Position numbers and translations under genes: made by a program. From assembly GCF_002161215.1 (NCBI RefSeq), contig NZ_NFMB01000004.1, positions 372,001 to 436,000 of the forward strand: a DNA stretch of 64,000 bases, read 5' to 3'. Of the stretch, positions 1-64,000 are shown in pieces. This stretch comes from Flavonifractor sp. An10 (lineage in GTDB: Bacteria; Bacillota; Clostridia; Oscillospirales; Oscillospiraceae). Position 1 is the first letter of the stretch. Every line of letters starts with the position of its first letter. The notes beneath the pieces are model-generated. The model was not told the origin of the DNA and ran no database searches. It saw only the letters and a list, made by a program, of their open reading frames with translations.

Positions 1-2950
1 CGTTGAGGGGCACATTCTGGAAGGTCACCGTCTTGTCCTTGCCGCCGGTGATGTAGAGCTCCTGGGTGGCGGGTTCCTTGATGGTGAATCCGGGGGCGGG
101 CTCCAGCTCCGTCACCTTGTACCAGCCGTCCCGCAGGCCCTCCAGAACGATCTGACCGTTGGCGTCGGTGAAGTGGGTGCCCAGGTCGTTGAGCTCGCCG
201 GTGTCGGTGTCATTGCTGCCGTACCATACCTGGAACTTGGCCCCCTGGATGGGGCTGCCGGTGATGCTGTCCACCTTCTGGATGGTGAGGGTGGGCTTTT
301 TGTGGTTCTCAAAGTAGACGGTGTGGTTCCGGTTGGGGTAGAGGGTCACCAGCTGGCTGGGGGCGTCCAGCAGATAGGGGGAGGGCACGGATTGCTCCGT
401 GATCTCATATACCCCGGGCAGCAGATTCTCCAGGGTGGCCGTGCCGTCTTCCCCTGTCTTAATTTCATCCACGCTGTGGCCGTCCGCCGCCTCCACCAGG
501 AATACGGTGTCCGGCACAGGCTCCCCGGTGTCCGCGTCCCGCTTCACTACCGTCAGGTTGGGCCGGATGTCGTTCTCCAGAATGATGGTGGAGGTCTTGC
601 CGGGGAACAGCTCCACATGGCGCTCCACCGGGTCGATGATGTGGTCCGAAACCGTATCCAGCTCCTTGACCGAGTACACCCCCGGCTCCAGCCCGGAGAT
701 CAGGATTTCGCCGTTCTCATCGGTGGTGCGGTCCAGATACCGGCTGCCGTCTTCAATTTTAGCGATACGGAAGGTCACGCCGGCCAGCCGGGAACCGTCC
801 GCGCTCAGCTTGATGAGGTGCAGGGAGGGTTTCACAGAGTTGGTGAACACGAACCGGGCCGTCTGGTTGGCCTCCAGCTGGATGATCCGCTGGGCCTCGT
901 CGATGATGTAGCCGGGGCATTCCAGCTCGGTGACCACATAGGCCCCGGTGGGCAGCTCGGACAGGTCGATCTCTCCGTTCTGGTCGGTGGTGAACTCCGC
1001 CGGGCCCCAGGAACCGTCCACCGCCTCAATGCGGAACCTGGCGTTGGGGATCACCTTGGACGGGTCGGCGCTGTCCACCTTGACCAGCCAGATGCCGGGC
1101 TTCTGGTCGTTGAAGAAGTACAATTCCTTGATGCCGTCCCCGGCTTTCAGCTCGATCTCCTGGGGAGTGGAGTCCACCAGATGTCCGCTGTCCCCGGTGT
1201 CCACCTCCTGCACCCGATAGGTGCCGGGCTGGCAATCGGTGAGCAGGATTTCGCCCAGGGCATCGGTTTCGTAATCGCCCAACAATACACTATCCCGCCA
1301 GATGCGGAACGTGACGCCGGACATGGTTTCATGGCTCAAACGGTCGTATTTGATGATCTTCAGGCCGGGCAGGGCCTCGTTCTTCAGGGTGTAGGTGACG
1401 CACTCCCCGGCGACGACGGTGGTGGTATAGGTCTGGGGATCCCGTTCCCAGCCCTCCGGGGCGGACAGCTCAACAATCTCATAAGCTCCGGGTTTCAGCT
1501 CCGTGAAGGTATAGGAACCGCCGGTGGCCGTCTCGCCGGTGTAGACGGCGCCGCTCTCGATGTGCTTGATCTGGATCCGGGCCCCGGCCAGGCTGGCGCC
1601 GGTTGCCGCATCCACCTTGATCACACGCAGATCGCCGTAGGGTTCATTTTCAAAATCCACTTCGGCCACCTCACCATAGCGGACGGTGACCTGCTTGACC
1701 GGCTCCTCGCCCAGCAGATGGTACTCCGGGGGCACCCGCTCATAGATGGTGTAATTACCCACCTCGGTGAGGGGGATGGTGATGGATCCGGACTCCGGCG
1801 TGGTGTAGACGCCGATGGTGTCGCCGTCCGGGCCCACCACCTCGAAGGTGGCGCCGGAGAGGGTGACAGTAGTGCCCGTCTCATACTTGGTGATCTTCAG
1901 GGCGGTGTTCTTAGGCTCGGGATCGGGTTCATCCGGCTCCGGCGTGTCTGAGTAGTTGGAGATGGCGTTGCGGAGCAGGCTGGTCTTGGGGTCTGTGTCA
2001 CACAGGTAGCTCTGGAGATTGCCGTACTGGTCTACCTCCTGGCACAGGGCGTAGAACACCACGTACTGGTACACGTCGGCGGAGAGAGTGAGCTGGACGC
2101 TGCCGGTCTGGCCCGCCACGCTGTCCTCGGGGTAGAGCACCTTGAAGGTGCCCTTATAGCCGCTGCCGGTATTGGAGACCGTGACCTGGGTGATGTCCTG
2201 ATTATTTTCGTCCACGATGCGGGCGCCCTCCGGCACATCGGCCCCCTCCTGGAAGGATACATTGACCGCCAGGCCGTCTACCCAGGTGGGGGAGGTGACG
2301 GTAAACACCTGCTGGCGGTAGGCCGCCCCGTCAATAGTGACGGGGTAGGCTGTCTCCTGATCCGGGGAGGTGGTGAGCTGGGGGTCTGCCACGCTGGTCC
2401 ACCGGGTGCCCTCCGTGTAGATTTTGACGGCGGCGTTTAGAATGTTCTCCCCAATCTCCCGCTCTGTACCGGTGAGGCCGGGGGCCACAGTGACGGCGCT
2501 GATATCCCACTCGGGGATGAGGTAACACCACAGCGCGATCTTGCCGGCGTAAAACGCCTGATACTTGTTGGCTACCCCTAGTTCCGCCAGGGAGCGGTGG
2601 GGATACATGTTGGCAACCAGGCCCACCACCTTGGGGTCTGAGGCTTTTTCCTCCGCCAGGTAGCGGATGCTTTCTCCCTCATTCACGGTCTGGGGCACGC
2701 CGTACTGGTTGGGATTGACGCAGTACGCTGGGATTTCTTGGGTCTCCCCGGCGCTGTTCTCATAGAGGAAATAGGTATAGGATTGGGTCTGTACCTTTCC
2801 ATTGACGGCCAGGTACTTCATGGAGTAGCCGCCGTCATAGATGTTGACCTCACCCAGGGCCTCCTCCGGGGTGGAGGCCGCGCCCGCCGGCAGAACCAGC
2901 AGAGACAGCGCCACCGCCAGGGTGAGTATCAGGCTGATAATCCGTTTCAT
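1..2950 (-). CDS. Thioester/CnaB-repeat surface adhesin (SpaA-like), 3' end outside window
   Basis: Secreted wall adhesin. A signal peptide (MKRIISLILTLAVALSLLVLPAGAA) is followed by a thioester-type domain: YCV with Cys77, then the KYQAF motif some 70 residues later, the Cys/Gln pair expected to form an internal thioester in Gram-positive adhesins. From about residue 330 at least seven CnaB/SpaA-type repeats follow, each opening with a Lys strand (LKITKYE, LRVIKVD, LKIIKYD, IWLVKVD, LHLIKL, LTVVKRD, LTIQKVD) and closing with a Glu strand (YTIYE, YEIVE, YRVQE, YVVTE, YSVKE, YEITE, YKVTE), so self-formed isopeptide bonds are expected. AAGGAGG precedes the ATG. The reading frame stays open to base 1, so the C-terminal sorting signal is not visible. 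It is the last gene of a surface module with a sortase, which is presumably its anchoring enzyme (inference). Confidence 0.85.
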   Translation of the reverse strand, partial: MKRIISLILTLAVALSLLVLPAGAASTPEEALGEVNIYDGGYSMKYLAVNGKVQTQSYTYFLYENSAGETQEIPAYCVNPNQYGVPQTVNEGESIRYLAEEKASDPKVVGLVANMYPHRSLAELGVANKYQAFYAGKIALWCYLIPEWDISAVTVAPGLTGTEREIGENILNAAVKIYTEGTRWTSVADPQLTTSPDQETAYPVTIDGAAYRQQVFTVTSPTWVDGLAVNVSFQEGADVPEGARIVDENNQDITQVTVSNTGSGYKGTFKVLYPEDSVAGQTGSVQLTLSADVYQYVVFYALCQEVDQYGNLQSYLCDTDPKTSLLRNAISNYSDTPEPDEPDPEPKNTALKITKYETGTTVTLSGATFEVVGPDGDTIGVYTTPESGSITIPLTEVGNYTIYERVPPEYHLLGEEPVKQVTVRYGEVAEVDFENEPYGDLRVIKVDAATGASLAGARIQIKHIESGAVYTGETATGGSYTFTELKPGAYEIVELSAPEGWERDPQTYTTTVVAGECVTYTLKNEALPGLKIIKYDRLSHETMSGVTFRIWRDSVLLGDYETDALGEILLTDCQPGTYRVQEVDTGDSGHLVDSTPQEIELKAGDGIKELYFFNDQKPGIWLVKVDSADPSKVIPNARFRIEAVDGSWGPAEFTTDQNGEIDLSELPTGAYVVTELECPGYIIDEAQRIIQLEANQTARFVFTNSVKPSLHLIKLSADGSRLAGVTFRIAKIEDGSRYLDRTTDENGEILISGLEPGVYSVKELDTVSDHIIDPVERHVELFPGKTSTIILENDIRPNLTVVKRDADTGEPVPDTVFLVEAADGHSVDEIKTGEDGTATLENLLPGVYEITEQSVPSPYLLDAPSQLVTLYPNRNHTVYFENHKKPTLTIQKVDSITGSPIQGAKFQVWYGSNDTDTGELNDLGTHFTDANGQIVLEGLRDGWYKVTELEPAPGFTIKEPATQELYITGGKDKTVTFQNVPLN

Positions 2951-3024
2951 AGTCAAGAATTCCTCCTTAACAAAAAAGCGGGAGGCTGTTCGCCTCCCGC
3001 CGGCCTGAGCAGGACGTAATCCTG

Positions 3025-3828
3025 TTACGTCCCTCTGATATTGTACTCTGTATAAAGGTATTTTCCGTTGTGGTACACGTCCCAGGCTTCCACCTCAAAC
3101 TGGGCCCCCGGCGCGGAACAGAACACCTGGGTGAGCTGATCCTCCTGCCAGGGCCAGAACATCTGCACCGTGTTCTGCTCCGTGATGCCAAGCCGGAGAT
3201 TCAGGGGTTCTGTGCGGCCGGCTGCGGCGTTGTAGATGGTGTACTCCATCCGCCGCGTCTCATAGAGGTTTCGGATGTGCAGGTTGTCCCCATACTCACT
3301 TTGAAACCGGCGCACCTCTGCCTTCGGCAGCTCCAGCTCCGGGAAGCGTGTCTGGTCATAGATGGGCAGGGGCTCCGGTTCCTCCCACAGCCGCATGTCC
3401 GTGATCTCATAGACAGTGCCGTCGTCGCACAGCACTTGGTCGCCCTCCTGTAACCGGAGGGGCTCGTCCGTCTGCGGGATAGTGACCACCCCGGAGGGGG
3501 TGGATGCCGTGGCTTCCTCTGTGTAAGGGGAGCTGGTGTCTACCAGGACGCGGTTGGTGCTCTGGTCATACTCCACACCGAAGTCCACCGCCCGGCCGAT
3601 GTCCCGGAGCTGCACATAGTTGTGCCCATTGATGACGTATGCCTCCAGATCCACCTGCTCCCCGTCCACATAGAAGGTCTGGGTGCTGGGGGATGCGGTA
3701 ACGGCGGTCAACGCCGCTGATGTGGCCACTGCCGCCGATGCGGCCACCGCTGCCGTCGCGGGCCCCCCCAGGGCCGCACCTATCAGAACACTTGCCAATA
3801 CTGCTGGGATGAGTTGTTTCCCTTTCAT
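3025..3828 (-). CDS. Secreted protein with copper-amine-oxidase-type stalk domain
   Basis: Exported 267-residue protein. The N-terminus MKGKQLIPAVLASVLIGAAL is a signal peptide followed by an Ala/Thr-rich stretch. Residues about 48-95 (TFYVDGEQVDLEAYVINGHNYVQLRDIGRAV, then VEYDQSTNRVLVDT) match the stalk domain historically called copper amine oxidase N-terminal domain, a short beta repeat common in clostridial surface proteins with no enzymatic role. The rest is unrecognised. The ATG at 3828 is chosen because AAGGAGG lies just upstream and the longer reading frame would begin before the signal peptide. It lies between the sortase and adhesin genes of the mobile element; its role there is unknown, perhaps cell-wall association. 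Confidence 0.75.
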   Translation of the reverse strand: MKGKQLIPAVLASVLIGAALGGPATAAVAASAAVATSAALTAVTASPSTQTFYVDGEQVDLEAYVINGHNYVQLRDIGRAVDFGVEYDQSTNRVLVDTSSPYTEEATASTPSGVVTIPQTDEPLRLQEGDQVLCDDGTVYEITDMRLWEEPEPLPIYDQTRFPELELPKAEVRRFQSEYGDNLHIRNLYETRRMEYTIYNAAAGRTEPLNLRLGITEQNTVQMFWPWQEDQLTQVFCSAPGAQFEVEAWDVYHNGKYLYTEYNIRGT

Positions 3829-3958
3829 GCTGTTGGCCTCCTTCTTTTCTCCGCTGCTTTGGAATTCCTTGCAGCAACAACATACCGGAAACCAGGGGCA
3901 AAGTCTACGGCAAAGAACTGCTCCGGGCGTAGAAAAGGAGGCCGCCAAACGAAGCAGA

Positions 3959-4762
3959 TTACACAACCTCTACCGCCTGCACCTGCCAGCGGTATTCCCG
4001 CTGGTTGCGCACACAGGTGTAGAGGGTGAGCATGTTCTCTGTGGAGGGGGCGGTGCCGCTGGTGTCGGTCTCCTTGACCTTTTCCACCGAGGTGACCTCG
4101 TAGGTGCGGGTACCCAGCTTAGTGATCCAGGTGATGGTATCTCCACGCTCCAGGGTGTGGAGGTCCCCGAAGTCATCCCGCACGCCCCGGTTATGGCCAG
4201 CGATGCTCACGTTACCATCCCAGATGCTGGTGCCCTCGAAGTGGCCGGCGCCCTTCATTAAGGTGCTGCTGTCCGTGCCCTCATAGACCCGCACACTCAG
4301 ATCAATGGCGGGGATTTTCAATGTTCCCAGGTGTCCGCTTGCGTAGTAGAGGTCTGAGGTCACCGGGGTATAGCCCAGTGTGGTGGATTCCGTCTCCTGT
4401 TCGGGTTCCGTGGGGAGGGCAGTGGAAGAATCCACAGAGGGCGGGAACACGATGGGCATCCCGCTGCCGCTGATGGTGCCCACCGCCATGCCCTCCGGGG
4501 CCAGGTTGGGTGTGAGCCAGGTTCCGGTGTTGAGGGTGTCCGCGCTGGCGCTGCCGAAGCCCGGCGGAATGAGGGCGGCATTCTTGCTGATGTCCTCGTT
4601 TTTCAGGGCCCCGCCGTCTGCCGTGTGTACCACCTCCACCGAGGTGGGCTTGCCGTAGTCCGGCCCGTCCGGGGCGTCAATGGCGTAATCCAACGCTCCC
4701 GCCGGAGTGGCCAGGGCCGCCGCCAGGCAGGCGGCCAGGCACAGGGTGGTCAGCTTCTTCAT
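3959..4762 (-). CDS. Sortase, class D-like
   Basis: Membrane-bound cysteine transpeptidase that cleaves an LPXTG-like signal and links proteins to peptidoglycan. The 267-residue protein has an N-terminal signal/anchor (MKKLTTLCLAACLAAALATPAGA), a long linker, and a C-terminal sortase fold with His190 in SIAGHNRG, Cys250 in LTLYTC and Arg258 in REYRW, the complete catalytic triad. Length and single N-terminal hydrophobic segment fit class D or E rather than class B. The start overlaps the stop of the upstream surface gene (ATGA). Its likely substrate is the CnaB adhesin two genes downstream, whose C-terminus is not in the window. Confidence 0.85.
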   Translation of the reverse strand: MKKLTTLCLAACLAAALATPAGALDYAIDAPDGPDYGKPTSVEVVHTADGGALKNEDISKNAALIPPGFGSASADTLNTGTWLTPNLAPEGMAVGTISGSGMPIVFPPSVDSSTALPTEPEQETESTTLGYTPVTSDLYYASGHLGTLKIPAIDLSVRVYEGTDSSTLMKGAGHFEGTSIWDGNVSIAGHNRGVRDDFGDLHTLERGDTITWITKLGTRTYEVTSVEKVKETDTSGTAPSTENMLTLYTCVRNQREYRWQVQAVEVV

Positions 4763-5673
4763 TCTATCTCCTCCTTGGATTCCCGGCGCCGCTTGACGAA
4801 CAGGCAGGCGCCGATCACGCCGCCCACGGCAAACACCACGCCCAGGGGGAGCAGGATGGCCGCCCAGTTAAACTGGGCCAGGCCGTCCCCAAGCTCCTCC
4901 ACGGGTACGACGGGTTCCAGTGGCTCTCCCTCAAAGATGGCCACGTAGCGCACCCGGTTCAGGGCGATGCGGCTGACGGTGCCGGTGTAGTCCGCTGTGA
5001 CGGTATAGCCGGTGACATAGCTGCTGGTGGCGGTGCCGGTGTAGGTGGCCACGGCGGTGTAGCGGTCTCCCAGGTTGTAGCCGGCCACGCTGGCGGTGTT
5101 GTCCGTCCGCCAGTCGATGTCCTGGAGGGTGAGGGTACGCCCGTCCTCCTCGATGCTCTTGGGGATGTTGGCGGTGTCCTGGCTGGCCAGGTTGGGATAG
5201 GATCGGGTGGCGGACACCTCCCGGGTGGAGCTGCCGTAGCCCGCCGCCTCCACCTGGACGGTGTCCAGCTGGAGGGTCAGGGTGCCGGACAGGCCGTCCT
5301 CCGTGACGAACTCCTTCTCTTGGGGCAACAAGGCCAGGACGGACTCCATGTCCTTGTTCTTGCTCTGGACGGAGACGGTCTCAGTGTGGGCCCGGCTCTC
5401 ATGCTCCGGCAGCTCCTGCTGGAGCAGGTCCGTCAGGGTGTAGTGGAAGCCGTCCTGCTCGAAGTCAGACCGGGGGATGCCGGCGGGATCCTGCTCCGGG
5501 GAGAGGTCATAGACCTTGCGGATCTCTGTGCCGTCCTCACTGCGGGTGACGGAGGTGGGGTAGCAGACCTGCACCTCGGGGGCTGCGGGGAAGGGCTCCG
5601 CCGCCAGGGCGGTGGGGAGCAGCGCCGCGGCCATGAGCAGACCGGCGGCGCATCTCAAGATGGTGCGTTTCAC
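4759..5673 (-). CDS. Surface protein with signal peptide and C-terminal membrane anchor
   Basis: Unrecognised 304-residue extracellular protein. A cleavable signal (KRTILRCAAGLLMAAALLPTALAAEP) is followed by about 230 residues rich in Thr and Ser, then a transmembrane helix (AAILLPLGVVFAVGGVIGACLF) and a basic tail (VKRRRESKEEIE), giving an outside-N, inside-C topology. The GTG at 5673 is preferred because AAAAGGAGG lies about 9 bases upstream; an in-frame GTG seven codons earlier has no good site. The stop overlaps the sortase start by four bases, so the two are probably translationally coupled. Similar proteins accompany CnaB adhesins and sortases in Firmicutes conjugative elements. Function unknown. 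Confidence 0.7.
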   Translation of the reverse strand: MKRTILRCAAGLLMAAALLPTALAAEPFPAAPEVQVCYPTSVTRSEDGTEIRKVYDLSPEQDPAGIPRSDFEQDGFHYTLTDLLQQELPEHESRAHTETVSVQSKNKDMESVLALLPQEKEFVTEDGLSGTLTLQLDTVQVEAAGYGSSTREVSATRSYPNLASQDTANIPKSIEEDGRTLTLQDIDWRTDNTASVAGYNLGDRYTAVATYTGTATSSYVTGYTVTADYTGTVSRIALNRVRYVAIFEGEPLEPVVPVEELGDGLAQFNWAAILLPLGVVFAVGGVIGACLFVKRRRESKEEIE

Positions 5674-5690
5674 GGTTGTTTTCCTCCTTT

Positions 5691-6044
5691 TCACATTGAC
5701 ATGCCGCCCATGGAGCCGTCCTGCTTCTGGGCGGGCTGGGCCATCTGACTGATCTCCATCCGGTAGGCGTCCAGCACAGCCTGGTCAAAGGTCTGCCGGA
5801 ACTCTGAGGTGCAGGGGAAGCAGATGTCCCGATACTCCCCATGCACCTGTCGGCTGGGCATAGAGACGAAGGGCCCGTTCTGCCCCGCGCGGATCTGGAT
5901 GCCGCGGATGGCAAAGCAGCCGTTGAGGGTGACGCTGGCGTCCGCCAGCACCGGCCCCTTGGCGGTGGGGCGGTACAGCCGGACATCAATTTCGGTGGGA
6001 AGCTGGGGCCGGGCGGCTGCTTCCTGCTGCGCTTGCTGTTTCAT
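5691..6044 (-). CDS. SpoVG-family protein with added C-terminal tail
   Basis: A 117-residue SpoVG-family protein. Residues 17-95 carry the family pattern: IDVRLYRP, ASVTLNGCFAIRGIQIRAGQNGPFVSMPSR, EYRDICFPCTSEFRQTFDQAVLDAY. Known SpoVG proteins are small site-specific DNA/RNA-binding regulators. Family members normally stop soon after the last helix; here a Gln/Pro-rich linker and the tail GSMGGMSM are added, and the same tail appears on unrelated neighbours. The start lies within the end of the upstream gene (59-base overlap) and is supported by AAAGAAGGA. It probably has a regulatory role in the element (inference). Confidence 0.85.
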   Translation of the reverse strand: MKQQAQQEAAARPQLPTEIDVRLYRPTAKGPVLADASVTLNGCFAIRGIQIRAGQNGPFVSMPSRQVHGEYRDICFPCTSEFRQTFDQAVLDAYRMEISQMAQPAQKQDGSMGGMSM

Positions 6045-6702
6045 GACACATTCCTTCTTTCAAATTTTTATTCTGCTCCAACCGCTCCATGGTGCGCCGG
6101 GCCAGGAGGCGGAACTCCCAGGGCTCCAGCTCCAGGGGGCGGTAGTCGCCTTTGTCCGTGATGCCGTCCGCCCGCACTTTGAGCACCAGGGGCAGGACAG
6201 CGGCAGATTCCTTGAGCGCCGAGTGTGCCAGCCAGCCCTTGCCGGCGATGTACACCCACCGGAGGGCGGAGGCCGGATTGCCGGGGACGTCGGGCCAGAG
6301 GTATTTCCCCGCCAGCTTTTTGCGGCGCTGTTTCTTGTTGGTTGGGATGGGAGCCAGGATTTTGTCCTCCATCTGGTAGCGGAGGCCCAGGGCCTCCACG
6401 CAGGCGCGGACGGCCCGGCGGGCCTCCGGGGTGTCTGCCCAGGCGGGCAGCGGCTCCCCCAGCTCTGAGGCCAGCACGTCCTCCCCGTCTTCATCCTTTG
6501 GAAGCAGGGGCACGCTTTTTACCAGCTCCAGCACGTGGAAGCCGTCCGTCACGCCCAGCACCTTCCGCTTGGTAATAGGGATGCCGCGGTAGTGTGCCAG
6601 GGCCTCCCCCAGTTCCGGGAACTGCCGGATGGTCCAGCCCTTTCGGAGGAAGCCGCCCCGGCCCAGCCGCAGGTCATCCATGGTGTAATAGGCCAGGCTC
6701 AT
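5986..6702 (-). CDS. Conserved element protein of unknown function
   Basis: Unrecognised 238-residue soluble protein with no signal peptide or membrane helix. It has a basic central patch (TNKKQRRKKLAGKYLW, about residues 121-136) that could bind nucleic acid. The ATG overlaps the stop of the upstream AbrB-like gene (ATGA), and its own C-terminal codons overlap the start of the SpoVG-family gene by 59 bases, so it is inside a tightly packed operon. It does not carry the MGGMSM tail. Its last roughly 20 residues come from the region that also encodes the next gene's start and may be poorly conserved. Confidence 0.65.
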   Translation of the reverse strand: MSLAYYTMDDLRLGRGGFLRKGWTIRQFPELGEALAHYRGIPITKRKVLGVTDGFHVLELVKSVPLLPKDEDGEDVLASELGEPLPAWADTPEARRAVRACVEALGLRYQMEDKILAPIPTNKKQRRKKLAGKYLWPDVPGNPASALRWVYIAGKGWLAHSALKESAAVLPLVLKVRADGITDKGDYRPLELEPWEFRLLARRTMERLEQNKNLKEGMCHETASAAGSSRPAPASHRN

Positions 6703-7067
6703 TTGGCATCCCCCTCCCGAATCATCAGAGCGCCCAGCCCATACAGATCCACGCCGCAGTGCTCCAACATGTCCAGGAATTCCGCATCATAGGCCCGGAG
6801 TGCCCTGGGGACTCTTTTGCGCGGCCCAGTCTCTGCCGCCCGGCTGTCCAGGGCGAGGCAGACGAGCATGCCGATGTTCAGGTTGTGGAGCAGCCGGATG
6901 GTTTCCAGCCGTTCCCTGGCAGTGGGCTCCTGCCGGGTAAGCGCCACACAGCCGTGCCCCACATGGAGGGTCAGACGCTCCGCGTCCTCCAGCCCGGAGA
7001 GCTGGAGGGCGGCCCGGGGGACGGCAAGGGTTTTCTTATTTGTGTCGTGGCAGATGGTAAATTTCAT
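6699..7067 (-). CDS. AbrB/SpoVT-like N-domain protein, putative regulator
   Basis: A 122-residue protein. The first 50 residues (MKFTICHDTNKKTLAVPRAALQLSGL...LTLHVGHGCVALTRQEPT) resemble the swapped-hairpin beta fold of AbrB/MazE-type DNA-binding domains: a short strand, a PRAAL turn and helix, then two strands ending in a regulator-like loop. The C-terminal half is helical and unrecognised. ATG at 7067 has GAGG 11 bases upstream; a GTG four codons earlier is the alternative. It overlaps the next gene by ATGA. The AbrB assignment rests only on pattern and is tentative. Confidence 0.5.
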   Translation of the reverse strand: MKFTICHDTNKKTLAVPRAALQLSGLEDAERLTLHVGHGCVALTRQEPTARERLETIRLLHNLNIGMLVCLALDSRAAETGPRKRVPRALRAYDAEFLDMLEHCGVDLYGLGALMIREGDAK

Positions 7068-7088
7068 CTTCTGTTTCACCTCGTATTC

Positions 7089-8102
7089 TCAGTCCTGCGG
7101 CCAGTTCCACACCCGGGGCAGCCGCCCGGTGGGGGCGGACAATATCCGCAGCTCCGGCCGGTCGCTGGACTCCATAGCGGGCAGCTCCAGCAGGGAGAGC
7201 TGGCGGTTGAGCATGGGGCCGGGGTCAAAATTGGTCATGAGCAGCTCGTGGTACGTGGAGTCCTCCTGCCGGGCCATGGGGTTGGGGCGGTCAAAGCCCA
7301 CGATGTAAAAGTCCGGGGCAAAGAGATCCAGGATGTCCGGATGGCTGTTATAGGAGAGCACGATGTGGCTGTCCCGCATTGCCGGGGCGCACAGGCAGTC
7401 GTGGAGCCGGACGTGATCCCGGAGGGCAAAGGAGGGCGCGTACATTTTCTCGGCCTCCAGATAGGGCGGGTCCGCATAGATTACCGCACCGGGCCGGGCG
7501 TACTGCCGAACCACGTCGCAGCAGTCCTTGTTCTCCACCACCACACCCTGCAGAGCGTCCGAGGCATGGCGGAGCAGGCCGAGGAAGCGGCGCAGCTCCA
7601 CGCTCCGGCCGCCGAAGGTCTTGCCGGTAGCGCTGTAGCTGTACCGGATGCTCAGGTAGTAGGCTGCGGCCCGCTGCACGTCCGGCAGGCTGGCCCGGCC
7701 CACCAGGAGCTTCTTGATCTCCTGCCTGTCCATGGGCGGGAAGTAGTCCTCCGCAATCTGGAACTCTTCCTCCAGGTAGTCCTTGGGGTCATACTCATGG
7801 TTGAGGAAGCGGAGCACCAGCTCGAAGTCTGCCCGGGCATGGAGGGGTAGGAAGTTCAGCTCCTTGAGCAGCGCCAGGGGCCGGTCCCGGGCGCTGCGGA
7901 ACAGGTTGGCCAGGTCGGCGTCCATATCGTTGTACACCCGCAGGGGGGCATACCCGGCGCCCAGGCCCAGGGTCACCGCGCCGCTGCCCCCGCAGACCTC
8001 CAGCAGGCGGGGCGCCCTCCTGGGGAGCAGCTGGAAGATGTAGGGGAGCAGGAAGAGCTTCCCGCCCACCCAGGGGAAGAAGGGCTTAGCGATCCGCCCC
8101 AC
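7089..8102 (-). CDS. DNA adenine methylase (D12 class)
   Basis: N6-adenine DNA methyltransferase using S-adenosylmethionine. The N-terminus has the D12-class motif I region (KPFFPWVGGKLFLLP, then LLEVCGGSGAVTLGL) and motif IV DPPY is present in VIYADPPYLEAEKMYAP, with a helical target-recognition insert between them. Length (about 337 residues) is a little above Dam. No restriction nuclease gene is adjacent, so it looks like an orphan methylase protecting element DNA or marking it (inference). The start is uncertain: GTG at 8102 begins the conserved region but its GGGGGAGG abuts it. The start overlaps the end of the winged-helix gene. It lacks the MGGMSM tail. Confidence 0.85.
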   Translation of the reverse strand: MGRIAKPFFPWVGGKLFLLPYIFQLLPRRAPRLLEVCGGSGAVTLGLGAGYAPLRVYNDMDADLANLFRSARDRPLALLKELNFLPLHARADFELVLRFLNHEYDPKDYLEEEFQIAEDYFPPMDRQEIKKLLVGRASLPDVQRAAAYYLSIRYSYSATGKTFGGRSVELRRFLGLLRHASDALQGVVVENKDCCDVVRQYARPGAVIYADPPYLEAEKMYAPSFALRDHVRLHDCLCAPAMRDSHIVLSYNSHPDILDLFAPDFYIVGFDRPNPMARQEDSTYHELLMTNFDPGPMLNRQLSLLELPAMESSDRPELRILSAPTGRLPRVWNWPQD

Positions 8103-8409
8103 CTCCCCCGGACAGGCGGAAGGCCCCCATGGAGCCCTCCAGACCGTGGATGGACGCATCCACGCCGTCCCGCATCCGCCGGAGGTGCCCGATGGTGGCA
8201 ATCACCTCCCAGGCGTTTGCGGGGAAAAAGTAGCCGGTGCGGTCGCTGCAGACGGGGATGCCCTCCACCCGCAGGTTGTGTACCATCTTCCGCAGTTCCG
8301 CCTCGCGGACGCGGAACATCTTTTTCAGCTGCTTACCGCTGATAGCGTTTTCCCGGCCGGGGCAGTGCTTCTTCAGGTAATGCAGAAGTTCTTTTTCTTT
8401 TGCTCTCAT
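8086..8409 (-). CDS. Winged-helix DNA-binding protein
   Basis: A 107-residue protein. Residues 1-62 (LLHYLKKHCPGRENAISGKQLKKMFRVREAELRKMVHNLRVEGIPVCSDRTGYFFP) read as a winged helix: three helices with a recognition helix in REAELRKMVHNLR and a wing ending in GYFF. The rest is short and Gly-rich. It is probably a small regulator or replication-associated DNA-binding protein; such domains are common in phage and conjugative elements. GGAGGAGGACGTC precedes the ATG. Its end overlaps the methylase start by about 17 bases. A terminator lies upstream, so this gene may begin a separate transcript or depend on read-through. Confidence 0.7.
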   Translation of the reverse strand: MRAKEKELLHYLKKHCPGRENAISGKQLKKMFRVREAELRKMVHNLRVEGIPVCSDRTGYFFPANAWEVIATIGHLRRMRDGVDASIHGLEGSMGAFRLSGGGGADR

Positions 8410-8446
8410 GACGTCCTCCTCCGGGCCGCTCTCCCGAAAAAGGGCA

Positions 8447-8490
8447 CAAAAAACAGGGGCCGCTGTCCCCTTCGGGAAAACGGCCCCTGT
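8447..8490 (-). terminator. Intrinsic terminator, minus strand
   Basis: Ten-base arms ACAGGGGCCG (8453-8462) and CGGCCCCTGT (8481-8490) form a hairpin followed on the minus strand by TTTTTTG. It lies after the 133-residue tail-bearing gene and before the winged-helix gene, splitting the element operon in two or acting as an attenuator. Confidence 0.75.
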
Positions 8491-8519
8491 TTCATCATTG
8501 ATACATCGTTTGCCTGGGC

Positions 8520-8921
8520 TTATGACATGCTCATGCCGCCCATCTGGGGCTCCGCCTGGCACTGCTGCTGGAAGGCCTGCACAAATTCCGCAAACCCCTG
8601 GCCATCTGCCCGCTCCGGGTGCTCCGCCAGGGAGACGCACCACTGGCTGCAGGCCGCCTCCAGCGCAGACTCCTCCACCCACAATAAGCGTTCCGGCGGC
8701 GTCTGAGGTGGGGATTCCAGATCCATATTGTTGAACTCCGGGTAATTGGCCCTGCAGTATTTGACCATACTGATGCCCGTATGGGCCCGGAAGGCGGTAT
8801 CGCTGGGCAGTCCGCACTTGGGGGTTCGTTCTTGCGGCGTTGGATATCGCTGTTCCCGGCGGACAAACTCGTCCACACGCTGGACGCACAGCTCACGGGT
8901 CCACTTCTTGTTATGAAACAT
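8520..8921 (-). CDS. Unknown element protein ending in MGGMSMS
   Basis: Unrecognised 133-residue soluble protein, Cys-containing (CVQRV, CGLPSD, YCRANYPEF, CSQWC). The C-terminus is a Gln-rich linker (FQQQCQAEPQ) followed by MGGMSMS, nearly identical to the end of the SpoVG-family protein. The start is supported by GGGGAGGATCTGA before the ATG. It is the last gene before the 8.45-kb terminator. No family function can be given; the tail suggests it belongs to the same tagged set as its neighbours. Confidence 0.65.
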   Translation of the reverse strand: MFHNKKWTRELCVQRVDEFVRREQRYPTPQERTPKCGLPSDTAFRAHTGISMVKYCRANYPEFNNMDLESPPQTPPERLLWVEESALEAACSQWCVSLAEHPERADGQGFAEFVQAFQQQCQAEPQMGGMSMS

Positions 8922-8939
8922 TCAGATCCTCCCCTTTCT

Positions 8940-9935
8940 CTATCCCATCGTCATCCCTGCGGGTACATGGGTTTGCGTCTGCTGCCTGGCAATGTATGCA
9001 CATCCGTCTGCCGTCTGGGTATAGCCCTTCTGCTTCAGCAGGTCACGCCCGTAGCGTTCCAGGTCGAAGCAGCCTGCCGCCGGTTCCGCCTCGCCCACCA
9101 CTGCCCGCAGTTCCTCCAGGGCGAAGTCCCGGAGCTGGTCTGCGGTCACGATTTTATAGTGGTGCAGGCTCTGCGACAAATCCAGGGCGGCGGGCAGGGT
9201 GGTGCAGCCCTCATGCTCCAGGGCCCAGAGATAGGTCTGGAGGAAACCCTTCTGCCCCTGATTCTGCTCCTGGAGGATAAATCCCAGGTTCTGACCGTCG
9301 TAAATCAGATCCTCCAGCCGGCCATCATAGGCCGTCTCCAGCCCGGTGATGCCCGGCAGGCTGCACCGGGCCTCCAGAAGGGTACAGTCCTGGATAGTGG
9401 GCACCTGCAGGGCGTCCAGGGCCAGCCGGATCTCCCCCGGCCGCACATCCATGATGTCGTTGTAGTCCGGCAGGGCCAGCCACACCCCCTCCGGCACCGC
9501 CGGGGAGCTCAGCTTCAGCCGCAGGCTCCAGCTGTATTCCGGCCCCGGCAGGGTGACGCCGTCGTATTGCTGGAGCGGTTCCCGCTCCGGAAAGATCACA
9601 TAGCAGCCCCCAACAAACAGTCCGGGGTGCTGTTCCCCGTAACGCCTGCCCAGCTTGTCCAGGTCGATGTAGTCCCGCAGCGCCAGGAGCTTGGCGTCGT
9701 TCTCCTCCAGGTCATACAGGCCCAGATCCTCATAGCTCTGGATGCCGCCCACCACCTCGTACTCGTCCAGATTAGCCAGCAGGTTGACGGCCTCCCTGGC
9801 ATCTGCGGGGGCGCCCCGCTGGAGGGCCGCATCCAGGGCGATCCCCTCCCGCACGGTCAGCACCTCCATCCGCTCCCGCAGCCAGCCCTGTTCCTCCGGC
9901 CTGCCGGGGATGTTCGCCAATTCTTCTCTGTTCAT
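8940..9935 (-). CDS. ArdA-like element protein (putative antirestriction), tail PAGMTMG
   Basis: Acidic 331-residue protein that looks distantly related to its larger neighbours. Stretches such as REAVNLLANLDEYEVVGGIQSYEDL and LDKLGRRYGEQHPGLFVGG parallel the helical segment of ArdA-type proteins in Firmicutes elements (LNxLAxRL, then xFxA). ArdA proteins mimic B-form DNA with an acidic surface and block type I restriction after transfer. The assignment is tentative because key segments are diverged. It ends in QQTQTHVPAGMTMG, a variant of the shared tail. Start at ATG 9935 with GGAGATC upstream; one base separates it from the preceding gene. Confidence 0.5.
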   Translation of the reverse strand: MNREELANIPGRPEEQGWLRERMEVLTVREGIALDAALQRGAPADAREAVNLLANLDEYEVVGGIQSYEDLGLYDLEENDAKLLALRDYIDLDKLGRRYGEQHPGLFVGGCYVIFPEREPLQQYDGVTLPGPEYSWSLRLKLSSPAVPEGVWLALPDYNDIMDVRPGEIRLALDALQVPTIQDCTLLEARCSLPGITGLETAYDGRLEDLIYDGQNLGFILQEQNQGQKGFLQTYLWALEHEGCTTLPAALDLSQSLHHYKIVTADQLRDFALEELRAVVGEAEPAAGCFDLERYGRDLLKQKGYTQTADGCAYIARQQTQTHVPAGMTMG

Positions 9936-9936
9936 A

Positions 9937-11103
9937 TCATGATCTCCTCATCTCTATGCCGCCCAGCTTTGGCTGGGGCGGCAGCGGTTCCTGCACCGGC
10001 TGGCTGTCCGCACGGGTCAGCAGGCCGTAGTCTGTAAGCTCACCCCCATACTGCTGGATCAGCGCCTCGCCGTAGCCATATAGGTTTAGGTACCGGCACA
10101 GTAGGGCGGCCTGCTCCTCACCTACGGCGGAGCGCAGTTCCCCGCGGGCCACATCCTCCGGGGAGGCGGCGGAGCGATCCAGGCTGTAGGCGTCCAGCCG
10201 CTCCGTCAGAGCCATGGCCTCCTCCAGGCTGGCGGGGGGCGACGCCTCCAGCACCGCCTTGTACTTGACCAGCCGCAGCGGATCCCGGTCTGCCAGCACC
10301 GTCAGCCGGATGGCCAGGCAGTTCAGGGTATCCAGCCGCTCCGGGACGGCCCACTCCGCCGGGACTTGGGGAATCCGGCTGTGGAAGGCGGTGACGGCAC
10401 AGTTGGAGAGGCCCACAGCCTCCATCTGATCCCGCACCTCCACCAGCTCCTGCCCGGCGGGGAGGGTGAGCTCCGCTTGCTCCTCCCCAAGTTGGAACTC
10501 AAGATGGAAGATGCCCGCCGGGGCCTCCGGCGCGATGCGGGGCGCATGGCTTTGTGCCGGCTTCCAGCTTCCATCCGGCGCTACAAAGCCCTGCCTGGTG
10601 AAGATACCGCCCTCTGCCTCACGGATCCGGCGGCCCAGGAGCTGGAAGTCCAGCAGCTCAAACACTTTGTCCGGCAGCCCATCCAGCTCTGTCAGGAAGC
10701 CGTTTTCCGCATAGAACCGGCCCAGCGAAGCGTCATTTGTGGCCTCGGGCACCACATGGCAGTGCTTGGCCTGCTCGGTCAGGGCAATGAGGGCGTCCGG
10801 CTCCATAAGCCTGCCGTCCTGCAGCCTGATCAGTCCCTCAAAGGCGGTGCGCTGCTGTTCACTCAGGCCGGCCAGACGCTCCGCCAGGACGTTGAGCGTT
10901 GGGAAATCCTCTCCGGACTGGAGGGTGGGGAATAGGAAGGGGAATTCCCCGCAGTCCTCTATCTCCCACTCCACCCTGGTATCCGGCGCTGGCCGCAGCT
11001 GCTCCCAGGCGTCCAGCACGGCCCAGGGCTCCGCCGGCACGTCCAGGGTTACATAGACGTCTTTGTCCGGGTTGCACAGGGATACCGTAAAGATCTTATC
11101 CAA
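9937..11103 (-). CDS. ArdA-like element protein with internal duplication, tail LGGIEM
   Basis: Acidic 388-residue protein with two similar halves: LNVLAERLAGLSEQQRTAFEGLI (about residues 71-93) and LNCLAIRLTVLADRDPLRLVKYKAVLE (about 263-289). Both match the LDYLARRLDSFDGYEAAQFQA pattern of the clearer ArdA-like protein at 12753-13688. A duplicated ArdA-like fold acting as a DNA mimic is a reasonable inference. It ends in QPVQEPLPPQPKLGGIEMRRS, a variant of the tag. The start is TTG at 11103, overlapping the upstream stop by eight bases; GGGGGG from that gene's tag codons serves as ribosome binding site. Confidence 0.55.
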   Translation of the reverse strand: MDKIFTVSLCNPDKDVYVTLDVPAEPWAVLDAWEQLRPAPDTRVEWEIEDCGEFPFLFPTLQSGEDFPTLNVLAERLAGLSEQQRTAFEGLIRLQDGRLMEPDALIALTEQAKHCHVVPEATNDASLGRFYAENGFLTELDGLPDKVFELLDFQLLGRRIREAEGGIFTRQGFVAPDGSWKPAQSHAPRIAPEAPAGIFHLEFQLGEEQAELTLPAGQELVEVRDQMEAVGLSNCAVTAFHSRIPQVPAEWAVPERLDTLNCLAIRLTVLADRDPLRLVKYKAVLEASPPASLEEAMALTERLDAYSLDRSAASPEDVARGELRSAVGEEQAALLCRYLNLYGYGEALIQQYGGELTDYGLLTRADSQPVQEPLPPQPKLGGIEMRRS

Positions 11104-11851
11104 GGCTCATTCCCCCCATCGTCATCGTCGTTCCGTGCTTCATATCCTTCGCCGGGGCCTGCGTCTGCCCGAACCGCTCCGCCTCCGTCTGGATGCTCCA
11201 GCCGTCTATCTGCCACAGGTGGACGTAGAACTCCCCGCCGTCCACCCGGATTGCCTGCTGCTCCAGGCCCTCGCCCCAGCCGTCTGATGCCTGGCCGCTG
11301 AGAAAGTCCTTCAGCCCGGCCAGCTCCTCCGGGGAGAGCTGGCCGATGACCTGGCACTCGGCCACGCCCCACAGCCGGCCGTCTCTGGCCTCTGCCGTGA
11401 ACACGGCGGAGCGCACCTTGGCGTCCAGGATCTCTTTGTCGTACCAGTGCATGAGGCCCCGCTCCGCCTCCGCCGGCCTGCGGTTCCGAACCATGGCGGC
11501 CAGAATCCTGTCTTCGTACTCCAGAAGCGTCCGGCTGTCCCATTCCTCACCAATCTCGTCCAAATCCCCCCATTCATTCCGGGCATGGAAGCTGGCGGTC
11601 ATGGGCATGTACAGCTTGAGCAGGGTGGGCTCCGGCGGGTGGACGGAGAAGAAGTCCTCCCCAAGGGCCAGGATGCGCTCACCTCCATCACTCTGCCGGA
11701 CATGGAACCGGCCCTCGTCATCAATGTGATCCAGCTTTCCGGCCTCCTTCAGCGTGTTTACGGGATCATCCAGCTCCCACGTCTGGACCCGGCTGCCCGC
11801 GGGGAACTGATCCCGCAGGAACTCCAGCCACTCCTTTGATAAATCCTGCAT
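11096..11851 (-). CDS. DUF4314-like element protein, tail TMGGMSLG
   Basis: A 251-residue protein. The first 60 residues (WLEFLRDQFPAGSRVQTWELDDPVNTLKEAGKLDHIDDEGRFHV) match the small beta-barrel domain DUF4314 of Firmicutes conjugative elements, normally written GTRVxLxxMDDPxxxxxGTxGTVxxVDDxG. The remaining part (LKLYMPMTASFHARNEWGDL to DGWGEGLEQQAIRVDGGEFYVHLWQ) also looks like a widespread element protein of unknown role. It ends in KDMKHGTTMTMGGMSLG, one of the best tag matches. Ribosome binding site AGGAGG, 10 bases before ATG. Confidence 0.65.
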   Translation of the reverse strand: MQDLSKEWLEFLRDQFPAGSRVQTWELDDPVNTLKEAGKLDHIDDEGRFHVRQSDGGERILALGEDFFSVHPPEPTLLKLYMPMTASFHARNEWGDLDEIGEEWDSRTLLEYEDRILAAMVRNRRPAEAERGLMHWYDKEILDAKVRSAVFTAEARDGRLWGVAECQVIGQLSPEELAGLKDFLSGQASDGWGEGLEQQAIRVDGGEFYVHLWQIDGWSIQTEAERFGQTQAPAKDMKHGTTMTMGGMSLG

Positions 11852-11864
11852 GATGGTTTACCTC

Positions 11865-11957
11865 CTATTTTGCCGCAAGTGTAAAGGCCGACTCCCAAAA
11901 CGGGAGCCGGCCTTCAACGGGGTCTCTGCACATGTCCTGTCTTCTCTGATAGTTCAT
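11865..11957 (-). CDS. Possible 30-residue small protein over a terminator-like hairpin
   Basis: ATG at 11957 is preceded by GAGAGGGGAAAGGG and opens a 30-codon frame (MNYQRRQDMCRDPVEG, then RLPFWESAFTLAAK) that stops inside the ribosome binding site of the next gene. Codons near its end form a hairpin, AAGGCCGACTCCC (11884-11896) with GGGAGCCGGCCTT (11902-11914). It could be a leader peptide controlling the downstream operon by attenuation, or simply a terminator. The hairpin is clear; translation is a guess. Confidence 0.35.
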   Translation of the reverse strand: MNYQRRQDMCRDPVEGRLPFWESAFTLAAK

Positions 11958-12024
11958 AGCCCTTTCCCCTCTCTTGGTAAGCACACAACATACCACAGTG
12001 TGCCCGTAATATCCAGCAGTTTTT

Positions 12025-12735
12025 TCACATCCGCTGCATGGGCGTCTGGCTCTGATTTCGCTCCAGCCACAGCGGGTGACAGGCCACCTCCGCGATACCC
12101 AGATCCGCATTACAGGTGATATGGGCGGCCACGGCGGGGCAGTCCGGCTGGAGCTGGAACAAGGCCTCGGTGAGCTCTGACCCCCAGCCGTGCAGGATAC
12201 AGCGGGGCCCGCCAATCTTTTTGGCAAACTCCGGGTGATCCATGGTGAGGCAGGCCATGGCCTGAGTGGTGGATATGCCTGCTTTCCGGCCATATGTGAT
12301 GGCCAGCTTCAAGGCATGCTGCGGGTTGAACCGTCCAAAGTCCATGGTGTAGAACCGCTGCTCCCGGCCCTCCTCTAATACCGTGCAGACTGCAATCCGG
12401 CTGGGCTCCTCCGGCCGCTCCGGCCCGAAAAAGCCCATGAGGGCGCCCTTCACCGCCAGCTGTGACACCTCCGCCGGGGTGCGCCCGGCCTGGAGGTAGA
12501 CGGCGGCGGCAAACATCTCACTGGGCAGGGCGGCGTTCTGGTGCTGGATGAGCTCATAGGCGCCCTGGAGGGTTTCCCCGCTGAAGTTCCGCGCCACCAC
12601 CCGCAGGGCGGTGAGCATGTCGATATACTCCGACTCCGCGCACTCCCGGTCAAAGCGGTACAGCGCCTCGGTGGTGACGGGATCCGGCCTGGGAACCAGC
12701 TCATTGAGCTGCCGGATAAATTCTTTTTTCTGCAT
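12025..12735 (-). CDS. Unknown element protein, tail TPMQRM
   Basis: A 236-residue soluble protein of a type seen in Firmicutes integrative elements but without known function. It has two parts: an all-helical N-terminal half (QKKEFIRQLNELVPRPDPVTTEALYRFDRECAESEYIDML) and an alpha/beta half with IAVCTVLEEGREQRFYTMDFGRFNPQHALKLAITYGR, suggesting a self-contained domain. It ends in RNQSQTPMQRM, which has the Gln/Pro linker and closing Met of the tagged set but not the Gly-Gly. ATG at 12735 has GAGGAGAAAAAAG upstream; the longer reading frame lacks a site. Confidence 0.65.
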   Translation of the reverse strand: MQKKEFIRQLNELVPRPDPVTTEALYRFDRECAESEYIDMLTALRVVARNFSGETLQGAYELIQHQNAALPSEMFAAAVYLQAGRTPAEVSQLAVKGALMGFFGPERPEEPSRIAVCTVLEEGREQRFYTMDFGRFNPQHALKLAITYGRKAGISTTQAMACLTMDHPEFAKKIGGPRCILHGWGSELTEALFQLQPDCPAVAAHITCNADLGIAEVACHPLWLERNQSQTPMQRM

Positions 12736-12752
12736 CTTTTTTCTCCTCTGGT

Positions 12753-13688
12753 TTACATTAGAATGTCGCCCATGGACGGCCCATGGCTGGGCTGATCCCT
12801 GCCGGCCAGCAGGTGTACCAGGGTTTTCAAATCCTCCGGCGCAATCCTCTCCGCCGCCTGGCACAGCCGGTTGAGTCCGAGTATGGGCAGATGCTCCACG
12901 GGAATCCTGTTGAAGACCGCACCGGGCAGGGTGCTGTCCACCACCCGGAAGCGCACCTGGGAGCTGTACTGGATGCCGGCGCGGCCCAGGAGCCGTTCCA
13001 GCCTGGCCTGGCTGTCCGGCAGGAGCAGCAGGGTGCTCTGCCCTTCGCCGGCCGACGCCTCCAGGAGCATGCTGTATTCCCTGTCTGCATAGCCCGGGAA
13101 GGGGCCTCCCTCCCGGTAGAGCTGTTCCAGCTCCATACCGTTGTCATAGAGTACCCCATAGGGGGTAACACTACCCTCGTTGTCTGAAATCAGGAGCAAT
13201 GCGGTCTCCACACCGTCTACGTTTTCCAGCTCCTCCGCGCTGGTACAGCCGCCCTCCAACGTCATGTAATGTCGGCGGCCAACAGCGTCCAAATCTGAAA
13301 AGTCCGTTATCACTGTGGCTTGCTGGCAGCAGAAAGTTAGATTGATGAAGCCTGTCATATCGGATATACCCAACCGGACTGCTGCGGCCTGGAACTGGGC
13401 GGCCTCATAGCCGTCAAAGCTGTCCAGCCGCCGGGCCAGGTAGTCCAGCTCATCCAGGTTGGCCCCCACCTTCTCCAGACGCGTGAGGATGGGGAAGCCG
13501 CTCTCCAGCTCGTCCACCCGGCTGTCCCGCTCTGTGGGATGGCCCAGCCTCATAGCGGCCAGGAGTTCCAGGGTGCGCTCATACTCCTGGGCGGGGATAG
13601 GGAAGGGGACAGTTACCTGGCCGTACTCCGGGTGTGCCGCGTTGCTCAGGGCACAGCGCAGCACCGGCCGTCTGTTCTGTGTGGTCAC
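12753..13688 (-). CDS. ardA: ArdA-like antirestriction protein, tail SMGDILM
   Basis: The clearest ArdA-family protein of the window, 311 residues and acidic. Around residues 78-145 it reads LDELDYLARRLDSFDGYEAAQFQAAAVRLGI then INLTFCCQQATVITDFSDLDAVGRRHYM, the pattern of Firmicutes antirestriction proteins that mimic DNA and inhibit type I restriction (and often modification) enzymes when an element enters a new host. The end RDQPSHGPSMGDILM is a degenerate tag. GTG start at 13688 overlaps the upstream stop (GTGA); GGAGGG lies upstream. Experimental antirestriction activity of this branch is not something the sequence can prove. Confidence 0.6.
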   Translation of the reverse strand: MTTQNRRPVLRCALSNAAHPEYGQVTVPFPIPAQEYERTLELLAAMRLGHPTERDSRVDELESGFPILTRLEKVGANLDELDYLARRLDSFDGYEAAQFQAAAVRLGISDMTGFINLTFCCQQATVITDFSDLDAVGRRHYMTLEGGCTSAEELENVDGVETALLLISDNEGSVTPYGVLYDNGMELEQLYREGGPFPGYADREYSMLLEASAGEGQSTLLLLPDSQARLERLLGRAGIQYSSQVRFRVVDSTLPGAVFNRIPVEHLPILGLNRLCQAAERIAPEDLKTLVHLLAGRDQPSHGPSMGDILM

Positions 13689-14371
13689 ATCTGCTGCCCT
13701 CCTGCCTCCGGGCCATGGCGGGCGATGTAATCCTCCAGCGGCCTGGGGTTTTCCTCCCCATGCAGGTCATATACCATATCGTCCGCCGCCTTGCGCACCG
13801 CCGGGTCATCCGTCAGGGTCTCAAAGCGGAACCCGGTCACATCCTTCATGGGCAGCTCCTCCCGGATTGTCCGGAGGTACTCCTGCGGGTCTGTAAACTC
13901 CATGCGCTCGCCGTTGGCGAAGGTCACCCGGCCCACTGGCCTGTCCATTATCTGCCGGCGCAGGTCATAGCAGTAAAGGTAGCACTGGTATTCTCCCGGG
14001 CTGGGGGTGCACCGGAGGCAGAAGCGGTAATTCCCCGCCTCCGCCAGATACCCATAGCTCCGGCCGTCCTCCGTGATGGCCCCGCCGTTCCGGCGGCAGA
14101 ATCTTTCCATAGAGGGCAGGTCCCTCAGCGGCCCGTCCGCCCGCATAGCGTCCACGAACTGCTGCAGGGCCTCCTTGAACTCCGGCGTGTTGAAGTGATC
14201 CCCGTTGTGGGGCCACCACGTATGATAAAATCCCCTGCCGCTGGAACCGAAGTCCATCCGAACATGGCCCACTGTGCCCAGCGCCCTGTCCGCCTGGTCG
14301 TCTGAATAGAACAGGCCGGCCTCCTCCCGGGCGGCCGGCCGCAGGGGGAAGAGGTTGTGATATGGGTTCAC
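13685..14371 (-). CDS. Unknown element protein, tail AGGQQM
   Basis: Unrecognised 228-residue soluble protein. Visible features are a Gly/Trp/His segment (GSSGRGFYHTWWPHNGDHFNTPEFKEALQQFVD) and a beta-rich centre (YRFCLRCTPSPGEYQCYLYCYDL) with several Cys residues. GTG at 14371 has AAAGGAGGG upstream, a far better start than the ATG 12 codons earlier. It ends in ARHGPEAGGQQM, keeping Gly-Gly and the final Met of the shared tail. It overlaps the ArdA-like gene start by four bases. Confidence 0.6.
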   Translation of the reverse strand: MNPYHNLFPLRPAAREEAGLFYSDDQADRALGTVGHVRMDFGSSGRGFYHTWWPHNGDHFNTPEFKEALQQFVDAMRADGPLRDLPSMERFCRRNGGAITEDGRSYGYLAEAGNYRFCLRCTPSPGEYQCYLYCYDLRRQIMDRPVGRVTFANGERMEFTDPQEYLRTIREELPMKDVTGFRFETLTDDPAVRKAADDMVYDLHGEENPRPLEDYIARHGPEAGGQQM

Positions 14372-14373
14372 CG

Positions 14374-14652
14374 TTAAGTCCCTCCTTTTGCTTCTTGTAC
14401 CGTCCACCTGTCCGGGGCGTCAAACTTCCGCATCTCTGAGCGCAGGCACTTTCCATCCCTCCCCCAGCAGAGGAAGCCGTTGGCGGGGTAGGGGCAGCCC
14501 TCGCAGAGGGGGGAGCGGGTACACACCGGCCTGGGCGGAGGCTCCGCCGGGTGCTCCGGGGCGTACAGCTTGTGGGCACAATAGTGGAACAGCACCTGGG
14601 CATAAAAAATGGCGGCGCCCTTTTTGGCTCCGCCCTCACATAGACTGTTCAA
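14374..14652 (-). CDS. Small Cys-rich protein, putative zinc-binding
   Basis: About 92 residues with eight Cys, several paired: CAHKL, CTRSPLCEGCPYP and CWGRDGKCLR. The spacing C-x5-C-x2-C then C-x6-C suggests a zinc or iron-sulphur site. The start is probably TTG at 14652, eight bases after AGGGAAGG and inside the end of the upstream gene. No tag is present (ends QEAKGGT). The same codons (GGAKKGAA) contain a GCCAAAAAGGGC string that resembles the intergenic repeat of this element; this may be chance. Confidence 0.5.
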   Translation of the reverse strand: MNSLCEGGAKKGAAIFYAQVLFHYCAHKLYAPEHPAEPPPRPVCTRSPLCEGCPYPANGFLCWGRDGKCLRSEMRKFDAPDRWTVQEAKGGT

Positions 14653-15298
14653 GATGATGACCTTCCCTCTGTATTTGATTTTGCTCCGTTGCCGGCAGCT
14701 GTTCGTTGATCTGCTCCAGGAGGCGTCGGCACTGGTACTCCTGCTGGTAGGAGGCGGGGCCCTCGCCGCGGAGGAAGCCCTGCACCGCCTGGAGCAGTTC
14801 CTCCAGCTGCTCCCGGTCAAAGACCCGCTCCCGGGCCACCAGACCGGAACGGAGGGCGAAGTCCTCCTTGGCGCCCTGGTAATCCTCCATGTAGTAGTGG
14901 CCGTTGTTGACTCCTCTCCGGTCATAGTCCCGGGCCCATGTGACGAACTGGGCCCCCAGCAGTGTCTCCGTCCCGGCCAGCACCGTGCCGTTGAACTCTG
15001 CCAGCACCCGGTAACCATCCGCCAGACCTTCCGCCTTCAGCGGCGGGGCCGCCTCCAGAAGTGTCATGTACTCCAGCACCGTCCCCGCCGCTTCCCTGAC
15101 CTGTGCCAGGGCGGCCTTTGCCTTGTCAGTGTCCACCCAGGTGGGGTCATACCGGACGGCGCCGCGCTCCGTAACCCGGCACAGGATGCAGCCGTTCCAC
15201 TCCACCGGCAGCAGGCCGTCCTCCTCCACCGGCCGGGGCAGCAGCTCCCGCCTCCGCAGGGCGTATGACAGTTTCTCAAAATAGGCTTCTTTGGTCAT
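14636..15298 (-). CDS. Unknown element protein, tail LEQSM
   Basis: Unrecognised 220-residue soluble protein, mostly helical at both ends. The centre has a short beta segment (LPVEWNGCILCRVTERGAVRYDPTWV). It ends in LPATEQNQIQREGHHLEQSM: the Gln-rich linker and terminal Met are shared with tagged neighbours, but the Gly-Gly is lost. AAGGAGGAAAGGAAC precedes the ATG. Its stop region contains the start of the Cys-rich gene, so the two are likely coupled. Confidence 0.6.
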   Translation of the reverse strand: MTKEAYFEKLSYALRRRELLPRPVEEDGLLPVEWNGCILCRVTERGAVRYDPTWVDTDKAKAALAQVREAAGTVLEYMTLLEAAPPLKAEGLADGYRVLAEFNGTVLAGTETLLGAQFVTWARDYDRRGVNNGHYYMEDYQGAKEDFALRSGLVARERVFDREQLEELLQAVQGFLRGEGPASYQQEYQCRRLLEQINEQLPATEQNQIQREGHHLEQSM

Positions 15299-15394
15299 GT
15301 TCCTTTCCTCCTTGGGCTTAGCGCCCTATTTCAATTATCGTTTTGTCACCCGCTTGGGACTCCCATCAAGCCATCTTATCCACGGAAAATCGAT

Positions 15395-15490
15395 TCAGCA
15401 AATGGGACGAAAAAGTGTGTGCCCTTTTTGGCAGCGGCGATAAAGCCGGCACTCTACCATACTTCTCCAGGCACAAATGAAAAGTACCCG
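15395..15490 (-). promoter_or_regulatory. Structured intergenic repeat of the element, copy 1
   Basis: In the 225-base gap 15299-15523. The minus strand reads TTTGTGCC..GAGAAG.AT.G.AGAGTGCCGGC..., then TGCCAAAAAGGGCACAC. The same order of blocks recurs at about 17750-17850. Both copies sit in front of a tail-bearing gene in a leader position. The gap also holds AGCGCCCTATTTCAATT at 15321-15337, a motif repeated near 17.85 and 17.96 kb. A cis-acting RNA or regulator site is inferred. Confidence 0.5.
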
Positions 15491-15523
15491 GGCTGAAACC
15501 TGGATCCCGGTTGGGCCAGCTCC

Positions 15524-16180
15524 TCACCACAGCATCGTCTGCTGCGGGCTTCGGTCAAGGCCGTGGGCATTCAGTTCTTCACTGGTTGCAGTGCGGATAC
15601 CGATGCCATGCCGCGTCTCTGCCGCGACCAACCGCCCATCCCGGAGCATCTGCTGAATCAGGTTTTCGATGAACTGACCGGCAAAATCGTGTTTGCCATC
15701 CCTATCGTTGACCCGGCGCACAGAAAACAGTCGGGCGATATTTTCCACGCTGGGCCCGGTCAAATAGAGGTTCTGGCGCCTGGTCTGATAGTGCTTCAGG
15801 ATTTCCGCCTCGATTTCAGCCTGCCTGGAGCCCAGCAGAGTCAGATATTCCTCGTCTGAGAGCTCCATATACTTCTCATAACAGTCCACGCCCTGGCAGT
15901 GGAAGCACTCCGCTGGGGACAGAACCTCCCGTACTGCGGGGATCTCCTCTTCCCGGATTACCCCGCTAAACTCCATGGGGTGCAGGTACAATTCCTGCAG
16001 GCCCTTTGTAACGGTATCGCAGGTCCCGCTTCCCGGCCTGCCGGGATGGAGCTCCCAGCCTGCCCCTTGGAACAGCCTGCGGCTTTCCGCCAGAAACGCA
16101 TCCTCGGCGCCCTCGTCCGGCCAGCCAGTATCATATCGATAGCTGCTGGCAATTCGGATATAAACCTTTCTGTATGCCAC
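15524..16180 (-). CDS. Unknown element protein, tail QQTMLW
   Basis: Unrecognised 218-residue protein. A central Cys/His segment (SPAECFHCQGVDCYEKYMEL) could bind metal. The C-terminal third (IARLFSVRRVNDRDGKHDFAGQFIENLIQQMLRDGRLV) reads like a helical DNA-binding or winged-helix unit. GTG at 16180 has GAGGAG nine bases upstream and is preferred to the upstream ATG. The end GLDRSPQQTMLW is a weak member of the tag series. It is separated from neighbours by the repeat-bearing gap on its downstream side. Confidence 0.55.
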   Translation of the reverse strand: MAYRKVYIRIASSYRYDTGWPDEGAEDAFLAESRRLFQGAGWELHPGRPGSGTCDTVTKGLQELYLHPMEFSGVIREEEIPAVREVLSPAECFHCQGVDCYEKYMELSDEEYLTLLGSRQAEIEAEILKHYQTRRQNLYLTGPSVENIARLFSVRRVNDRDGKHDFAGQFIENLIQQMLRDGRLVAAETRHGIGIRTATSEELNAHGLDRSPQQTMLW

Positions 16181-16231
16181 CTGAAACCACTCCTCACTCA
16201 CGCACAAATATACGGCAAACCCGGCGGGAAA

Positions 16232-16678
16232 TCACTGCATGGACATCCCCTCCTGGCCCAGCGTCCTGTCCGCTCTGCCGATGCCCATATACTCGTCATA
16301 GCGCCGCAGGTATTCCTGATAGTTCTCCCCGCCGATTTCCTTCAGGAACTCCTCCTTGAACCGCCAGAGGGGATACCGGCAGAAGCCGCTGTGCCGGCTG
16401 AATCCTGTGTCTTCTGCAATGCCCTGCCGGAGCAGCTGGTCGGCAAAATAACAGTTGTTGGTGTCGATATATGCCCCGTTTTTCAGGCTGAGAAAATCCC
16501 CGAAGGACACCGTGAGCACGGCATATTCTTCTGCCTCATCCGGTGTGCTGCCCACCTTGTCCAGCACAATGGCCAGGCCGGGCAACTCCTTCCCCATAAA
16601 ATCTCTGACAGAGTAAAGCTCCACCTTGGGCTCCAGGGAAACCCGGTCACCCGCCCAGTCCGTAATCGTGAGGATCAT
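16232..16678 (-). CDS. DUF4313-like element protein, tail QEGMSMQ
   Basis: A 148-residue protein that matches a family found almost only in Firmicutes conjugative elements (DUF4313 as I recall it). Characteristic stretches are VSLEPKVELYSVRDFMGKELPGLAIVLD, YAVLTVSFGDFLSLKNGAYIDTNNC and FSRHSGFCRYPLWRFKEEFLKEIG. No function is known. It ends in GRADRTLGQEGMSMQ, a good match to the shared GGMSM tail added beyond the conserved domain. The ribosome binding site (AAAGG, far from ATG) is weak. Confidence 0.65.
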   Translation of the reverse strand: MILTITDWAGDRVSLEPKVELYSVRDFMGKELPGLAIVLDKVGSTPDEAEEYAVLTVSFGDFLSLKNGAYIDTNNCYFADQLLRQGIAEDTGFSRHSGFCRYPLWRFKEEFLKEIGGENYQEYLRRYDEYMGIGRADRTLGQEGMSMQ

Positions 16679-16714
16679 GATACCATCGCCAGCCTTTCAT
16701 GTGATAATTTCAAA

Positions 16715-17674
16715 TTACATCATCTGCACCATCCGCCCCTGTCCTTGTCCCTGCTCCGACTGGAGCCACAATGCCATCTCCGCCATGGCAGGGCTGAATA
16801 TGGGGGCAGGGGCTGTCTCGCCCCGCTGGATCGGGAGCAGGGCGCGCGTAACTTCGTCCAGCAGGGCCTTGTCCGGACACTGGTCAATCACAGAGCCGGA
16901 GGCGCTCAGAATCAGCTCGTAGGAGGTGTCCGTCAGGGTAACCCTGTCTGCAAGGGCATGGCCTGCCAGAAAGCCGGCAATGTTTTCAGGCGTGCCGTGC
17001 AGCAGGCAGCTTGTCCGGCGCCCGGCCTGATCCACAAAGGCATGCACCTGATCCCGGCTCTGGAACAGCTCGTTCAGCTTGATCCGCCTGACCAGTTCCC
17101 TGCCGGGCAGGGTGCGGCCTCCGGCACAGATGCGTGGAAACAGGGTGGGCAGATCCCGCTCACCCCAGCCGTCTGCAATGTCCCTCCTCCGCGGCAGCTC
17201 AGAGCGGATGTCCTCCAGGATTCCGGCATCCAGAGTCCGGCCGCGCAGATCGCTGTATAAATCCCGGAGTTCTTCCGGACAGTTCCGGAAGAGCTGCACC
17301 TCGTAGGCGTGATACGCCGCCAGCGGAAGCCCTTTGAACTGGAATGTATCCCCGCCCCCGGGGAGGCCCGCCAGGCAGTCCGGCTCCCGCAGGATGTTCC
17401 GGTACACCTCCTCCCCTCCGGCGATGAGCCAGGCCCGGAACTGGCTGAATCCGTCCCCCAGGCAGGGGATGCCCCGAGCGGTGGCAGCGGCCAGGAGATC
17501 CTGCCGGCAGGCGGCCTGCATGTATTCTTCCAGGATCAACTGCCAGTCCAGGATCTCCTCCATGGTGTGTTTTTCCAGGGCGGCAGTCAACCTGCACCGC
17601 TGTGTCTCCTGGTCTGAATAAGGCCCTCCTGCGTTGACGCTGTCGATGATACCCCAAAACATGTTTCTGTCCAA
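16715..17674 (-). CDS. DUF4240-like protein, first gene of element operon, tail RMVQMM
   Basis: About 319 residues. The N-terminus MDRNMFWGIIDSVNAGG..LTAALEKHTMEEILDWQLILEEYMQAA matches DUF4240, a helical domain of unknown role. The C-terminal part has no relative I recognise. The end SEQGQGQGRMVQMM has the Gln-rich linker and Met-rich close of the tagged set. TTG at 17674 lies seven bases after GGGGAGGG; ATG four codons later is possible. It is the promoter-proximal gene, directly after the structured leader at 17.75-17.97 kb. Confidence 0.6.
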   Translation of the reverse strand: MDRNMFWGIIDSVNAGGPYSDQETQRCRLTAALEKHTMEEILDWQLILEEYMQAACRQDLLAAATARGIPCLGDGFSQFRAWLIAGGEEVYRNILREPDCLAGLPGGGDTFQFKGLPLAAYHAYEVQLFRNCPEELRDLYSDLRGRTLDAGILEDIRSELPRRRDIADGWGERDLPTLFPRICAGGRTLPGRELVRRIKLNELFQSRDQVHAFVDQAGRRTSCLLHGTPENIAGFLAGHALADRVTLTDTSYELILSASGSVIDQCPDKALLDEVTRALLPIQRGETAPAPIFSPAMAEMALWLQSEQGQGQGRMVQMM

Positions 17675-17749
17675 TTTCAATCCCTCCCCAAAGTGCCTCT
17701 TTATCACTGTTTTTGTGGCCCTCGTCCGGATTTCCATCCTGCCGTATGC

Positions 17750-17850
17750 TCAGCAAAGCGGACGAGAGACCGTGTGCCCTTTTTGGCAGTACCTGTAATG
17801 CCGTTGTACCCTGCTATGCTTCTCAGGGTACAAACTGAAAACGCCCTATT
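17750..17850 (-). promoter_or_regulatory. Structured intergenic repeat of the element, copy 2
   Basis: The minus strand forms a ten-base-pair hairpin, TTGTACCCTG and CAGGGTACAA, then after ACGGCATTACAGGTAC the string TGCCAAAAAGGGCACAC (17767-17784 region). It matches copy 1 near 15.4 kb in block order and sequence. It lies between the leader terminator and the first gene of the element operon, so a role in operon expression is plausible (inference). Confidence 0.5.
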
Positions 17851-17972
17851 TGAATTTACCGGGCAGCAAAAAAGCGTCGGCCTGGTGGTTGACGAAACCA
17901 ACAAACCGACGCATTGCATTTTGTGTATCTTTTTTTCGAATTTCTGTGCCCTGGCTGTGTTCAAATAGGGCG
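17842..17972 (-). promoter_or_regulatory. 13-bp inverted repeat enclosing an attenuator-like terminator
   Basis: CGCCCTATTTGAA (17842-17854) and TTCAAATAGGGCG (17960-17972) are exact inverted copies. Between them, GCGTCGG (17874-17880) pairs with CCGACGC (17906-17912), with an inner TGGTT/AACCA stem. On the minus strand this hairpin is followed by TTTTTT, a strong intrinsic terminator placed before the first element gene. This fits attenuation of the element operon or protection from upstream transcription. The 400-base gap 17738-18146 holds no credible gene. Confidence 0.6.
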
Positions 17973-18084
17973 CTAAACCCTGCCGGAGCTCGGAAACTGG
18001 GGAAATCCAGGGGCAGACCCTTCCAATGCCCCGAAATACCGCGAAAATATCCTTTTTTCAGAACTCAGATTTCAGGAAAGTAAA

Positions 18085-18145
18085 AAAGCCACACCCTCTG
18101 ATACTCTAAGCGTTCCACTTAAAATATCCAGATTGGTGTGGCTTT
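18085..18145 (-). terminator. Terminator of tRNA operon
   Basis: AAAGCCACACC (18085-18095) and GGTGTGGCTTT (18135-18145) form an 11-base-pair hairpin immediately after the tRNA-Lys CCA end. On the minus strand it continues into TTTTTTAC. It separates the tRNA operon from the mobile element. Confidence 0.8.
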
Positions 18146-18146
18146 C

Positions 18147-18222
18147 TGGTGACCCGTCGGGGATTCGAACCCCGGACCCACTGCTTAAAAGGCAGTTGCT
18201 CTGCCAACTGAGCTAACGAGTC
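18147..18222 (-). tRNA. tRNA-Lys (TTT)
   Basis: 76 bases with encoded CCA. The acceptor arm GACTCGT pairs with ACGGGTC, the T-arm is CGGGGTTCGAATCCCCG, and the anticodon loop CTTTTAA carries TTT. Last gene of the five-tRNA operon. Confidence 0.95.
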
Positions 18223-18225
18223 GTA

Positions 18226-18300
18226 TGGCTGGGATGGCTGGGCTCGAACCAGCGAATGCGGGAGTCAAAGTCCCGTGCCTTACCACTTGGCTACACCCCA
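18226..18300 (-). tRNA. tRNA-Gln (TTG)
   Basis: 75 bases with encoded CCA. Acceptor TGGGGTG pairs with CATCCCA, the T-loop is GGTTCGAGCC, and the anticodon loop CTTTGAC carries TTG. Confidence 0.95.
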
Positions 18301-18322
18301 GTGTCGCTGGTCTGTCATAAGC

Positions 18323-18353
18323 GAAGGGCCGGAGCGGGACGCTCCGGCCCTTC
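18323..18353. repeat. 13-bp perfect hairpin between tRNA-Gln and tRNA-His
   Basis: GAAGGGCCGGAGC and GCTCCGGCCCTTC flank a five-base loop. No T-run follows on either strand, so it is more likely a processing or spacer structure than a terminator. Confidence 0.7.
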
Positions 18354-18368
18354 CGCCTTGAGGTCTTA

Positions 18369-18445
18369 TGGGGTGGGAGACGGGACTCGAACCCGCGACA
18401 CTCGGAACCACAATCCGATGCTCTACCAACTGAACTACACCCACC
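18369..18445 (-). tRNA. tRNA-His (GTG)
   Basis: 77 bases including the extra 5' G that pairs with C73, as in all bacterial tRNA-His. The anticodon loop TTGTGGT carries GTG; the T-arm is GCGGGTTCGAGTCCCG. One acceptor pair (T6 with T67) appears mismatched. CCA is encoded. Confidence 0.9.
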
Positions 18446-18480
18446 ATATTGATTGCGGAGGAAGATGGTATACCTGAAGT

Positions 18481-18525
18481 TTGTCCGAACAGCGGACATG
18501 CCGGCGGCATGTCTGCCGGACAAAG
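18481..18525. repeat. Palindromic hairpin between tRNA-His and tRNA-Arg
   Basis: Outer arms TTTGTCCG (18481-18488) and CGGACAAA (18518-18525) enclose a second palindrome made from GCGGACATGCC and GGCATGTCTGC. A strongly structured 45-base spacer inside the tRNA transcript. Confidence 0.65.
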
Positions 18526-18592
18526 TCCCTTCCGAAGAAGGCGAGCCAAAGGCGAAGCCTGATTCGCAGTCAGGAACCGGGGAGAAAAGCAA

Positions 18593-18669
<77 letters not shown>

Positions 18670-18672
18670 GTA

Positions 18673-18746
18673 TGGAGCGGGTGATGGGAATCGAACCCAC
18701 GCGACCAGCTTGGAAGGCTGGGATTCTACCATTGAACTACACCCGC
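18673..18746 (-). tRNA. tRNA-Gly (TCC)
   Basis: 74 bases with encoded CCA. Acceptor GCGGGTG pairs with CACCCGC, and the anticodon loop CTTCCAA carries TCC. First gene of the operon, 36 bases after the -10 box. Confidence 0.95.
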
Positions 18747-18781
18747 ATGGGCGCCAACACCTTTGGCATGTCAGCCATAAA

Positions 18782-18810
18782 ATAGTAGCATATCCTTGCG
18801 AAATTGTCAA
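18782..18810 (-). promoter_or_regulatory. Sigma-A promoter of tRNA operon
   Basis: The minus strand has TTGACA (18810-18805), a 17-base spacer and TACTAT (18787-18782), close to the ideal vegetative promoter and directly upstream of tRNA-Gly. Confidence 0.85.
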
Positions 18811-18832
18811 CAGTTTTTTGCTCATTATTTGA

Positions 18833-18869
18833 GGGAACCGGAGGCGGCCCGCGCCCGCCTCCGGTTCCC
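18833..18869 (-). terminator. Hairpin terminator after YeiH-type gene
   Basis: GGGAACCGGAGGCGG (18833-18847) pairs with CCGCCTCCGGTTCCC (18855-18869). It starts 17 bases after the stop codon; no good T-run follows, so it could act with Rho or stabilise the 3' end. Confidence 0.6.
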
Positions 18870-18886
18870 CTGTGCCGCAGCCCTGC

Positions 18887-19915
18887 TTACCAGATACCCA
18901 GCACGTGCTGCATGCCCAGGCTCACCGCCGCGATGGCCACCCAACAGCAGAAGCCCATGAGGATGGGCTTGCCGCCGCTCTTCACCAGCTTGACCAGGTC
19001 GGTGTTCAGGCCGATGGCCCCCATGGCCATGATGATAAGGAACTTGGACAGCTCCTTGAAGGGGGCGAAAAAGCCGGGCTCCACCCCCGCCGCGGTGGCC
19101 GCGGTGGTGATTACCGAGGCCAGCACGAAGAACAGGATAAAGGTCGGGAAGACCTTTTTCAGGGAGAAGCCGCTCTCCCCGGCGCCGCCGGCCCTCCGCG
19201 CCTTTGCCGTGCGCCACAGGGCCAGAGCTAGGGTGATGGGGATGATGGCCAGGGTGCGGGTGAGCTTGACGATGGTGGCGGTGTCCAGGGTGTTGGCCCC
19301 GGGGTGCATCCCGTCCCAGGCGGCGGCCGCCGCCGTGACGGAGGAGGTGTCGTTCACCGCCGTGCCGGCGAAGAGGCCGAAGCCCTCGTTGCTCAGGCCC
19401 AGCGCACCCCCCAGGGTGGGGAAGAGCAGGGCGGCGGCCACATTGAACAGGAAGATCACCGAGATGGACTGGGCGATTTCCTCGTCGTCGGCGCCGATCA
19501 CCGGGGCGGTGGCGGCGATGGCGGAGCCGCCGCAGATGGAGGAGCCCACCCCTACCAGGGTGGAGATGTTGGAGGGTACCTTCATCAGCTTGTGCAGGGC
19601 AAAGGCCACCACCAGGGAGGTGGTGATGGTGGACAGGATGATGGGCAGGGACTGGAGCCCCACCTTGGCGATCTCTGACAGGTTCAGGCCGAAGCCCAGC
19701 AGGATCACCGCGTACTGCAAAATTTTCTTGGAGGTGAAGGCGATACCCGCCTGGGTGCGCCTCTTCTCCCGGTAAAACAGGGCGACTACCATGCCCGCCA
19801 GGATGGCGAACACCGGCCCGCCCACCACCGGCACCGCCCTGCCCAGCAGCCAGCAGGGCAGGGCGATGCACAGGCACAGAAGCAGGCCAAGCCCCCGGTC
19901 TTTCCAAACGCTCAC
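18887..19915 (-). CDS. YeiH/UPF0324-family membrane protein (putative sulfate exporter)
   Basis: Polytopic inner-membrane protein of about 342 residues in the YeiH/UPF0324 family (Cons_hypoth698), annotated by homology as sulfate exporters and in some bacteria induced during sulfonate or cysteine metabolism. Hallmarks are [64 protein letters not shown] and [14 protein letters not shown], with about ten hydrophobic helices. GTG at 19915 has GAGAGGAA upstream; the ATG 19 codons earlier has no site and lies in the promoter region. A LysR-type site lies just upstream. The transported substrate is not proven. Confidence 0.8.
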
Positions 19916-19966
19916 AGCAGATTCCTCTCTTTCTACGGTTCTTGCCCCATCATACACCTGAACTTC

Positions 19967-19983
19967 TATCATGTAAAATGATA
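19967..19983. promoter_or_regulatory. LysR-type palindrome upstream of YeiH-type gene
   Basis: TATCAT-GTAAA-ATGATA is a 17-base interrupted palindrome containing T-N11-A, the LysR-family consensus. yeiH genes are typically controlled by such regulators. No LysR gene is in the window. Confidence 0.4.
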
Positions 19984-20112
19984 CATATTTATTTTACCAT
20001 AATATTATCTTATTTCTAATTTCGCCCGCTCCCGCCCTTGCCCCCAGGGCGCTTTTCCGGTATAATGTAGCAGAGTATTATGCCATTCCATAATAAAGGA
20101 GCCCTGCCAGCC

Positions 20113-21126
20113 ATGTTACAGACCGTCATCCCCCAGGGGTACGCCCCCTGCCTGAACCTGTACGACACCCAGAAGGCCATCGGCCTGCTCAAGCGCCTGT
20201 TTGAGGACACCCTGGGCGGCGCCCTCCACCTGCGCCGGGTATCCGCCCCCCTGTTTGTGGAGGCCTCCACCGGCCTGAACGACGATCTCAACGGCGTGGA
20301 GCGGGCTGTGTCCTTTGACATCCCCGACGCCGGCCGGGACGCCCAGGTGGTTCACTCCCTGGCCAAGTGGAAGCGCATGGCCCTGTACCGCTACCAGTTC
20401 TCCGTGGGGGAGGGCCTGTACACCGACATGAACGCCATCCGCCGGGACGAGGAGCTGGACAACCTCCACTCGGTGTACGTGGATCAGTGGGACTGGGAGA
20501 AGGTGATCGCCCCCCGGGATCGGACGGTGGAGTATCTCCAGCAGACGGTGAACACCATTGTGGCCGCCATGCGGGAGACCCAGGCCACCCTGCGCTCCGT
20601 GTTCCCCCAGCTCACCCCCCTGCCCCTGCTGGCGGAGGAGGTGTCCTTCGTCACCGCCCAGGAGCTGGAGGATCGCTGGCCCGACCTGTCCCCCAAGGAG
20701 CGGGAGGATGCCTGGGTAAAGGAGCACCCGGTCACCTTCCTCATGGGCATCGGCGGGGCCCTCAAGTCGGGAAAGCCCCACGACGGCCGGGCTCCCGACT
20801 ACGACGACTGGAGCCTCAACGGCGACATTCTGGTGTGGAACTCGGTGCTGGGCCGGGCCTTTGAGCTGTCCTCCATGGGCATCCGGGTGGACGCCGCCGC
20901 TCTGGACAAGCAGCTCTCCATCGCCGGGTGCGACAACCGGCGGGAGCTGCCCTTCCACAAGCTGCTGCTGGAGGGCAAGCTGCCCCTGACCATCGGCGGC
21001 GGCATCGGCCAGTCCCGGCTGTGTATGTTGCTTCTTGGCAAGGCCCACATCGGCGAGGTGCAGGTGTCCGTCTGGGACGAGCAGACTCTCCAGGCCTGCC
21101 GGGATGCCGGGGTGATTCTCCTCTGA
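20113..21126 (+). CDS. asnA: Aspartate-ammonia ligase
   Basis: Ammonia-dependent asparagine synthetase: aspartate + ATP + NH3 to asparagine + AMP + PPi. The 337-residue protein has the full AsnA set, including RVSAPLFVEASTGLNDDLNGVERAVSFD, YVDQWDWEKVI, FLMGIGG and GGGIGQSRLCMLLLGKAHIGEVQVSVW, related to class II aminoacyl-tRNA synthetases. ATG at 20113 is chosen because AAGGAG lies 11 bases upstream and the family starts near here. It is convergent with dpaB and followed by a strong bidirectional terminator. Confidence 0.95.
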   Translation: MLQTVIPQGYAPCLNLYDTQKAIGLLKRLFEDTLGGALHLRRVSAPLFVEASTGLNDDLNGVERAVSFDIPDAGRDAQVVHSLAKWKRMALYRYQFSVGEGLYTDMNAIRRDEELDNLHSVYVDQWDWEKVIAPRDRTVEYLQQTVNTIVAAMRETQATLRSVFPQLTPLPLLAEEVSFVTAQELEDRWPDLSPKEREDAWVKEHPVTFLMGIGGALKSGKPHDGRAPDYDDWSLNGDILVWNSVLGRAFELSSMGIRVDAAALDKQLSIAGCDNRRELPFHKLLLEGKLPLTIGGGIGQSRLCMLLLGKAHIGEVQVSVWDEQTLQACRDAGVILL

Positions 21127-21156
21127 GCATCTCAACGGATGAGCCGCGGCAAACAC

Positions 21157-21206
21157 ACGCATAGGAGAACCCCCGGCCCGTCTGGGCCGGGGGTTCTCTT
21201 ATGCGT
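21157..21206. terminator. Bidirectional terminator between asnA and dpaB
   Basis: ACGCATA..GAGAACCCCCGGCCC pairs with GGGCCGGGGGTTCTC..TATGCGT around a GTCT loop, about 23 base pairs. It serves both convergent genes. Confidence 0.8.
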
Positions 21207-21211
21207 GCCGC

Positions 21212-21799
21212 TCATGCCGGCGGGCCCAGCAGCACCGGCTGGAGCTGCCTCCCCGCCAGGGCTGCGTCGATGGTATCCTCCACCTGGGAGAAGTCGGCCA
21301 CCAGGGAGGTAGGCTTCTTCGCCGGATCGTCCTGCCGGAAGGGGACGAAGTAGACGTTTTTCTTGTCCAGCAGGGCGCCGATGTTCCTGGCCGAGGCGGC
21401 CAGGCCGTCGTTGGTGGCGGGGCAGAGCACCACCGGCCGTCCGTTGCGCAGGTGGGCCTTGGCCGCCATGGTGACGGCGGTGTCGGTGACGCCGTTTGCC
21501 AGCTTTGCCAGGGTATTGCCTGTGCAGGGGCAGATCACCAGCACGTCCAGCAGGCCCTTCGGCCCGATGGGCTCGGCCCTGGCGATGGAGTCGATCACCG
21601 GCTTGCCGCAGATACGCTCCATCTCCGCTGTGAAGTCGCAGGCCCTGCCGAAGCGGGTGTCGGTGACGGCGCTGGCCTCCGAGACAATGGGGGTCACGTC
21701 CCCATACCGGGCGCGCACCCGCCCCAGGGCCTCCATGGCCTGGCTGAATGTACAGAAGGAGCCGCAGAAGGCGAACCCCACCCTTACCTGTTGTTCCAT
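21212..21799 (-). CDS. dpaB: Dipicolinate synthase subunit B (flavoprotein)
   Basis: DpaB/SpoVFB, 195 residues, a flavoprotein-fold subunit. With DpaA it makes dipicolinic acid from dihydroxy-tetrahydrodipicolinate in the mother cell for spore core heat resistance. Seen: RVGFAFCGSFCTFSQAMEALGRV at the N-terminus, LLDVLVICPCTGNTLAKLANGVTDTAVTMAAKAHLRN and PVVLCPATNDGLAASARNIGALLDKKNVYFVPF, all typical. ATG at 21799 is three bases after the dpaA stop, the usual dpaAB order. The partner gene upstream is truncated. Confidence 0.95.
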   Translation of the reverse strand: MEQQVRVGFAFCGSFCTFSQAMEALGRVRARYGDVTPIVSEASAVTDTRFGRACDFTAEMERICGKPVIDSIARAEPIGPKGLLDVLVICPCTGNTLAKLANGVTDTAVTMAAKAHLRNGRPVVLCPATNDGLAASARNIGALLDKKNVYFVPFRQDDPAKKPTSLVADFSQVEDTIDAALAGRQLQPVLLGPPA

Positions 21800-21801
21800 G
21801 C

Positions 21802-22299
21802 TCACACTCCCAGTTCGCTCAGAATGTTGTAGATGGCGGTGCGAATGGCCCGGCCCGCCGTCACCGGGGCCACCTTGCCCGGCAGGGACAGGGCCCACAC
21901 CACCTTTTTCCCCAGCCGGGCCGCCGCGTCCAGATCCACGCCGCCGGGCTTGGAGGCCAGGTCGATCACCAGGCAGTCCGGCCGGAGCTCGGCCAGCTCC
22001 GCCTCCCCCAGCACCCGGGCGGGCACGGTGTTGACCACCAGATCGTAGCCGCACAGCCAGGGCCGCAGCTGCCCGGTGTGCTCGGTGCCGAAGCCAAAGC
22101 TCTCCGCCCAGGCCAGGTCGGCGTATTTCCGGGCGGCCACACTCACCCTGGCCCCCAGCCCCGCCAGCCGGGGAGCCAGGACCCGGCCCAGCCGGCCGTA
22201 GCCGATCACCAGCGCCCGGGCTCCGTGGAGGGTGATGGGCAGCTCCTCCATGGCGATCTGAATGGCCCCCTCTGCGGTGGGGAGCGCATTGGTGAATGG
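21802..22299 (-). pseudogene. dpaA: Dipicolinate synthase subunit A, 3' half only (interrupted)
   Basis: The C-terminal Rossmann half of DpaA/SpoVFA: NALPTAEGAIQIAMEELPITLHGARALVIGYGRLGRVLAPRLAGLGA to LVIDLASKPGGVDLDAA and LSLPGKVAPVTAGRAI. The intact protein is about 290-300 residues; here homology stops abruptly at FTNALPTAEG (base about 22296), equivalent to roughly residue 135 of the B. subtilis protein. Upstream codons in this frame (EAPCASSRRGLGSLCP) do not resemble DpaA and reach a TAG near 22353 with no start codon. A serine recombinase gene begins 330 bases beyond the break. Either the gene is dead or it is rejoined by excision during sporulation. Confidence 0.8.
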
Positions 22300-22575
22300 A
22301 CACAGAGAGCCAAGCCCCCGGCGCGATGATGCACACGGTGCCTCTGGCTATATTCAAGGACTCCACTACCCTGCTCACCAGGGGAGAGCTGACCGGCACG
22401 GCCTGGTTTCCCCATCCCCATGCAATCAGGCAAGATACGGGCAAAGAATTCATAGAGTTCTAATGTGGGGGCTTCAAGCCTGTAGGCCAAAATGATTCCG
22501 GCGCCAGGCCGGCATCCCGCCCCGCAACTCAACGGGCTAAAGCCAGTTTCCCGCCAACGGAAAGGAGCTCTCTGT
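22300..22575. other. Junction segment between dpaA fragment and recombinase
   Basis: About 275 bases with no recognisable gene. A minus-strand frame contains AVPVSSPLVSRVVESLNIARGTVCIIAPGAW, which looks protein-like but has no relative I know and runs out of frame into dpaA. This is where the attachment site of the recombinase would be expected (inference); no repeat of it was found by eye elsewhere in the window. Confidence 0.4.
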
Positions 22576-22647
22576 ATGTCCGTATACTCTATCCACGGTT
22601 TTCTGCTGTGCGCCATGCTGCGAGCGGGCCATGCACTCCGCAACTGA
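22576..22647 (+). CDS. Possible 23-residue leader peptide of the recombinase
   Basis: AAAGGAG lies 10 bases before ATG 22576, which opens MSVYSIHGFLLCAMLRAGHALRN then TGA. The frame overlaps the recombinase ATG (22631) by 17 bases, and that ATG has no ribosome binding site of its own. Translational coupling from this leader would explain how the recombinase is expressed. Conservation is unknown. Confidence 0.4.
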   Translation: MSVYSIHGFLLCAMLRAGHALRN

Positions 22648-24229
22648 CGCACCCCTGCGGGTGGCCGCCTACTGCCGCGTCTCAACCGACAAGGAGGACC
22701 AGCGCAACTCTCTGGCCGCCCAGCAGGCATTCTTCCTGCGCTACATCGAGGAGCACCCGGGCTGGGTTCTCGTCGGGGTGTTCGCCGACGAGGGCCTGTC
22801 CGGCACCTCAGTCAAACGCCGCCCCCAGTTCACCGGGATGATCCAGCGGGCCATGGCGGGCGAGATCGATCTGATCCTCACCAAGGAGGTCAGCCGCTTC
22901 GCCCGCAACACCGTGGACACCCTTCAGATCACCCGTCAGCTCAAGGCCAACGGAGTCGGGGTGCTCTTTCTGAATGACGGCATTGACACCCGGGACAACG
23001 ACGGGGAGTTCCGCCTCACCATCATGGCCAGCGTGGCCCAGGAGGAGAGCCGCAAGGTCTCCGAGCGGACCCGCTGGGGCCAGCTCCAGGCCATGCGCCG
23101 GGGGGTAGTCTTCGGGAACAACTCCATCTACGGCTACACCCTGCGGGGTGGACAGCTCACCGTGGAGCCGGAGCAGGCCGAGGTGGTACGCCGGGTATAC
23201 CACAACTTTCTGGTGGAGCGCAAGGGCACCCACACCATCGCCCGGGAGCTGACCCGGTCCGGGATTCCGCCGCCCCTGCGGCCCGCCGGTCCCTGGTCGT
23301 CCACCATGGTGCTTCGGATCTTGCGGAATGAAAAGTACTGCGGGGACCTGCTCCAGAAAAAATACCGCACCACTGACCACCTGTCCCACCGTAAAATCCT
23401 CAATGATGGATTGGAGGAGCAGTTCTGCATCCGGGACCACCACGAGGCCATCATCAGCCGGGAGGACTTCCAGGCTGTCCAGGATGAGCTGAAGCGCCGT
23501 GCAGGAATGCCGGCAGAAAAGGGGCGCTTTTCTGCCCGGTACTGGTACTCCGGAAAAGTCCGCTGCGGCTCCTGCGGCAAGAGCTTCACGCTCAAACGCA
23601 CCCGCCGGACCAACGGCACGGAGTACGCCCGTTTTGTCTGCCGGGGGCGGCTGGACGGTACCGGAACCTGCCGGATGCGGGCCGTCCACGGGGAGGTCAT
23701 CCGTACAGTTGCCCGCCATGTACTCCAGCAGCTGGCCCTGGACGGCCCGGCCATCATCGACCAGCTGATCCAGGCGCTGAAAACCCTTCGGGCAGACGGG
23801 GGCGGTGACGAAGCATCCGAGGCGCGGCTCCGTCAGGCCCTTCAGCGGCAGTCAAACCGGAAAGAGCGGGCCCAGGAGGCCTACCTGGACGGGGATTTGA
23901 ACCGGGAGGATATGCGAAAACTGGTAGCCCGTTGCGAGGAGGAGATGGCCCGGATTCAGGCCGAGTTGGACCGTCTGGAGGCAAGGAAAGATGGCGTCCA
24001 GCTGGAGGAGCAGCGCTTCCACGAGATCCGCCAGCTGCTGGAGCGGGAACTTGCCGGCGGCGATACCGTCCTGGACGAACTGATCCAGCGCATCACCGTT
24101 CTGGAGGACTGCTTCCTGGTGGAGGTTGTGGAGCTGCCCGTCCGCTTTCGGGTTCATGCCGAGGGGATAGGCACCGGAAGGAATTACCATATCGAGGTGA
24201 CGGAATGCACTCCGGAACCTCTCTGCTGA
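22631..24229 (+). CDS. Large serine recombinase (site-specific integrase/excisionase)
   Basis: 532 residues with the three expected parts. The resolvase domain (about 10-155) has the nucleophile Ser in VAAYCRVSTDKEDQRNSL, plus LTKEVSRFARNTVDTLQ and VAQEESRKVSERTRWG. The recombinase domain (about 170-290) includes IYGYTLRGGQLTVEPEQAEVVRRVYHNFL and ILRNEKYCGDLLQKK. A zinc ribbon (CGSCGKSF, then CRGRLDGTGTCRM, about 316-350) is followed by a long coiled coil (about 380-470) of the type that controls directionality. It starts 330 bases from the break in dpaA and reads away from it, so it is probably the enzyme that put the element there. Size is similar to SpoIVCA. Confidence 0.93.
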   Translation: MHSATDAPLRVAAYCRVSTDKEDQRNSLAAQQAFFLRYIEEHPGWVLVGVFADEGLSGTSVKRRPQFTGMIQRAMAGEIDLILTKEVSRFARNTVDTLQITRQLKANGVGVLFLNDGIDTRDNDGEFRLTIMASVAQEESRKVSERTRWGQLQAMRRGVVFGNNSIYGYTLRGGQLTVEPEQAEVVRRVYHNFLVERKGTHTIARELTRSGIPPPLRPAGPWSSTMVLRILRNEKYCGDLLQKKYRTTDHLSHRKILNDGLEEQFCIRDHHEAIISREDFQAVQDELKRRAGMPAEKGRFSARYWYSGKVRCGSCGKSFTLKRTRRTNGTEYARFVCRGRLDGTGTCRMRAVHGEVIRTVARHVLQQLALDGPAIIDQLIQALKTLRADGGGDEASEARLRQALQRQSNRKERAQEAYLDGDLNREDMRKLVARCEEEMARIQAELDRLEARKDGVQLEEQRFHEIRQLLERELAGGDTVLDELIQRITVLEDCFLVEVVELPVRFRVHAEGIGTGRNYHIEVTECTPEPLC

Positions 24230-24280
24230 ACTACATAGGGGGCGGGTTCTCCGCCCCCTCTCACAAAGGAGGATTTTGTC

Positions 24281-25024
24281 ATAAATACTCGAAATTTGGA
24301 AAATTTTTTGTACAACAGCGTCACAGAACGGCTTTGCAAAGGAATCGCGTCAGGCCACTTTCTCCCCTTGGGGCGGGTCAATGGTGCAAAGAAGCTGCTC
24401 CGCCGCGCCCGCAAAATCATCGGCGCCCACCACGATTGGCAGAGAAACGGCAACGGCTTCCTCTTTCAGGGAAACGTACGGCTGCCGTTCTGCGCAGTAT
24501 GGGGCCCTATCTTCGCTGTCCATGCGGACGGGCATCTGGTTGCACGCCTGCGGATCGCTCTGCTTCAGTACGATGCCGATGACCAGGTGGAAGCCTTTGC
24601 TGTGGAGGTGGCTAACGGCTCCGCACAGCTGGCTCGTCGGCTCCGTCTGGGCCAACAAGAGGCATCCGCTCCCACTGCTATGGCGGAGGTTGGTTTGGAA
24701 TTATTTTCTAATGGCGAGTATCTGTTGGAAATTATACCTGCCGACATGGTGCCCACCAGGTCTCAGGCGGGACACTTTTCAATCCTACATGATGAGCGGA
24801 AATTTCTGGACGTGCTGACCGCTCTGGGACACTCCGGACGTGAACTTGTGCTCACCGGTATACTGAACCAGCTCTCCCCATTCCTCCCGCCCGAATACCG
24901 CCCCTGTCTGCTCGTCAATCTGGTGGGCTGCGGCCAAGAATTATCCGTTGTCTGGAGTAGGCTAGATATGTTCAAGGCCAATGTGAAAAAGGCCAAAGAT
25001 CCCGAACGGGCGAATCAACGGTAA
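24281..25024 (+). CDS. Unknown protein next to serine recombinase, non-standard start
   Basis: Unrecognised soluble protein of about 247 residues with alternating alpha and beta segments (LVARLRIALLQYDADDQVEAFAVEVANGSAQLARRLRL; LLEIIPADMVPT; LLVNLVGCGQELSVVWSRL) and a basic tail. AAAGGAGG (24266-24273) is ideally spaced for an ATA at 24281 (ATA AAT ACT CGA AAT), while the first usual start, TTG 24296, is 22 bases away. ATA may be a decayed ATG. Codon use is less GC-biased than the neighbours, which suits acquired DNA. It follows the recombinase in the same direction. Confidence 0.5.
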   Translation: MNTRNLENFLYNSVTERLCKGIASGHFLPLGRVNGAKKLLRRARKIIGAHHDWQRNGNGFLFQGNVRLPFCAVWGPIFAVHADGHLVARLRIALLQYDADDQVEAFAVEVANGSAQLARRLRLGQQEASAPTAMAEVGLELFSNGEYLLEIIPADMVPTRSQAGHFSILHDERKFLDVLTALGHSGRELVLTGILNQLSPFLPPEYRPCLLVNLVGCGQELSVVWSRLDMFKANVKKAKDPERANQR

Positions 25025-25130
25025 CAGGGTCGTGGAACTGTTGCCATTGCGGTATAAAAGGAGTAGAATGATACAAAACGGCATCGGATCAAATACGGAA
25101 CGGATATGAAAGAGAAGGAGTGTGTCTCAC

Positions 25131-28100
25131 ATGAAAAAAGGCATCTCATTTTTCCTGTCTGTCGTTTTGCTGCTGACTCTCTTACCGGGGTCTGCCTATG
25201 CCGCCGAAAGCGGCATGGGAAATTTTCAACGGAACGGCTCCTATTACACCGGGCTGTTTACCGACGTCCCCGCCGACGCCTGGTATGCCGACGGCGTCGC
25301 TGCGGGCTATGAGCTGGGGCTGATGGTCGGCAGCGGCCAGAAGACCTTCTCTCCCAATGGCACGGTCACATTGGCGGAAGCCGTGGCAATGGCTGCCCGG
25401 ATCCACAGCCGCTACGGGAGTGGACTAGAGTCCTTCGCGCAAGGCTCACCCTGGTATCAGGTCTATGTGGACTATGCCGTGAACAACGGCCTCTTGCCCG
25501 CCGGCGAGTTCTCAGACTTCACCGTTCCCGCCACCCGGGGGCAGCTGGCCCATATCCTTGCCGCCGCCCTGCCGGCATCGGAACTGGCCCCGATCAACTC
25601 GGTCCCGACCCTGCCCGACGTGGATGACACCACCCCCTACCACGATGACATCTTTCTGCTGTACCGGGCCGGTGTGCTCACAGGAAACGACAGCGCCGGC
25701 ACCTTCACCCCCAATGCGGCCATCACCCGCTGTGAGGTGGCCACAATCGCTGCCCGTATGGTTCAGCCAGATGCCCGCAGGCATCTGGCCGCCCAGGGCG
25801 GCGCCATCCAGCCATTGGGTCTTACCCGGCAGCTCGTCCAGCCCCAGGCGGTAGACGGGGTGGAGCCCTACAGCGATCACTACTTTGGAGATTCCCTCAC
25901 CATTTCCGCCGACCTGTCCGGCGCCCCGGCGCTGGCCTATTCCCTCACCTTCTCCGACCGCACCAAATTCCCCGCGGCTGATCAGCTCCCGGCTGGCTAC
26001 GACCCGGAGGCGCTGCTGGAGTGGGGAAAAGCCCCCGGCCTCAACGTGGATATTCTCCACGCCCATGGGTTCACCGGAGAGGGGGCGGTTGTCGCCTATG
26101 TGGACCAGCCCATCGGCAGCTATGAACAGACCAGCGGGATCAACCTCCACTATGTCAACAACAGCGGCAACGACGCTGAGATGCACGGCCCTGCTGTGCT
26201 CTCCCTGCTGGCCGATCAGGAAATCGGCACTGCTCCTGGCGCGGAGGTATACTACTACGCCCATGCCGCCTGGAAGGCAGATCAGACAACCCACGCGGAA
26301 TGTCTCTACCAGATCATTGAGCAGAACAAGTCCCTGCCCGAAGGGGAAAAGATCACCATGGTGGGCTTTTCCGACAACATCGACGTGACCGAGGCCAATG
26401 CCCAGGCTTTCCGGGACGCGGTAGCCGCCTGTGAAGATGCGGGTATCATGGTCTGGTTCTGTGGGGAATATGGCGCAGCCTCCTTCCTGCCGCTTAGCGA
26501 CAAAAACAATGTGCAAAATCTACTTCCGGAACTGTGGTGGGGAAACAGCGTTGCACCCGATATGGTATTTGTGCCCTCCGCTGGGCGTACGACGGCAACC
26601 ACTATGAGCGGTGCGTCCTATATCTACTGGAGCTCCGGCGGTCTGAGCTGGACCATGCCCTATATGCTCGGCCTGTACGCCATCGCCATCGAGATCGACC
26701 CGGCTCTGACCCAGGATGAACTGCGCACCCTGGTGGTAGAAACCGCCTATGACAACAACGGCATGAAAGTCGTCAATCCGGTGGGCTTCATCGCAGCAGT
26801 GCTGGAGGGGGTAGGCCGCAGCCAAGAGGCTGAAGCGCTGATTCAGGATGCGGAGGCACGTACCCGCTATCTCTACGCGGTGATGGATACGGCCGCCATG
26901 ACACAGGAGGATCTGAACGCCGTGGGGCGTTATCTGGCATCCATCACGGACGCGACAGTCCTGGTGGCCGACGCCAGCTCCTTCTCCAACGCCGAGCAGC
27001 TCTATACCGCCCTCCAGGCGGATGCCGCCCAGCGGGGCGGTACCGTGGCCGGCGTGCAGATCTTTGGCACTCCCTCCATGGTGCCCGCCTTCCGTGTCAA
27101 CTACAAGGTGCAGATGCAGAGCGGTGTGGATGACAGCGGGGACTTCCTCACGGATCTGTTCTACGGCAACTTTGATAACGACGCAGATACCATCTCCAAT
27201 GGCTACAGCGTCATGGACCACTTCGAGCAGGGATGGGACGTCACCCTGGTCCCCCAGTGGCCGGTGGCCCGGCTTCCCCTGTCCAAGGGCCAGTTTACCG
27301 CCTTCTTCGACAAGTACGACCGCTTTGTTCGGGAGACCGGGCTCACCCAGCTGGAGCTGGTCAATTTCTCCAATCCCATCTTCGCCCAGAGCCGGCACAT
27401 TGACGATATGGGACGCTTCCTGAACCGGATGCACAGCGAGTTCGGCCTGCTGGATGTGCCCTACCGGCTCTATGGCAACCTGGACGGGCAGTACCCTGTC
27501 ACCACCAAGGTGCTGGGCAACTTCACTCTGGAGAATTTGGCTGCGGAGACCCGCTCGCGTCCTGTGGAGCTTCTGATCAACAGCCACGGCCAGTGGGACA
27601 ACATCGACCAGTGCATCTATGTGGACGGTGAGGAACAGCGCATCTCCCTGCTTAATATGGATAACATCAACACGGTTCTGAACGGTGCGCCCTACTATCT
27701 GGACTGCTGGACATGCCTCAACGGCTATGAGATGGAGAACAATCTCACCACCACCGCCCTGAACGGCCAGTGCGTGGGCATGTTCTCCGCCACCGCTGTT
27801 ATCTCCAACAACGGCGTCAACTGCGATGCCAGCCTGTCCGACATGGCCAAGAGCAACTTCTACTATTTCTACTACAGCTATCTGAAGGCCCTCCACGAAG
27901 GACAGAGCCGCTCCCAGGCATTCTTTACCGCCCAGCAGGCATACGGGGAGGCCCTCCTGGCCGACAGCGCCAATCCGCTCCGGGGCGAGGGGAATTACCA
28001 GTTCAATCTCTGCAACCTCCTGACCTATCACAACTTCGGCGTGCTGGAGCCAAACGCATCCGCCTCCTTTGAGGCCAACGGCTACATCGCCCAGGCGGGG

Positions 28101-28505
28101 CAGAGTGTCCCCAAGGAGTCGACCGGCTCGCCGGGCCACGGCACCAGCCCCTCCGGCACTGAAATTGTCCTGACGGACGGAAATCCGGTGGGCGAGCCGG
28201 CGGCGGTGGAGTATGCGGAAAACAACATGCTCCAGAGCGGCTCCTACACCATCCACGGCGTCACCGCGCAGCGCCTGGATAACGGCTATACCCGGTATAC
28301 GATAGACTACACGGCTCCGGCCGGTATGAGCACCTGTATATTCAGCCCTCCGAATGGTGATCTGTTCAAGATCTTCGGGCCGATCACTACCGGCGCGCGG
28401 GAGACCCTGATCTTTGACCTGGAGGACCAGGCGGTGGAAGAGTCCGGCGAAATTTCCATCAGCTTCAACTTCAATGACGATGACCGGTTCTTTGTCTTTA
28501 TCTGA
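25131..28505 (+). CDS. SLH-anchored protease with subtilase and clan-CD cysteine protease signatures
   Basis: 1124-residue secreted surface protein. A signal peptide (MKKGISFFLSVVLLLTLLPGSAYAAE) precedes three SLH repeats (about 40-205: LFTDVPADAWYADGVAAGYELGLM, YVDYAVNNGLLPAG, LPDVDDTTPYHDDIFLLYRAGVL) that bind secondary wall polymer. A subtilase-like domain has Asp325 (VVAYVDQP), His352 (EMHGPAV) and Ser506 (SGGLSWTMPYMLGLYA). A second domain (about 640-970) has DSGDFLTDLFYGNFDND, LLINSHGQWD with His819 and YYLDCWTCLNGYE with Cys859, the His-Gly and Cys arrangement of clan CD peptidases such as C25. AAGGAG lies 10 bases before the ATG. Whether both centres are active is unknown; the subtilase motifs are diverged. 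Confidence 0.75.
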   Translation: MKKGISFFLSVVLLLTLLPGSAYAAESGMGNFQRNGSYYTGLFTDVPADAWYADGVAAGYELGLMVGSGQKTFSPNGTVTLAEAVAMAARIHSRYGSGLESFAQGSPWYQVYVDYAVNNGLLPAGEFSDFTVPATRGQLAHILAAALPASELAPINSVPTLPDVDDTTPYHDDIFLLYRAGVLTGNDSAGTFTPNAAITRCEVATIAARMVQPDARRHLAAQGGAIQPLGLTRQLVQPQAVDGVEPYSDHYFGDSLTISADLSGAPALAYSLTFSDRTKFPAADQLPAGYDPEALLEWGKAPGLNVDILHAHGFTGEGAVVAYVDQPIGSYEQTSGINLHYVNNSGNDAEMHGPAVLSLLADQEIGTAPGAEVYYYAHAAWKADQTTHAECLYQIIEQNKSLPEGEKITMVGFSDNIDVTEANAQAFRDAVAACEDAGIMVWFCGEYGAASFLPLSDKNNVQNLLPELWWGNSVAPDMVFVPSAGRTTATTMSGASYIYWSSGGLSWTMPYMLGLYAIAIEIDPALTQDELRTLVVETAYDNNGMKVVNPVGFIAAVLEGVGRSQEAEALIQDAEARTRYLYAVMDTAAMTQEDLNAVGRYLASITDATVLVADASSFSNAEQLYTALQADAAQRGGTVAGVQIFGTPSMVPAFRVNYKVQMQSGVDDSGDFLTDLFYGNFDNDADTISNGYSVMDHFEQGWDVTLVPQWPVARLPLSKGQFTAFFDKYDRFVRETGLTQLELVNFSNPIFAQSRHIDDMGRFLNRMHSEFGLLDVPYRLYGNLDGQYPVTTKVLGNFTLENLAAETRSRPVELLINSHGQWDNIDQCIYVDGEEQRISLLNMDNINTVLNGAPYYLDCWTCLNGYEMENNLTTTALNGQCVGMFSATAVISNNGVNCDASLSDMAKSNFYYFYYSYLKALHEGQSRSQAFFTAQQAYGEALLADSANPLRGEGNYQFNLCNLLTYHNFGVLEPNASASFEANGYIAQAGQSVPKESTGSPGHGTSPSGTEIVLTDGNPVGEPAAVEYAENNMLQSGSYTIHGVTAQRLDNGYTRYTIDYTAPAGMSTCIFSPPNGDLFKIFGPITTGARETLIFDLEDQAVEESGEISISFNFNDDDRFFVFI

Positions 28506-28542
28506 TGCCAATAACCCTATAGACGGGTTCCCTCATACCGGA

Positions 28543-28578
28543 AAATCCCTCCCGGAATAACAACCGGGAGGGATTTTT
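28543..28578 (+). promoter_or_regulatory. Terminator-like hairpin covering the ribosome binding site, copy 1
   Basis: AAATCCCTCCCGG (28543-28555) pairs with CCGGGAGGGATTT (28564-28576), followed by TT and then the ATG of the next gene. The right arm's GGGAGGG is the only ribosome binding site. A second copy at 36106 keeps the pairing with matched changes. It would end read-through from the protease gene and also mask translation. Confidence 0.75.
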
Positions 28579-29007
28579 ATGGCAACCTATACAGAAAATT
28601 ATCAGCTCCACCAGTGGGAGGCCAGCGACAACTTTCTCCGCACCGACTTCAACGAGGACTTTCAGAAAATCGATACCGCCGTCAAGGGGGTGGAGACGGC
28701 GGCGGACGCCAAGCTGGCGCAGAAGGCGGACAAGACAGCCCTGACGTCGCTGGCCGCCACGGTGGACGGGAAGGCGGAGATTGTCACGGGCAGCTATACG
28801 GGGAGCGGCGGCACAAAGACCGTGTCCCTGGGGTTCCAGCCCAAGCTGGTCGTTGTGCCGCTCAGCGCCTATTACACGGCCGCGGCGGCCGCCGGCGGGA
28901 GCCCCTCGCAGATTTTTGTGACTTCCAACGGCTTCAGCGCGCAGGACGGAGGTGTAACCAGCCCCAACGAGAGCGGGCGCACCTATTATTACGCCGCCCT
29001 GCGGTAG
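28579..29007 (+). CDS. Small phage-tail-like protein, cassette copy 1
   Basis: 142 residues. MATYTENYQLHQWEASDNFLRTDFNEDFQKIDTAVKG is a pattern found at the start of phage tail and tail-fibre-associated proteins of Clostridia, followed by a short coiled-coil-like stretch (AADAKLAQKADKTALTSLAATVDGKA) and a beta-rich end (TGSYTGSGGTKTVSLGFQPKLVVVPL). No signal peptide. A paralogue lies at 36146-36526 in the same position relative to a giant SLH gene. Role unknown; it may be a co-opted phage receptor-binding fragment (inference). Confidence 0.65.
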   Translation: MATYTENYQLHQWEASDNFLRTDFNEDFQKIDTAVKGVETAADAKLAQKADKTALTSLAATVDGKAEIVTGSYTGSGGTKTVSLGFQPKLVVVPLSAYYTAAAAAGGSPSQIFVTSNGFSAQDGGVTSPNESGRTYYYAALR

Positions 29008-29013
29008 ACGGAA

Positions 29014-29044
29014 AACAGCCCCGGAGCAGTGCTCCGGGGCTGTT
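29014..29044. terminator. Bidirectional terminator between convergent genes, cassette 1
   Basis: ACAGCCCCGGAGC (29015-29027) pairs with GCTCCGGGGCTGT (29031-29043) around AGT. On the minus strand it runs into TTTTC. Confidence 0.8.
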
Positions 29045-29086
29045 CCCTGCGCGGGGGCTGATCCGGTAAAAAACGTGAGATTTTAC

Positions 29087-32000
29087 TTACCAGGTCAGAC
29101 CGCTGAAGTCGATGGTGTAGCTGACACCATTGAAGCTGTGAGTAGTAGTCTGATAAGTGCGGCTGTCGCTCACCAGCAGAAGCAGATTGTCGTCACCAAT
29201 GGTGATGGAAACAATGGCCAGCTTGGTAGCGTTTGCACTGTGCTGCGTATTGTACCAACTCAGGATCTCAGAAGCTCCCACATCGCTCTTACCGGAAAGG
29301 TTATCATTGCCATACCAGAAGATGTTCAGAGAAAGCTGAGTCTGAGGATCCATGCTAGCAGTATTGTCGAGCGGAGTCATGGTTCCAATACTGCTCAGGG
29401 TGATCTTATGGTTGTTCTCGTCCACGTCCATTGCCACGTTGGTAGAGACACACTTCTCGACCCCCTCAAACTTGGAGCCCTTGACCGCGTCGATCACGTC
29501 CTGGGTGGAACCGGCAATATTGGCAAGGCCCTTCACATTGAAGGTGACATCCGCGGTGACCTTGTAGGTGGTGCTGGGCCTGGAGCCGGCGTCGCCGATC
29601 TCCACGATCTTGGTGCCCTCGGTGGCGGTCAGCTGCTGGTTGCCGGTCAGGCTGGAGGACACGGTGACCTCGGTGCCGGCGGCAACGACGTTAGTGTCGC
29701 TCACAGAACGGCCGCTGGGCATGGTGACACTCACATTGGCGCCAATGCGCACAATGTAGGCGTCCACGATAGCGAAGGTCTTGTTGGCGCTGGACTCCAG
29801 AGAACCGGCGTTTCTCCAATTCTGAGAAGTTCCGTCGCTGGGGACCTTGAAGGTGGCGGTATTGCCGGACACGGTCACGTCGCTAAAGCCGTCAGAGGCA
29901 TACCCATAGGTGCTGTTGACCAGGAAATCACCGTTGGTAGTGCGGAAGTCGATGGTCTCGCCCTCGCCCACATAGCCCACGAAGGTGCCGTTGTAGGTCA
30001 CGCGGTAGACCTGCTCCACGGGGATACGAACCGTCAGACCGGAGTCGACGTCCGTAGCGGTCACGGTGCCCATGGCGCTGTCGTTTACAGTCAGACCGCC
30101 GTTGCCCCACCAGGTGTTGCCGACCGTGATGTCGGTAAAGCCCTTGTCGCGCAGCTCATTGGTGATGGCGCGGGCCAGCTCCAGCTGAGTGGCGTTGTCG
30201 GGGTTGTAGACGCGGACGGTCTGCTGGTCATAGGTCACCCGCAGGTCGCCGGGGTCGTCCTTGTCGTCGGAGGGCTTGGAGTCGTCATAATCCCAGATCC
30301 AGGCGGTCTGGAGCACCTTGTTGTCATTGGTGGTGATGATGACGGCGTTCTTCAGCGCGCCCACCACAAAGTCGCCCTTGGAGACCTCGTCGCCAGCCTT
30401 GGACGCGTCGGTGACATCCCACACCTTGGAGTTGCCCACCAGAGTGGGATACACCCGGCCGGAGTAGTTGTAGTCGTTGTCCTTGTTGTTGTCCACGTCC
30501 AGAGTGCCGTTCTTCAGCAGCTCGGCGGTGGTGGCGGCGGTACGGCTGTTCAGGTTGAGGTCGTAGGTGCCGTCGGCGTTCTCGCTGTAGGTGTAGGCCA
30601 CCATGTAGGCGTAGCCGTCGGGCTTGTCGAACTCGCTCTCATAGTCGTCCTTGCTGACATCGATGGACTTGGTGGTGCCGTCCTCGAACACCACGTTCAG
30701 CTCCAGGATCTTGGAGGTGACCGCGTTGGCGTCCAGGACCAGCAGCCAGTTCTGAGTGTTGGTGCTGGTGCGGGCGTTGAACAGGACCACCTCGGCCAGA
30801 TTGGTGGCGGCGTAGGTCTTGTCCTCGGTCTTCTTCAGCACGGGGTAAACCTGAGCGCCGGTACCCTCAGCCACGTTGCTCATCTTGTCCCAGCCGGTGG
30901 CCACGCCATAGAGCACGTCGCCCTCCTTGTAGGAGGTCTCGTAGTACTTGCCGCCCTTCTTGAGGTCTTTGTCCTCCACCACATCGTAGTAGAAGGCGAC
31001 GGTGTTCTTGTCGATGGCAAACACGCGGCCGCTGTCGGTGATGGCGCCGTCCTTGTCGTTGGTGGCCTTCACGGTCAGGTAGCCGTCGCCGTTCTCGTAG
31101 GCGCCGGTCAGCACGTACTGGGTGTTGGGGGTGGAAGAGGGATCACCACTAGCGTCACCGAACACCAGCTTATTGGCCGCCGCGTTCTCCTCCATGTAGA
31201 CAACATCACCGCTGTTGAGGTTGCCGCGGTAGTCGCCCTTGTTGTCGGCCAGGAAGTCGCCCTCGCTGACCTTGGAAGTAACATCGCGGCTGTTTGCCAG
31301 GTTATGCTGGCTCAGGACGCTCTTGATGGTCAGCATATCGTCGTCGGACAGGGTGTAGGTGATCACGGTGCCAGCGGCGGCGCCGGTATCAAAGCCGCCC
31401 AGCACGTCCTCGGTGCCCATGTAGGCCCGCAGGTCGGCGTCATTGTCGCCGAAGGCGTTCTTCTTGGAGGCGTTCCAGTTGATGTAGTAGGTGCCCTCGG
31501 TGCCGTCGGCCTTGAGGATCTTCAGCTGGCCCTTCACGTCCAGGGCGTTCTTGGTCCAGGCGGAGTCCAGAACCAGGGCGTAGTTGGTCACGACCTCCTC
31601 AGCGGGGCGGAAGGCCACGATGTAGGAGCCGGTGGAGTCCAGGATGAAGTCGTACTTGGTGTCAAAGCCCACATCGCCCTTGGCATCCTCAATCAGGAAG
31701 CGGGCCATATCGGCATCCACCATGGTGATGGCATCCAGAATGTAGGACTGCTTGTAGGTGTCGCCGTCGTCGATGGTGATGTACAACTCGTCGTCCTTGT
31801 CGCGGTCCACACGGGTCATGGTGCCGGTCACGACCTCAGGCACGGTGATATAGGTGCGGCCGCCGTACTGCACATACAGGATCAGATCGTCGGTGGTGAC
31901 GGTATCCTCGTTGGGATACACCACGTCGGCGAAGTCCACGGCGATGGTCTCGGTCTTGCCGTTCAGCAGATCCTTGGTGTCACGGGTGGGGGTGTAGAAA

Positions 32001-33271
32001 CTGAGGGTCTCGTTCTTCTCGCTGTAGCGGGTGATCTTGGACAGGGTCTCCTGCAGGTACAGGACATAGTCCACGTCGCCGTCGTTGTTGTTGTCAATGA
32101 CCTCGACGGAGATGCCGTTCAGGTTGAAGCTGGTGCCGTCCTTCTCGCTGGAGACGTAGTTGTTGATCATGGCCTCGGCGTCAGCCTCGGTCTTGTAGTA
32201 GCCGTAGTTCACATAGAACTCGGTCTCGTCGGTGATGGACAGCCCGGTGCCCTTCAGGTAGTCCTTCACGGTGTCCTCGGTGGCGGTGGTGGTCTGGATC
32301 ACGTTCTGGTCATCCTTGGTGGCCACGCCCAGCACCTTGGAGTTGGACAGGATGGTGGTTTTTTCGATGTACAGAGTCACGGTCTTGCCCAGGTACTCCA
32401 CGGGGGTATCCACGTTGAACTGGATCTGGCCGGGCTGACGCACGCCCTCGCCGGTGGTGGTGTTGGCGGTGGTGGAGGAGTACAGGATCACATTGTCCAG
32501 GGTGGTCTTGCCATCCTTCAGAGCCGCGTCGGAGTCAGTCTGGTCCAGCTCGGCCCACTTGTTGCCCACCACGACGCCCTCCACCTTGTACACGCCGTAC
32601 ATGGCGCTCAAGATGGTGCGGCTGTCGGCATAGGCCAGGGCGTAGCCGTTCTCGTACTTCTCGATCATCTCCACGTCCAGGGCGTTGTAGATCAGCAGAG
32701 CCGCGTCATCACGGTTCAGAGGCTGGCTTACGTCCTTGGTGAAGTTGCGGAAGATGCCCAGGCGGGAGGCCAGAGCGTTGGTGTTCAGCGCCCAGTCGGT
32801 GCCCTCCAGGCCCTCGATCTTGGGATCATAGCCGGCGGCCACCAGCAGCATCTTCGCAGCCTCCACAGCGGTGACGCCCGCGTCGGGGTCGAAGGTGCCG
32901 TTGCCGCGGCCGGCAATGATGCCGGTGGTGTAACAGAAGTTGATGTGGCCCTTGGCCCAGTGGCTGTCAACGTCAGTCAGGCCGGAGGGGCTGTTGACAT
33001 ACAGAGCGCTGTTGTCGGCGCCCTGGTTCATGATGACGGAGATCATCTTCGCCATCTGGGCACGGTCCACGCCCTCGCCAGGCGCATAGGAACCATCGGG
33101 CTTGCCCTCGATGATACCCAGCGTGGTGAGCATGGAAACCGCATCCTTGTTCACGATCTCTTCCCGGTCGGAGAAATCGTTGTAGCTCACAGCGGAAGCG
33201 CCGACGACCATCAGGCCAATGACCATAACGACGGCCAGCACCAGGCTGAGAGCCCGTTTGAGGTTTCTCAT
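29087..33271 (-). CDS. Giant SLH-domain surface protein, cassette copy 1 (S-layer candidate)
   Basis: 1394-residue exported protein. The signal peptide (MRNLKRALSLVLAVVMVIGLMVVGASAVSYND) is identical to that of the paralogue at 36587-40171. SLH repeats cover about residues 30-200 (DFSDREEIVNKDAVSMLTTLGIIEGKPDGSYAPGEGVDRAQMAKM; LTDVDSHWAKGHINFCYTTGIIAGRGNGTFDPDAGVTAVEAAKMLL; a third with SRLGIFRNFTKDVSQPLNRDDAALLIYNALD). The rest is a long, acidic, beta-rich array with many Asp-Asn-rich turns and late Ig-like units. Size, composition and duplication suggest an S-layer subunit. AGAAGGAGGAAAATCC precedes the ATG. Confidence 0.85.
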   Translation of the reverse strand: MRNLKRALSLVLAVVMVIGLMVVGASAVSYNDFSDREEIVNKDAVSMLTTLGIIEGKPDGSYAPGEGVDRAQMAKMISVIMNQGADNSALYVNSPSGLTDVDSHWAKGHINFCYTTGIIAGRGNGTFDPDAGVTAVEAAKMLLVAAGYDPKIEGLEGTDWALNTNALASRLGIFRNFTKDVSQPLNRDDAALLIYNALDVEMIEKYENGYALAYADSRTILSAMYGVYKVEGVVVGNKWAELDQTDSDAALKDGKTTLDNVILYSSTTANTTTGEGVRQPGQIQFNVDTPVEYLGKTVTLYIEKTTILSNSKVLGVATKDDQNVIQTTTATEDTVKDYLKGTGLSITDETEFYVNYGYYKTEADAEAMINNYVSSEKDGTSFNLNGISVEVIDNNNDGDVDYVLYLQETLSKITRYSEKNETLSFYTPTRDTKDLLNGKTETIAVDFADVVYPNEDTVTTDDLILYVQYGGRTYITVPEVVTGTMTRVDRDKDDELYITIDDGDTYKQSYILDAITMVDADMARFLIEDAKGDVGFDTKYDFILDSTGSYIVAFRPAEEVVTNYALVLDSAWTKNALDVKGQLKILKADGTEGTYYINWNASKKNAFGDNDADLRAYMGTEDVLGGFDTGAAAGTVITYTLSDDDMLTIKSVLSQHNLANSRDVTSKVSEGDFLADNKGDYRGNLNSGDVVYMEENAAANKLVFGDASGDPSSTPNTQYVLTGAYENGDGYLTVKATNDKDGAITDSGRVFAIDKNTVAFYYDVVEDKDLKKGGKYYETSYKEGDVLYGVATGWDKMSNVAEGTGAQVYPVLKKTEDKTYAATNLAEVVLFNARTSTNTQNWLLVLDANAVTSKILELNVVFEDGTTKSIDVSKDDYESEFDKPDGYAYMVAYTYSENADGTYDLNLNSRTAATTAELLKNGTLDVDNNKDNDYNYSGRVYPTLVGNSKVWDVTDASKAGDEVSKGDFVVGALKNAVIITTNDNKVLQTAWIWDYDDSKPSDDKDDPGDLRVTYDQQTVRVYNPDNATQLELARAITNELRDKGFTDITVGNTWWGNGGLTVNDSAMGTVTATDVDSGLTVRIPVEQVYRVTYNGTFVGYVGEGETIDFRTTNGDFLVNSTYGYASDGFSDVTVSGNTATFKVPSDGTSQNWRNAGSLESSANKTFAIVDAYIVRIGANVSVTMPSGRSVSDTNVVAAGTEVTVSSSLTGNQQLTATEGTKIVEIGDAGSRPSTTYKVTADVTFNVKGLANIAGSTQDVIDAVKGSKFEGVEKCVSTNVAMDVDENNHKITLSSIGTMTPLDNTASMDPQTQLSLNIFWYGNDNLSGKSDVGASEILSWYNTQHSANATKLAIVSITIGDDNLLLLVSDSRTYQTTTHSFNGVSYTIDFSGLTW

Positions 33272-33557
33272 TTTGGATTTTCCTCCTTCTAAAATTTGAG
33301 GCTTGGATTGCCATATTCCACCAATATCCGGTAAAATAGGGAAATCAGAGGCGTATGACGACCCTTACATGCAATTTGAAGTGAGGAAATCCTGCGGTAT
33401 TCAGACATTTTTAGCTTGATTTACAGCTTAAATATTCCCATGGTAGACATTTGGTAGACACGAGACGGCAAAAGAAAGGGCGCGCAGCGGGAAACCGCTG
33501 CGCGCCAATAGTTTGCGGGATTGATTTGGTAGACATCTGGTAGACATGGACTCAAAT
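33176..33557. repeat. 380-bp direct repeat spanning SLH gene start and upstream region, copy 1
   Basis: Nearly identical (about 15 differences by eye) to 40076-40457, exactly 6900 bases away. It covers the signal-peptide codons, ribosome binding site, whole 5' region and the terminator of the upstream gene. Such a block is a substrate for recombination or gene conversion between the two SLH loci. Confidence 0.85.
33441..33546. promoter_or_regulatory. Two pairs of TGGTAGACA boxes flanking a terminator
   Basis: TGGTAGACA occurs at 33441, 33452, 33527 and 33538: two pairs, each with starts 11 bases apart, one DNA turn. Between the pairs GGCGCGCAGCGG (33479-33490) and CCGCTGCGCGCC (33495-33506) form a hairpin followed on the minus strand by CTTTCTTTT, the terminator of spoIVB. 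The same layout recurs at 40341-40446. The boxes may be regulator sites for the SLH gene (inference). Confidence 0.6.
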
Positions 33558-33571
33558 GTCCTCTGAGTCCG

Positions 33572-34609
33572 CTAGGCGTTTTCTCCCATTGCGGTTTCGG
33601 CCTGAGACAGCATCGTTTCGGCCAGGATGCCGTACCCTTGGGTCGGATCATTGACCAGTACATGGGTAACCGCGCCCACCAGCTTGCCGTTCTGAAGGAT
33701 GGGGCTGCCGCTCATGCCCTGGACAATGCCGCCGGTGGCCTCCAGCAGGCGGGGGTCGGTGACCTTGAGCATCAGGTTCCGGGTGTCGCTGTCATTGGCG
33801 GGATAGAGATGGACGATCTCCACGGTGTACTCCTCCACCTGATCCCCCGCAATGTTGGAGAGGATCGTGGCCTCGCCCGTCCGCACCTCGCCGCGGGAGG
33901 CCACCGGCACGGGTTCCAGCCCCTGAAGCAGGCTCTTGTCCGTCAGAGTGCCGAAGACACCACCGGCTGTGTTGGCGGAGAGCTGCCCCAGCTCCCGCTG
34001 GGTCTGGAAGGCGCCGTGGAGCTCACCAGGGGCGCCCTTTTCCCCCTTCTGGACGTCGGTGACCTCCGAGTAGAGCAGAGCGCCGGACTGGAGGGGCATG
34101 AGCTTGGCGGTGTCCACGTCGCTGATGCCGTGGCCCAGGGCGCCGAAGCAGCCGGTCTCCGGATCACAGAAGGTCAGGGTGCCGATGCCCGCCATGGAGT
34201 CCCGGATCCACGCCCCCAGCTTGTACTGGCCGTCGCTGCCGCACTGGACGGCCTGGGCGGTGAGCTGGACAGTCTTGTCATCCCGCACGGCCCGGATGCT
34301 CATGGGCGCGCCGCCCACGGCCTGGAGGACGCTCTGCACCTCCTCGATGCTGTCCACCTCCTCCCTGTTGATGTGAGTGATGATGTCGCCCTCCCGCAGG
34401 CCGCAGTCCCGGGCGGGGGCACTGCTGCCGGTCTCGCCGGCCACCTCGGAAAAGCCAACCACCATCACGCCGTCGGAAAAGAGCTTGATGCCCACCGCCC
34501 GGCCCAGGGGCAGGACAGTGCGGGCCTCCGCGGCCCGGGCGGTTACAGCCGGTACCAATGACGCCGCCACCAGTGCCGCCGCCAGAACCGCCCCCAGCCA
34601 CGGCCGCAA
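33572..34609 (-). CDS. spoIVB: SpoIVB peptidase
   Basis: PDZ-domain serine peptidase (family S55) secreted from the forespore; it triggers pro-sigma-K processing at engulfment. The 345-residue protein has an N-terminal membrane signal (LRPWLGAVLAAALVAASLVPAV), a PDZ domain (VGFSEVAGE to CGLREGDIITHINREEVDSIEEVQSVL) and a C-terminal peptidase domain with GALGHGISDVDT (His) and IVQGMSGSPILQNGKLVGAVTHVLVNDPTQGYG (catalytic Ser in GMSGSP). TTG at 34609 has AAGGAGG eight bases upstream. The gene is followed by the terminator inside the SLH upstream repeat. Confidence 0.93.
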   Translation of the reverse strand: MRPWLGAVLAAALVAASLVPAVTARAAEARTVLPLGRAVGIKLFSDGVMVVGFSEVAGETGSSAPARDCGLREGDIITHINREEVDSIEEVQSVLQAVGGAPMSIRAVRDDKTVQLTAQAVQCGSDGQYKLGAWIRDSMAGIGTLTFCDPETGCFGALGHGISDVDTAKLMPLQSGALLYSEVTDVQKGEKGAPGELHGAFQTQRELGQLSANTAGGVFGTLTDKSLLQGLEPVPVASRGEVRTGEATILSNIAGDQVEEYTVEIVHLYPANDSDTRNLMLKVTDPRLLEATGGIVQGMSGSPILQNGKLVGAVTHVLVNDPTQGYGILAETMLSQAETAMGENA

Positions 34610-34901
34610 TTTGGATTCCTCCTTCAAAGAACCACCCCTTTTGATGCAGAAATCGCGGCGCAGATCGTGCGCCGAGTTTAATATGGTCGGAAATCCGGCC
34701 GCCTTCTCTGGGAATGAAACGCTCTTTTGGCTTGGCCGGGATTCCCAGATGCCGCGCCGGCCGCCTTCCCGGTTTTATGCTGGAAGTGTCCTCTATACTT
34801 CCCATGATTTGTTATCTGTGTATTGGAAAACATCTGGATCCGGGTATGGGCGTCCATGCCGGTGCATATACTTCAACAGATTGAAACAGGGGGGATTTGC
34901 C

Positions 34902-35396
34902 ATGTCCCGTATTTCCAAGGCGGCGCTGCTGGCGTTTGCGGTCGCCACGCTGGCGGGCTCCTGCCTGCACTTTGTCTATGCGCTGTTTCCCAACGGGCTC
35001 ACCGCGGTGCTGGCCCCGGTGAACGAGAGCATCTGGGAGCACCTGAAAATCCTGGTCTGGCCCTGCGTGCTGGGGGCCGTCCCGCTGCTGCGGCGGGAGC
35101 CGGACGGCCTGGGGGCTAGGGCGTTTTCCCTGCTGCTTGCCGCCGGGCTCATGCTGGCGGCGGGCTGGCTGTATCACGGCGTGCTGGACGGCCGCGCCCT
35201 GCTCTTTGACGTGGTGCTTTACGTGCTGTGCATGGGTGTGTGTTTCCTGCTGCCGGCCTTCCTCCGGGGGAGCTTCTGGCGGGAAAAGGCGCGGCTCTGG
35301 TGTGGCCTGGTGCTCGCGCTGATGGTGCTGATGGTGGTGTTCACCTGGCTCCCGCCGGATGCCGCCCTGTTCCATGAACTGCCGAAAACGGATTGA
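34902..35396 (+). CDS. DUF6512-like small membrane protein
   Basis: 164-residue membrane protein with five to six hydrophobic helices. The segment PNGLTAVLAPVNESIWEHLKILVWPCVLGA (about 30-59) is the signature of a clostridial family annotated DUF6512. No enzymatic residues are evident. CAGGGGGGATTTGCC precedes the ATG. It is divergent from spoIVB and upstream of the Hsp20 gene; the 290-base gap on its left shows no further feature. Confidence 0.6.
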   Translation: MSRISKAALLAFAVATLAGSCLHFVYALFPNGLTAVLAPVNESIWEHLKILVWPCVLGAVPLLRREPDGLGARAFSLLLAAGLMLAAGWLYHGVLDGRALLFDVVLYVLCMGVCFLLPAFLRGSFWREKARLWCGLVLALMVLMVVFTWLPPDAALFHELPKTD

Positions 35397-35458
35397 ATTA
35401 CGGCCCATCTGGTCAATTATGACCTTTTTTCGTATGAAATATGTTTTTTCTGTAAACA

Positions 35459-35501
35459 TTAGCACTCTCCTATTGACAGCGCTAATCCAAGGTGCTATAA
35501 C
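35459..35501 (+). promoter_or_regulatory. CIRCE-like HrcA operator over sigma-A promoter of hsp20
   Basis: TTAGCACTC-N9-CAGCGCTAA (35459-35485) matches the CIRCE inverted repeat TTAGCACTC-N9-GAGTGCTAA with two changes in the right arm. It overlaps TTGACA (35473-35478), 17-base spacer, TATAAC (35496-35501). HrcA repression of the Hsp20 gene is expected. Confidence 0.75.
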
Positions 35502-35581
35502 ATAGTTGTTCCAAGAGAGAGGAACCCAAAGGGCTCCTCCCGCAGGGCACAAGATAAGTGATAAGAATGGAGGAATGACTT

Positions 35582-36028
35582 ATGTTGCCCAGCATCTTTG
35601 GTGAGAATTTGTTTGATGACTTTTTCACGGACGGCTTTATGCCGATTCCGGTGTGGAATGGACGCAGTCCCCTGTACGGCAAGCATGCCAAGAACCTGAT
35701 GAAGACCGACGTGCGGGAGACCGACACCGGCTATGAGGTGGACATCGATCTGCCCGGCTTCAAAAAGGACGAGATCAGCGTGGAGCTGAAGGACGGCTAC
35801 CTGACCGTCAGCGCCGCCAAGGGCTTGGATAAGGACGAGAAGGACAAACAGGGCAAGTATATCCGGCAGGAGCGCTACGCCGGCGCCTGCTCCCGCAGCT
35901 TCTATGTGGGCGAGGCCGTGCAGCCCGGCGAGGTTCACGCCAAGTACGAGGACGGCATCCTGCGGATTGACGTCCCCAAGAAGGAGACGCAGGCCGTGGA
36001 GTCCCCCAGCCGGATTGCCATCGGCTGA
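35582..36028 (+). CDS. hsp20: Small heat shock protein, Hsp20/alpha-crystallin family
   Basis: 148-residue ATP-independent holdase chaperone. The alpha-crystallin domain spans about 40-135: MKTDVRETDTGYEVDIDLPGFKKDEISVELKDGYLTVSA, ERYAGACSRSFYVGEAVQ and the conserved YEDGILRIDVPKKE. The N-terminal segment (MLPSIFGENLFDDFF) and short tail (RIAIG, an IxI-like motif) fit the family. GGAGGAATGACTT precedes the ATG. It is a single-gene transcript with CIRCE control and its own terminator. Confidence 0.95.
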   Translation: MLPSIFGENLFDDFFTDGFMPIPVWNGRSPLYGKHAKNLMKTDVRETDTGYEVDIDLPGFKKDEISVELKDGYLTVSAAKGLDKDEKDKQGKYIRQERYAGACSRSFYVGEAVQPGEVHAKYEDGILRIDVPKKETQAVESPSRIAIG

Positions 36029-36040
36029 GCACGGAACACA

Positions 36041-36080
36041 GGGCCCCCGGCTCCGGTTTATCCGGGGCCGGGGGCCTTTC
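36041..36080 (+). terminator. Terminator of hsp20
   Basis: GGCCCCCGGC (36042-36051) pairs with GCCGGGGGCC (36067-36076), followed by TTTC. Confidence 0.75.
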
Positions 36081-36105
36081 TGCCGCCCGCGTTCCCCAAG
36101 ACCGG

Positions 36106-36145
36106 AAATATCCCTCCCGGCATGACCGCCGGGAGGGATATTTTT
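36106..36145 (+). promoter_or_regulatory. Terminator-like hairpin covering the ribosome binding site, copy 2
   Basis: AAATATCCCTCCCGG (36106-36120) pairs with CCGGGAGGGATATTT (36129-36143), then TT and ATG. Compared with copy 1, an AT step is added in the left arm and its complement in the right, so the pairing is preserved. GGGAGGG again is the ribosome binding site. Confidence 0.75.
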
Positions 36146-36526
36146 ATGGCTACATACACAAGCAACTATCAGCTGCACCAGTGGGAGGCCAGCGACAGCT
36201 TCCTGCGTACCGACTTCAATACCGATTTCCAGAAAATCGACGCCGCCATCAAGGGGGTGGAGACGGAGGCCTTGGCCGAGGCGGGGAAGAAGTGTGAGCT
36301 GACTATTGGGCAGTTTACGGGCACGGGTGCAGGCACCTACACGGTAAACCTAGGCTTCCGGCCAAGGTTTTTGATGATCTGGGGCGAGTCGTACTCCGGA
36401 TTCTGGTCAGAGGTCATGCGGGAAGATTATCTGACCATCACCGATAGCGGCTTCTCGATGGCATATTCTGAAAGAGGCCTTGCCAACTACAAAGGCAAGC
36501 CTTACTACTACCATGTGTTCCATTGA
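36146..36526 (+). CDS. Small phage-tail-like protein, cassette copy 2
   Basis: 126 residues; the first 40 (MATYTSNYQLHQWEASDSFLRTDFNTDFQKIDAAIKGVET) are nearly the same as in the gene at 28579-29007, while the beta-rich end (CELTIGQFTGTGAGTYTVNLGFRPRFLMIWGESYSG) is diverged. A conserved base with a variable tip is how tail-fibre and adhesin modules evolve. The ATG directly follows the hairpin; the longer frame from 36122 would run through the hairpin. It is convergent with the second giant SLH gene. Confidence 0.65.
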   Translation: MATYTSNYQLHQWEASDSFLRTDFNTDFQKIDAAIKGVETEALAEAGKKCELTIGQFTGTGAGTYTVNLGFRPRFLMIWGESYSGFWSEVMREDYLTITDSGFSMAYSERGLANYKGKPYYYHVFH

Positions 36527-36530
36527 AAAA

Positions 36531-36558
36531 GCCCCCCGGGCCATAATGGCCCGGGGGG
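36531..36558. terminator. Bidirectional terminator between convergent genes, cassette 2
   Basis: CCCCCCGGGCCA pairs with TGGCCCGGGGGG around a three-base loop; on the minus strand it runs into CTTTTTC, ending the SLH transcript. Confidence 0.8.
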
Positions 36559-36586
36559 TATAGGGTCTTATGCTGATGAAGCTAAC

Positions 36587-39500
36587 TTAGTAGCTCGCAG
36601 CAACGATGCCGGAGTACACAGGAGTCGCAGTCGGATTGGCAGCGGGGTCAACGTCGTACACAGTGACGCGGTAGAGGTTGCCAGCCGCCATGTTGATGGT
36701 GGTCAGAGTGGCAGTACCGCCGCTGACGGCGACCCGATCCACGTTGCCCACCGGCCAGAAGTCGGTGCCGTCCTTCAGCTCAACCTTAAACCAATAGGTC
36801 GCATCGGTGCCGGTGATGGTAATCTGGTTTTTGCCGGTGATCGCCAGAGTGGAGATCTTGTCAGCGGCCTTAATCTCCATCTTGAAGGTATAAGTCTCGC
36901 TGTCGGTGCCATCACTGGAGGTCACAGTAAAGCGGGCATAGTAGGTACCACTGCTTGCCGGGGCATTACCGCTGTTGGCCGTCCAGCCGCCGCCAGCCAG
37001 AGCGGGCGGAGTCGCATTGTTATAGACATCGACATGGCTGATCACGGCGCTGGGATCGCTGGTCACAATCGCGGCACAGATAGCACTGCTCTGACGCTGA
37101 GAATCAGAGATGGTGATCGTAGGCGCACCAGCAAAGCTGGCGCCTGCGGCCTGCTCAATCTGCTGGGGAGTGGCAGAAGAACCCTTGAAGGAGACAGAGC
37201 TCAGACCCACGTCATCCATATCGGGCATGTCATAGTCGGCCATGACGAAGGCGGCGCGGATCACCATGTCGCGGTCAAAGACCACAACAGCCTTCTGACC
37301 ATCCCGCAGGGTAGTGGTGGGGCAGGTGGTGTCGTCGCTGTCCAGCTCGGTGATGTCGAAAATCACGCTGGTGTTCTTGTCAGCCAGACGGGTGTAATCC
37401 CAGTTCTTGTTGAGCGGAGCATTGGGATAGCCGATCAGGCTCTGCCAGTTGTTCATGTAGCCCACAAAGGCGGTGGTCAGGGTCTCGTAGCCATCCACCT
37501 TGGTGTACAGCTGAGACTCGCGGGTCAGACCCAGAGCAGTGAGCGCCTCGTCGGTGTCGTACACGTTGACGTACATATCGTCGGTGACGCGGACGTAGCC
37601 GGCGACGTGCTGGGCAGGCTCAGCGTCATCCTTCTCAAAGTGGGCGATACCCTTGGCGTCCTCGGTGTAGATGTAGACCTCGCCCACCTTGACGTCGCCG
37701 CCAAACTTGTCGGACGCATCATCGGACTTGACCTCGCGCAGGACGGTGCCGTCCATGGTCACGACGTCATAGTAGTAATAGTCGTCGGTGCTGACATTGT
37801 AGCTGCGGGCCACGTAGACGAACTCGTCCTGGCCAAACTGGGCCTGCTCGGTGTAGATCACGATGGCGGCGGCCACGTCGGTGATGCCGCTCTTCTTGAT
37901 CACAGAGGCGTAGACCTTGTTGCTGCCGTCGATGGTAGCGGCGACATTGTCGCCGGCGGCATCGATCAGGCGGGCCATGTTGTCATAGCCGGTGACCACA
38001 GAGCCCTCCTCACCATCATAGTAGTAGATGACGGTGCTGGCGGAGATGCCGTAGTTGCCAGTGACACCCGGGGTGTTTGTCAGCTTGATTTGCACATCGC
38101 CCTTGGCGATATCATCGGCCAGATAAGGCTGGCTGGAGGTAAAGAACACATCATCGGTAATCGTAGTGCTGCCAATGGTGTAGTTATCACTGGAGCCGTT
38201 GTTGATGAGCTTGCCGGCCTTGGTGGTGCCGTCCTTCATGGTGGCGAAGGTGGGCAGGCTGATGGTGACCTCGTTGGTCTCCTCATTGATGGAGTAGGCC
38301 ACCAGGTTGCCGGCCGCATGGCCGCCACTGGGATACTTCTGACCAGAGGTAACAGAGTAGTCGTAGTTGCCCAGGAACATCTTCAGAGCCTCATCCTTGG
38401 TCTTGCCGTCATAGGAGAAGTTCTTGGCGCTGGCATCCCAGTTCACGGTGTACTTGCCCTCGGTGCCGTCGGGCAGGAGCAGCTTCACCTGAGCGGAAGT
38501 ATCCAGGTTGTTGGTGGACCAGGAGGAGTCCAGAACCAGGGCGTACTGGTCGGGCTTGGTGTCGACCTTCTTGAAGGCGGTGACATAGCCGTGGTTGTCC
38601 AGATAGTAGTTGTAGGTGGTGTCAAACTGGACGCCGTCATCACGGTTGTTCTCGCACTTCTCAACGTCGAACTTGTAGATATCAGCGGTGCGGATCACGG
38701 ACAGGCCGTCGTCCTCATACTTCTCGCCATCCACGCGGATGTACTGGTTGTCGTAGTCCTCAACGTTGAAGAGCTCCATCTCGCCGGTGACATACTCGGC
38801 CAGCTCCACATAGTAGCGGTTGCCGTACTCCACGAAGAGCACCACGTCGCCGGCCTCGTAGTCGTCGTCGGTCTCGATGGTGTCCTCCACGCCCTTCAGG
38901 CTGATCTCGCCGCGGTCGGCGTTGGCCTTGGTGACGTCAGTCATGGTCTTCTCCAGGGAGAGGACGTAGTCGACGATGCCGTCATCATCGTTGTCGATGA
39001 TGGTCAGGTCGGCGCCCTTCACATTGTAGGTGTTGTTGAAGGCGCGATCCTCGGGATCGGGGTTCTTGGCGCTGGGATCATACTGGCCGTAGTTCAGGAA
39101 GTACTCGGTATCCTCGTTGACGGTCAGGCTGTTGTCCCGCAGCAGCTTCTTCAGGGAGCCGTCGCCGGTGCCGTTGTCCACGTTGGCGTAGCTGGTGATC
39201 ACCACGTTATCGTCGGACAGCACGGGGTCGCCGTACACGGTGGAGTTGGCCAGAATGGTGGTCTTCTTCACGTACATGGTGACGGTCTTGCCCAGCATAT
39301 CAACGGGGGTGGAGACCTCGAAGGTGCCCACAGTGGTACGGTCGCTGGGGCTGTCCACCTGGGTGTTGGTGGTGGTGGAGAAAATGCCGCGGGGGTTCTC
39401 GATGCGGGTCAGGCCCTCACGCAGAGCCTCATCCTTGTCAGCACCCAGGGTGGCCCACTCGTTGGCGGTGACGACGCCCTCCACGCGGATCACACCGTAC

Positions 39501-40171
39501 TTGTCGGACAGGATGGTGCGGTGGTCGGCGTAGGTCAGGGCGTAGCCGTTGGAGTACTGCTGAATCATCTCAACGTCCAGGGCGTTGTAGATCAGCAGGG
39601 CAGCGTCGTCGCGGCTCAGGGGGGCAGTCAGATCCTTGGTGAAGTTGCGGAAGATGCCCACGGAGTCGGCCATGGCGGACACATTCAGCGCCCAGTCGGT
39701 GCCAACGAAGCCCTCGGTGGCGGGGTCGTAGCCGATGGCCACCAGCAGCATCTTGGCGGCCTCCAGAGCGGTCACATCCGCGTTGGGGTCAAAGATCCCG
39801 GCACCGCGGCCGGCGATGATGCCGGTGGTGTAGCAATAGTTGATGTGGCCCTTGGCCCAGCTGGTGCTGATGTCGGTCAGGTCGGAGCTCACATTTTCGT
39901 AGAGCGCGGCGTTGTCCACGCCCTTGTTCATGATGACGGAGAGCATCTTCGCCATCTGGGCGCGGTCCACGTTCTCGGTGGGCGCATAGGATCCATCGGG
40001 CTTACCCTGGATGATGTCCAGAGCAACCAGCATGGAAACCGCGTCCTTGTTGACGATCTCGTCCTTGTCGGTGAGATCGTTGTAGCTCACAGCGGAAGCG
40101 CCGACGACCATCAGGCCAATGACCATAACGACGGCCAGCACCAGGCTGAGAGCCCGTTTGAGGTTTCTCAT
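36587..40171 (-). CDS. Giant SLH-domain surface protein, cassette copy 2 (S-layer candidate)
   Basis: 1194-residue paralogue of the protein at 29087-33271. It has the same signal peptide and closely similar SLH repeats (DLTDKDEIVNKDAVSMLVALDIIQGKPDGSYAPTENVDRAQMAKM; LTDISTSWAKGHINYCYTTGIIAGRGAGIFDPNADVTALEAAKMLL). Common blocks continue in the body (ALVLDSSWSTNNLD versus ALVLDSAWTKNALD; GTEGKYTVNWDASAKN versus GTEGTYYINWNASKKN), but the C-terminal thirds differ. The end has Ig-like repeats (GTYYARFTVTSSDGTDSETYTFKMEIKA). Likely an alternative or phase-specific S-layer protein (inference). Same ribosome binding site as copy 1. Confidence 0.85.
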   Translation of the reverse strand: MRNLKRALSLVLAVVMVIGLMVVGASAVSYNDLTDKDEIVNKDAVSMLVALDIIQGKPDGSYAPTENVDRAQMAKMLSVIMNKGVDNAALYENVSSDLTDISTSWAKGHINYCYTTGIIAGRGAGIFDPNADVTALEAAKMLLVAIGYDPATEGFVGTDWALNVSAMADSVGIFRNFTKDLTAPLSRDDAALLIYNALDVEMIQQYSNGYALTYADHRTILSDKYGVIRVEGVVTANEWATLGADKDEALREGLTRIENPRGIFSTTTNTQVDSPSDRTTVGTFEVSTPVDMLGKTVTMYVKKTTILANSTVYGDPVLSDDNVVITSYANVDNGTGDGSLKKLLRDNSLTVNEDTEYFLNYGQYDPSAKNPDPEDRAFNNTYNVKGADLTIIDNDDDGIVDYVLSLEKTMTDVTKANADRGEISLKGVEDTIETDDDYEAGDVVLFVEYGNRYYVELAEYVTGEMELFNVEDYDNQYIRVDGEKYEDDGLSVIRTADIYKFDVEKCENNRDDGVQFDTTYNYYLDNHGYVTAFKKVDTKPDQYALVLDSSWSTNNLDTSAQVKLLLPDGTEGKYTVNWDASAKNFSYDGKTKDEALKMFLGNYDYSVTSGQKYPSGGHAAGNLVAYSINEETNEVTISLPTFATMKDGTTKAGKLINNGSSDNYTIGSTTITDDVFFTSSQPYLADDIAKGDVQIKLTNTPGVTGNYGISASTVIYYYDGEEGSVVTGYDNMARLIDAAGDNVAATIDGSNKVYASVIKKSGITDVAAAIVIYTEQAQFGQDEFVYVARSYNVSTDDYYYYDVVTMDGTVLREVKSDDASDKFGGDVKVGEVYIYTEDAKGIAHFEKDDAEPAQHVAGYVRVTDDMYVNVYDTDEALTALGLTRESQLYTKVDGYETLTTAFVGYMNNWQSLIGYPNAPLNKNWDYTRLADKNTSVIFDITELDSDDTTCPTTTLRDGQKAVVVFDRDMVIRAAFVMADYDMPDMDDVGLSSVSFKGSSATPQQIEQAAGASFAGAPTITISDSQRQSSAICAAIVTSDPSAVISHVDVYNNATPPALAGGGWTANSGNAPASSGTYYARFTVTSSDGTDSETYTFKMEIKAADKISTLAITGKNQITITGTDATYWFKVELKDGTDFWPVGNVDRVAVSGGTATLTTINMAAGNLYRVTVYDVDPAANPTATPVYSGIVAASY

Positions 40172-40457
40172 TTTGGATTTTCCTCCTTCTAAAATTTGAG
40201 GCTTGGATTGCCATATTCCACCAATATCCGGTAAAATAGGGAAATCAGAGGCGTATGACGACCCTTACATGCGGTTTGAAGTGAGGAAATCCTGCGGTAT
40301 TCAGACAATTTTAGCTTGATTTGCAGCTTAAATGTTCCCATGGTAGACATTTGGTAGACATGAGGCGGCAAAAGAAAGGGCGCGCAGCGGGAAACCGCTG
40401 CACGCCAATGGATTACGGGATTGAATTGGTAGACATCTGGTAGACACGGACTCAAAA
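40076..40457. repeat. 380-bp direct repeat, copy 2, with TGGTAGACA boxes
   Basis: Counterpart of 33176-33557. TGGTAGACA pairs are at 40341/40352 and 40427/40438. The hairpin between them (40379-40406) has one arm change (CACGCC) and serves as terminator of the O-antigen-polymerase-like gene. That the same terminator block follows two unrelated upstream genes shows that the whole block was duplicated with the SLH gene. Confidence 0.8.
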
Positions 40458-40461
40458 CACA

Positions 40462-42003
40462 TTACGCAGTGTGCCGGGTACGCTCCAGGTGGGTCAGCTT
40501 GACGCAGGCGCCGATGACGCCGAAGAGGAACCAGTAGGTGAACATATTCCGGGGGTAGTACCAGGTATACTCGGCCACGCCGATGACCAGGATTCCGCAG
40601 AAAGCGGCAATGGCCGCAGCCAGCATACGCTTGACCCGGGGATCCAGCGCGGCACAGAATGCCTTTACGCCGGTTTTGAGCCGCCACAGCAGCAGGGCCA
40701 GATAGGCCAGCATCCCCAGGATGCCGGTCTCCCCCCACATCTGCAGGTAATTGTTGTGAGTGTGGACGGGATAGGTGCCGTCGAAGTTGGTGGGATAGGT
40801 CTCAAAGACCTTCTTCATCACGTCGGTGCCCAGGCCGACGCCGCGGAACCAGTAGTCCTCCATCAGGTTCCTGGTGGTGTCATAGATGCCGAACCGATAC
40901 TGGACAGAGCTGTCGTCACCGGCCCGGAAGATGGTCAGGATCCGGTTGTAGATGGTCTCCGGCAGGAAGGGGATGGCCGCCAGCCCCAGCACCAGGAACA
41001 CGGGCACCCAGCGCCAGTTCATCAGGGCCAGGAAAACCACCAGCGCGAAGGCCAGGCCGATCCAGCTGGCGCGGCCGAGGGTGGCGCCAATGGCCACCAG
41101 TCCCAGAGCCAGAGAGAGCAGGGACAGGAGCTTGCCCCGCCACCTGCAGTTGAGGAAGAGGGCCAGATTCAGGGGCAGCAACATCTCCAGCTGCTCGGCA
41201 AAGTTGTTGGGGTTGTCGAAGAAGGAGTACACCCGGCCCGGCATGCCCTGGTTGAGGGCCATGTCCTGCTGGGAGGCCACGATATCCACGCCGACATAGC
41301 TCTGGTAGCAGCCGTAGAGGGCGGCGACGGACAGGCCCACCACCGCCAGGGACACCATGAGCTGGAGCTGTTCATACTTATGCACCGAGCTGACCACCAG
41401 CAGGACAATTAGGAAGGCGGTCAGGTGGAAGGCAAAGAAGCGCAGGGACAGGTGGGTGGACAGGGAGCCCACCAGGGCAATGCAGAGGAAGGCCATATAG
41501 ATGGTGAAATAGGGCCCCTGGGCGTCCAGCTCCAGCTTGTGCCTGGAGCGGGAGGCGCTGCCCACCACAAACAGGCCGGTGAGGGCCACCGCCCCCATCA
41601 GGCCGTAGAGGTTGTTCCACCTCTCATGGGGGGCCATGAGCATGACCATCATGAACAGGCCCAGGAACAGGAAGGTACCGCCCCCCAGTGCACCCATCAG
41701 GCGGCAGAACAGGCTGCCGTCCCACACCCGCTTCCCCGCCCGGTAGGCGGCCTTGAAGACGGCGCAGGGGATGTTGATGATGGCGGTAAACAGGCGGCAG
41801 GCGATACTCCCCGGCCAGGCCCGGGGTATGCGCCCCTCCCGCCACACAAAGTTCCAGATGGCGCTGCCGTGGGCCTGGCGGACGGCCCAGTCCTGGAGCC
41901 GGTCGCAGGCCCGGCCCAGCACGCTGTTGGCCGCCGCGTTTTTCAGGCCCAGCCAGACAGCCAGGAAAAGGCGGACAAAGAGGCTGCTTTTGGTAATTGA
42001 CAT
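40462..42003 (-). CDS. O-antigen ligase/polymerase-like membrane protein (Wzy/WaaL family)
   Basis: 513-residue membrane protein with about 11-12 helices. The large periplasmic loop and flanks carry the family pattern: GRVYSFFDNPNNFAEQLEMLLPL, LGRASWIGLAFALVVFLAL, and RFGIYDTTRNLMEDYWFRGVGLGTDVMKK..VHTHNNYLQMWGETGILGMLAYLALL. Such proteins polymerise or ligate lipid-linked glycans outside the cell. ATG at 42003 has AAGGAG 11 bases upstream. It is the downstream partner of the GT4 gene, so both probably act on one surface polysaccharide or secondary wall polymer, possibly the ligand of the SLH proteins (inference). Confidence 0.85.
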   Translation of the reverse strand: MSITKSSLFVRLFLAVWLGLKNAAANSVLGRACDRLQDWAVRQAHGSAIWNFVWREGRIPRAWPGSIACRLFTAIINIPCAVFKAAYRAGKRVWDGSLFCRLMGALGGGTFLFLGLFMMVMLMAPHERWNNLYGLMGAVALTGLFVVGSASRSRHKLELDAQGPYFTIYMAFLCIALVGSLSTHLSLRFFAFHLTAFLIVLLVVSSVHKYEQLQLMVSLAVVGLSVAALYGCYQSYVGVDIVASQQDMALNQGMPGRVYSFFDNPNNFAEQLEMLLPLNLALFLNCRWRGKLLSLLSLALGLVAIGATLGRASWIGLAFALVVFLALMNWRWVPVFLVLGLAAIPFLPETIYNRILTIFRAGDDSSVQYRFGIYDTTRNLMEDYWFRGVGLGTDVMKKVFETYPTNFDGTYPVHTHNNYLQMWGETGILGMLAYLALLLWRLKTGVKAFCAALDPRVKRMLAAAIAAFCGILVIGVAEYTWYYPRNMFTYWFLFGVIGACVKLTHLERTRHTA

Positions 42004-42024
42004 AGGCAAAAATACTCCTTGGAA

Positions 42025-43128
42025 TCAGTCGTGGAGGGCTTTTTCATACACCCCATAGGTGGCCCGGCACATCTTATGGATTTCAAACTTGTCCTCGATG
42101 GTTTTGCGGGCGTTCTCCCGGCAGCGGGCCAGGAACTCCGGCTCCTCCAGGAAGCGCTTCATGGCAGAGGCCATGGAGTCCGGGTTGTCGTACTCCACCA
42201 GAAGGCCGCACCCGGCCTCGTCGTTGACGATGTCGGAGTTGCCCCCCATGTCGGTGGCGATCACCGGCAGGCCGGCGGCCATGGCCTCGATAATCAGGAA
42301 GGACAGGGCCTCGTGCTGGGAGGAGTTGACGTACAGATCGGAACCCTTGTACAGGTTCTTCATGTCCTTGCGGAAGCCGATGAATTTGACGCAGTCCTCC
42401 AGACCCAGCTCCGCCACCTGGGCCTTGGTGGGCTCCAGCAGGGGGCCGTCGCCTGCCAGCACCAGGGTGAAGGGCCTGCCCGTCCGCTCCGTCAGCCGCT
42501 TGACCGAGTCGATCAGGTACTTGTGGCCCTTGTCCTCGGCAAACCGGGAGGCGCACAGCATGACAAACCGGTCCTCGTCCAGGCCCAGCTCGGCCCGGAG
42601 GGTGGAGTCCGCCCGGCCTCCGGCCCAGGCGTCCAGATCCACCGCGTTGAAGATCACCTGGATCCGGTCGCCGCTCCAGCCGTTGGCGATGAGCTGCTCC
42701 TTCCCCTTGTTGCACACGGCGATCATCTGGTCCTGCCGCTTGTCCATCATCCGGTTGGACAGGCGGGTGATAAAGTCGTTGGCCAGCACGAAATGGTTGG
42801 TATACACCACCCGGATTTTTGGGTTGTATTTCTTGGACAGCAGGGCGGTGTAGTGCTCCCGCAGGTAGTGGCAGTGGATCAGGTCGATATCCCACTCCTT
42901 GCACAGGGCGGCCAGCTCCCTGGCGGCCTGCTTGTCGAACCGGCTGCGCATCTCCACCCGGCGGCAGGGCACCCCCATGGCCTCCAGCCGCTCCACCAGC
43001 AGGCCGCCCTCGTTGTAGGCGAAAAAGGGCTGCACCAGCCCGTCGGCGGAGAGATACTTCACCAGGGTCTCCACATACCGCTCCGTGCCCGCCTTGCCGG
43101 CGAAATTGAGCAGATAGAGCACCTTCAT
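42025..43128 (-). CDS. Glycosyltransferase, GT4 family
   Basis: 367-residue cytoplasmic retaining glycosyltransferase of GT-B fold. N-domain: MKVLYLLNFAGKAGTERYVETLVKYL and DLIHCHYLREHYTALL. C-domain: VMLCASRFAEDKGHKYLIDSVKRL, FTLVLAGDGPLLEPTKAQVAELGL, then the nucleotide-sugar motif NSSQHEALSFLIIEAMAAGLPVIATDMGG with E-x7-E. The donor is probably a nucleotide hexose; acceptor unknown. AAAGGGGG lies 11 bases before the ATG. It precedes the polymerase gene by 21 bases, an operon. Confidence 0.9.
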   Translation of the reverse strand: MKVLYLLNFAGKAGTERYVETLVKYLSADGLVQPFFAYNEGGLLVERLEAMGVPCRRVEMRSRFDKQAARELAALCKEWDIDLIHCHYLREHYTALLSKKYNPKIRVVYTNHFVLANDFITRLSNRMMDKRQDQMIAVCNKGKEQLIANGWSGDRIQVIFNAVDLDAWAGGRADSTLRAELGLDEDRFVMLCASRFAEDKGHKYLIDSVKRLTERTGRPFTLVLAGDGPLLEPTKAQVAELGLEDCVKFIGFRKDMKNLYKGSDLYVNSSQHEALSFLIIEAMAAGLPVIATDMGGNSDIVNDEAGCGLLVEYDNPDSMASAMKRFLEEPEFLARCRENARKTIEDKFEIHKMCRATYGVYEKALHD

Positions 43129-43154
43129 CACAGAAGGAACCCCCTTTACAAAGG

Positions 43155-43186
43155 GATAGGCGTGAGCCCATAAACTCACGCCTATC
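43155..43186 (-). terminator. Hairpin between XRE regulator and GT4 gene
   Basis: GATAGGCGTGAG (43155-43166) pairs with CTCACGCCTATC (43175-43186), with no T-run. Possible Rho-dependent end or attenuator. Confidence 0.5.
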
Positions 43187-43211
43187 ATTTTACTCGAATC
43201 CGCCTGGGAAA

Positions 43212-43886
43212 TCAACCCGCTTTTCTCCCCCAGCCGCAGAAGATCAGCCCGCCGCACAGCAGATGGATGAGGCCAGAGGTATGGATCTGCGACAGGGCCA
43301 GCCACAGGCCCATCAGGCGAGGCCACACGCCCAAGAGATGGGCAAACTGGGGTAAAACCAGCACCAGCAGGACCAGCAGGGCGGCGCCCCCCAGCCCTGT
43401 CCAGAACAGGACCCGGCGGATGGCCGGGCTGCGGGGGTGGAGATCCCGCCAGATGCAAATCAGCGCGCACACCGCTATGCCAAGGGTCAGATAGACGGCG
43501 GGACCCAGCACGAACATGAACGCCATATAGGCCGTCCCGTCATAGGCGAGCCTCATATAGTCGGCGACGGTCGGCCTCCCGATGAGATAGATAGCCAGCA
43601 GGACGCCCCACACCGCCCACAGCACGGCGGCGGTGACGATTCTCTTCCGCCGGTTTTCCGGGGCATTATTGGGCTGCTCCACCGGCCGCGGGCCGTAGAG
43701 CAGCTCGTCCACGCTCACCCCCATGGCCTCCGCCGCGGCCAAAAGCACCTCCAGCTCGGGCAGATTCTGGTTCCGCTCCCAGTTGCTCACCGCCTGCCGG
43801 GTCACGTGGAGCTTGTCGGCCAGCTCCTCCTGGGTCAGGCCCTTCTGCCGCCGCAGACGCTTCAGATTTCGGGCGATGTCGTGCAT
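43212..43886 (-). CDS. Membrane-anchored XRE-family regulator
   Basis: 224 residues. The N-terminal Cro/C1 helix-turn-helix (MHDIARNLKRLRRQKGLTQEELADKLHVTRQAVSNWERNQNLPELEVLLAAAEAMGVSVDELLYG) is followed by a linker and four hydrophobic helices (AAVLWAVWGVLLAIYLIG; AYMAFMFVLGPAVYLTLGIAVCALICIW; VLFWTGLGGAALLVLLVLVLP; GLIHLLCGGLIFCGW). Such regulators sense membrane or envelope state, but the signal is unknown. AGGGGAG precedes the ATG. It lies upstream of the glycan genes, separated by a hairpin. Confidence 0.85.
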   Translation of the reverse strand: MHDIARNLKRLRRQKGLTQEELADKLHVTRQAVSNWERNQNLPELEVLLAAAEAMGVSVDELLYGPRPVEQPNNAPENRRKRIVTAAVLWAVWGVLLAIYLIGRPTVADYMRLAYDGTAYMAFMFVLGPAVYLTLGIAVCALICIWRDLHPRSPAIRRVLFWTGLGGAALLVLLVLVLPQFAHLLGVWPRLMGLWLALSQIHTSGLIHLLCGGLIFCGWGRKAG

Positions 43887-44373
43887 AGACTCCCCTCCTC
43901 GCTGTCCCTATGGTAACAGAACCGGCCCGTTTTGTCACGCAAGCCCTCCTTGCATGGGTAATCCAGAGGGGCCCGGCCCCCGGGCGGCGCCTGCGCGGCG
44001 GGCGCCCCGCTTTTGATGGCAAAAGCGGGGGGAAAACCAGCAGGGGAGGGATTTCGATTTCCCTCCCCTGCACCCCTCCTTAAAACGACCAATCAGGGGG
44101 GACTCGGCCACGGGTTAAGGAAGATCTGATTTCTTTTTGGCTAAAACATACCACTGGCATGTTTCTTAACGCCAAAACCTATTGGATGTACCCCCCGAGC
44201 TGTCCTACAGGTAACATTCCGGCCGAGGGGGCTTACGTTGTAACGCCCCCTCGGCTCGGAGCGGGCGACCACAGGTCGCCCCTACGTAGGGCGCGGCATC
44301 CTTGACGCGCCGTTTGTCTCCGGCCGCTCTGTAGGGCGGGGGCTTGCCCCCGCCGTCCAATACGGAGGGCTAG
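43887..44373. repeat. 487-bp gap with three REP-like palindromes
   Basis: No gene is visible. It holds GCCGAGGGGGC (44222-44232) with GCCCCCTCGGC (44245-44255); GGGCGACC-ACAG-GTCGCCC at 44263-44285, followed by CTACG; and GTAGGGCGGGGGC with GCCCCCGCC at 44331-44354. The second and third carry the GTAGGG..C/CCCTAC ends also seen at 52.8 and 54.9 kb, so they look like one dispersed palindrome family. Confidence 0.6.
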
Positions 44374-44805
44374 TCACCTCTCCATGACAAAATTGGTCAG
44401 GCGCACGCCCCGGCGCTCCACCTGCTGCTCCCTCACCACGTGCCAGCCCCGCTTCTCAAAGAAGGGCCGGGCGGTGAGGGAGGCGTGGGTGAGCCGGGCG
44501 CCGGGCAGGGCGTCGCACAGGGCGGTGGCCACACCCCGGCCCTGCCAGTCCCGGTGGACATAGAGCCGATCCAGATAGCCGTCCTCTGCCAGATCGGCAA
44601 AGCCGATGATCATTCCGTTTTCCTCCGCCACCAGCGTCCGGTGGGCCAGCAGGGAGGCGTCCCAGGCGGCGGCGTCCAGCTCCGCCGGGGCCCAGACGTC
44701 CAGCTGCGACCGGGTGTAGTCCCGGGCGCAGACGGTGTGGACGGCATCGCGGAACAGGTTCAGAATATCGGGGAGATCCCCGCTTTGGTAGGCCCTCAGT
44801 TTCAT
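44374..44805 (-). CDS. GNAT-family N-acetyltransferase
   Basis: 143-residue acetyl-CoA-dependent acetyltransferase. The fold is complete: MKLRAYQSGDLPDILNLFRDAV, the core strand TLVAEENGMIIGFADL, and the acetyl-CoA loop DRLYVHRDWQGRGVATALCDAL (R/Q-x-x-G-x-G/A). The end has FFEKRGWHVVREQQVERRGVRLTNFVMER. The substrate is not predictable. It starts three bases after the P-type ATPase stop, so the two are co-transcribed. Confidence 0.88.
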   Translation of the reverse strand: MKLRAYQSGDLPDILNLFRDAVHTVCARDYTRSQLDVWAPAELDAAAWDASLLAHRTLVAEENGMIIGFADLAEDGYLDRLYVHRDWQGRGVATALCDALPGARLTHASLTARPFFEKRGWHVVREQQVERRGVRLTNFVMER

Positions 44806-44808
44806 GTC

Positions 44809-47256
44809 CTACCGCCTCCTGACCACCCGGCGGCCCAGGCGGCGGGTGCCGTTCCACAGGGTCTCGCCGGCATCGAAGAGGCCCAGCATGAACCGCATGA
44901 TGGCATAGGCGGCGAAAAGGAACACCAGCAGCACCAGGAAGGCCTCCAGGCTCAGCTGGCTCAGGCCGAAGCTCTCCCCGAACCAGAGGATGCACACCAG
45001 GCCGGAGCCCGCCATGGCCCCCCACAGCACCCGGCGCTTCCAGTCGAAGGGCTTGCACACCTCATAGAGCACCAAAATGCCGATGACCACCAGCAGGATG
45101 GCGGACATGGTGGACAGCTCGCTCTCGGCAAAGCCGAACACCAGGTAGAAGGCCTCCACCCCCAGCACTACGATCAGGTCGGTGAGTCCGCCGGGCAGGG
45201 CGGAGCGGAACACGTTGGCCAGGAACTTGCCCTTGACCAGGCTGTGGTTGGGCTCCAGCGCCAGGAAGAAGGAGGGCACGCCGATGGTGATGGCGCTGAG
45301 GAAGGACAGCTGCAGCGGCGTCACCGGGTAGGGGAAGGTGGCAAACAGGGAGATGACGGCCAGCAGGAAGGAGAAGATGTTCTTCACCAGGTAGAGGGCG
45401 GCGGCCCGCTGGATGTTGTTGATCACCCGCCGCCCCTCGGCCACCACCTTGGGCATGGCGGAGAAGTCGGAGTTGAGGAGCACCAGCTGGGCGGCGTGGC
45501 AGGCGGCGTCGGAGCCGGAGGCCATGGCGATGCCGCAGTCGGCGTCCTTCAGAGCCAGCACGTCGTTGACGCCGTCGCCGGTCATGGCCACGGTGTGGCC
45601 CTGCTTCTGGAGGGCCCGCACCAGCCTGCGCTTCTGGTTGGGGGTCACCCGGCCGAACACGGTGTACTCCCGCACCGCCCGGTCAAAGTCGGCGTCGCTC
45701 TGGAGGGTCGCCGCGTCCACGTACTTCTCCGCCCCGGGGATCTCGGCCTGCCGGGCCACCTCGGCCACAGTGACCGGGTTGTCACCGGAGATGACCTTGA
45801 CGGCCACCCCCTGCTCGGCAAAATAGCGGAAGGTCTTGGGGGCCGCCGGGCGGATGCGGTTGGACAGGGCTATCAGCGCCATGGGGGACACCCGCCGGGG
45901 ATCCAGCCCCTTCTGGTCGGGCACCCCGTCGTACTCCGCCGCCAGCAGCACCCGGTACCCCTTCTCCGACCAGGGATCCACCGCCTCCTTCAAGTCGGCG
46001 TAGCGATTGCCCATGATGAACTCGGGGGCGCCCACCACGAAGGAGCCGTGGCCGGGGAACACCGCGCCGCTCCACTTGGTGGCGGAGGTGAAGGGGATGG
46101 TCTGGGCCGCGTGCCACAGGGACTTGCCGTGGAACTTCTGCTGCATGGCCCGGGCGGTATCGTTGTCCGCCTCCATGGACTGGTAGAAGGCGTTGAGGGT
46201 CTCGGTAACCACAGTCTCGGCGTACTTCTCCTCGTCCAGGTACACCACCTCCCCCACCTCCATGTGGGGCTCGGTGATGGTGCCCGTCTTGTCCACGCAG
46301 AGCACGTCCACCCGGGCCAGGGTCTCGATGCAGTTCATGTCCTGGGCCAGCACCTTGCCCCGGGCCAGGCGGAGCATGCTCACCGCCAGGGCCACGCTGG
46401 TCAGCAGATACAGCCCCTCGGGGATCATGCCGATGAGGGCGGCCACCATGGAGATCACCGCCTCCTGGGCGGTGCGCTCCAGAAAGACGAACTCCTTGAC
46501 GAACAGGGCCACGCCGATGGGCACCAGCAGGATGCCGATGACCCGGATCAGCTTGTCAAGGGAGGACATCATCTCGCTCTTGCCCACGGTGACGTCCTTC
46601 TTGGCCTCGGTGGTCAGGCGGGCGGCGTAGGACTCCGCCCCCACCCGATCCAGACGGGCCCGGCACCGGCCGGACACCACGAAGGAGCCGGAGAGCAGCT
46701 CGTCGCCGGGGGCCTTGGTGATGGCGTCGGCCTCGCCGGTGATCAGGGCCTCGTTGACCTGGATCTGGCCGGAGAGGACGGTGGCGTCGGCGGGGATCTG
46801 GTCGCCGGAGGAGAGTTCCGCCACGTCGTCCCGCACCAGCTGGGCCGACGGCACGGAGATCAGGTTCCCCTCCCGCACCACGTTGGCCCGGGGGGCGGCC
46901 AGCAGGTTGAGCTTGTCGATGGTCTGCTTGGAGCGCAGCTGCTGGAAGATGCCGATGCCGGTGTTGGCCGCGGCGATGAGGAGGAAGAGCATGTCCTCAA
47001 AGGATCCCACCGCGATGAGCAGGGCCGCCAGCACCACAAAGATGAAGTTGAAGAAGGTGCACACGTTCTCCCGAACGATCTCCCCCACAGTCTTTGTGGG
47101 GGACTCCACCGGGTCGTTGGCCCAGCCGTGCTGCTGCCGCTCCTTCACCTGGTGGAGGCTGAGTCCCTGCTCCGGATCGGCGTTGACCCGGGGCACCTCC
47201 CGCCGGGGCTTTGGTGGCTCCGGCAGGGCCCGCTTGCGGGCGTGCTTTTGTTTCAT
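44809..47256 (-). CDS. Cation-transporting P-type ATPase
   Basis: 815-residue P-type ATPase. Motifs in order: actuator loop NEALITGEADAITK (TGEA), membrane helix 4 with ALIGMIPEGLYLLTSVALAVSM, phosphorylation site VLCVDKTGTIT with Asp322, nucleotide domain, and the hinge AMTGDGVNDVLALKDADCGIAMASGSDAACHAAQ, then C-terminal membrane helices. The PEGL motif and absence of N-terminal metal-binding Cys fit the CtpE/MgtA-like group that moves divalent cations (Ca2+ or Mg2+/Mn2+) rather than heavy metals; the exact ion is inference. Ribosome binding site GAGGCGGAAGC is modest. It is followed by the GNAT gene. Confidence 0.9.
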   Translation of the reverse strand: MKQKHARKRALPEPPKPRREVPRVNADPEQGLSLHQVKERQQHGWANDPVESPTKTVGEIVRENVCTFFNFIFVVLAALLIAVGSFEDMLFLLIAAANTGIGIFQQLRSKQTIDKLNLLAAPRANVVREGNLISVPSAQLVRDDVAELSSGDQIPADATVLSGQIQVNEALITGEADAITKAPGDELLSGSFVVSGRCRARLDRVGAESYAARLTTEAKKDVTVGKSEMMSSLDKLIRVIGILLVPIGVALFVKEFVFLERTAQEAVISMVAALIGMIPEGLYLLTSVALAVSMLRLARGKVLAQDMNCIETLARVDVLCVDKTGTITEPHMEVGEVVYLDEEKYAETVVTETLNAFYQSMEADNDTARAMQQKFHGKSLWHAAQTIPFTSATKWSGAVFPGHGSFVVGAPEFIMGNRYADLKEAVDPWSEKGYRVLLAAEYDGVPDQKGLDPRRVSPMALIALSNRIRPAAPKTFRYFAEQGVAVKVISGDNPVTVAEVARQAEIPGAEKYVDAATLQSDADFDRAVREYTVFGRVTPNQKRRLVRALQKQGHTVAMTGDGVNDVLALKDADCGIAMASGSDAACHAAQLVLLNSDFSAMPKVVAEGRRVINNIQRAAALYLVKNIFSFLLAVISLFATFPYPVTPLQLSFLSAITIGVPSFFLALEPNHSLVKGKFLANVFRSALPGGLTDLIVVLGVEAFYLVFGFAESELSTMSAILLVVIGILVLYEVCKPFDWKRRVLWGAMAGSGLVCILWFGESFGLSQLSLEAFLVLLVFLFAAYAIMRFMLGLFDAGETLWNGTRRLGRRVVRRR

Positions 47257-47340
47257 GCTTCCGCCTCTGATCCCTTGGAATTTGAAAAACAGCGCGGACG
47301 TGCCGCGCGAATAGACCGCCTCGCGGTTGATTCACTAGAC

Positions 47341-47369
47341 ATTATAGTAGATCCCCGCCGCCGGAACAA
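47341..47369 (-). promoter_or_regulatory. Promoter of P-type ATPase operon
   Basis: The minus strand has TTGTTC (47369-47364), a 17-base spacer and TATAAT (47346-47341), about 85 bases upstream of the ATG. Confidence 0.6.
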
Positions 47370-47475
47370 GCCCGGCCTCTCAGAATTTACCGATTCTTCA
47401 CACCCGATCCGGGCAGATTTCCGTTCTGTACCGCCCCTGCCCCGCACTATACTGGAGGGAAAGGAGGCGGAGCCT

Positions 47476-47751
47476 GTGGAGACCAGGCCGGAAAAGTCCC
47501 AGGCCCTCACCCGGCTGGCCCTGTGCGTCATCCTCGCCGTGGGGCTCTATGCCGGGGCGGGGAAGCTCCCCCAGCTGGAGCCCTGGAGGGGGTGGCTGGA
47601 GGGGCACAAGATCGAGGCCATTGCCGCGGCGGCGGCGGTGCTGTATGGGGTGTCCCTGCTCCTGTTTCCCCTGCCCAAGGAGGGGGAGGACGGAGTGGAG
47701 CCGGATGCCGGCCCCTGTGCCGGCTATGAACCAACGGAGGGCCCGCTCTGA
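47476..47751 (+). CDS. Small two-helix membrane protein, unknown
   Basis: 91 residues with two hydrophobic helices (LTRLALCVILAVGLYAGAG and AIAAAAAVLYGVSLLLFPL) and an acidic Cys-containing end (EGEDGVEPDAGPCAGYEPTEGPL). GTG at 47476 lies eight bases after AAAGGAGG, a convincing start that the larger antisense frame in this region does not have. It is divergent from the ATPase gene. No family is recognised. Confidence 0.6.
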   Translation: METRPEKSQALTRLALCVILAVGLYAGAGKLPQLEPWRGWLEGHKIEAIAAAAAVLYGVSLLLFPLPKEGEDGVEPDAGPCAGYEPTEGPL

Positions 47752-47764
47752 GCGGGCCCTCCGT
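47734..47764. terminator. Terminator of the small membrane protein gene
   Basis: ACGGAGGGCCCGCT (47734-47747) pairs with AGCGGGCCCTCCGT (47751-47764), overlapping the last codons of the gene. Confidence 0.65.
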
Positions 47765-47772
47765 CCTGCTTC

Positions 47773-47934
47773 GAAAAAGCGGCAAAGCCGCTTTTTCAAA
47801 AAGGATCGCACGGCGGGAGGGCCTCGATTTCTTGCGAAAAAGTCGGCCCTTCCGCCATGAGAAGTGTCATTTCCGAGGCGCATGTCCCCGGAAATGACAG
47901 ATTTGAACTTGATTCCGCCGCCTTCGGGCGGCGG
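47773..47934. repeat. Intergenic run of three hairpins before ROK kinase end
   Basis: Three separate palindromes: GAAAAAGCGGC/GCCGCTTTTTC (47773-47797), TGTCATTTCC/GGAAATGACA (47865-47899) and CCGCCGCC-TTCG-GGCGGCGG (47915-47934). The first has T/A runs on both sides and can end transcripts in both directions. No gene lies in 47752-47974. Confidence 0.55.
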
Positions 47935-47974
47935 AACTCTGCGAGGCCTTTCAGAAGACAGCTCCCCCTAGACC

Positions 47975-48919
47975 CTATCGGAACAGCGGCAGCAGGGCCG
48001 CGCCGATAATGCCCGCGTCGTTGCCCAGGGAGGCCCGCACCAGCCGGGTGCGGTGGAGGTTGTTGCGGGCATAGTCCTCCCGGTTGAGGATGTAGCGCAC
48101 CGGGGCCATGAGGGTCTCCCCCTGGGCGGAGGGCCCGCCGCCGATGCACACCACCTCGGGCTGGAAGAGGTTCACCAGGCTGGCGATGCCGCAGCCCAGG
48201 TAGTCCACGTACTCGTCAATGACCCTGCCGGCGGCGGCGTCGCCCTGGGCCGCGGCGTCGAAGGGGGTGCGGCCGTTGACCTCCTCCGGGCTCCCCGCCA
48301 GCTTCCACAGCAGGGAGTTGGGATCCTCCTCCATCACCTCCCGGGTGCGCTTGATGAGGGCGGTGGCGGAGCAGTAGGCCTCAAAGCAGCCCCGGCGGCC
48401 GCAGGTGCAGGGCCGCCCGCCGTGCTCGATGACCATGTGGCCCGCCTCCATGCCGGCGTAGTTGAAGCCGGTGTAGAGCTTGCCGTTCAGCACCGCGCCG
48501 CTGCCCACCCCGGTGCCCAGGGTGACCAGCACCAGGGACTGGCTGCCCTTGCCCGCCCCGGCGGCGTACTCCCCCAGGGCGGCGGCGTTGGCGTCGTTCT
48601 CCAGGTAGATCTCCTTGCCCAGCCGCCTGCTCATCATCTCCGCCAGCGGCACGTTCCGGAAATCCAGGTTAGACCAGAATTTTACCACACCGTTCTCCGG
48701 GTCGATGGCCCCGGGGGAGCCGATGCCCACCGACGCGATGTCGTCCATGGAAAGCCCGGCGGCCTCCACGGCGGCCCGGGAGGCCGCCGCCATCTGGTCG
48801 GCCACCGCCTCAACACCCCGGGGCGTGGGCAGGCTGACCTTGCCCAGGACAGCCCCTTCCTCGTCCACCACGGCTGCGGCCACGTTGGTGCCGCCCAAAT
48901 CGATACCCAAATATTTCAT
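47975..48919 (-). CDS. ROK-family glucokinase
   Basis: 314-residue sugar kinase. ATP-binding YLGIDLGGTNVAAAVVDEEG at the N-terminus, catalytic YLENDANAAALGEY, LVLVTLGTGVGSGAVLNGKLYTG, and the ROK zinc motif EAGHMVIEHGGRPCTCGRRGCFEAYCSATAL (C-x-C-G-x2-G-C-x-E) are all present. It converts glucose to glucose-6-phosphate with ATP; a related hexose cannot be excluded. GGAGGAGCGACT precedes the ATG. The promoter lies just upstream. Confidence 0.92.
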   Translation of the reverse strand: MKYLGIDLGGTNVAAAVVDEEGAVLGKVSLPTPRGVEAVADQMAAASRAAVEAAGLSMDDIASVGIGSPGAIDPENGVVKFWSNLDFRNVPLAEMMSRRLGKEIYLENDANAAALGEYAAGAGKGSQSLVLVTLGTGVGSGAVLNGKLYTGFNYAGMEAGHMVIEHGGRPCTCGRRGCFEAYCSATALIKRTREVMEEDPNSLLWKLAGSPEEVNGRTPFDAAAQGDAAAGRVIDEYVDYLGCGIASLVNLFQPEVVCIGGGPSAQGETLMAPVRYILNREDYARNNLHRTRLVRASLGNDAGIIGAALLPLFR

Positions 48920-48949
48920 AGTCGCTCCTCCTGCTCAAAACGTAGCCAC

Positions 48950-48978
48950 ATTATAATACAGGAGCGGCCCCGGCACAA
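48950..48978 (-). promoter_or_regulatory. Promoter of ROK glucokinase
   Basis: The minus strand has TTGTGC (48978-48973), 17 bases, TATAAT (48955-48950). Confidence 0.6.
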
Positions 48979-48994
48979 GAGGCAATGAGCCCGC

Positions 48995-49891
48995 TCACAG
49001 CCGGGAAACCCGGTGGATGATCAAAAAGCCGGCCAGCAGGGAGAGCAGGCAGGGCAGCCACTCCGCCGCGCCCGGCAGCCCGGGGAGCAGGGTGGGCAGG
49101 GAGGCCAGCATGAAGCCCAGAATCACCAGATAGGTGGCCCGGGGATAGCGGGTCATCAGCAGATCCAACGCCCTGGTGAACAGAAAGATCCCCGCCAGCA
49201 GCCCCAGGGCCAGGGGGAACAGGAAGGCCAGATCCAGGCGGGCAATGGCCGTCATCGTCCCGTCATACAGCCCCAGCAGCAGGAGCAGGTAGGACACGCT
49301 GATGCCGGGCAGCACCAGGGCCGCCGCCGCCAGCGCCCCCGCCAGCAGCAGGAGCAGGAAGCCCCCGGCCCCGCCGGCCGCCGCTTCATGGGCCGGAACC
49401 GGCAGGCGGTTCAGCGCCAGCACCAGCGCCGCCCCCAGCAGCACATAGACGGGCACCCGCCACTGGAAGTGCTGGATCCGGCTCTTCCGGTAGACGGCGG
49501 GCACGCTGCCCGCCACCGCCCCCAGGAAAAAGCAGCCGGTGGGGAGGGGGAACTGCTCCAGCAGGCCCAGCAGGGGCCGGGCCAGCAGGAGGATCCCGCC
49601 GCAGGCCCCCAGGCAGAACCAGAACAGCAGCCGCAGGCTCTCCCGTTTGTGGGCGCGGAAGCCGCTGACCGCCCGAACCAGCTGGTCATAGATGCCCAGG
49701 ATGATGGCCGTGGTGCCGCCGCTGACCCCGGGGATCAGCATGGTTCCGCCCACCACGGCCCCTTTTGCCGCCGCAGCGGCGGCATATCTAAACCGGCTCA
49801 GGCGCTCCGGGGCCTCCGCGCTGCCGCCCGGCGGCTCCGCCTCCATGGGCCCCGGGGCCCCGTTCCACTGTTCCTTATCCATATCCATCAT
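48995..49891 (-). CDS. DUF368-family polyprenyl-phosphate transporter (PopT-like)
   Basis: 298-residue membrane protein. The family hallmarks are KGAVVGGTMLIPGVSGGTTAIILGIYDQLVRAVS near the N-terminus and the second half-site AALVLPGISVSYLLLLLGLYD, an inverted pair of IPG-SG-type motifs. DUF368 proteins are now known to recycle undecaprenyl phosphate across the membrane for cell wall and polymer synthesis. Weak site AGGTGG before the ATG pair. It is the third gene after a UgtP-like glycosyltransferase and a flippase-like protein, consistent with an envelope-lipid operon. Confidence 0.88.
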   Translation of the reverse strand: MMDMDKEQWNGAPGPMEAEPPGGSAEAPERLSRFRYAAAAAAKGAVVGGTMLIPGVSGGTTAIILGIYDQLVRAVSGFRAHKRESLRLLFWFCLGACGGILLLARPLLGLLEQFPLPTGCFFLGAVAGSVPAVYRKSRIQHFQWRVPVYVLLGAALVLALNRLPVPAHEAAAGGAGGFLLLLLAGALAAAALVLPGISVSYLLLLLGLYDGTMTAIARLDLAFLFPLALGLLAGIFLFTRALDLLMTRYPRATYLVILGFMLASLPTLLPGLPGAAEWLPCLLSLLAGFLIIHRVSRL

Positions 49892-49979
49892 AGTCCACCT
49901 GCAAGGATGTGTTTTGCCGCCCCGGCGCCGGGGCGGAAGGGGCGGCCACCCGTTTGCCGGATGGCCGCCCGCCGGGATC

Positions 49980-51053
49980 TTATGTTGCCACCGTGCCCCG
50001 GGCCGTCTTAGGGAGGCGGGGGGAGATCTCGATGGCCCGGTTTTTCCGGGTGCGCAGGTGGACTGTCAGGGTGACGCCCGCGCTGATCAGGAGGAAAGCG
50101 TAGAAGCTGATGCCCCGGGAGACCAGCACCGCCGGGGCCACCAGCCCCGCACCGAAGAAGAGCTTCATGGCGGCCACAAAGCCGCCCTCGGAGGCGCCCA
50201 CCGCCCCGGGCAGGGGGAGGGAGGCCACCGCCAGGGTGACCAGGGCCTGGGTGCCGATGATGGCCATGGCGCCGCTGCCGCTGAGGCCGAAGGCGTGGTA
50301 CACCACCAGGGGCACGGCGAACAGGGCGGTGAGCTGGCAGAAGGTGACGCCCAGCAGGGCGGGCGCCAGGCCGGGGTTCTGCTTGACGCACTCGGCCCCC
50401 CGGCGGTACTCCTCCATCTGCTTCTCCAGCTTCTCCCGGGCGGCGGCCTCGTTGCGCACCAGGCGCACCCGCACCAGCAGGGACAGCACACAGCCGGTGA
50501 GCTTCCGGGCGGCGTTGGGGAGGAACATGAGGCACAGCATGCCCGCCGTCAGCACCCCGTTCACCGCCGCGCCGAACAGGAGCAGCAGCCCCAGCCCGGT
50601 GCCCAGGTTGGTCACCAGATCAAAGCGCAGCAGGACGATGGCCAGGGCGTAGCCCATGACCACCACCTGATAGCACACGGCGATGAGCATCATGTTCAGG
50701 GCCCCGTGGGCGGCGGGGATGCCGTCCTTGGACATGTAGTAGACCTGGGCGGGCTGGCCGCCGGTGGCGGAGGGGGTGATGGAGCTGACATAGAAGCCCA
50801 CGAAGGAGTAGCCCAGGCAGTGCCGGTAGGGCGCCCTGTGGCCCAGCCGGCCCAGGATCAGGTGGGAGCACAGGGCCTCGCACCCCACAAACACCAGCAT
50901 GAGCCCCAGGCCCAGCACCAGCCAGCCGGGCTTAAGCCGGCCCAGGATCTGGAGCAGCCGGGTGATGGGCTGATCCTTGAACAGCATCCAGCCGGTGAGG
51001 GCCATGATGGCCACAATCAGCCCGATGCCGACCAGCGTCTTTTTCCTGCTCAT
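49980..51053 (-). CDS. Flippase-like/LPG synthase transmembrane family protein (UPF0104)
   Basis: 357-residue membrane protein with about eight helices, matching the lysylphosphatidylglycerol-synthase transmembrane domain family. The signature GYSFVGFYVSSITPSATGGQPAQVYYMSKDG (about 85-115) and LPLPGAVGASEGGFVAAMKLFFG (about 275-297) are clear. No soluble aminoacyl-transfer domain is present, so it is the flippase-like half alone. The start overlaps the end of the UgtP-like gene (ATGA), suggesting that it moves or handles the glycolipid made by that enzyme (inference). Confidence 0.88.
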   Translation of the reverse strand: MSRKKTLVGIGLIVAIMALTGWMLFKDQPITRLLQILGRLKPGWLVLGLGLMLVFVGCEALCSHLILGRLGHRAPYRHCLGYSFVGFYVSSITPSATGGQPAQVYYMSKDGIPAAHGALNMMLIAVCYQVVVMGYALAIVLLRFDLVTNLGTGLGLLLLFGAAVNGVLTAGMLCLMFLPNAARKLTGCVLSLLVRVRLVRNEAAAREKLEKQMEEYRRGAECVKQNPGLAPALLGVTFCQLTALFAVPLVVYHAFGLSGSGAMAIIGTQALVTLAVASLPLPGAVGASEGGFVAAMKLFFGAGLVAPAVLVSRGISFYAFLLISAGVTLTVHLRTRKNRAIEISPRLPKTARGTVAT

Positions 51054-52144
51054 GCCACGCCCACTCCTTTTTCCTCCCGCAGGCCCGCCAGAATCCGGGC
51101 CAGGCTCTCGCTCTCCAGCTGCCCCTTCATATGCCGCATGTTGGCGCGCATGGACTCCAGGGCCGCGTCGTCGTAAATCAGCGCCCGAATGGCCTCCAGG
51201 CACTCCTCGGGCTCCTTGGCCGCCACGCGGCCCAGTCCCCGCTTCACCAGGAAGCGGGCGTTGAGCTTCTCCTGCTCCAGAAAGGGCTCCCACGCCAGGA
51301 TGGGCAGCTCGGAGAAGATGGTCTCAAACAGGGTGATGCCGCCGGGCTTGGTGAGCACCAGATCGGCCCGGGCCATGTAGTCGTAAACCCGGTCGGTGAA
51401 GCCCAGCACCTGGATGTGGGGATACCTGCCCGCCAGGCGGTCGTAGAGCTTCTGGTTCCGGCCGGTGATAATGGTGGTGTGGACGCCGGGCAGGGCGTCC
51501 AGCGCCTCATAAAAGCTGTCCTTCCTGGGCAGCAGGCCCAGCCCGCCGCCCATGATCAAAAGCTGGCGGGTGCGGCCCGGCCGGCGCACCACGGGCCGCT
51601 TGAACTCACAGCGGACGGGGATGCCGGTGACACAGATGCTCTCCCGCTCCACCCCCTTGGCGGCCAGCTTCTCCCTGATGTCGTTGGAGCCCACCAGGTA
51701 GCAGTCGGTGTACCGGTGGATCCACTCGGAGTGGCTGGACAGGTCGGTGACGCAGGTGATCAGGGGCAGGCGGCTGCCCGTGGCCCCCTTCCAGCGGGAT
51801 ACCATCCGGGCGCACAGGGGGTGGGTGGCGATCACCGCGTCGGGGCTCTTCTCCACCATCAGGCCGGACAGCTCATCCAGAAACAGGTCGTCCAGCAGAG
51901 TCCAGGTGTCGGCGGGCAGATCCCGCGTCAGCTTATAGTAGAGATTGAACAGCCCGCTGCCCCGGGTGACCAGCAGGTTGAAGCATTTATACATGGCATC
52001 GGAGGCGTTGGGCATGGCCTGTGCCACCAGATCCAGCACCTCCACCTCAGCCCCGGGAAACGCCCGCAGCAGCTGCTGGCGCAGGGACTGGGAGGCCGAC
52101 CAGTGGCCCATGCCGAATTTTCCGGTGAGAATCAGAATACGCAC
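51050..52144 (-). CDS. UgtP/MGDG-synthase-like diacylglycerol glycosyltransferase
   Basis: 364-residue GT28-type glycosyltransferase. The N-domain (ILILTGKFGMGHWSASQSLRQQLLRAFPGAEVEVLDLV) is the MGDG synthase domain; the C-domain has LLIMGGGLGLLPRKDSFYEAL, HIQVLGFTDRVYDYMARADLVLTKPGGITLFETIFSELPILAWEPFLEQEKLNARFL, the nucleotide-sugar site. Enzymes of this group move glucose or galactose from UDP-sugar to diacylglycerol, making glycolipids and the lipoteichoic acid anchor. GalU near 63 kb could supply UDP-glucose. AAAGGAGGGGAACCCCC precedes the ATG. First gene of a three-gene envelope operon. Confidence 0.88.
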   Translation of the reverse strand: MRILILTGKFGMGHWSASQSLRQQLLRAFPGAEVEVLDLVAQAMPNASDAMYKCFNLLVTRGSGLFNLYYKLTRDLPADTWTLLDDLFLDELSGLMVEKSPDAVIATHPLCARMVSRWKGATGSRLPLITCVTDLSSHSEWIHRYTDCYLVGSNDIREKLAAKGVERESICVTGIPVRCEFKRPVVRRPGRTRQLLIMGGGLGLLPRKDSFYEALDALPGVHTTIITGRNQKLYDRLAGRYPHIQVLGFTDRVYDYMARADLVLTKPGGITLFETIFSELPILAWEPFLEQEKLNARFLVKRGLGRVAAKEPEECLEAIRALIYDDAALESMRANMRHMKGQLESESLARILAGLREEKGVGVA

Positions 52145-52209
52145 GGGGGTTCCCCTCCTTTACTGTACCCAGTATAGCGGAGTTTTCTTTAGAAAACCTC
52201 GGTGCAATC

Positions 52210-52228
52210 CTTAAAGAATGATTAAGAA
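52210..52228. promoter_or_regulatory. CTTAA direct-repeat-like boxes upstream of UgtP operon
   Basis: The minus strand reads TTCTTAATCATTCTTTAAG, two similar half-sites ten bases apart. They resemble the CTTAAA boxes in front of the response regulator gene at 54.1 kb. A shared regulator is a guess. Confidence 0.3.
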
Positions 52229-52746
52229 ATTCTAACAATTCGTCCGGAGGGGGTCTCCGGCGGGACACAGCAGGCCGCCGCCCGCCAGGTTTCGCCGGAA
52301 TAGGCCCGGAAGACCAGCCCGTCCAGCGTCCCCTCCTCCCCCGGCGCCAGCAGGGGGACGGCGATGGTGCGGGGGGCCTGCCGCAGGCCCAGGCCGGTGC
52401 ACTTGACCCGTGCCTCCTTCAGCGTCCAGAGGGTATAAAACGTCCCCCAGCCGCCCCCCTGCTGTTGAAACCAGGCGTATTCCCTCCCGGAGAGCACATG
52501 CCGGGCCAGGCCCGCCCGCCGGGGGCGCACCAGCTCCACATCCACCCCCAGGGGGGCGCCCCCCGCGCCGCACAGGGCCAGGCCCCCGCTGTGGCTCAGG
52601 TTGAAGTGGAGGCCCGGCGCGCTGGGAAAGAAGGGCTTGCCGTTTTCCTCCCGCTCCACGGGCGGCAGGTCGGCCAGGCCGTACTCCGCCGTTACCAGCT
52701 CTCCCAGAAGCTCATATGCGTCCCCGTGTCCCAGCCACAGCACCAT
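52222..52746 (-). CDS. 4'-phosphopantetheinyl transferase, Sfp type
   Basis: 174 residues; transfers phosphopantetheine from CoA to carrier-protein Ser. Motifs: GKPFFPSAPGLHFNLSHSGGLALCG, LGVDVELV (Mg-binding Asp/Glu pair) and FYTLWTLKEARVKCTGLGL (W-x-x-K-E-A-x-x-K). The protein is shorter than Sfp (about 224 residues), missing some of the first subdomain, but the catalytic half is complete. No PKS or NRPS is in the window, so its carrier protein is elsewhere. Confidence 0.88.
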   Translation of the reverse strand: MVLWLGHGDAYELLGELVTAEYGLADLPPVEREENGKPFFPSAPGLHFNLSHSGGLALCGAGGAPLGVDVELVRPRRAGLARHVLSGREYAWFQQQGGGWGTFYTLWTLKEARVKCTGLGLRQAPRTIAVPLLAPGEEGTLDGLVFRAYSGETWRAAACCVPPETPSGRIVRIS

Positions 52747-52792
52747 CTTTCCCGCCTCCTTTCCCCCAGCATACCACAGATCGCCGCAATTT

Positions 52793-52817
52793 TGTAGGGG
52801 CGGATATCATCCGCCCG
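52793..52817. repeat. REP-like palindrome
   Basis: GTAGGGGCGGAT-ATC-ATCCGCCC, the same family as 54923-54945 (reverse orientation there, one base different in the centre). Confidence 0.65.
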
Positions 52818-52822
52818 CCGCT

Positions 52823-54061
52823 TTACGGCCGCTCAAAGGTGCCCAGAAACAGGGGCACCCCCCGCTCCAGATCCACAATGGCATAGCAGAAAGGCCGATC
52901 CAGAATCAGCTCCTCATAGTCCATAGGTGCGGGCGCCCCCGCCGGCGCCATCACCACCGTGGACGCGGCGGCCTCGGTGCCCTCCTCGTCCACCTGGATC
53001 TTGGCCCGGTGGAGCACCGAGTCGATGAACAGCGGGCCGCCGCTTTCCGTGGTGCCCAGCCCGGAGAGGTCGGCACGGGCCGGGTCGAAGGCGGCGTCCA
53101 GGCCCAGGGCGGACAGGACGTCTTTCAGCTCGCCGCCCCACTCGGCCTCGAATTTTGGCATGCGGAGCAGCAGCCGGGTGTCCTCCGCCGCCCCGATCAG
53201 CGCCGGGAAGGTGCCCCCGTCCAGGTCTTCCAGCCAGGCGTCCAAGTCCCCATCGGGCAGGACGGCCGCGAAGGCCAGCCGCCCGTCGTCGTAGGGGAGC
53301 ACAACCCCGGCGGCGTCTTCAGTGCGGAAGTACTGCTCCTGCCGGATGCCGTTGGAGAGAAAGTCGGTTACCGTGCCCGTCCCGTCGGCGGCGTAGAAGC
53401 TGTCCTCCCGGGTGCTGTTCGGGTCGAACCCGTCGGCCCAGGTGTTTTTCAAATAGAGGGCGTTGACCAGCAGCAGGGCGGCGTCCTCCGCCGGCATCTC
53501 TGTCAATATCTCGGGGATCATGCCGCCGGTGTTCTCCTCCACCCAGCCGTTCACCGCCCGTCTGGTCTGCTCGGTGGCGAGGTCGGCCTGGTAGAGCCCC
53601 GCATCATAGAAGGCGGCGCACCGGGAGAGAAACAGCTCGTTGGCCTCCAGGCTGTCGTCCAGCCACAGGGAGTCGGCCAGATTGGACACGGTGCTGCCGC
53701 CCAAATCCCGATACTCGGCCAGCAGGGAGGCGGCGTTGGCGTTGACGGTGTCCACATCCGCCCCCAGCAGGGCCTCAAACTCCGCCAGGGTATCCCCGGC
53801 GGCGCCGTTGGCCGTCATGGACAGGGCCAGGGAAATGGACAGGGGGGAGAGCAGGGTGTTCACCCCCGGCTCCCGCACCGCCCGGAGCAGCTGGGCCCCC
53901 AGATTGCCGATGGCGGCGTCCGCCGCCCCGTCGGCCTCCGGGGGCGCGGACGTTCCGAGCGCAAACTGCCGGGACAGGTCGGTCACACCCGCCCCGAGGG
54001 GGGCGGCGCAGCCCACCAGCAGGGCCAGGGGCAGGAGCAGAGACAGCAGCTTTCCTTTCAC
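52823..54061 (-). CDS. Serpin-family lipoprotein (protease inhibitor)
   Basis: 412-residue serpin. The lipobox LLVGC places the lipidated Cys at residue 18, so it is anchored on the outer face of the membrane. Core serpin patterns: NTLLSPLSISLALSMTANGA, VNGWVEENTGGMIPEIL, LVNALYLKNTWADGFDPNST, the hinge VDEEGTEAAASTVVMAP and the end LDRPFCYAIVDLERGVPLFLGTFERP. The hinge has the E-E-G-T-x-A-A-A of inhibitory serpins; counting from it, P1-P1' falls near Gly-Ala, suggesting elastase-like targets (inference). It may protect the cell against host or community proteases. Confidence 0.93.
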   Translation of the reverse strand: MKGKLLSLLLPLALLVGCAAPLGAGVTDLSRQFALGTSAPPEADGAADAAIGNLGAQLLRAVREPGVNTLLSPLSISLALSMTANGAAGDTLAEFEALLGADVDTVNANAASLLAEYRDLGGSTVSNLADSLWLDDSLEANELFLSRCAAFYDAGLYQADLATEQTRRAVNGWVEENTGGMIPEILTEMPAEDAALLLVNALYLKNTWADGFDPNSTREDSFYAADGTGTVTDFLSNGIRQEQYFRTEDAAGVVLPYDDGRLAFAAVLPDGDLDAWLEDLDGGTFPALIGAAEDTRLLLRMPKFEAEWGGELKDVLSALGLDAAFDPARADLSGLGTTESGGPLFIDSVLHRAKIQVDEEGTEAAASTVVMAPAGAPAPMDYEELILDRPFCYAIVDLERGVPLFLGTFERP

Positions 54062-54124
54062 GGGGAACCCTCCTCATAATTTTATTTGCTTTTTAGACGG
54101 AAGTTAGGGTAAAATGTTCCATGT

Positions 54125-54141
54125 CTTAAAGCCTTCTTAAA
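54125..54141. promoter_or_regulatory. CTTAAA direct repeats before the two-component operon
   Basis: CTTAAA at 54125 and 54136, 11 bases apart, with a third at about 54160. OmpR-type regulators bind such phased repeats, so autoregulation by the adjacent response regulator is plausible. Confidence 0.4.
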
Positions 54142-54204
54142 ACATTTCCCCCGTGGGACTTAAATCTTTTCCGCTAGACTGATTCTGCAAGACGAGGTGA
54201 GGGT

Positions 54205-54906
54205 ATGAACACCATTCTGATCTGCGACGACGACAAGGACATCGTCTCCGCCCTGGACATCTACCTGACCAGCGAGGGGTACGAGACGGTAAAGGCCTAT
54301 GACGGGCTGGAGTGCCTGGAGGCGGTGAAGCGCCAGCCGGTGGATCTGATCCTGCTGGACGTGATGATGCCCGGCCTGGACGGCATCCGCACCACCGCCA
54401 AGCTGCGGGAGAGCTGCAACGTGCCCATCATCCTGCTCACCGCCAAGAGCGAGGACAGCGACAAGATCCTGGGCCTGAACATCGGCGCGGACGACTACAT
54501 CACCAAGCCCTTCAACCCCATTGAGGTGATCGCCCGGGTGAAGAGCCAGCTGCGGCGGTACACCAGCCTGGGGGGCAAGAGCGGCGGCGGGAACGACAAT
54601 TCCTCCCTGCTCACCAACGGCGGCATCGCCATGGACGACGGGGCCAAGTCGGTGACGGTGGACGGGGAGCCGGTGAGCCTCACCCCCCTGGAGTACAACA
54701 TCCTCCTGTTGCTGATGAAGAACCCCGGCCGGGTGTTCTCCACCAGCCAGATCTACGAGCTGGTGTGGAACGACCCCTCTCTGGGCTCGGAGAACACGGT
54801 GGCCGTCCACATCCGCCACCTGCGGGAGAAGCTGGAGATTGACCCGGCCAACCCCCGCTACATCAAGGTGGTGTGGGGATTGGGTTACAAGATGGAAAAA
54901 GCGTAG
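54205..54906 (+). CDS. OmpR/PhoB-family response regulator
   Basis: 233 residues. Receiver domain (1-118): acidic pair DDD at 9-11, phospho-acceptor Asp52 in LILLDVMMPGLDG, Thr in LLTAKSE, Lys in YITKPFNP. A Gly/Ser linker is followed by a winged-helix output domain ending in VAVHIRHLREKLEIDPANPRYIKVVWGLGYKME. The sequence resembles the VanR/PhoP group. It is followed after 87 bases by a histidine kinase gene. Confidence 0.95.
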   Translation: MNTILICDDDKDIVSALDIYLTSEGYETVKAYDGLECLEAVKRQPVDLILLDVMMPGLDGIRTTAKLRESCNVPIILLTAKSEDSDKILGLNIGADDYITKPFNPIEVIARVKSQLRRYTSLGGKSGGGNDNSSLLTNGGIAMDDGAKSVTVDGEPVSLTPLEYNILLLLMKNPGRVFSTSQIYELVWNDPSLGSENTVAVHIRHLREKLEIDPANPRYIKVVWGLGYKMEKA

Positions 54907-54922
54907 GGGCCTCCATCCATCT

Positions 54923-54945
54923 GGGCGGATCATATCCGCCCCTAC
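54923..54945. repeat. REP-like palindrome between regulator and kinase genes
   Basis: GGGCGGAT-CAT-ATCCGCCC followed by CTAC, the reverse complement of the element at 52793 except in the loop. Its place inside an operon may affect the ratio of kinase to regulator. Confidence 0.65.
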
Positions 54946-54993
54946 TATTCACTTTTCCCTATTCACTCTTCACTGCCCTTCCGAGGTGATCCC

Positions 54994-57105
54994 ATGAACA
55001 AATTCAAGACCAGCCTGGCGGCCAAGGCGGCGGCGGTGCTGCTGACCCTGATCATCGGGGCGGGGGGCTTCTGGACTACGGTGTTCACCATCAGCCAGTG
55101 GGACACCCTCTGGCTGGGCAGCAGCTACTACGACAGCAGCGACTACTACGATGATCTCATGAACCGGGAGGTTCAGCTCCATGAGCTGGCCCGGCTGCTC
55201 CAGGCCAGGGAGTGGGAGGGCACCCTGCCCTACCTGGATCAGCGCCGGCTGGAAAACCTGGAGGAGGCCCTGTCGGCAGAGCAGACCAACTTCCGCTTCA
55301 ACATCCGCCGGAACGACACGGGTATCCTGATCTACTCCAACCTGGAGGGAAGCGCCGCTTTGGAGGATCACGTCCATGCGGTGGAGCAGACCGAGCTCAT
55401 CGTGGCCCAGAACAGCGGCGTAGCCGGCAACGACTACATGATCTGGGACAGCGGCCGGGGCTATTATCTGCTGAACGTGGTGCTCCCCGACGGCACCGTG
55501 CAGCTCTTTCTCCCGGAGGACGTCGAACAGGCTGCCTACTACGGCTACACCTTTGACGGGGATGACGCCTGGGACTACGACGAGGCCAAGGACAGCCGGG
55601 TGACCCAGTCGGTGCTGGCCCTGGAGTACGGCGTGGCCGACCCTCTCATCGTCCGGGATGAGTTCTGGAGCGGCCAGCAGGATTTCCAGAGCTATGTCCG
55701 CTATCTGCCCCTGGTGGCCGTGCTGGCGCTGGTGCTGGACGCCTGTACCGGGGTGCTGCTGGTCTTCCTGTTCCGCGCCGCCGGCTGGCAGGCAGGGCGG
55801 CCCCGCCCCGCCCTCAACTGGTTTGACCGCATCCCCTTTGATGCGCTGGCCTTCTGCGCCTTCTGGATCATCGCCGTGCTGATCAACGCCGGGGACTCCA
55901 TCACCTACGGGCTCAACACCCTGGAGCTGGTCACCGAGCTGTGGGTGGGCCTTGGGTTCATCACCATCGGGGTGATGGGCACCCTGCTGGCCCTGTGCCT
56001 CACCGCCGCCGCCCGCATCAGGGCGGGCACCTTCTGGCACAACAACGTGCTGCGGATGCTGGGCAGCCTGATCGGCCGTGGACTCCGGGCCCTGGCCCGG
56101 GCCTGGCCCCTCACCGGCCGGACGGTGCTGCTGTTCCTCCTCTATGTGGTGTGCAGCGTCTTCTTCCTGTCGCTGCCGTTCCCCGTATGGGTGGCCCTCC
56201 AGGCCGTCGCCCTGTTTGCGCTGTGCCGCTGGACGCTCCAGTGGCGGCGGGTGCGGGACGGCACGGAGCGCATCCTGGGCGGCGAGCCGGAGTTCAAAAT
56301 TGACACCAGCCACATGTACTACGACCTGGCCGCCCATGCCGGGCAGCTCAACGACCTGGGCGAGGCCGTGGGCACGGCGGTGGACGAGCGCCTGCGCAGC
56401 GAGCGGTTCAAGGCCGAGCTGATCACCAACGTGTCCCACGATCTGAAAACCCCCCTGACCAGCATCATCAACTACGTGGATCTGCTGCGCAAGCAGGGGC
56501 TGGACAGCCCCCACGCCCCGGAATACCTGGAGGTGCTGGAGCGCAAGAGCCACCGGCTGAAAAAGCTGACGGAGGATCTGGTGGAGGCGTCCAAGGCGTC
56601 CACCGGCAGCCTGCCGGTTCATCTGGAGCGGCTGGGCATGGTGCAGCTGCTCCAGCAGGCCCTGGGGGAGTGGGAGGAGCGCTTTGTCCAGTCCGGCCTG
56701 ACGGCGGTGCCCACCTATCCGGCGGAGGAGGCCTGGATCATGGCCGACGGCCGCCACCTGTGGCGGGTGATCGACAACCTGCTGTCCAACTGCAACAAGT
56801 ACGCCCTGGAGGGCACCCGGATCTACATCGGCGTGACGGTCTGGGAGGGGCAGGTGCGCCTGTCCATCAAGAACGTGTCCCGGCAGGCCCTGAACATCCC
56901 GGCGGAGCAGCTTATGGAGCGCTTCGTGCGGGGGGAGGAGTCCCGCACCACCGAGGGCTCCGGCCTGGGCCTGTCCATCGCCCGCAGCCTTACGGAGCTC
57001 CAGGGGGGCCAGTTCCGCCTGGACATCGACGGAGATCTGTTCAAGGCGGCGGTGGCCTTCCCCGAGGCCCCCGCCCAGCCCGAATCTCTCCCCCCGGCCA
57101 ACTGA
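54994..57105 (+). CDS. Sensor histidine kinase with multi-pass membrane domain
   Basis: 703 residues. The N-terminal helix (AAVLLTLIIGAGGFWTTVF) and an extracellular sensor region of about 200 residues are followed by several helices (YLPLVAVLALVLDACTGVLLVFLF; ALAFCAFWIIAVLI; LWVGLGFITIGVMGTLLALCL; VLLFLLYVVCSVFFLSL). His482 lies in FKAELITNVSHDLKTPLTSIINYVDLL. The ATPase domain has VIDNLLSNCNKYALEG (N box) and TEGSGLGLSIARSLTELQGG. The N-box reads NCNKYA, close to the usual N-x-x-K-Y-T/S. Signal unknown; the YYDSSDYYDDL segment just outside the first helix is acidic. Confidence 0.93.
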   Translation: MNKFKTSLAAKAAAVLLTLIIGAGGFWTTVFTISQWDTLWLGSSYYDSSDYYDDLMNREVQLHELARLLQAREWEGTLPYLDQRRLENLEEALSAEQTNFRFNIRRNDTGILIYSNLEGSAALEDHVHAVEQTELIVAQNSGVAGNDYMIWDSGRGYYLLNVVLPDGTVQLFLPEDVEQAAYYGYTFDGDDAWDYDEAKDSRVTQSVLALEYGVADPLIVRDEFWSGQQDFQSYVRYLPLVAVLALVLDACTGVLLVFLFRAAGWQAGRPRPALNWFDRIPFDALAFCAFWIIAVLINAGDSITYGLNTLELVTELWVGLGFITIGVMGTLLALCLTAAARIRAGTFWHNNVLRMLGSLIGRGLRALARAWPLTGRTVLLFLLYVVCSVFFLSLPFPVWVALQAVALFALCRWTLQWRRVRDGTERILGGEPEFKIDTSHMYYDLAAHAGQLNDLGEAVGTAVDERLRSERFKAELITNVSHDLKTPLTSIINYVDLLRKQGLDSPHAPEYLEVLERKSHRLKKLTEDLVEASKASTGSLPVHLERLGMVQLLQQALGEWEERFVQSGLTAVPTYPAEEAWIMADGRHLWRVIDNLLSNCNKYALEGTRIYIGVTVWEGQVRLSIKNVSRQALNIPAEQLMERFVRGEESRTTEGSGLGLSIARSLTELQGGQFRLDIDGDLFKAAVAFPEAPAQPESLPPAN

Positions 57106-57143
57106 AAAACCCGGCCCCGGAGCAGCGCTCCGGGGCCGGGTTT
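57105..57143. terminator. Bidirectional terminator after kinase gene
   Basis: AAACCCGGCCCCGGAGC pairs with GCTCCGGGGCCGGGTTT around AGC, followed by GTTTTG; it lies between convergent genes. Confidence 0.85.
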
Positions 57144-57171
57144 GTTTTGGAATGAGCGGGAGCGCGCAGTC

Positions 57172-60093
57172 CTACCCGGCGAAGCGGGCCAGGATCTGGG
57201 CCAGCTCGGCGCGGGAGGCGGTGCCGGTGGGATCCAGCCGTCCGCCGTCCTTGCCGGTCAGCAGGCCCTCGCCCACCGCCCAGCGCAGGGCGTCCACCGC
57301 GTAGGCGGAGGCGGACGCGGCGTCCGCGAAGCCGTCCAGGGTACCGGCGGGCGCGGGGGAGCCGGCATAGCGGTACAGGATCGCCGCCATCTGCTCCCGG
57401 GTCAGGTCGTCCTCGGGGCCGAAGAGGCCGTTGTCGTAGCCGGTGACATAGCCGTTGGCCGCCGCCCAGTTCACCGCGTCGGCGTACCAGGCCGTGGGGC
57501 TCACGTCGGGGAAGCCCGCCGCGGCGGCGGGTGTGCCATCGGCCAGGTTGTAGAGCACCTGGGCCATCATGGCCCGGTTCAGAAGCAGGTTGGGCGCAAA
57601 CAAGGTGCCGCTGGTGCCGTCCATGATGCCGTTCTCCCAGCAGTACGCCACCGCGTCGTGGTACCAGTCGCCCTCGGCCACGTCGGTGAAGGGCAGGGCG
57701 GGGGTCTCGGGCTCCTCCGGCTCGGTCACGATCTGCCGGAAGGTGACGGAGATGGTGTGGTCGGTGCGCACGTTCTCGAAGGTGTAGCGCTCCACCGCGC
57801 CCACGCTCTCGCCGTCCACCTCCACGTCGGCAATCTCCCAGCCGTCGTCGGCGGTGATGCGGAAGGTCTGGTTCTCGCCCCGGCGCACCCGCACCCGGCC
57901 GTCCGGGCTGATGTCGCCGCCCCGGCCCGCGTCGGCCTCGATGTTGTACCGCCGCACGCTGGTGGAGCCGCCGGAGGAACTGCCGGGGTCAGAGGGCTCC
58001 GGGTCGGGGGTGACCGGCTGGGCGGTCACGGCCACAGTGCAGGTATCCGTACCGGCATTGTAATTCGTTGTGGCCTTACTTTCGGCCGTGAAGGTATAGC
58101 TCTTCACGGCGGCGGGCAGGTCGGCGTACCAGACGCCGCCCTCCTGGGTGAGATAGATGCTGGAATCGTCACAGGTCACGGTCACCGCCGCGTCCTTGGG
58201 CGCGCCGGTGACGGTGAGGGTCACCCGGCCGCCGCCGGGCAGCGCGGCGGGAGAGGCCGTGACGGCCAGATCAGGCGTGCCGGGCTTAATGGAGAAGCTT
58301 AGAATCGCAGTTCCCAAACTACGCCCACTCAGTGCGGCAAGATACGTTCCCACATCTGCAGGCGCGCCGTTCAGCGGTACAGGATAGGTGGGATCTGAGT
58401 TGTTGTAATACTCTACCTTCAAATCACTGCTGACGAAGTCACCCCAGTTGTCGCTGGTCTCAATCTCAAAGGTCTGGGACTGGCCGTTGTATGTGCGCTC
58501 CGTCTCGCCGTCCAGCCAGGCGCTGATCTCCGCGCCGCAGGTGCAGGTGCCGGTGATTTTTCCCAGTGTATTGTCGCGTTCGTAAGATATGTAGTGCTTG
58601 TGGAACATCAGCTCATCATTATCTTCAGAGAGCAAAACAATAAAGCCGCTGTCGTCGCTGGTGAAAATCGTGTCGTAACCGGCCCCGTGGGTGTGGCTGC
58701 TCCAGCCGCTGGTAAATTCCTTGCCGCTGTCACTGCTGCCGGGCGTCACGCCCAGCCGGGCGTCCTCGTTCAGAGGGCCTGCGATCGTGAGTTTCGCACT
58801 GCTGAGATTAAGATTGATGTTGTTTGTCAGGTAGGAACTTCCCTTTGTGTTGCCCGTCACCACGGGGGAGCCGGAGAGCTCAATGACAGGCTTGCCGCTG
58901 TTGTAATAGCCTACTCCGCCGGAAGAGCTGCCGGCATGGTTGCCCTGAATCGTACCGCCGGACAATTTCAGGCATGGATTGTAAGTGTAGTTATTTCGAT
59001 AGAGATATATGCCGCCGCCGCTGTTGTCAGAGATATTATTTTCAATGCTTCCGCCGGTCAGTTCGAAGATCCCGCGCGCCAAATATACGCCGCCTCCATA
59101 ACTGTAGGAAGTCCCATTCTTCTCCGCGGAATTTTTCTGGATCGTTCCGCCGGCCATAGTGAAGGTGACGCCTTCAACGGTTCCACCGATATGGACTCCG
59201 CCGCCGGTTCGGGCGGAGTTACCCGCCACCATTCCGCCGGACATGGTGAACTCTGCTGTGTCATCACCTCGCGTATGTCCACCGAAGTAGATCCCGCCAC
59301 CAGCATCCTCGGCCTTGTTTTCCGTGATGGAAAAGCCGCCGGTCATGGTGACAGTTCCGCCAGAGGCGGAAAACCCTCCGCCGTTATCGCTTGCGTAATT
59401 ATGGGAAATTTCCCCGCCGTACAGGCAGACCGTGCTGAGGCTGGCACTGACCCCGCCGCCGCGGCCGCAGTTTCCGGTGATACTGCCGCCGGTCATGGTA
59501 AAGGTGGATCCTATCTCGAGCCGTACGGCGCCTCCGAGATTGGTACCGCCGTAATAGCTTGACCCGCTCTGATTGCCGGCCAGGTTGCCGCCGGCCAGGG
59601 TCAGACTGCCCTCGTTCACATACACCGCGCCGCCGCCGGCGCCGTCACTGTTACCTTCGCCGACGCCACCTATGCCTCCGTAGATCACGCCGCCGGTCAG
59701 ATCGCAGGATTCACCATCGCCCGTTCCGGGCCTCCAGAGGTGTTCGCTCTCGTCCAGCCAGCCCGGAGTGATTTCGCTGGAGCAGTCGCAGATGACCAGG
59801 GATACATCCTCGTCCACAGAGATATTTTTCCCGTTCAGGTTGATGTCGTGGCCGTTCAGGCAGAGCGTCACGCCGCCGTTGGGGACAGGCCAGACGGACG
59901 AAATGGTCACGTCAGTACTGAGATAGTATTTCCCGCCGCGGTTCGGCAGACTGTCACGCGTATTCCATTCCTCATATCCTTCGTGGTCGCTGTGCCCGTA
60001 GTTCTCCGCCTCCCCTGCGGCAAAAGCCGGGGCAGGGAGAAGGGATGCGGCAAGGCAGACGGCCAGGAAGCTTGCCAGCAATCGCTTTTTCAT
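57172..60093 (-). CDS. Beta-helix surface protein with C-terminal SLH repeats
   Basis: 973-residue secreted protein. A signal peptide (MKKRLLASFLAVCLAASLLPAPAFA) is followed by a right-handed parallel beta-helix region (about 130-440) built of repeats such as LTLAGGNLAGNQSG, FTMTGGSITGNCGRGGGV, VTMTGGFSITENKAEDAGGGIYFGG and FTMSGGMVAGNSARTGGGVHIGG, similar to polymorphic outer membrane repeats (GGN/I-x-x-N). Then come Ig-like domains, a Gly-rich linker, a beta-repeat (ADAGRGGDISPDGRVRVRRGENQTFRITADDGWEIADVEVDG) and three SLH units (FTDVAEGDWYHDAVAYCWENGIMDGTS; FPDVSPTAWYADAVNWAAANGYVTG; ASAYAVDALRWAVGEGLLTGKDGG). A wall-attached adhesin or glycan-binding protein is likely. Confidence 0.85.
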   Translation of the reverse strand: MKKRLLASFLAVCLAASLLPAPAFAAGEAENYGHSDHEGYEEWNTRDSLPNRGGKYYLSTDVTISSVWPVPNGGVTLCLNGHDINLNGKNISVDEDVSLVICDCSSEITPGWLDESEHLWRPGTGDGESCDLTGGVIYGGIGGVGEGNSDGAGGGAVYVNEGSLTLAGGNLAGNQSGSSYYGGTNLGGAVRLEIGSTFTMTGGSITGNCGRGGGVSASLSTVCLYGGEISHNYASDNGGGFSASGGTVTMTGGFSITENKAEDAGGGIYFGGHTRGDDTAEFTMSGGMVAGNSARTGGGVHIGGTVEGVTFTMAGGTIQKNSAEKNGTSYSYGGGVYLARGIFELTGGSIENNISDNSGGGIYLYRNNYTYNPCLKLSGGTIQGNHAGSSSGGVGYYNSGKPVIELSGSPVVTGNTKGSSYLTNNINLNLSSAKLTIAGPLNEDARLGVTPGSSDSGKEFTSGWSSHTHGAGYDTIFTSDDSGFIVLLSEDNDELMFHKHYISYERDNTLGKITGTCTCGAEISAWLDGETERTYNGQSQTFEIETSDNWGDFVSSDLKVEYYNNSDPTYPVPLNGAPADVGTYLAALSGRSLGTAILSFSIKPGTPDLAVTASPAALPGGGRVTLTVTGAPKDAAVTVTCDDSSIYLTQEGGVWYADLPAAVKSYTFTAESKATTNYNAGTDTCTVAVTAQPVTPDPEPSDPGSSSGGSTSVRRYNIEADAGRGGDISPDGRVRVRRGENQTFRITADDGWEIADVEVDGESVGAVERYTFENVRTDHTISVTFRQIVTEPEEPETPALPFTDVAEGDWYHDAVAYCWENGIMDGTSGTLFAPNLLLNRAMMAQVLYNLADGTPAAAAGFPDVSPTAWYADAVNWAAANGYVTGYDNGLFGPEDDLTREQMAAILYRYAGSPAPAGTLDGFADAASASAYAVDALRWAVGEGLLTGKDGGRLDPTGTASRAELAQILARFAG

Positions 60094-60106
60094 GGGTGTT
60101 TCCTCC

Positions 60107-60409
60107 TCAAACTGTTCTATCTGAATGCCGGGACTGCCCCGGCAGATCAGCCGTGGAACGGGTGAGTCGTTCTAACAGCCGGGCCCGGGCATCCGCGGCC
60201 GTGGGCTCCGGCGGCTCACCAGAGAGGTAAGCCAGGGCATCATTCCATTCCCGCAGCCCCGCGGCCCCGGCAGGTATGTCCGCAAGGGTTCGGGCCAGTG
60301 CCTGCCGCCCCGGCGCGTCCAGGAACCGCAGGTCGGACAGGTAGGTGCAGCCGATCCGCCGGGCCAACTCGTCCAGCAGGGAGAGCGCAGTCTGTTGAAT
60401 TCCGACCAT
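60107..60409 (-). CDS. Small protein of unknown function
   Basis: 100 residues, soluble, mainly helical (MVGIQQTALSLLDELARRIGCTYLSDLRFL; PGRQALARTLADIPAGAAGLREWNDALAYLSG; ADARARLLERLTRS). AAAGGAGGGAGACCA precedes the ATG; the frame continuing upstream runs through a perfect palindrome and is not used. It ends 13 bases before the SLH gene starts, so the two could share a transcript. No family is recognised. Confidence 0.6.
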   Translation of the reverse strand: MVGIQQTALSLLDELARRIGCTYLSDLRFLDAPGRQALARTLADIPAGAAGLREWNDALAYLSGEPPEPTAADARARLLERLTRSTADLPGQSRHSDRTV

Positions 60410-60425
60410 TGGTCTCCCTCCTTTC

Positions 60426-60467
60426 AACCACATTTGCCAAAAGGTGTACCTTTTGGCAAATGTGGTT
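60426..60467. repeat. 20-bp-arm perfect palindrome A
   Basis: AACCACATTTGCCAAAAGGT, centre GT, ACCTTTTGGCAAATGTGGTT. It lies 17 bases upstream of the small gene's start region. Its core CAAAAGGTGTACCTTTTG recurs in palindrome B. Confidence 0.85.
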
Positions 60468-60525
60468 TTCGCATATGAGGATAACGGAAGATTCAATTAT
60501 GCCAGCAAAAAAATGGCGAAAGTTA

Positions 60526-60554
60526 TTGATATTACTAAATTTTTGTGATAATAT
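60526..60554 (+). promoter_or_regulatory. Sigma-A-like promoter firing into palindrome B
   Basis: TTGATA (60526-60531), 17-base spacer, TAATAT (60549-60554). The expected start is about 60561, the first base of palindrome B. No plus-strand gene follows; rpsR lies opposite. Confidence 0.55.
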
Positions 60555-60560
60555 GATATG

Positions 60561-60606
60561 AGAAAATCGGCTGTCAAAAGGTACACCTTTTGACAGCCGA
60601 TTTTCT
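60561..60606. repeat. 22-bp-arm perfect palindrome B
   Basis: AGAAAATCGGCTGTCAAAAGGT, centre AC, ACCTTTTGACAGCCGATTTTCT. It has the same core as palindrome A with a reversed centre. It may be an operator, a terminator or a short hairpin RNA. Confidence 0.85.
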
Positions 60607-60610
60607 GCAT

Positions 60611-60645
60611 GAAAAATCCCCCGAACCAGGCCGGTTCGGGGGATT
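60611..60645 (-). terminator. Terminator of rpsF-ssb-rpsR operon
   Basis: AATCCCCCGAACC (60615-60627) pairs with GGTTCGGGGGATT (60633-60645); on the minus strand TTTTTC follows, ten bases after the rpsR stop. Confidence 0.85.
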
Positions 60646-60654
60646 CGGTTAAAA

Positions 60655-60894
60655 TCAGTCGGTGACGAAGGGCAGCAGCGCGATCTGACGGGCGCGCTTG
60701 ATGGCCTCGGTCAGCTGACGCTGATGCATGGCGCAGGTGCCGGTGGTGCGGCGGGGCAGGATCTTGCTCCGCTCAGACAGGAACCGGCGCAGCTTGGCCG
60801 CGTCCTTGTAATCGATGTGCTCCACCTTGTCCACACAGAAGGTGCAGACCTTGCGGCGCTTGCGGCCGCGGGGGCGCTCTCTATCCATAGCCAT
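60655..60894 (-). CDS. rpsR: 30S ribosomal protein S18
   Basis: 79 residues, basic, with [66 protein letters not shown], the complete S18 family pattern. The CTFC pair marks the zinc-binding (C+) form. Third gene of the operon; S18 forms a dimer with S6 on 16S rRNA. Confidence 0.97.
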
Positions 60895-60974
60895 AACAGG
60901 AAACCTCCTTTACCACGGGCCTGTAGCCCGTCTTGTTTTTGATGTCCCGCGCCGGGCGCGGGTTGTGTTCGTGA

Positions 60975-61466
60975 TCAGAAGGGCAGCTCGCCGTCGTCGT
61001 CATCGGACAGCTCGGCGAACTGGTCGCCGCCGCCCATGGGGGCCGCGTAGCCGCCGGCCGCCGGAGCCGGGGGCGGCGCATAGCCGCCGGCCGGGGCGCC
61101 GAATCCGCCGGACGGAGCGGCGTAGCCGCCCGCCTCCGCGTCCCGCTTGGAGTCGCCGAAGTACACGTTGTCGGCCACCACCTCGGCGGCGCGGCGCTTG
61201 TTGCCGTCCCGGTCAGTCCAGTCACGCAGCTGGAGCCGGCCCTCCACCACGGCCATGCGGCCCTTGGTGAAGTAGCGGGAGACAAACTCGGCGGTCTGCC
61301 GCCAGGCCACGATGTCGATGAAATCGGTGGCCTTCTCGCCGGTGTTTCTGTCCTTGAAGTCCCGGTCAACCGCCAGGGAGAAGGACGCCACGGGGGTGCC
61401 CGTCTGGGTATGGCGCAGCTCGGGGTCGCGGGTCAGCCGGCCCATGAGAATAATCCGGTTCAGCAT
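60975..61466 (-). CDS. ssb: Single-stranded DNA-binding protein
   Basis: 163 residues. OB-fold MLNRIILMGRLTRDPELRHTQTGTPVASFSLAVDR..DFIDIVAWRQTAEFVSRYFTKGRMAVVEGRLQLRDWTDRDGNKRRAAEVVADNVYFG, then a Gly/Pro-rich linker, and the acidic tip DDDDGELPF that recruits replication and repair partners. Middle gene between rpsF and rpsR, the standard Firmicutes order. Confidence 0.97.
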   Translation of the reverse strand: MLNRIILMGRLTRDPELRHTQTGTPVASFSLAVDRDFKDRNTGEKATDFIDIVAWRQTAEFVSRYFTKGRMAVVEGRLQLRDWTDRDGNKRRAAEVVADNVYFGDSKRDAEAGGYAAPSGGFGAPAGGYAPPPAPAAGGYAAPMGGGDQFAELSDDDDGELPF

Positions 61467-61482
61467 CTCTGCCTGCCCCCTC

Positions 61483-61782
61483 TTACTCGTCGTCCTTGCA
61501 GACGATCAGGGAGCGCATGACGCCGTCGGTAATGCGCAGGATACGATCCAGCTCGCGGGGGAACTCGGGCTTGGCGCTGAAGGTCATCAGCACGTAGTAG
61601 CCCTCGGTCAGGTCGTTGATGGGATAGGCCAGGTGGCGCTTGCCCCACTCGTCAACCTCCGCCAGGGTGCCGTTCTGCTCCACCAGGGTCTTGAACTTGG
61701 CCACCATGGCCGCGGTAGCCTCCTCATCCAGGTTGGGGTTGAGGATGTAGACCACCTCGTAGTTTCCGCTCAGTTTTGCCAT
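61483..61782 (-). CDS. rpsF: 30S ribosomal protein S6
   Basis: 99 residues: MAKLSGNYEVVYILNPNLDEEATAAMVAKFKTLVEQNGTLAEVDEWGKRHLAYPINDLTEGYYVLMTFSAKPEFPRELDRILRITDGVMRSLIV, full S6 pattern. ATG at 61782 has AAGGAGGTGCAAACAA upstream. First gene of the operon. Confidence 0.97.
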   Translation of the reverse strand: MAKLSGNYEVVYILNPNLDEEATAAMVAKFKTLVEQNGTLAEVDEWGKRHLAYPINDLTEGYYVLMTFSAKPEFPRELDRILRITDGVMRSLIVCKDDE

Positions 61783-61860
61783 TTGTTTGCACCTCCTTAT
61801 GGACATATGGCCCCCGCCCTCTGCGGGAGCAAGGATGTGCCTGTTCTTTGAAACAAGCTA
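61783..61860 (-). promoter_or_regulatory. Leader of rpsF operon with candidate S6:S18 site
   Basis: The roughly 75-base leader contains a GC hairpin (GCTCCCGC-AGAG-GGCGGGGGC) just before the ribosome binding site. rpsF leaders in many bacteria carry an S6:S18-binding hairpin with a bulged CCG; the bulge was not verified here. Confidence 0.35.
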
Positions 61861-61864
61861 TATT

Positions 61865-61892
61865 ATTATATAGGATTCCCACCGGAAGTCAA
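61865..61892 (-). promoter_or_regulatory. Promoter of rpsF operon
   Basis: The minus strand has TTGACT (61892-61887), 16-base spacer, TATAAT (61870-61865). Confidence 0.75.
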
Positions 61893-61930
61893 GGGATTTT
61901 TCCCATTTTCCGCGAAAAAATCTCCTCTGA

Positions 61931-62150
61931 TCAGCTCCCGAAGGTGTTGACCGCCATGTGGAGCAGCAGGGACGGGCAGATCCGCCCGCTTTTATACCTG
62001 GCCGCGCCGAAGATCAGGCCGAAGACCGTGCCGCTCCAGGCCGCGCCACACCCAGCCCCGGAACAGCAGCTCCTCGAACAGCGGGGTGAACAGCGCCCCG
62101 CAGGCCAGGCTCAGCAGGCCGGGGCCGTACACCAGCAGCCGTTTTGCCAC
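61931..62150 (-). pseudogene. Remnant of a CPBP-family intramembrane protease
   Basis: GTG at 62150 (GGAGGAGG eight bases upstream) opens AKRLLVYGPGLLSLACGALFTPLFEELLFRGWVWRGL, which has the first CPBP motif (EE-x3-R). The frame is then lost; in another frame SGTVFGLIFGAARYKSGRICPSLLLHMAVNTFGS follows, the last CPBP motif (LLHMAVN). The N-terminal helices and the middle are missing, so this is a broken, shrunken copy. CPBP proteins are glutamate-type membrane proteases. Confidence 0.65.
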
Positions 62151-62237
62151 GGCATCCACCTCCTCCGGTCTGATGGCCCCATTGTACCATCCCGCCCCGG
62201 GGAAGTTTTTGCTTTTTTCTGAATTCTGCACAGCAAA

Positions 62238-62268
62238 CAGGGGCCCGCGCTGTACGCGCGGGCCCCTG
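62238..62268 (-). terminator. Hairpin terminator after galU
   Basis: CAGGGGCCCGCGC (62238-62250) pairs with GCGCGGGCCCCTG (62256-62268), 15 bases after the stop; the minus strand continues TTTG. Confidence 0.65.
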
Positions 62269-62282
62269 CATTTCCACACAAT

Positions 62283-63155
62283 TTACCTGAGCTCCCCGGC
62301 CTTCTCTTTCAGGAAGTGCTTCAGCCACGCCCCGGTGGCCGGATGATCCAGGGCGAAGTCGATGGTGGCCTCCAGGAAGCCGCACAGGTTGCCAGTGTCG
62401 TAGCGGCGGCCCTCAAAGTCCACGGCCACCATGCGGTGGCTCTGGCACAGCTCCCGCAGGCCGTCGGTGAGCTGGATTTCCCCGCCGTAGCCGGGGTGCA
62501 CATTCTCCAGAATGTCGAAGATCTCCGGGGTGAGCACATACCGGCCCAGAATGGCGTAGTTGGAGAACCGCTGCTCCGGAGTGGGCTTCTCATTCATGTC
62601 GGAGACCTCAAAAATCCGCTCCTCCAGGGGGGAGACCTTCACGGAGGAGTAGCGGGAGATGGCCTCGGTGGCCACCTGCTGCACCCCCACGGCGGAGGCG
62701 CCGTATTTCTCCGCGGCCTCCACCAGCTGGAGGGTCACAGGCTTTTTCGCCCGCATGATGTCGTCGCCCAGCAGCACAGCAAAGGGCTCGTCCCCCACGA
62801 AGCGGCGGGCCCGGCCGATGGCGTGGCCCAGGCCCTTCGTCTCCTTCTGGCGCACATAGAAGATGTTGGCCAGGTCGGCGGCCCGGCGCACCTCCACCAG
62901 CTCCGACTCCTTCCCCGCCTGGAGCAGGCGGGTCTCCAGCTCGGGGTAGTAGTCAAAATAGTCGTCCATGGCCGACTTGGCCCGGTTGGTGACGATCAGG
63001 ATGTCCTCGATGCCGGCGGCCACCGCCTCCTCGATGATATACTGGATCACCGGCTTGTCCACCATGGGGAGCATCTCCTTGGGGACGGTCTTGGTGGCGG
63101 GGAGCATCCGGGTGCCCAGCCCGGCGGCGGGGATGACGGCCTTGCGTACTTTCAT
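62283..63155 (-). CDS. galU: UTP-glucose-1-phosphate uridylyltransferase
   Basis: 290 residues. Makes UDP-glucose from UTP and glucose-1-phosphate. VRKAVIPAAGLGTRMLPATKTVPKEMLPMVDKPVIQYIIEEAVAAGIEDILIVT at the N-terminus, FAVLLGDDIM, and GEIQLTDGLRELC are diagnostic. UDP-glucose feeds the UgtP-like glycolipid enzyme and surface glycans in this region. AAAGGAGATCTCTTT precedes the ATG. Monocistronic by position, after the QueT-type gene. Confidence 0.96.
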   Translation of the reverse strand: MKVRKAVIPAAGLGTRMLPATKTVPKEMLPMVDKPVIQYIIEEAVAAGIEDILIVTNRAKSAMDDYFDYYPELETRLLQAGKESELVEVRRAADLANIFYVRQKETKGLGHAIGRARRFVGDEPFAVLLGDDIMRAKKPVTLQLVEAAEKYGASAVGVQQVATEAISRYSSVKVSPLEERIFEVSDMNEKPTPEQRFSNYAILGRYVLTPEIFDILENVHPGYGGEIQLTDGLRELCQSHRMVAVDFEGRRYDTGNLCGFLEATIDFALDHPATGAWLKHFLKEKAGELR

Positions 63156-63176
63156 AAAGAGATCTCCTTTATCGTA

Positions 63177-63692
63177 TTAGAGCCGCGCCAACCGCTTCTG
63201 GGGGATGAGGGCGCGGAGAGGAGTGACCTGGGGCAACACAGAAATGAGGATAGATCCCAGAACATAACAGGCTATCAGCTCCCCCAGGCCCACGGTAAAT
63301 GCGTTGAACGCATAGGCAGCGGGAAAGGCACTGGTAAAACCGGTCTCAAACCAAGCCACTTCTGCCCCCACAATAACAGCGTTGCATAGCACCGGGGGGA
63401 GAGGGGCCAACCAGCGATTGGGCATCCGCTGAGTCAGCAGGCAAGCCAACAGCGTTGCCAGCGTACCGCACAGAATATCCAGCGGATAGGGAGAAAACAG
63501 GTTGGCGATAAAGCACCCCACCACCAGACCCGGTGTTGCCCCAGGGAAAAAGAATGGGAGGACGGTGAGCGCCTCCGCCAGTCGGCACTGGATGGTGCCA
63601 AACTGTGGGATGGGAAGGGTGACCGTCAGTACAGCGTATACTGCGGCGATGACAGCGGCCATTGCGAGCTTTTGAACCTTGGAATTGCGCAT
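63177..63692 (-). CDS. QueT-family transporter (putative queuosine precursor uptake)
   Basis: 171-residue membrane protein with about five to six helices, matching the QueT family of ECF substrate-binding components: KLAMAAVIAAVYAVLTVTLPIPQFGTIQCRLAEALTVLPFFFPGATPGLVVGCFIANLFSP, then DILCGTLATLLACLLT and FNAFTVGLGELIACYVLG. These are predicted to import queuine or preQ1 using shared ECF energising subunits encoded elsewhere. GGAGG is 11 bases before the ATG. It has a 110-base leader after a clear promoter, which may hold a riboswitch, not identified. Confidence 0.85.
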   Translation of the reverse strand: MRNSKVQKLAMAAVIAAVYAVLTVTLPIPQFGTIQCRLAEALTVLPFFFPGATPGLVVGCFIANLFSPYPLDILCGTLATLLACLLTQRMPNRWLAPLPPVLCNAVIVGAEVAWFETGFTSAFPAAYAFNAFTVGLGELIACYVLGSILISVLPQVTPLRALIPQKRLARL

Positions 63693-63809
63693 GGGTTGAG
63701 TTACCTCCATTTTGGTATTTAGAGAACGGCGGGCGGCCTTCCGGGCCGAAACCGCCGAACGAACACGGCACAGCCGTGCTTGGACCGGGTGTGGAAACCA
63801 GTCGGAGGT

Positions 63810-63838
63810 ATTGTACCATGTTTTGAGGGGGAAGTAAA
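63810..63838 (-). promoter_or_regulatory. Promoter of QueT-family gene
   Basis: The minus strand has TTTACT (63838-63833), 17-base spacer, TACAAT (63815-63810). The transcript would carry a GC-rich structured leader of about 110 bases. Confidence 0.6.
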
Positions 63839-63844
63839 GGCCGC

Positions 63845-64000
63845 CTACCCCAAAAGCAGGGCGGCGGCGGTCAGGAGCAGAAGGAAGGCCGCGTTCCACA
63901 GGGTGAAGCTGCGGAGAAAGCGCCCCTTGCGGTCGGGATACTGGGCGGCGTAAAACTTGAAGGTGATCAGGCTGGCCAGGGAGGCCACCAGGGTGCCCAG
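63845..64000 (-). CDS. Membrane protein C-terminus, 5' part outside window
   Basis: Fifty-one codons to a TAG: LGTLVASLASLITFKFYAAQYPDRKGRFLRSFTLWNAAFLLLLTAAALLLG. Two hydrophobic helices separated by a basic loop indicate the end of a small integral membrane protein. Family not recognisable from this fragment. Confidence 0.6.
   Translation of the reverse strand: MGTLVASLASLITFKFYAAQYPDRKGRFLRSFTLWNAAFLLLLTAAALLLG

What the first reader, a model, noticed from the sequence alone, without database searches (positions are those of the whole stretch)
5691..17674. A shared C-terminal Met/Gly tail on many unrelated proteins of one mobile element
Reading stops in this block shows the same add-on. 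SpoVG-like ends GSMGGMSM, the 133-residue unknown EPQMGGMSMS, DUF4314-like TMTMGGMSLG, DUF4313-like GQEGMSMQ, and ArdA-like proteins PAGMTMG, PKLGGIEM and PSMGDILM. Weaker forms end others (TPMQRM, AGGQQM, LEQSM, QQTMLW, RMVQMM). Each follows a Gln/Pro-rich linker and lies outside the conserved domain; in the SpoVG-family protein, whose normal end is known, the tail is clearly extra. Methylase, winged-helix, AbrB-like and surface genes lack it. Unrelated folds with one tail suggest a sorting tag, for example for co-transfer of antirestriction and regulatory proteins through the conjugation channel into the recipient, or docking to a common partner or compartment. I know of no described tag of this form.
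Basis: partly seen in the sequence, partly recalled or inferred. Interest (0 to 1): 0.88.

Follow-up and report, generated by a model that had tools for sequence, protein, structure and literature searches.

The report
Shared C-terminal tag on conjugation cargo
Many unrelated proteins of a family of gut-bacterial jumping elements end in a similar short methionine/glycine tail, which most likely works as an address label for shipping proteins, and hitch-hiking elements, through the conjugation channel.

Summary
Unrelated soluble proteins of this integrative conjugative element (ICE) end in a Gln/Glu/Pro-rich linker plus a Met/Gly tail. Relatives in 79 loci show it on the same families: GGM lies in the last 12 residues of 141 of 1310 called genes, about 1 expected. 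After redundancy removal, 169 of 262 members of tailed families have two or more Met in the last ten residues, against 1 of 212 in other families of the same loci and 9 of 312 chromosomal genes. Some tails overlap downstream ribosome-binding sites, but that does not explain them. Tailed: ArdA, YodL, LPD28, DUF3849, DUF4314, SpoVG families, some primases. Of 16 loci with a relaxase but no detected secretion genes (probable mobilizable elements), 14 relaxases have Met within the last four residues, 11 with two or more in the last ten. Best reading: a C-terminal recruitment/translocation signal for the ICE's VirD4-type secretion system, copied by mobilizable elements. Transport is inferred, not shown. 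Relaxases of the window's own ICE and of a sister ICE clade lack the tail.

The parts
5691..6044 (-). SpoVG-family protein, 117 aa; tail GSMGGMSM encoded at 5694-5717
   Evidence: PF04026 matches residues 19-95 only; model has a helix to residue 101, then pLDDT about 54-56 and no secondary structure; codons GGC GGC
8520..8921 (-). 133-aa protein without Pfam match; tail MGGMSMS at 8523-8543
   Evidence: its one family member in L098 (130 aa) ends HMGGMSMS
8940..9935 (-). ArdA-like protein (family F8); tail PAGMTMG at 8943-8963
   Evidence: weak PF07275 match, below Pfam's cut-off; family F8 23/35 tailed
9937..11103 (-). ArdA-family protein, 388 aa; tail LGGIEMRRS at 9940-9966
   Evidence: PF07275 33 bits; family F0 49/76 tailed
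11096..11851 (-). DUF4314 protein; tail TMTMGGMSLG at 11099-11128, kept although a C-terminal stretch of the L014 relative is missing
   Evidence: PF14192; alignment A1; family F1 GGM in 33/54
12025..12735 (-). protein ending TPMQRM (12028-12045)
   Evidence: 3 of 3 members of family F59 end Met-rich
12753..13688 (-). family F2 protein (its representative in L052 matches ArdA); tail PSMGDILM at 12756-12779
   Evidence: family 30/46 tailed
13685..14371 (-). family F5 protein (its representative in L059 matches LPD28); ends AGGQQM (13688-13705)
   Evidence: family 29/39 tailed
14636..15298 (-). family F4 protein; weak tail LEQSM (14639-14653)
   Evidence: family 11/39 tailed
15524..16207 (-). 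protein ending QQTMLW (15527-15544)
   Evidence: its one family member, in L098, ends QQMMLW
16232..16678 (-). DUF4313 protein; tail QEGMSMQ at 16235-16255
   Evidence: PF14190; a 157-aa gene at the same place in the second ICE of this genome ends TQDGMTMQ
16715..17737 (-). DUF4240 protein; ends RMVQMM (16718-16735)
   Evidence: PF14024; 2 of 3 members of its family F81 end Met-rich; another DUF4240 protein, L079, ends DIKMEGM
5986..6702 (-). untailed gene in the same row
   Evidence: family F16: 0/14 with two or more Met in the last ten, GGM in 1/14
   Evidence: family F7: 0/35
7089..8102 (-). untailed gene, D12 adenine methylase
   Evidence: PF02086; family F3: 0/44, GGM in 1/44
   Evidence: family F6: 0/38

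Best explanation
The tail is a modular C-terminal recruitment signal for the VirD4-type coupling protein (T4CP) of a family of ICEs in Oscillospiraceae and related Clostridia. A flexible Gln/Glu/Pro-rich linker presents a short Met/Gly/Thr/Ser end, with Met at or near the carboxyl terminus. Soluble cargo proteins (anti-restriction ArdA, YodL, LPD28, DUF3849, DUF4314, SpoVG-like, some TOPRIM primases) carry it, are recognised by the coupling protein or an ICE-encoded adaptor, and pass into the recipient with or alongside the DNA, where they protect and establish it. Mobilizable elements that have a relaxase but no secretion genes carry the same kind of tail on the relaxase so that the ICE machine accepts them in trans. 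Shown: the tail, its conservation, its restriction to certain soluble families, its presence on relaxases in loci without detected secretion genes, its position outside the fold for SpoVG. Inferred: binding to the coupling protein and transport.
For: ArdA, YodL, LPD28 and Toprim belong to the arsenal proposed to be transferred in conjugation (PMC5512222, passages). VirB4-, VirB6- and T4CP-like families (my labels), surface proteins and regulators lack the tail; sortase 2/25. 0 of 410 tailed-family proteins have a membrane-like stretch, 89 of 297 others do. Of 16 loci with a relaxase and no hit to T4CP, VirB4, M23 peptidase or primase, 14 relaxases have Met within the last four residues, for example EEEQTMGGMTMGGW, EEEQNQGGMVMGGM, EEQPQMGWGGMAM. 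Two such relaxases only 42% identical share 13 of 14 tail residues, while two 90% identical ones have different but both Met-rich tails. DUF4314 genes in viral contigs lack it: 0 of 40 located. A second ICE type puts a different shared C-terminal motif ([KR]PSIRERL) on ArdA/YodL/LPD proteins.
Against: No transport, binding or complex was tested. Relaxases of the window's own ICE (EDFPQFR) and of the second ICE in the genome (EVAMRLK) lack the tail, as do 9 of 9 sister-clade ICE relaxases. In those nine sister loci only 11 of 159 genes meet the two-Met criterion; the tail there is a weaker form, 28 of 159 ending in Met against 5 of 325 chromosomal genes. Primases are tailed in a minority (2 of 7 full members of F23 by the broad pattern). 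One of the 16 relaxases has an extension without Met (L319) and one has none (L312). Some SpoVG proteins lack it (L100, L109). The consensus is loose. Another common partner or fate is not excluded.
Confidence: 0.55

Rival explanations
1. Docking tag for a cytoplasmic hub or adaptor of the ICE (relaxosome or replication complex) that gathers accessory proteins in the donor without exporting them.
For: The same tail distribution would result; the tail is a flexible end, fitting a docking peptide; relaxases of mobilizable elements could dock to an ICE hub.
Against: Anti-restriction proteins have no evident need for a donor hub (argument, not a test). I did not search for a hub protein. An adaptor between cargo and coupling protein would be a variant of the best explanation.
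Confidence: 0.2
2. C-terminal degron: a disordered end read by a host protease to keep element proteins short-lived.
For: Disordered C-terminal ends with small or hydrophobic terminal residues can be degrons (general knowledge, recalled; not tested here).
Against: Restricted to certain families and relaxases of these elements; putative regulators of the same elements (AbrB-like 0/35, winged helix 0/38) and viral-contig members of the same family (0 of 40) lack it.
Confidence: 0.1
3. By-product of translation signals: the Gly-Gly codons are the ribosome-binding site of the next gene and the Met codons alternative starts.
For: The first Gly codon of GGM tails is GGA in 78 of 145 cases against 19.6% of all Gly codons, so some tails probably double as ribosome-binding sites; GGA is also used in 21 of 50 tails whose next gene is more than 10 nt away or absent.
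Against: 67 of 145 tails do not use GGA, including the SpoVG and 133-aa proteins here (GGC GGC). Relaxase tails of 15 probable mobilizable elements have no same-strand called gene within 69 nt, and their GGM/GGI forms use GGC first. Met enrichment is unexplained, and overlapping untailed genes of the window lack the tail.
Confidence: 0.03
4. Inherited 3' ends: the tail spread by recombination of gene 3' ends and has no function.
For: Some relaxase tails share their 3' flank (L315 with L321; L313 and L314 with L319). Single-linkage clustering joins 375 proteins in one component, so some families may share ancestry.
Against: Tails occur in at least nine differently assigned families (ArdA, DUF4314, DUF4313, LPD28, DUF3849, YodL, SpoVG, DUF4240, MobP3) with different codons and linkers; closely related bodies change tail sequence yet keep Met-rich ends (L313, L315).
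Confidence: 0.06

Closest known systems
C-terminal translocation signals of type IV secretion substrates (Agrobacterium VirB/D4 effectors; Legionella Dot/Icm E-block; reviewed in PMC10025392, passages)
   Same: Short, modular, at the extreme C-terminus, on unrelated cargo; E-block is Glu-rich, the linker here is Gln/Glu-rich.
   Different: Met/Gly core, in Gram-positive ICEs; shared with relaxases of probable mobilizable elements; function untested.
Polyvalent proteins of phages and conjugative elements (PMC5512222, passages)
   Same: Overlapping domain inventory (ArdA, YodL, LPD28, Toprim) and the proposal of transfer in conjugation.
   Different: Here many domains are separate proteins that share a tail instead of being fused; the words 'methionine' and 'glycine' do not occur in that paper's main text, nor DUF3849 or DUF4314.
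Protein transfer by the F-type plasmid pED208 (PMC8406263, abstract start and passages)
   Same: Conjugation system delivering SSB, PsiB, ParA and others to recipients, with a VirD4-type receptor.
   Different: Gram-negative; the passages seen describe no shared short tail on those proteins.
Canonical integrative and mobilizable elements (PMC5704250, passages)
   Same: Own relaxase, no secretion system; known ones include MobP relaxases mobilized by VirD4-type helpers.
   Different: The word 'C-terminal' does not occur in that review's main text; here relaxase tails resemble the cargo of ICEs of the same bacteria.

Membership tests
C-terminal T4SS translocation signal | Located at the extreme C-terminus, outside the folded domain | tested here: met
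   one protein modelled: SpoVG helix ends at residue 101, tail pLDDT about 54-56; SpoVG relatives diverge there
C-terminal T4SS translocation signal | Shared by unrelated substrates and absent from the machinery | tested here: met
   that the tailed proteins are substrates is itself not shown
C-terminal T4SS translocation signal | Present on relaxases, the obligate substrates | tested here: inconclusive
   14 of 16 loci without detected secretion genes; 10 of 14 relaxases with secretion or primase hits end in Met, several near-duplicates; absent in 9 of 9 sister relaxases and in both ICEs of this genome
C-terminal T4SS translocation signal | Needed and sufficient for translocation, bound by the coupling protein | not testable with these tools
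   needs experiments
Agrobacterium VirB/D4-type signal | Positive charge | tested here: not met
   in 182 tails Arg reaches at most 1.0-fold and Lys does not appear among the six commonest residues listed at positions -1 to -12
Legionella E-block | Glu-rich stretch near the C-terminus | tested here: inconclusive
   Glu 1.1- to 2.3-fold, Gln 2.5- to 4.5-fold enriched at positions -8 to -15; Dot/Icm export not testable
Polyvalent-protein arsenal | ArdA, YodL and LPD domains on a conjugative element | tested here: met
MobP3 relaxase | NCBIfam NF041499 above cut-off | tested here: met
   three tested: 343 bits (own ICE), 394 bits (L302), 367 bits (sister, L297); cut-off 150; the others by similarity only
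Proteolytic degron | Tail shortens protein half-life | not testable with these tools
   needs experiments
Shine-Dalgarno by-product | Gly codons fit a ribosome-binding site of a close downstream gene | tested here: not met
   met by part of the tails only: 67 of 145 without GGA; relaxase tails far from any called gene

The most novel reading that the evidence does not exclude
A general address label for Gram-positive conjugation: these ICEs inject a battery of separate anti-defence and establishment proteins into the recipient, each labelled by the same kind of Met/Gly C-terminal tail. Mobilizable elements copy the label on their relaxases to use the channel, and other ICE types use a different label ([KR]PSIRERL) on the same kinds of cargo.
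Probability: 0.45. Interest if true: 0.9.

Novelty: new variant of a known kind. Interest (0 to 1): 0.8.

Why it matters
[quoted passage not shown] A readable tail would point to the cargo of many ICEs by sequence, suggest which mobilizable elements use which helper, attach a role (early protection in the recipient) to several domains of unknown function, and give a small peptide with which to test protein transfer directly.

Tried and rejected
A pure ribosome-binding-site or start-codon explanation was the first idea; codons and the isolated relaxase tails reject it as sufficient, though some tails probably double as ribosome-binding sites. The 133-aa protein as a search handle gave one weak match beyond the window's own genome, 2 of 245 genomes in all. 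Searching plasmids with the ArdA-family protein gave nothing. The relaxase query matched 544 plasmid records, 20 listed; most listed matches lie in the repeat-rich C-terminal half (Sel1/TPR), and two looked like relaxases: an 8-kb Subdoligranulum plasmid (ends EPQM) and an Oscillospiraceae plasmid whose MobP3 relaxase ends STQYEY, without tail. A literature search for such a tail (four of six terms) found no paper; a search for two or more of six domain names found only PMC5512222; searches listed none whose title or abstract start describes such a tail. Only part of the literature is held.

GroEL-like Gly-Gly-Met ends and encapsulin cargo peptides came to mind from memory and were not tested. 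Names such as excisionase-like, MobC-like, integrase-like, VirB6 and the T4CP label of family F35 are mine and not from a family search.

Limits. The gene caller is my own (codon model plus interval choice), so gene counts are approximate; partial genes and genes under 80 aa (60 or 50 in some scripts) were dropped before counting. The tailed/untailed split of the Fisher tests was made after seeing the tails. The positional profile uses 182 tails chosen for two Met or GGM, so its Met and Gly values are partly by construction. L312 and L319 are the two of 16 loci whose relaxase lacks a Met end; L313 and L327 have truncated surroundings. L322 gave no relaxase row although a 444-aa gene there ends DHEDEVSYDWQQTM. 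In one search, five of 30 loci gave no usable relaxase end.
Full report
What is there. The window is G000:C10:372001-436000. Its first 17.7 kb are the right part of an integrative conjugative element whose transfer genes lie further left: a MobP3 relaxase, a small protein next to it, a TOPRIM-primase-like protein (family F23), VirB4-like, VirB6-like and M23-like proteins (the last two names are mine). The quoted protein ends are in the DNA, with one correction: the 388-aa ArdA-family protein ends PKLGGIEMRRS. Two more tailed proteins lie left of the window: the primase-like protein (GPAMTME) and a protein ending GPVLGGMSL.

Relatives. ArdA-family loci from the same bacterial family already showed similar endings on neighbouring genes. 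A DUF4314 profile brought 79 loci from GTDB genomes and 80 viral contigs (the best 80 of 118 and of 147 relatives). In the genome loci plus the own element, GGM occurs in the last 12 residues of 141 of 1310 complete called genes of at least 80 aa against 1.06 expected; in the viral loci in 10 of 1056 against 1.37, and several of those 10 lie in L121-L123, which look like the same ICEs. 57 of 79 loci have at least one GGM-tailed gene and 48 have three or more genes with two or more Met in the last ten residues.

Which proteins. Representatives of tailed families match ArdA, LPD28, DUF3849, YodL and DUF4240; others have no significant Pfam match. Primases (Toprim/DUF3991) are tailed only in part: 2 of 7 full members of F23 by the broad pattern. 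Untailed families of the same loci include D12 methylase, winged-helix-like, AbrB-like, surface protein, DUF6133, RcpC-like, and VirB4-, VirB6- and T4CP-like families; sortase 2 of 25. At 80% redundancy removal, 169 of 262 against 1 of 212 (Fisher p 2e-58; split made after looking) and 9 of 312 chromosomal genes; interior ten-residue stretches of tailed families 102 of 6414. None of 410 tailed-family proteins has a membrane-like stretch, 89 of 297 others do.

Shape of the tail. Among 182 tails (chosen for two Met or GGM, so partly by construction) Met is enriched 7- to 17-fold at positions -1 to -5 and Gly 2.7- to 5.4-fold at -3 to -6; upstream, Gln is enriched 2.5- to 4.5-fold and Pro up to 5-fold at -8 to -13. 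In the SpoVG-like protein of the window the model is confident up to a helix ending at residue 101 and low (about 54-56) and unstructured after it. SpoVG relatives from 23 loci keep the domain and vary in the tail; L100 and L109 have none. The window's DUF4314 protein lacks a C-terminal stretch of the L014 relative but keeps the tail. DUF4314 genes located in viral contigs (40 genes in L124-L200) stop at or soon after the domain: 0 of 40 tailed.

Not a translation signal. In 145 GGM tails the first Gly codon is GGA in 78, against 19.6% of all Gly codons, so some tails overlap the next gene's ribosome-binding site. But 67 of 145 do not use GGA, and the relaxase tails of 15 probable mobilizable elements have no same-strand called gene within 69 nt and use GGC as the first codon of their GGM/GGI forms.

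Relaxases. A search with the own relaxase hit 64 of 345 genomes of the order. Ends were read. In one search, 39 of 40 loci gave a relaxase row. Sixteen loci had no hit to T4CP, VirB4, M23 peptidase or primase. Fifteen of these relaxases have an extension after a GH[KR]xDDHE-like block (for example EEEQTMGGMTMGGW, EEEQNQGGMVMGGM, EEYRGPTMSM, EEQWPEMTM, PEQGWGGITMG); 14 have Met within the last four residues and 11 have two or more Met in the last ten (my count); L319 ends EQSPGPTL and L312 has no such tail. The four loci listed gene by gene (L302, L307, L320, L321) look like integrated mobilizable elements (small excisionase-like and MobC-like genes, relaxase, integrase-like gene; names mine). 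Fourteen loci had secretion or primase hits; 10 of these relaxases end in Met, with shorter tails (PTITM, SYQQTM, NGPSM), several being near-duplicates. Nine sister-clade relaxases end EKKQAHGLKQG or similar without a tail. Their ICEs show a weaker form on other proteins (APTMQM, APTMRM, PGMSM, FVQSM): 11 of 159 genes with two or more Met in the last ten, and 28 of 159 ending in Met against 5 of 325 chromosomal genes. The own relaxase and that of the second ICE in this genome lack the tail. In a 34-row tree the mobilizable-type relaxases fall in two groups beside ICE relaxases ending SYQQTM, SYQHTM, NGPSM and EQKM. L302 and L321 are 42% identical but share 13 of 14 tail residues; L313 and L315 are 90% identical with different tails.

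Reading. A protein known to be a T4SS substrate, in elements that must recruit a foreign secretion system, carries the same kind of tail as the ICE cargo; several cargo families (ArdA, YodL, LPD28, Toprim) overlap those proposed to be transferred (PMC5512222, passages); the machinery lacks the tail. The simplest account is a C-terminal recruitment/translocation signal for the VirD4-type system. Signals recognised by VirD4 receptors on relaxases, and protein transfer by conjugation, are known in Gram-negative plasmids (PMC8406263, passages); C-terminal signals are known for Gram-negative effector systems (PMC10025392, passages). In Gram-positives the question is largely open (PMC12857230, passages). 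Weak points: ICE relaxases often do without the tail, primases and sister ICEs show it only in part, the consensus is loose, and nothing here measures binding or transport.

A possible second label. Another ICE of this genome, with a CD1115-type T4CP well above cut-off (579 bits against 250; the T4CP of tailed ICE L299 scores 231, below it), puts [KR]PSIRERL near the C-terminus of an ArdA-DUF3846-DUF4316 protein, a weakly ArdA-like protein and a DUF3801 protein; in L210 a 1747-aa ArdA-ArdcN-M78-YodL-LPD25-DUF4316 protein and its neighbour carry the same kind of motif. In the first 30 kb of that ICE 0 of 26 genes meet the two-Met criterion and 3 have this motif (L204 0 and 1 of 17, L205 0 and 1 of 23, L210 1 and 2 of 16); in the Met-tail loci 322 of 1367 have two or more Met and 1 has the motif. 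The sample is small, but it fits one label per secretion type.

Noticed in passing
L201-L203 (G000:C10:144001-204000), L204, L205, L210: A different shared C-terminal motif, [KR]PSIRERL, on differently assigned proteins (ArdA/DUF4316, DUF3801, a 1747-aa polyvalent protein) of another ICE type; possibly a second label.
   Followed up: partly
left of the window: -28960 to -28577 and about -34041 to -32638 in window coordinates (L012 and neighbours): The coupling-protein gene of the window's own ICE appears split, with reverse-transcriptase- and transposase-like fragments between the parts (my reading), so this copy may not be self-transmissible.
   Followed up: no
left of the window: -12512 to -9289 in window coordinates (L011): Three tandem tyrosine-recombinase-like genes (named by eye) inside the ICE.
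   Followed up: no
L302, L315, L321, L327: Some relaxase tails of probable mobilizable elements end in Trp (MGGW, SGW, KGW) instead of Met; L302 and L321 are only 42% identical.
   Followed up: partly
L313, L314, L319 and L315, L321, downstream of the relaxase stop: Groups of elements share the 3' flank of the relaxase gene while the bodies differ, suggesting that gene 3' ends are exchanged.
   Followed up: no
own genome G000: PF04026 (SpoVG) matches only the two ICE copies in this genome; no chromosomal SpoVG was found.
   Followed up: no
window 18147-18746: Five tRNA genes (Lys, Gln, His, Arg, Gly) adjoin the end of the tailed gene row; possible insertion site, ends not mapped.
   Followed up: no
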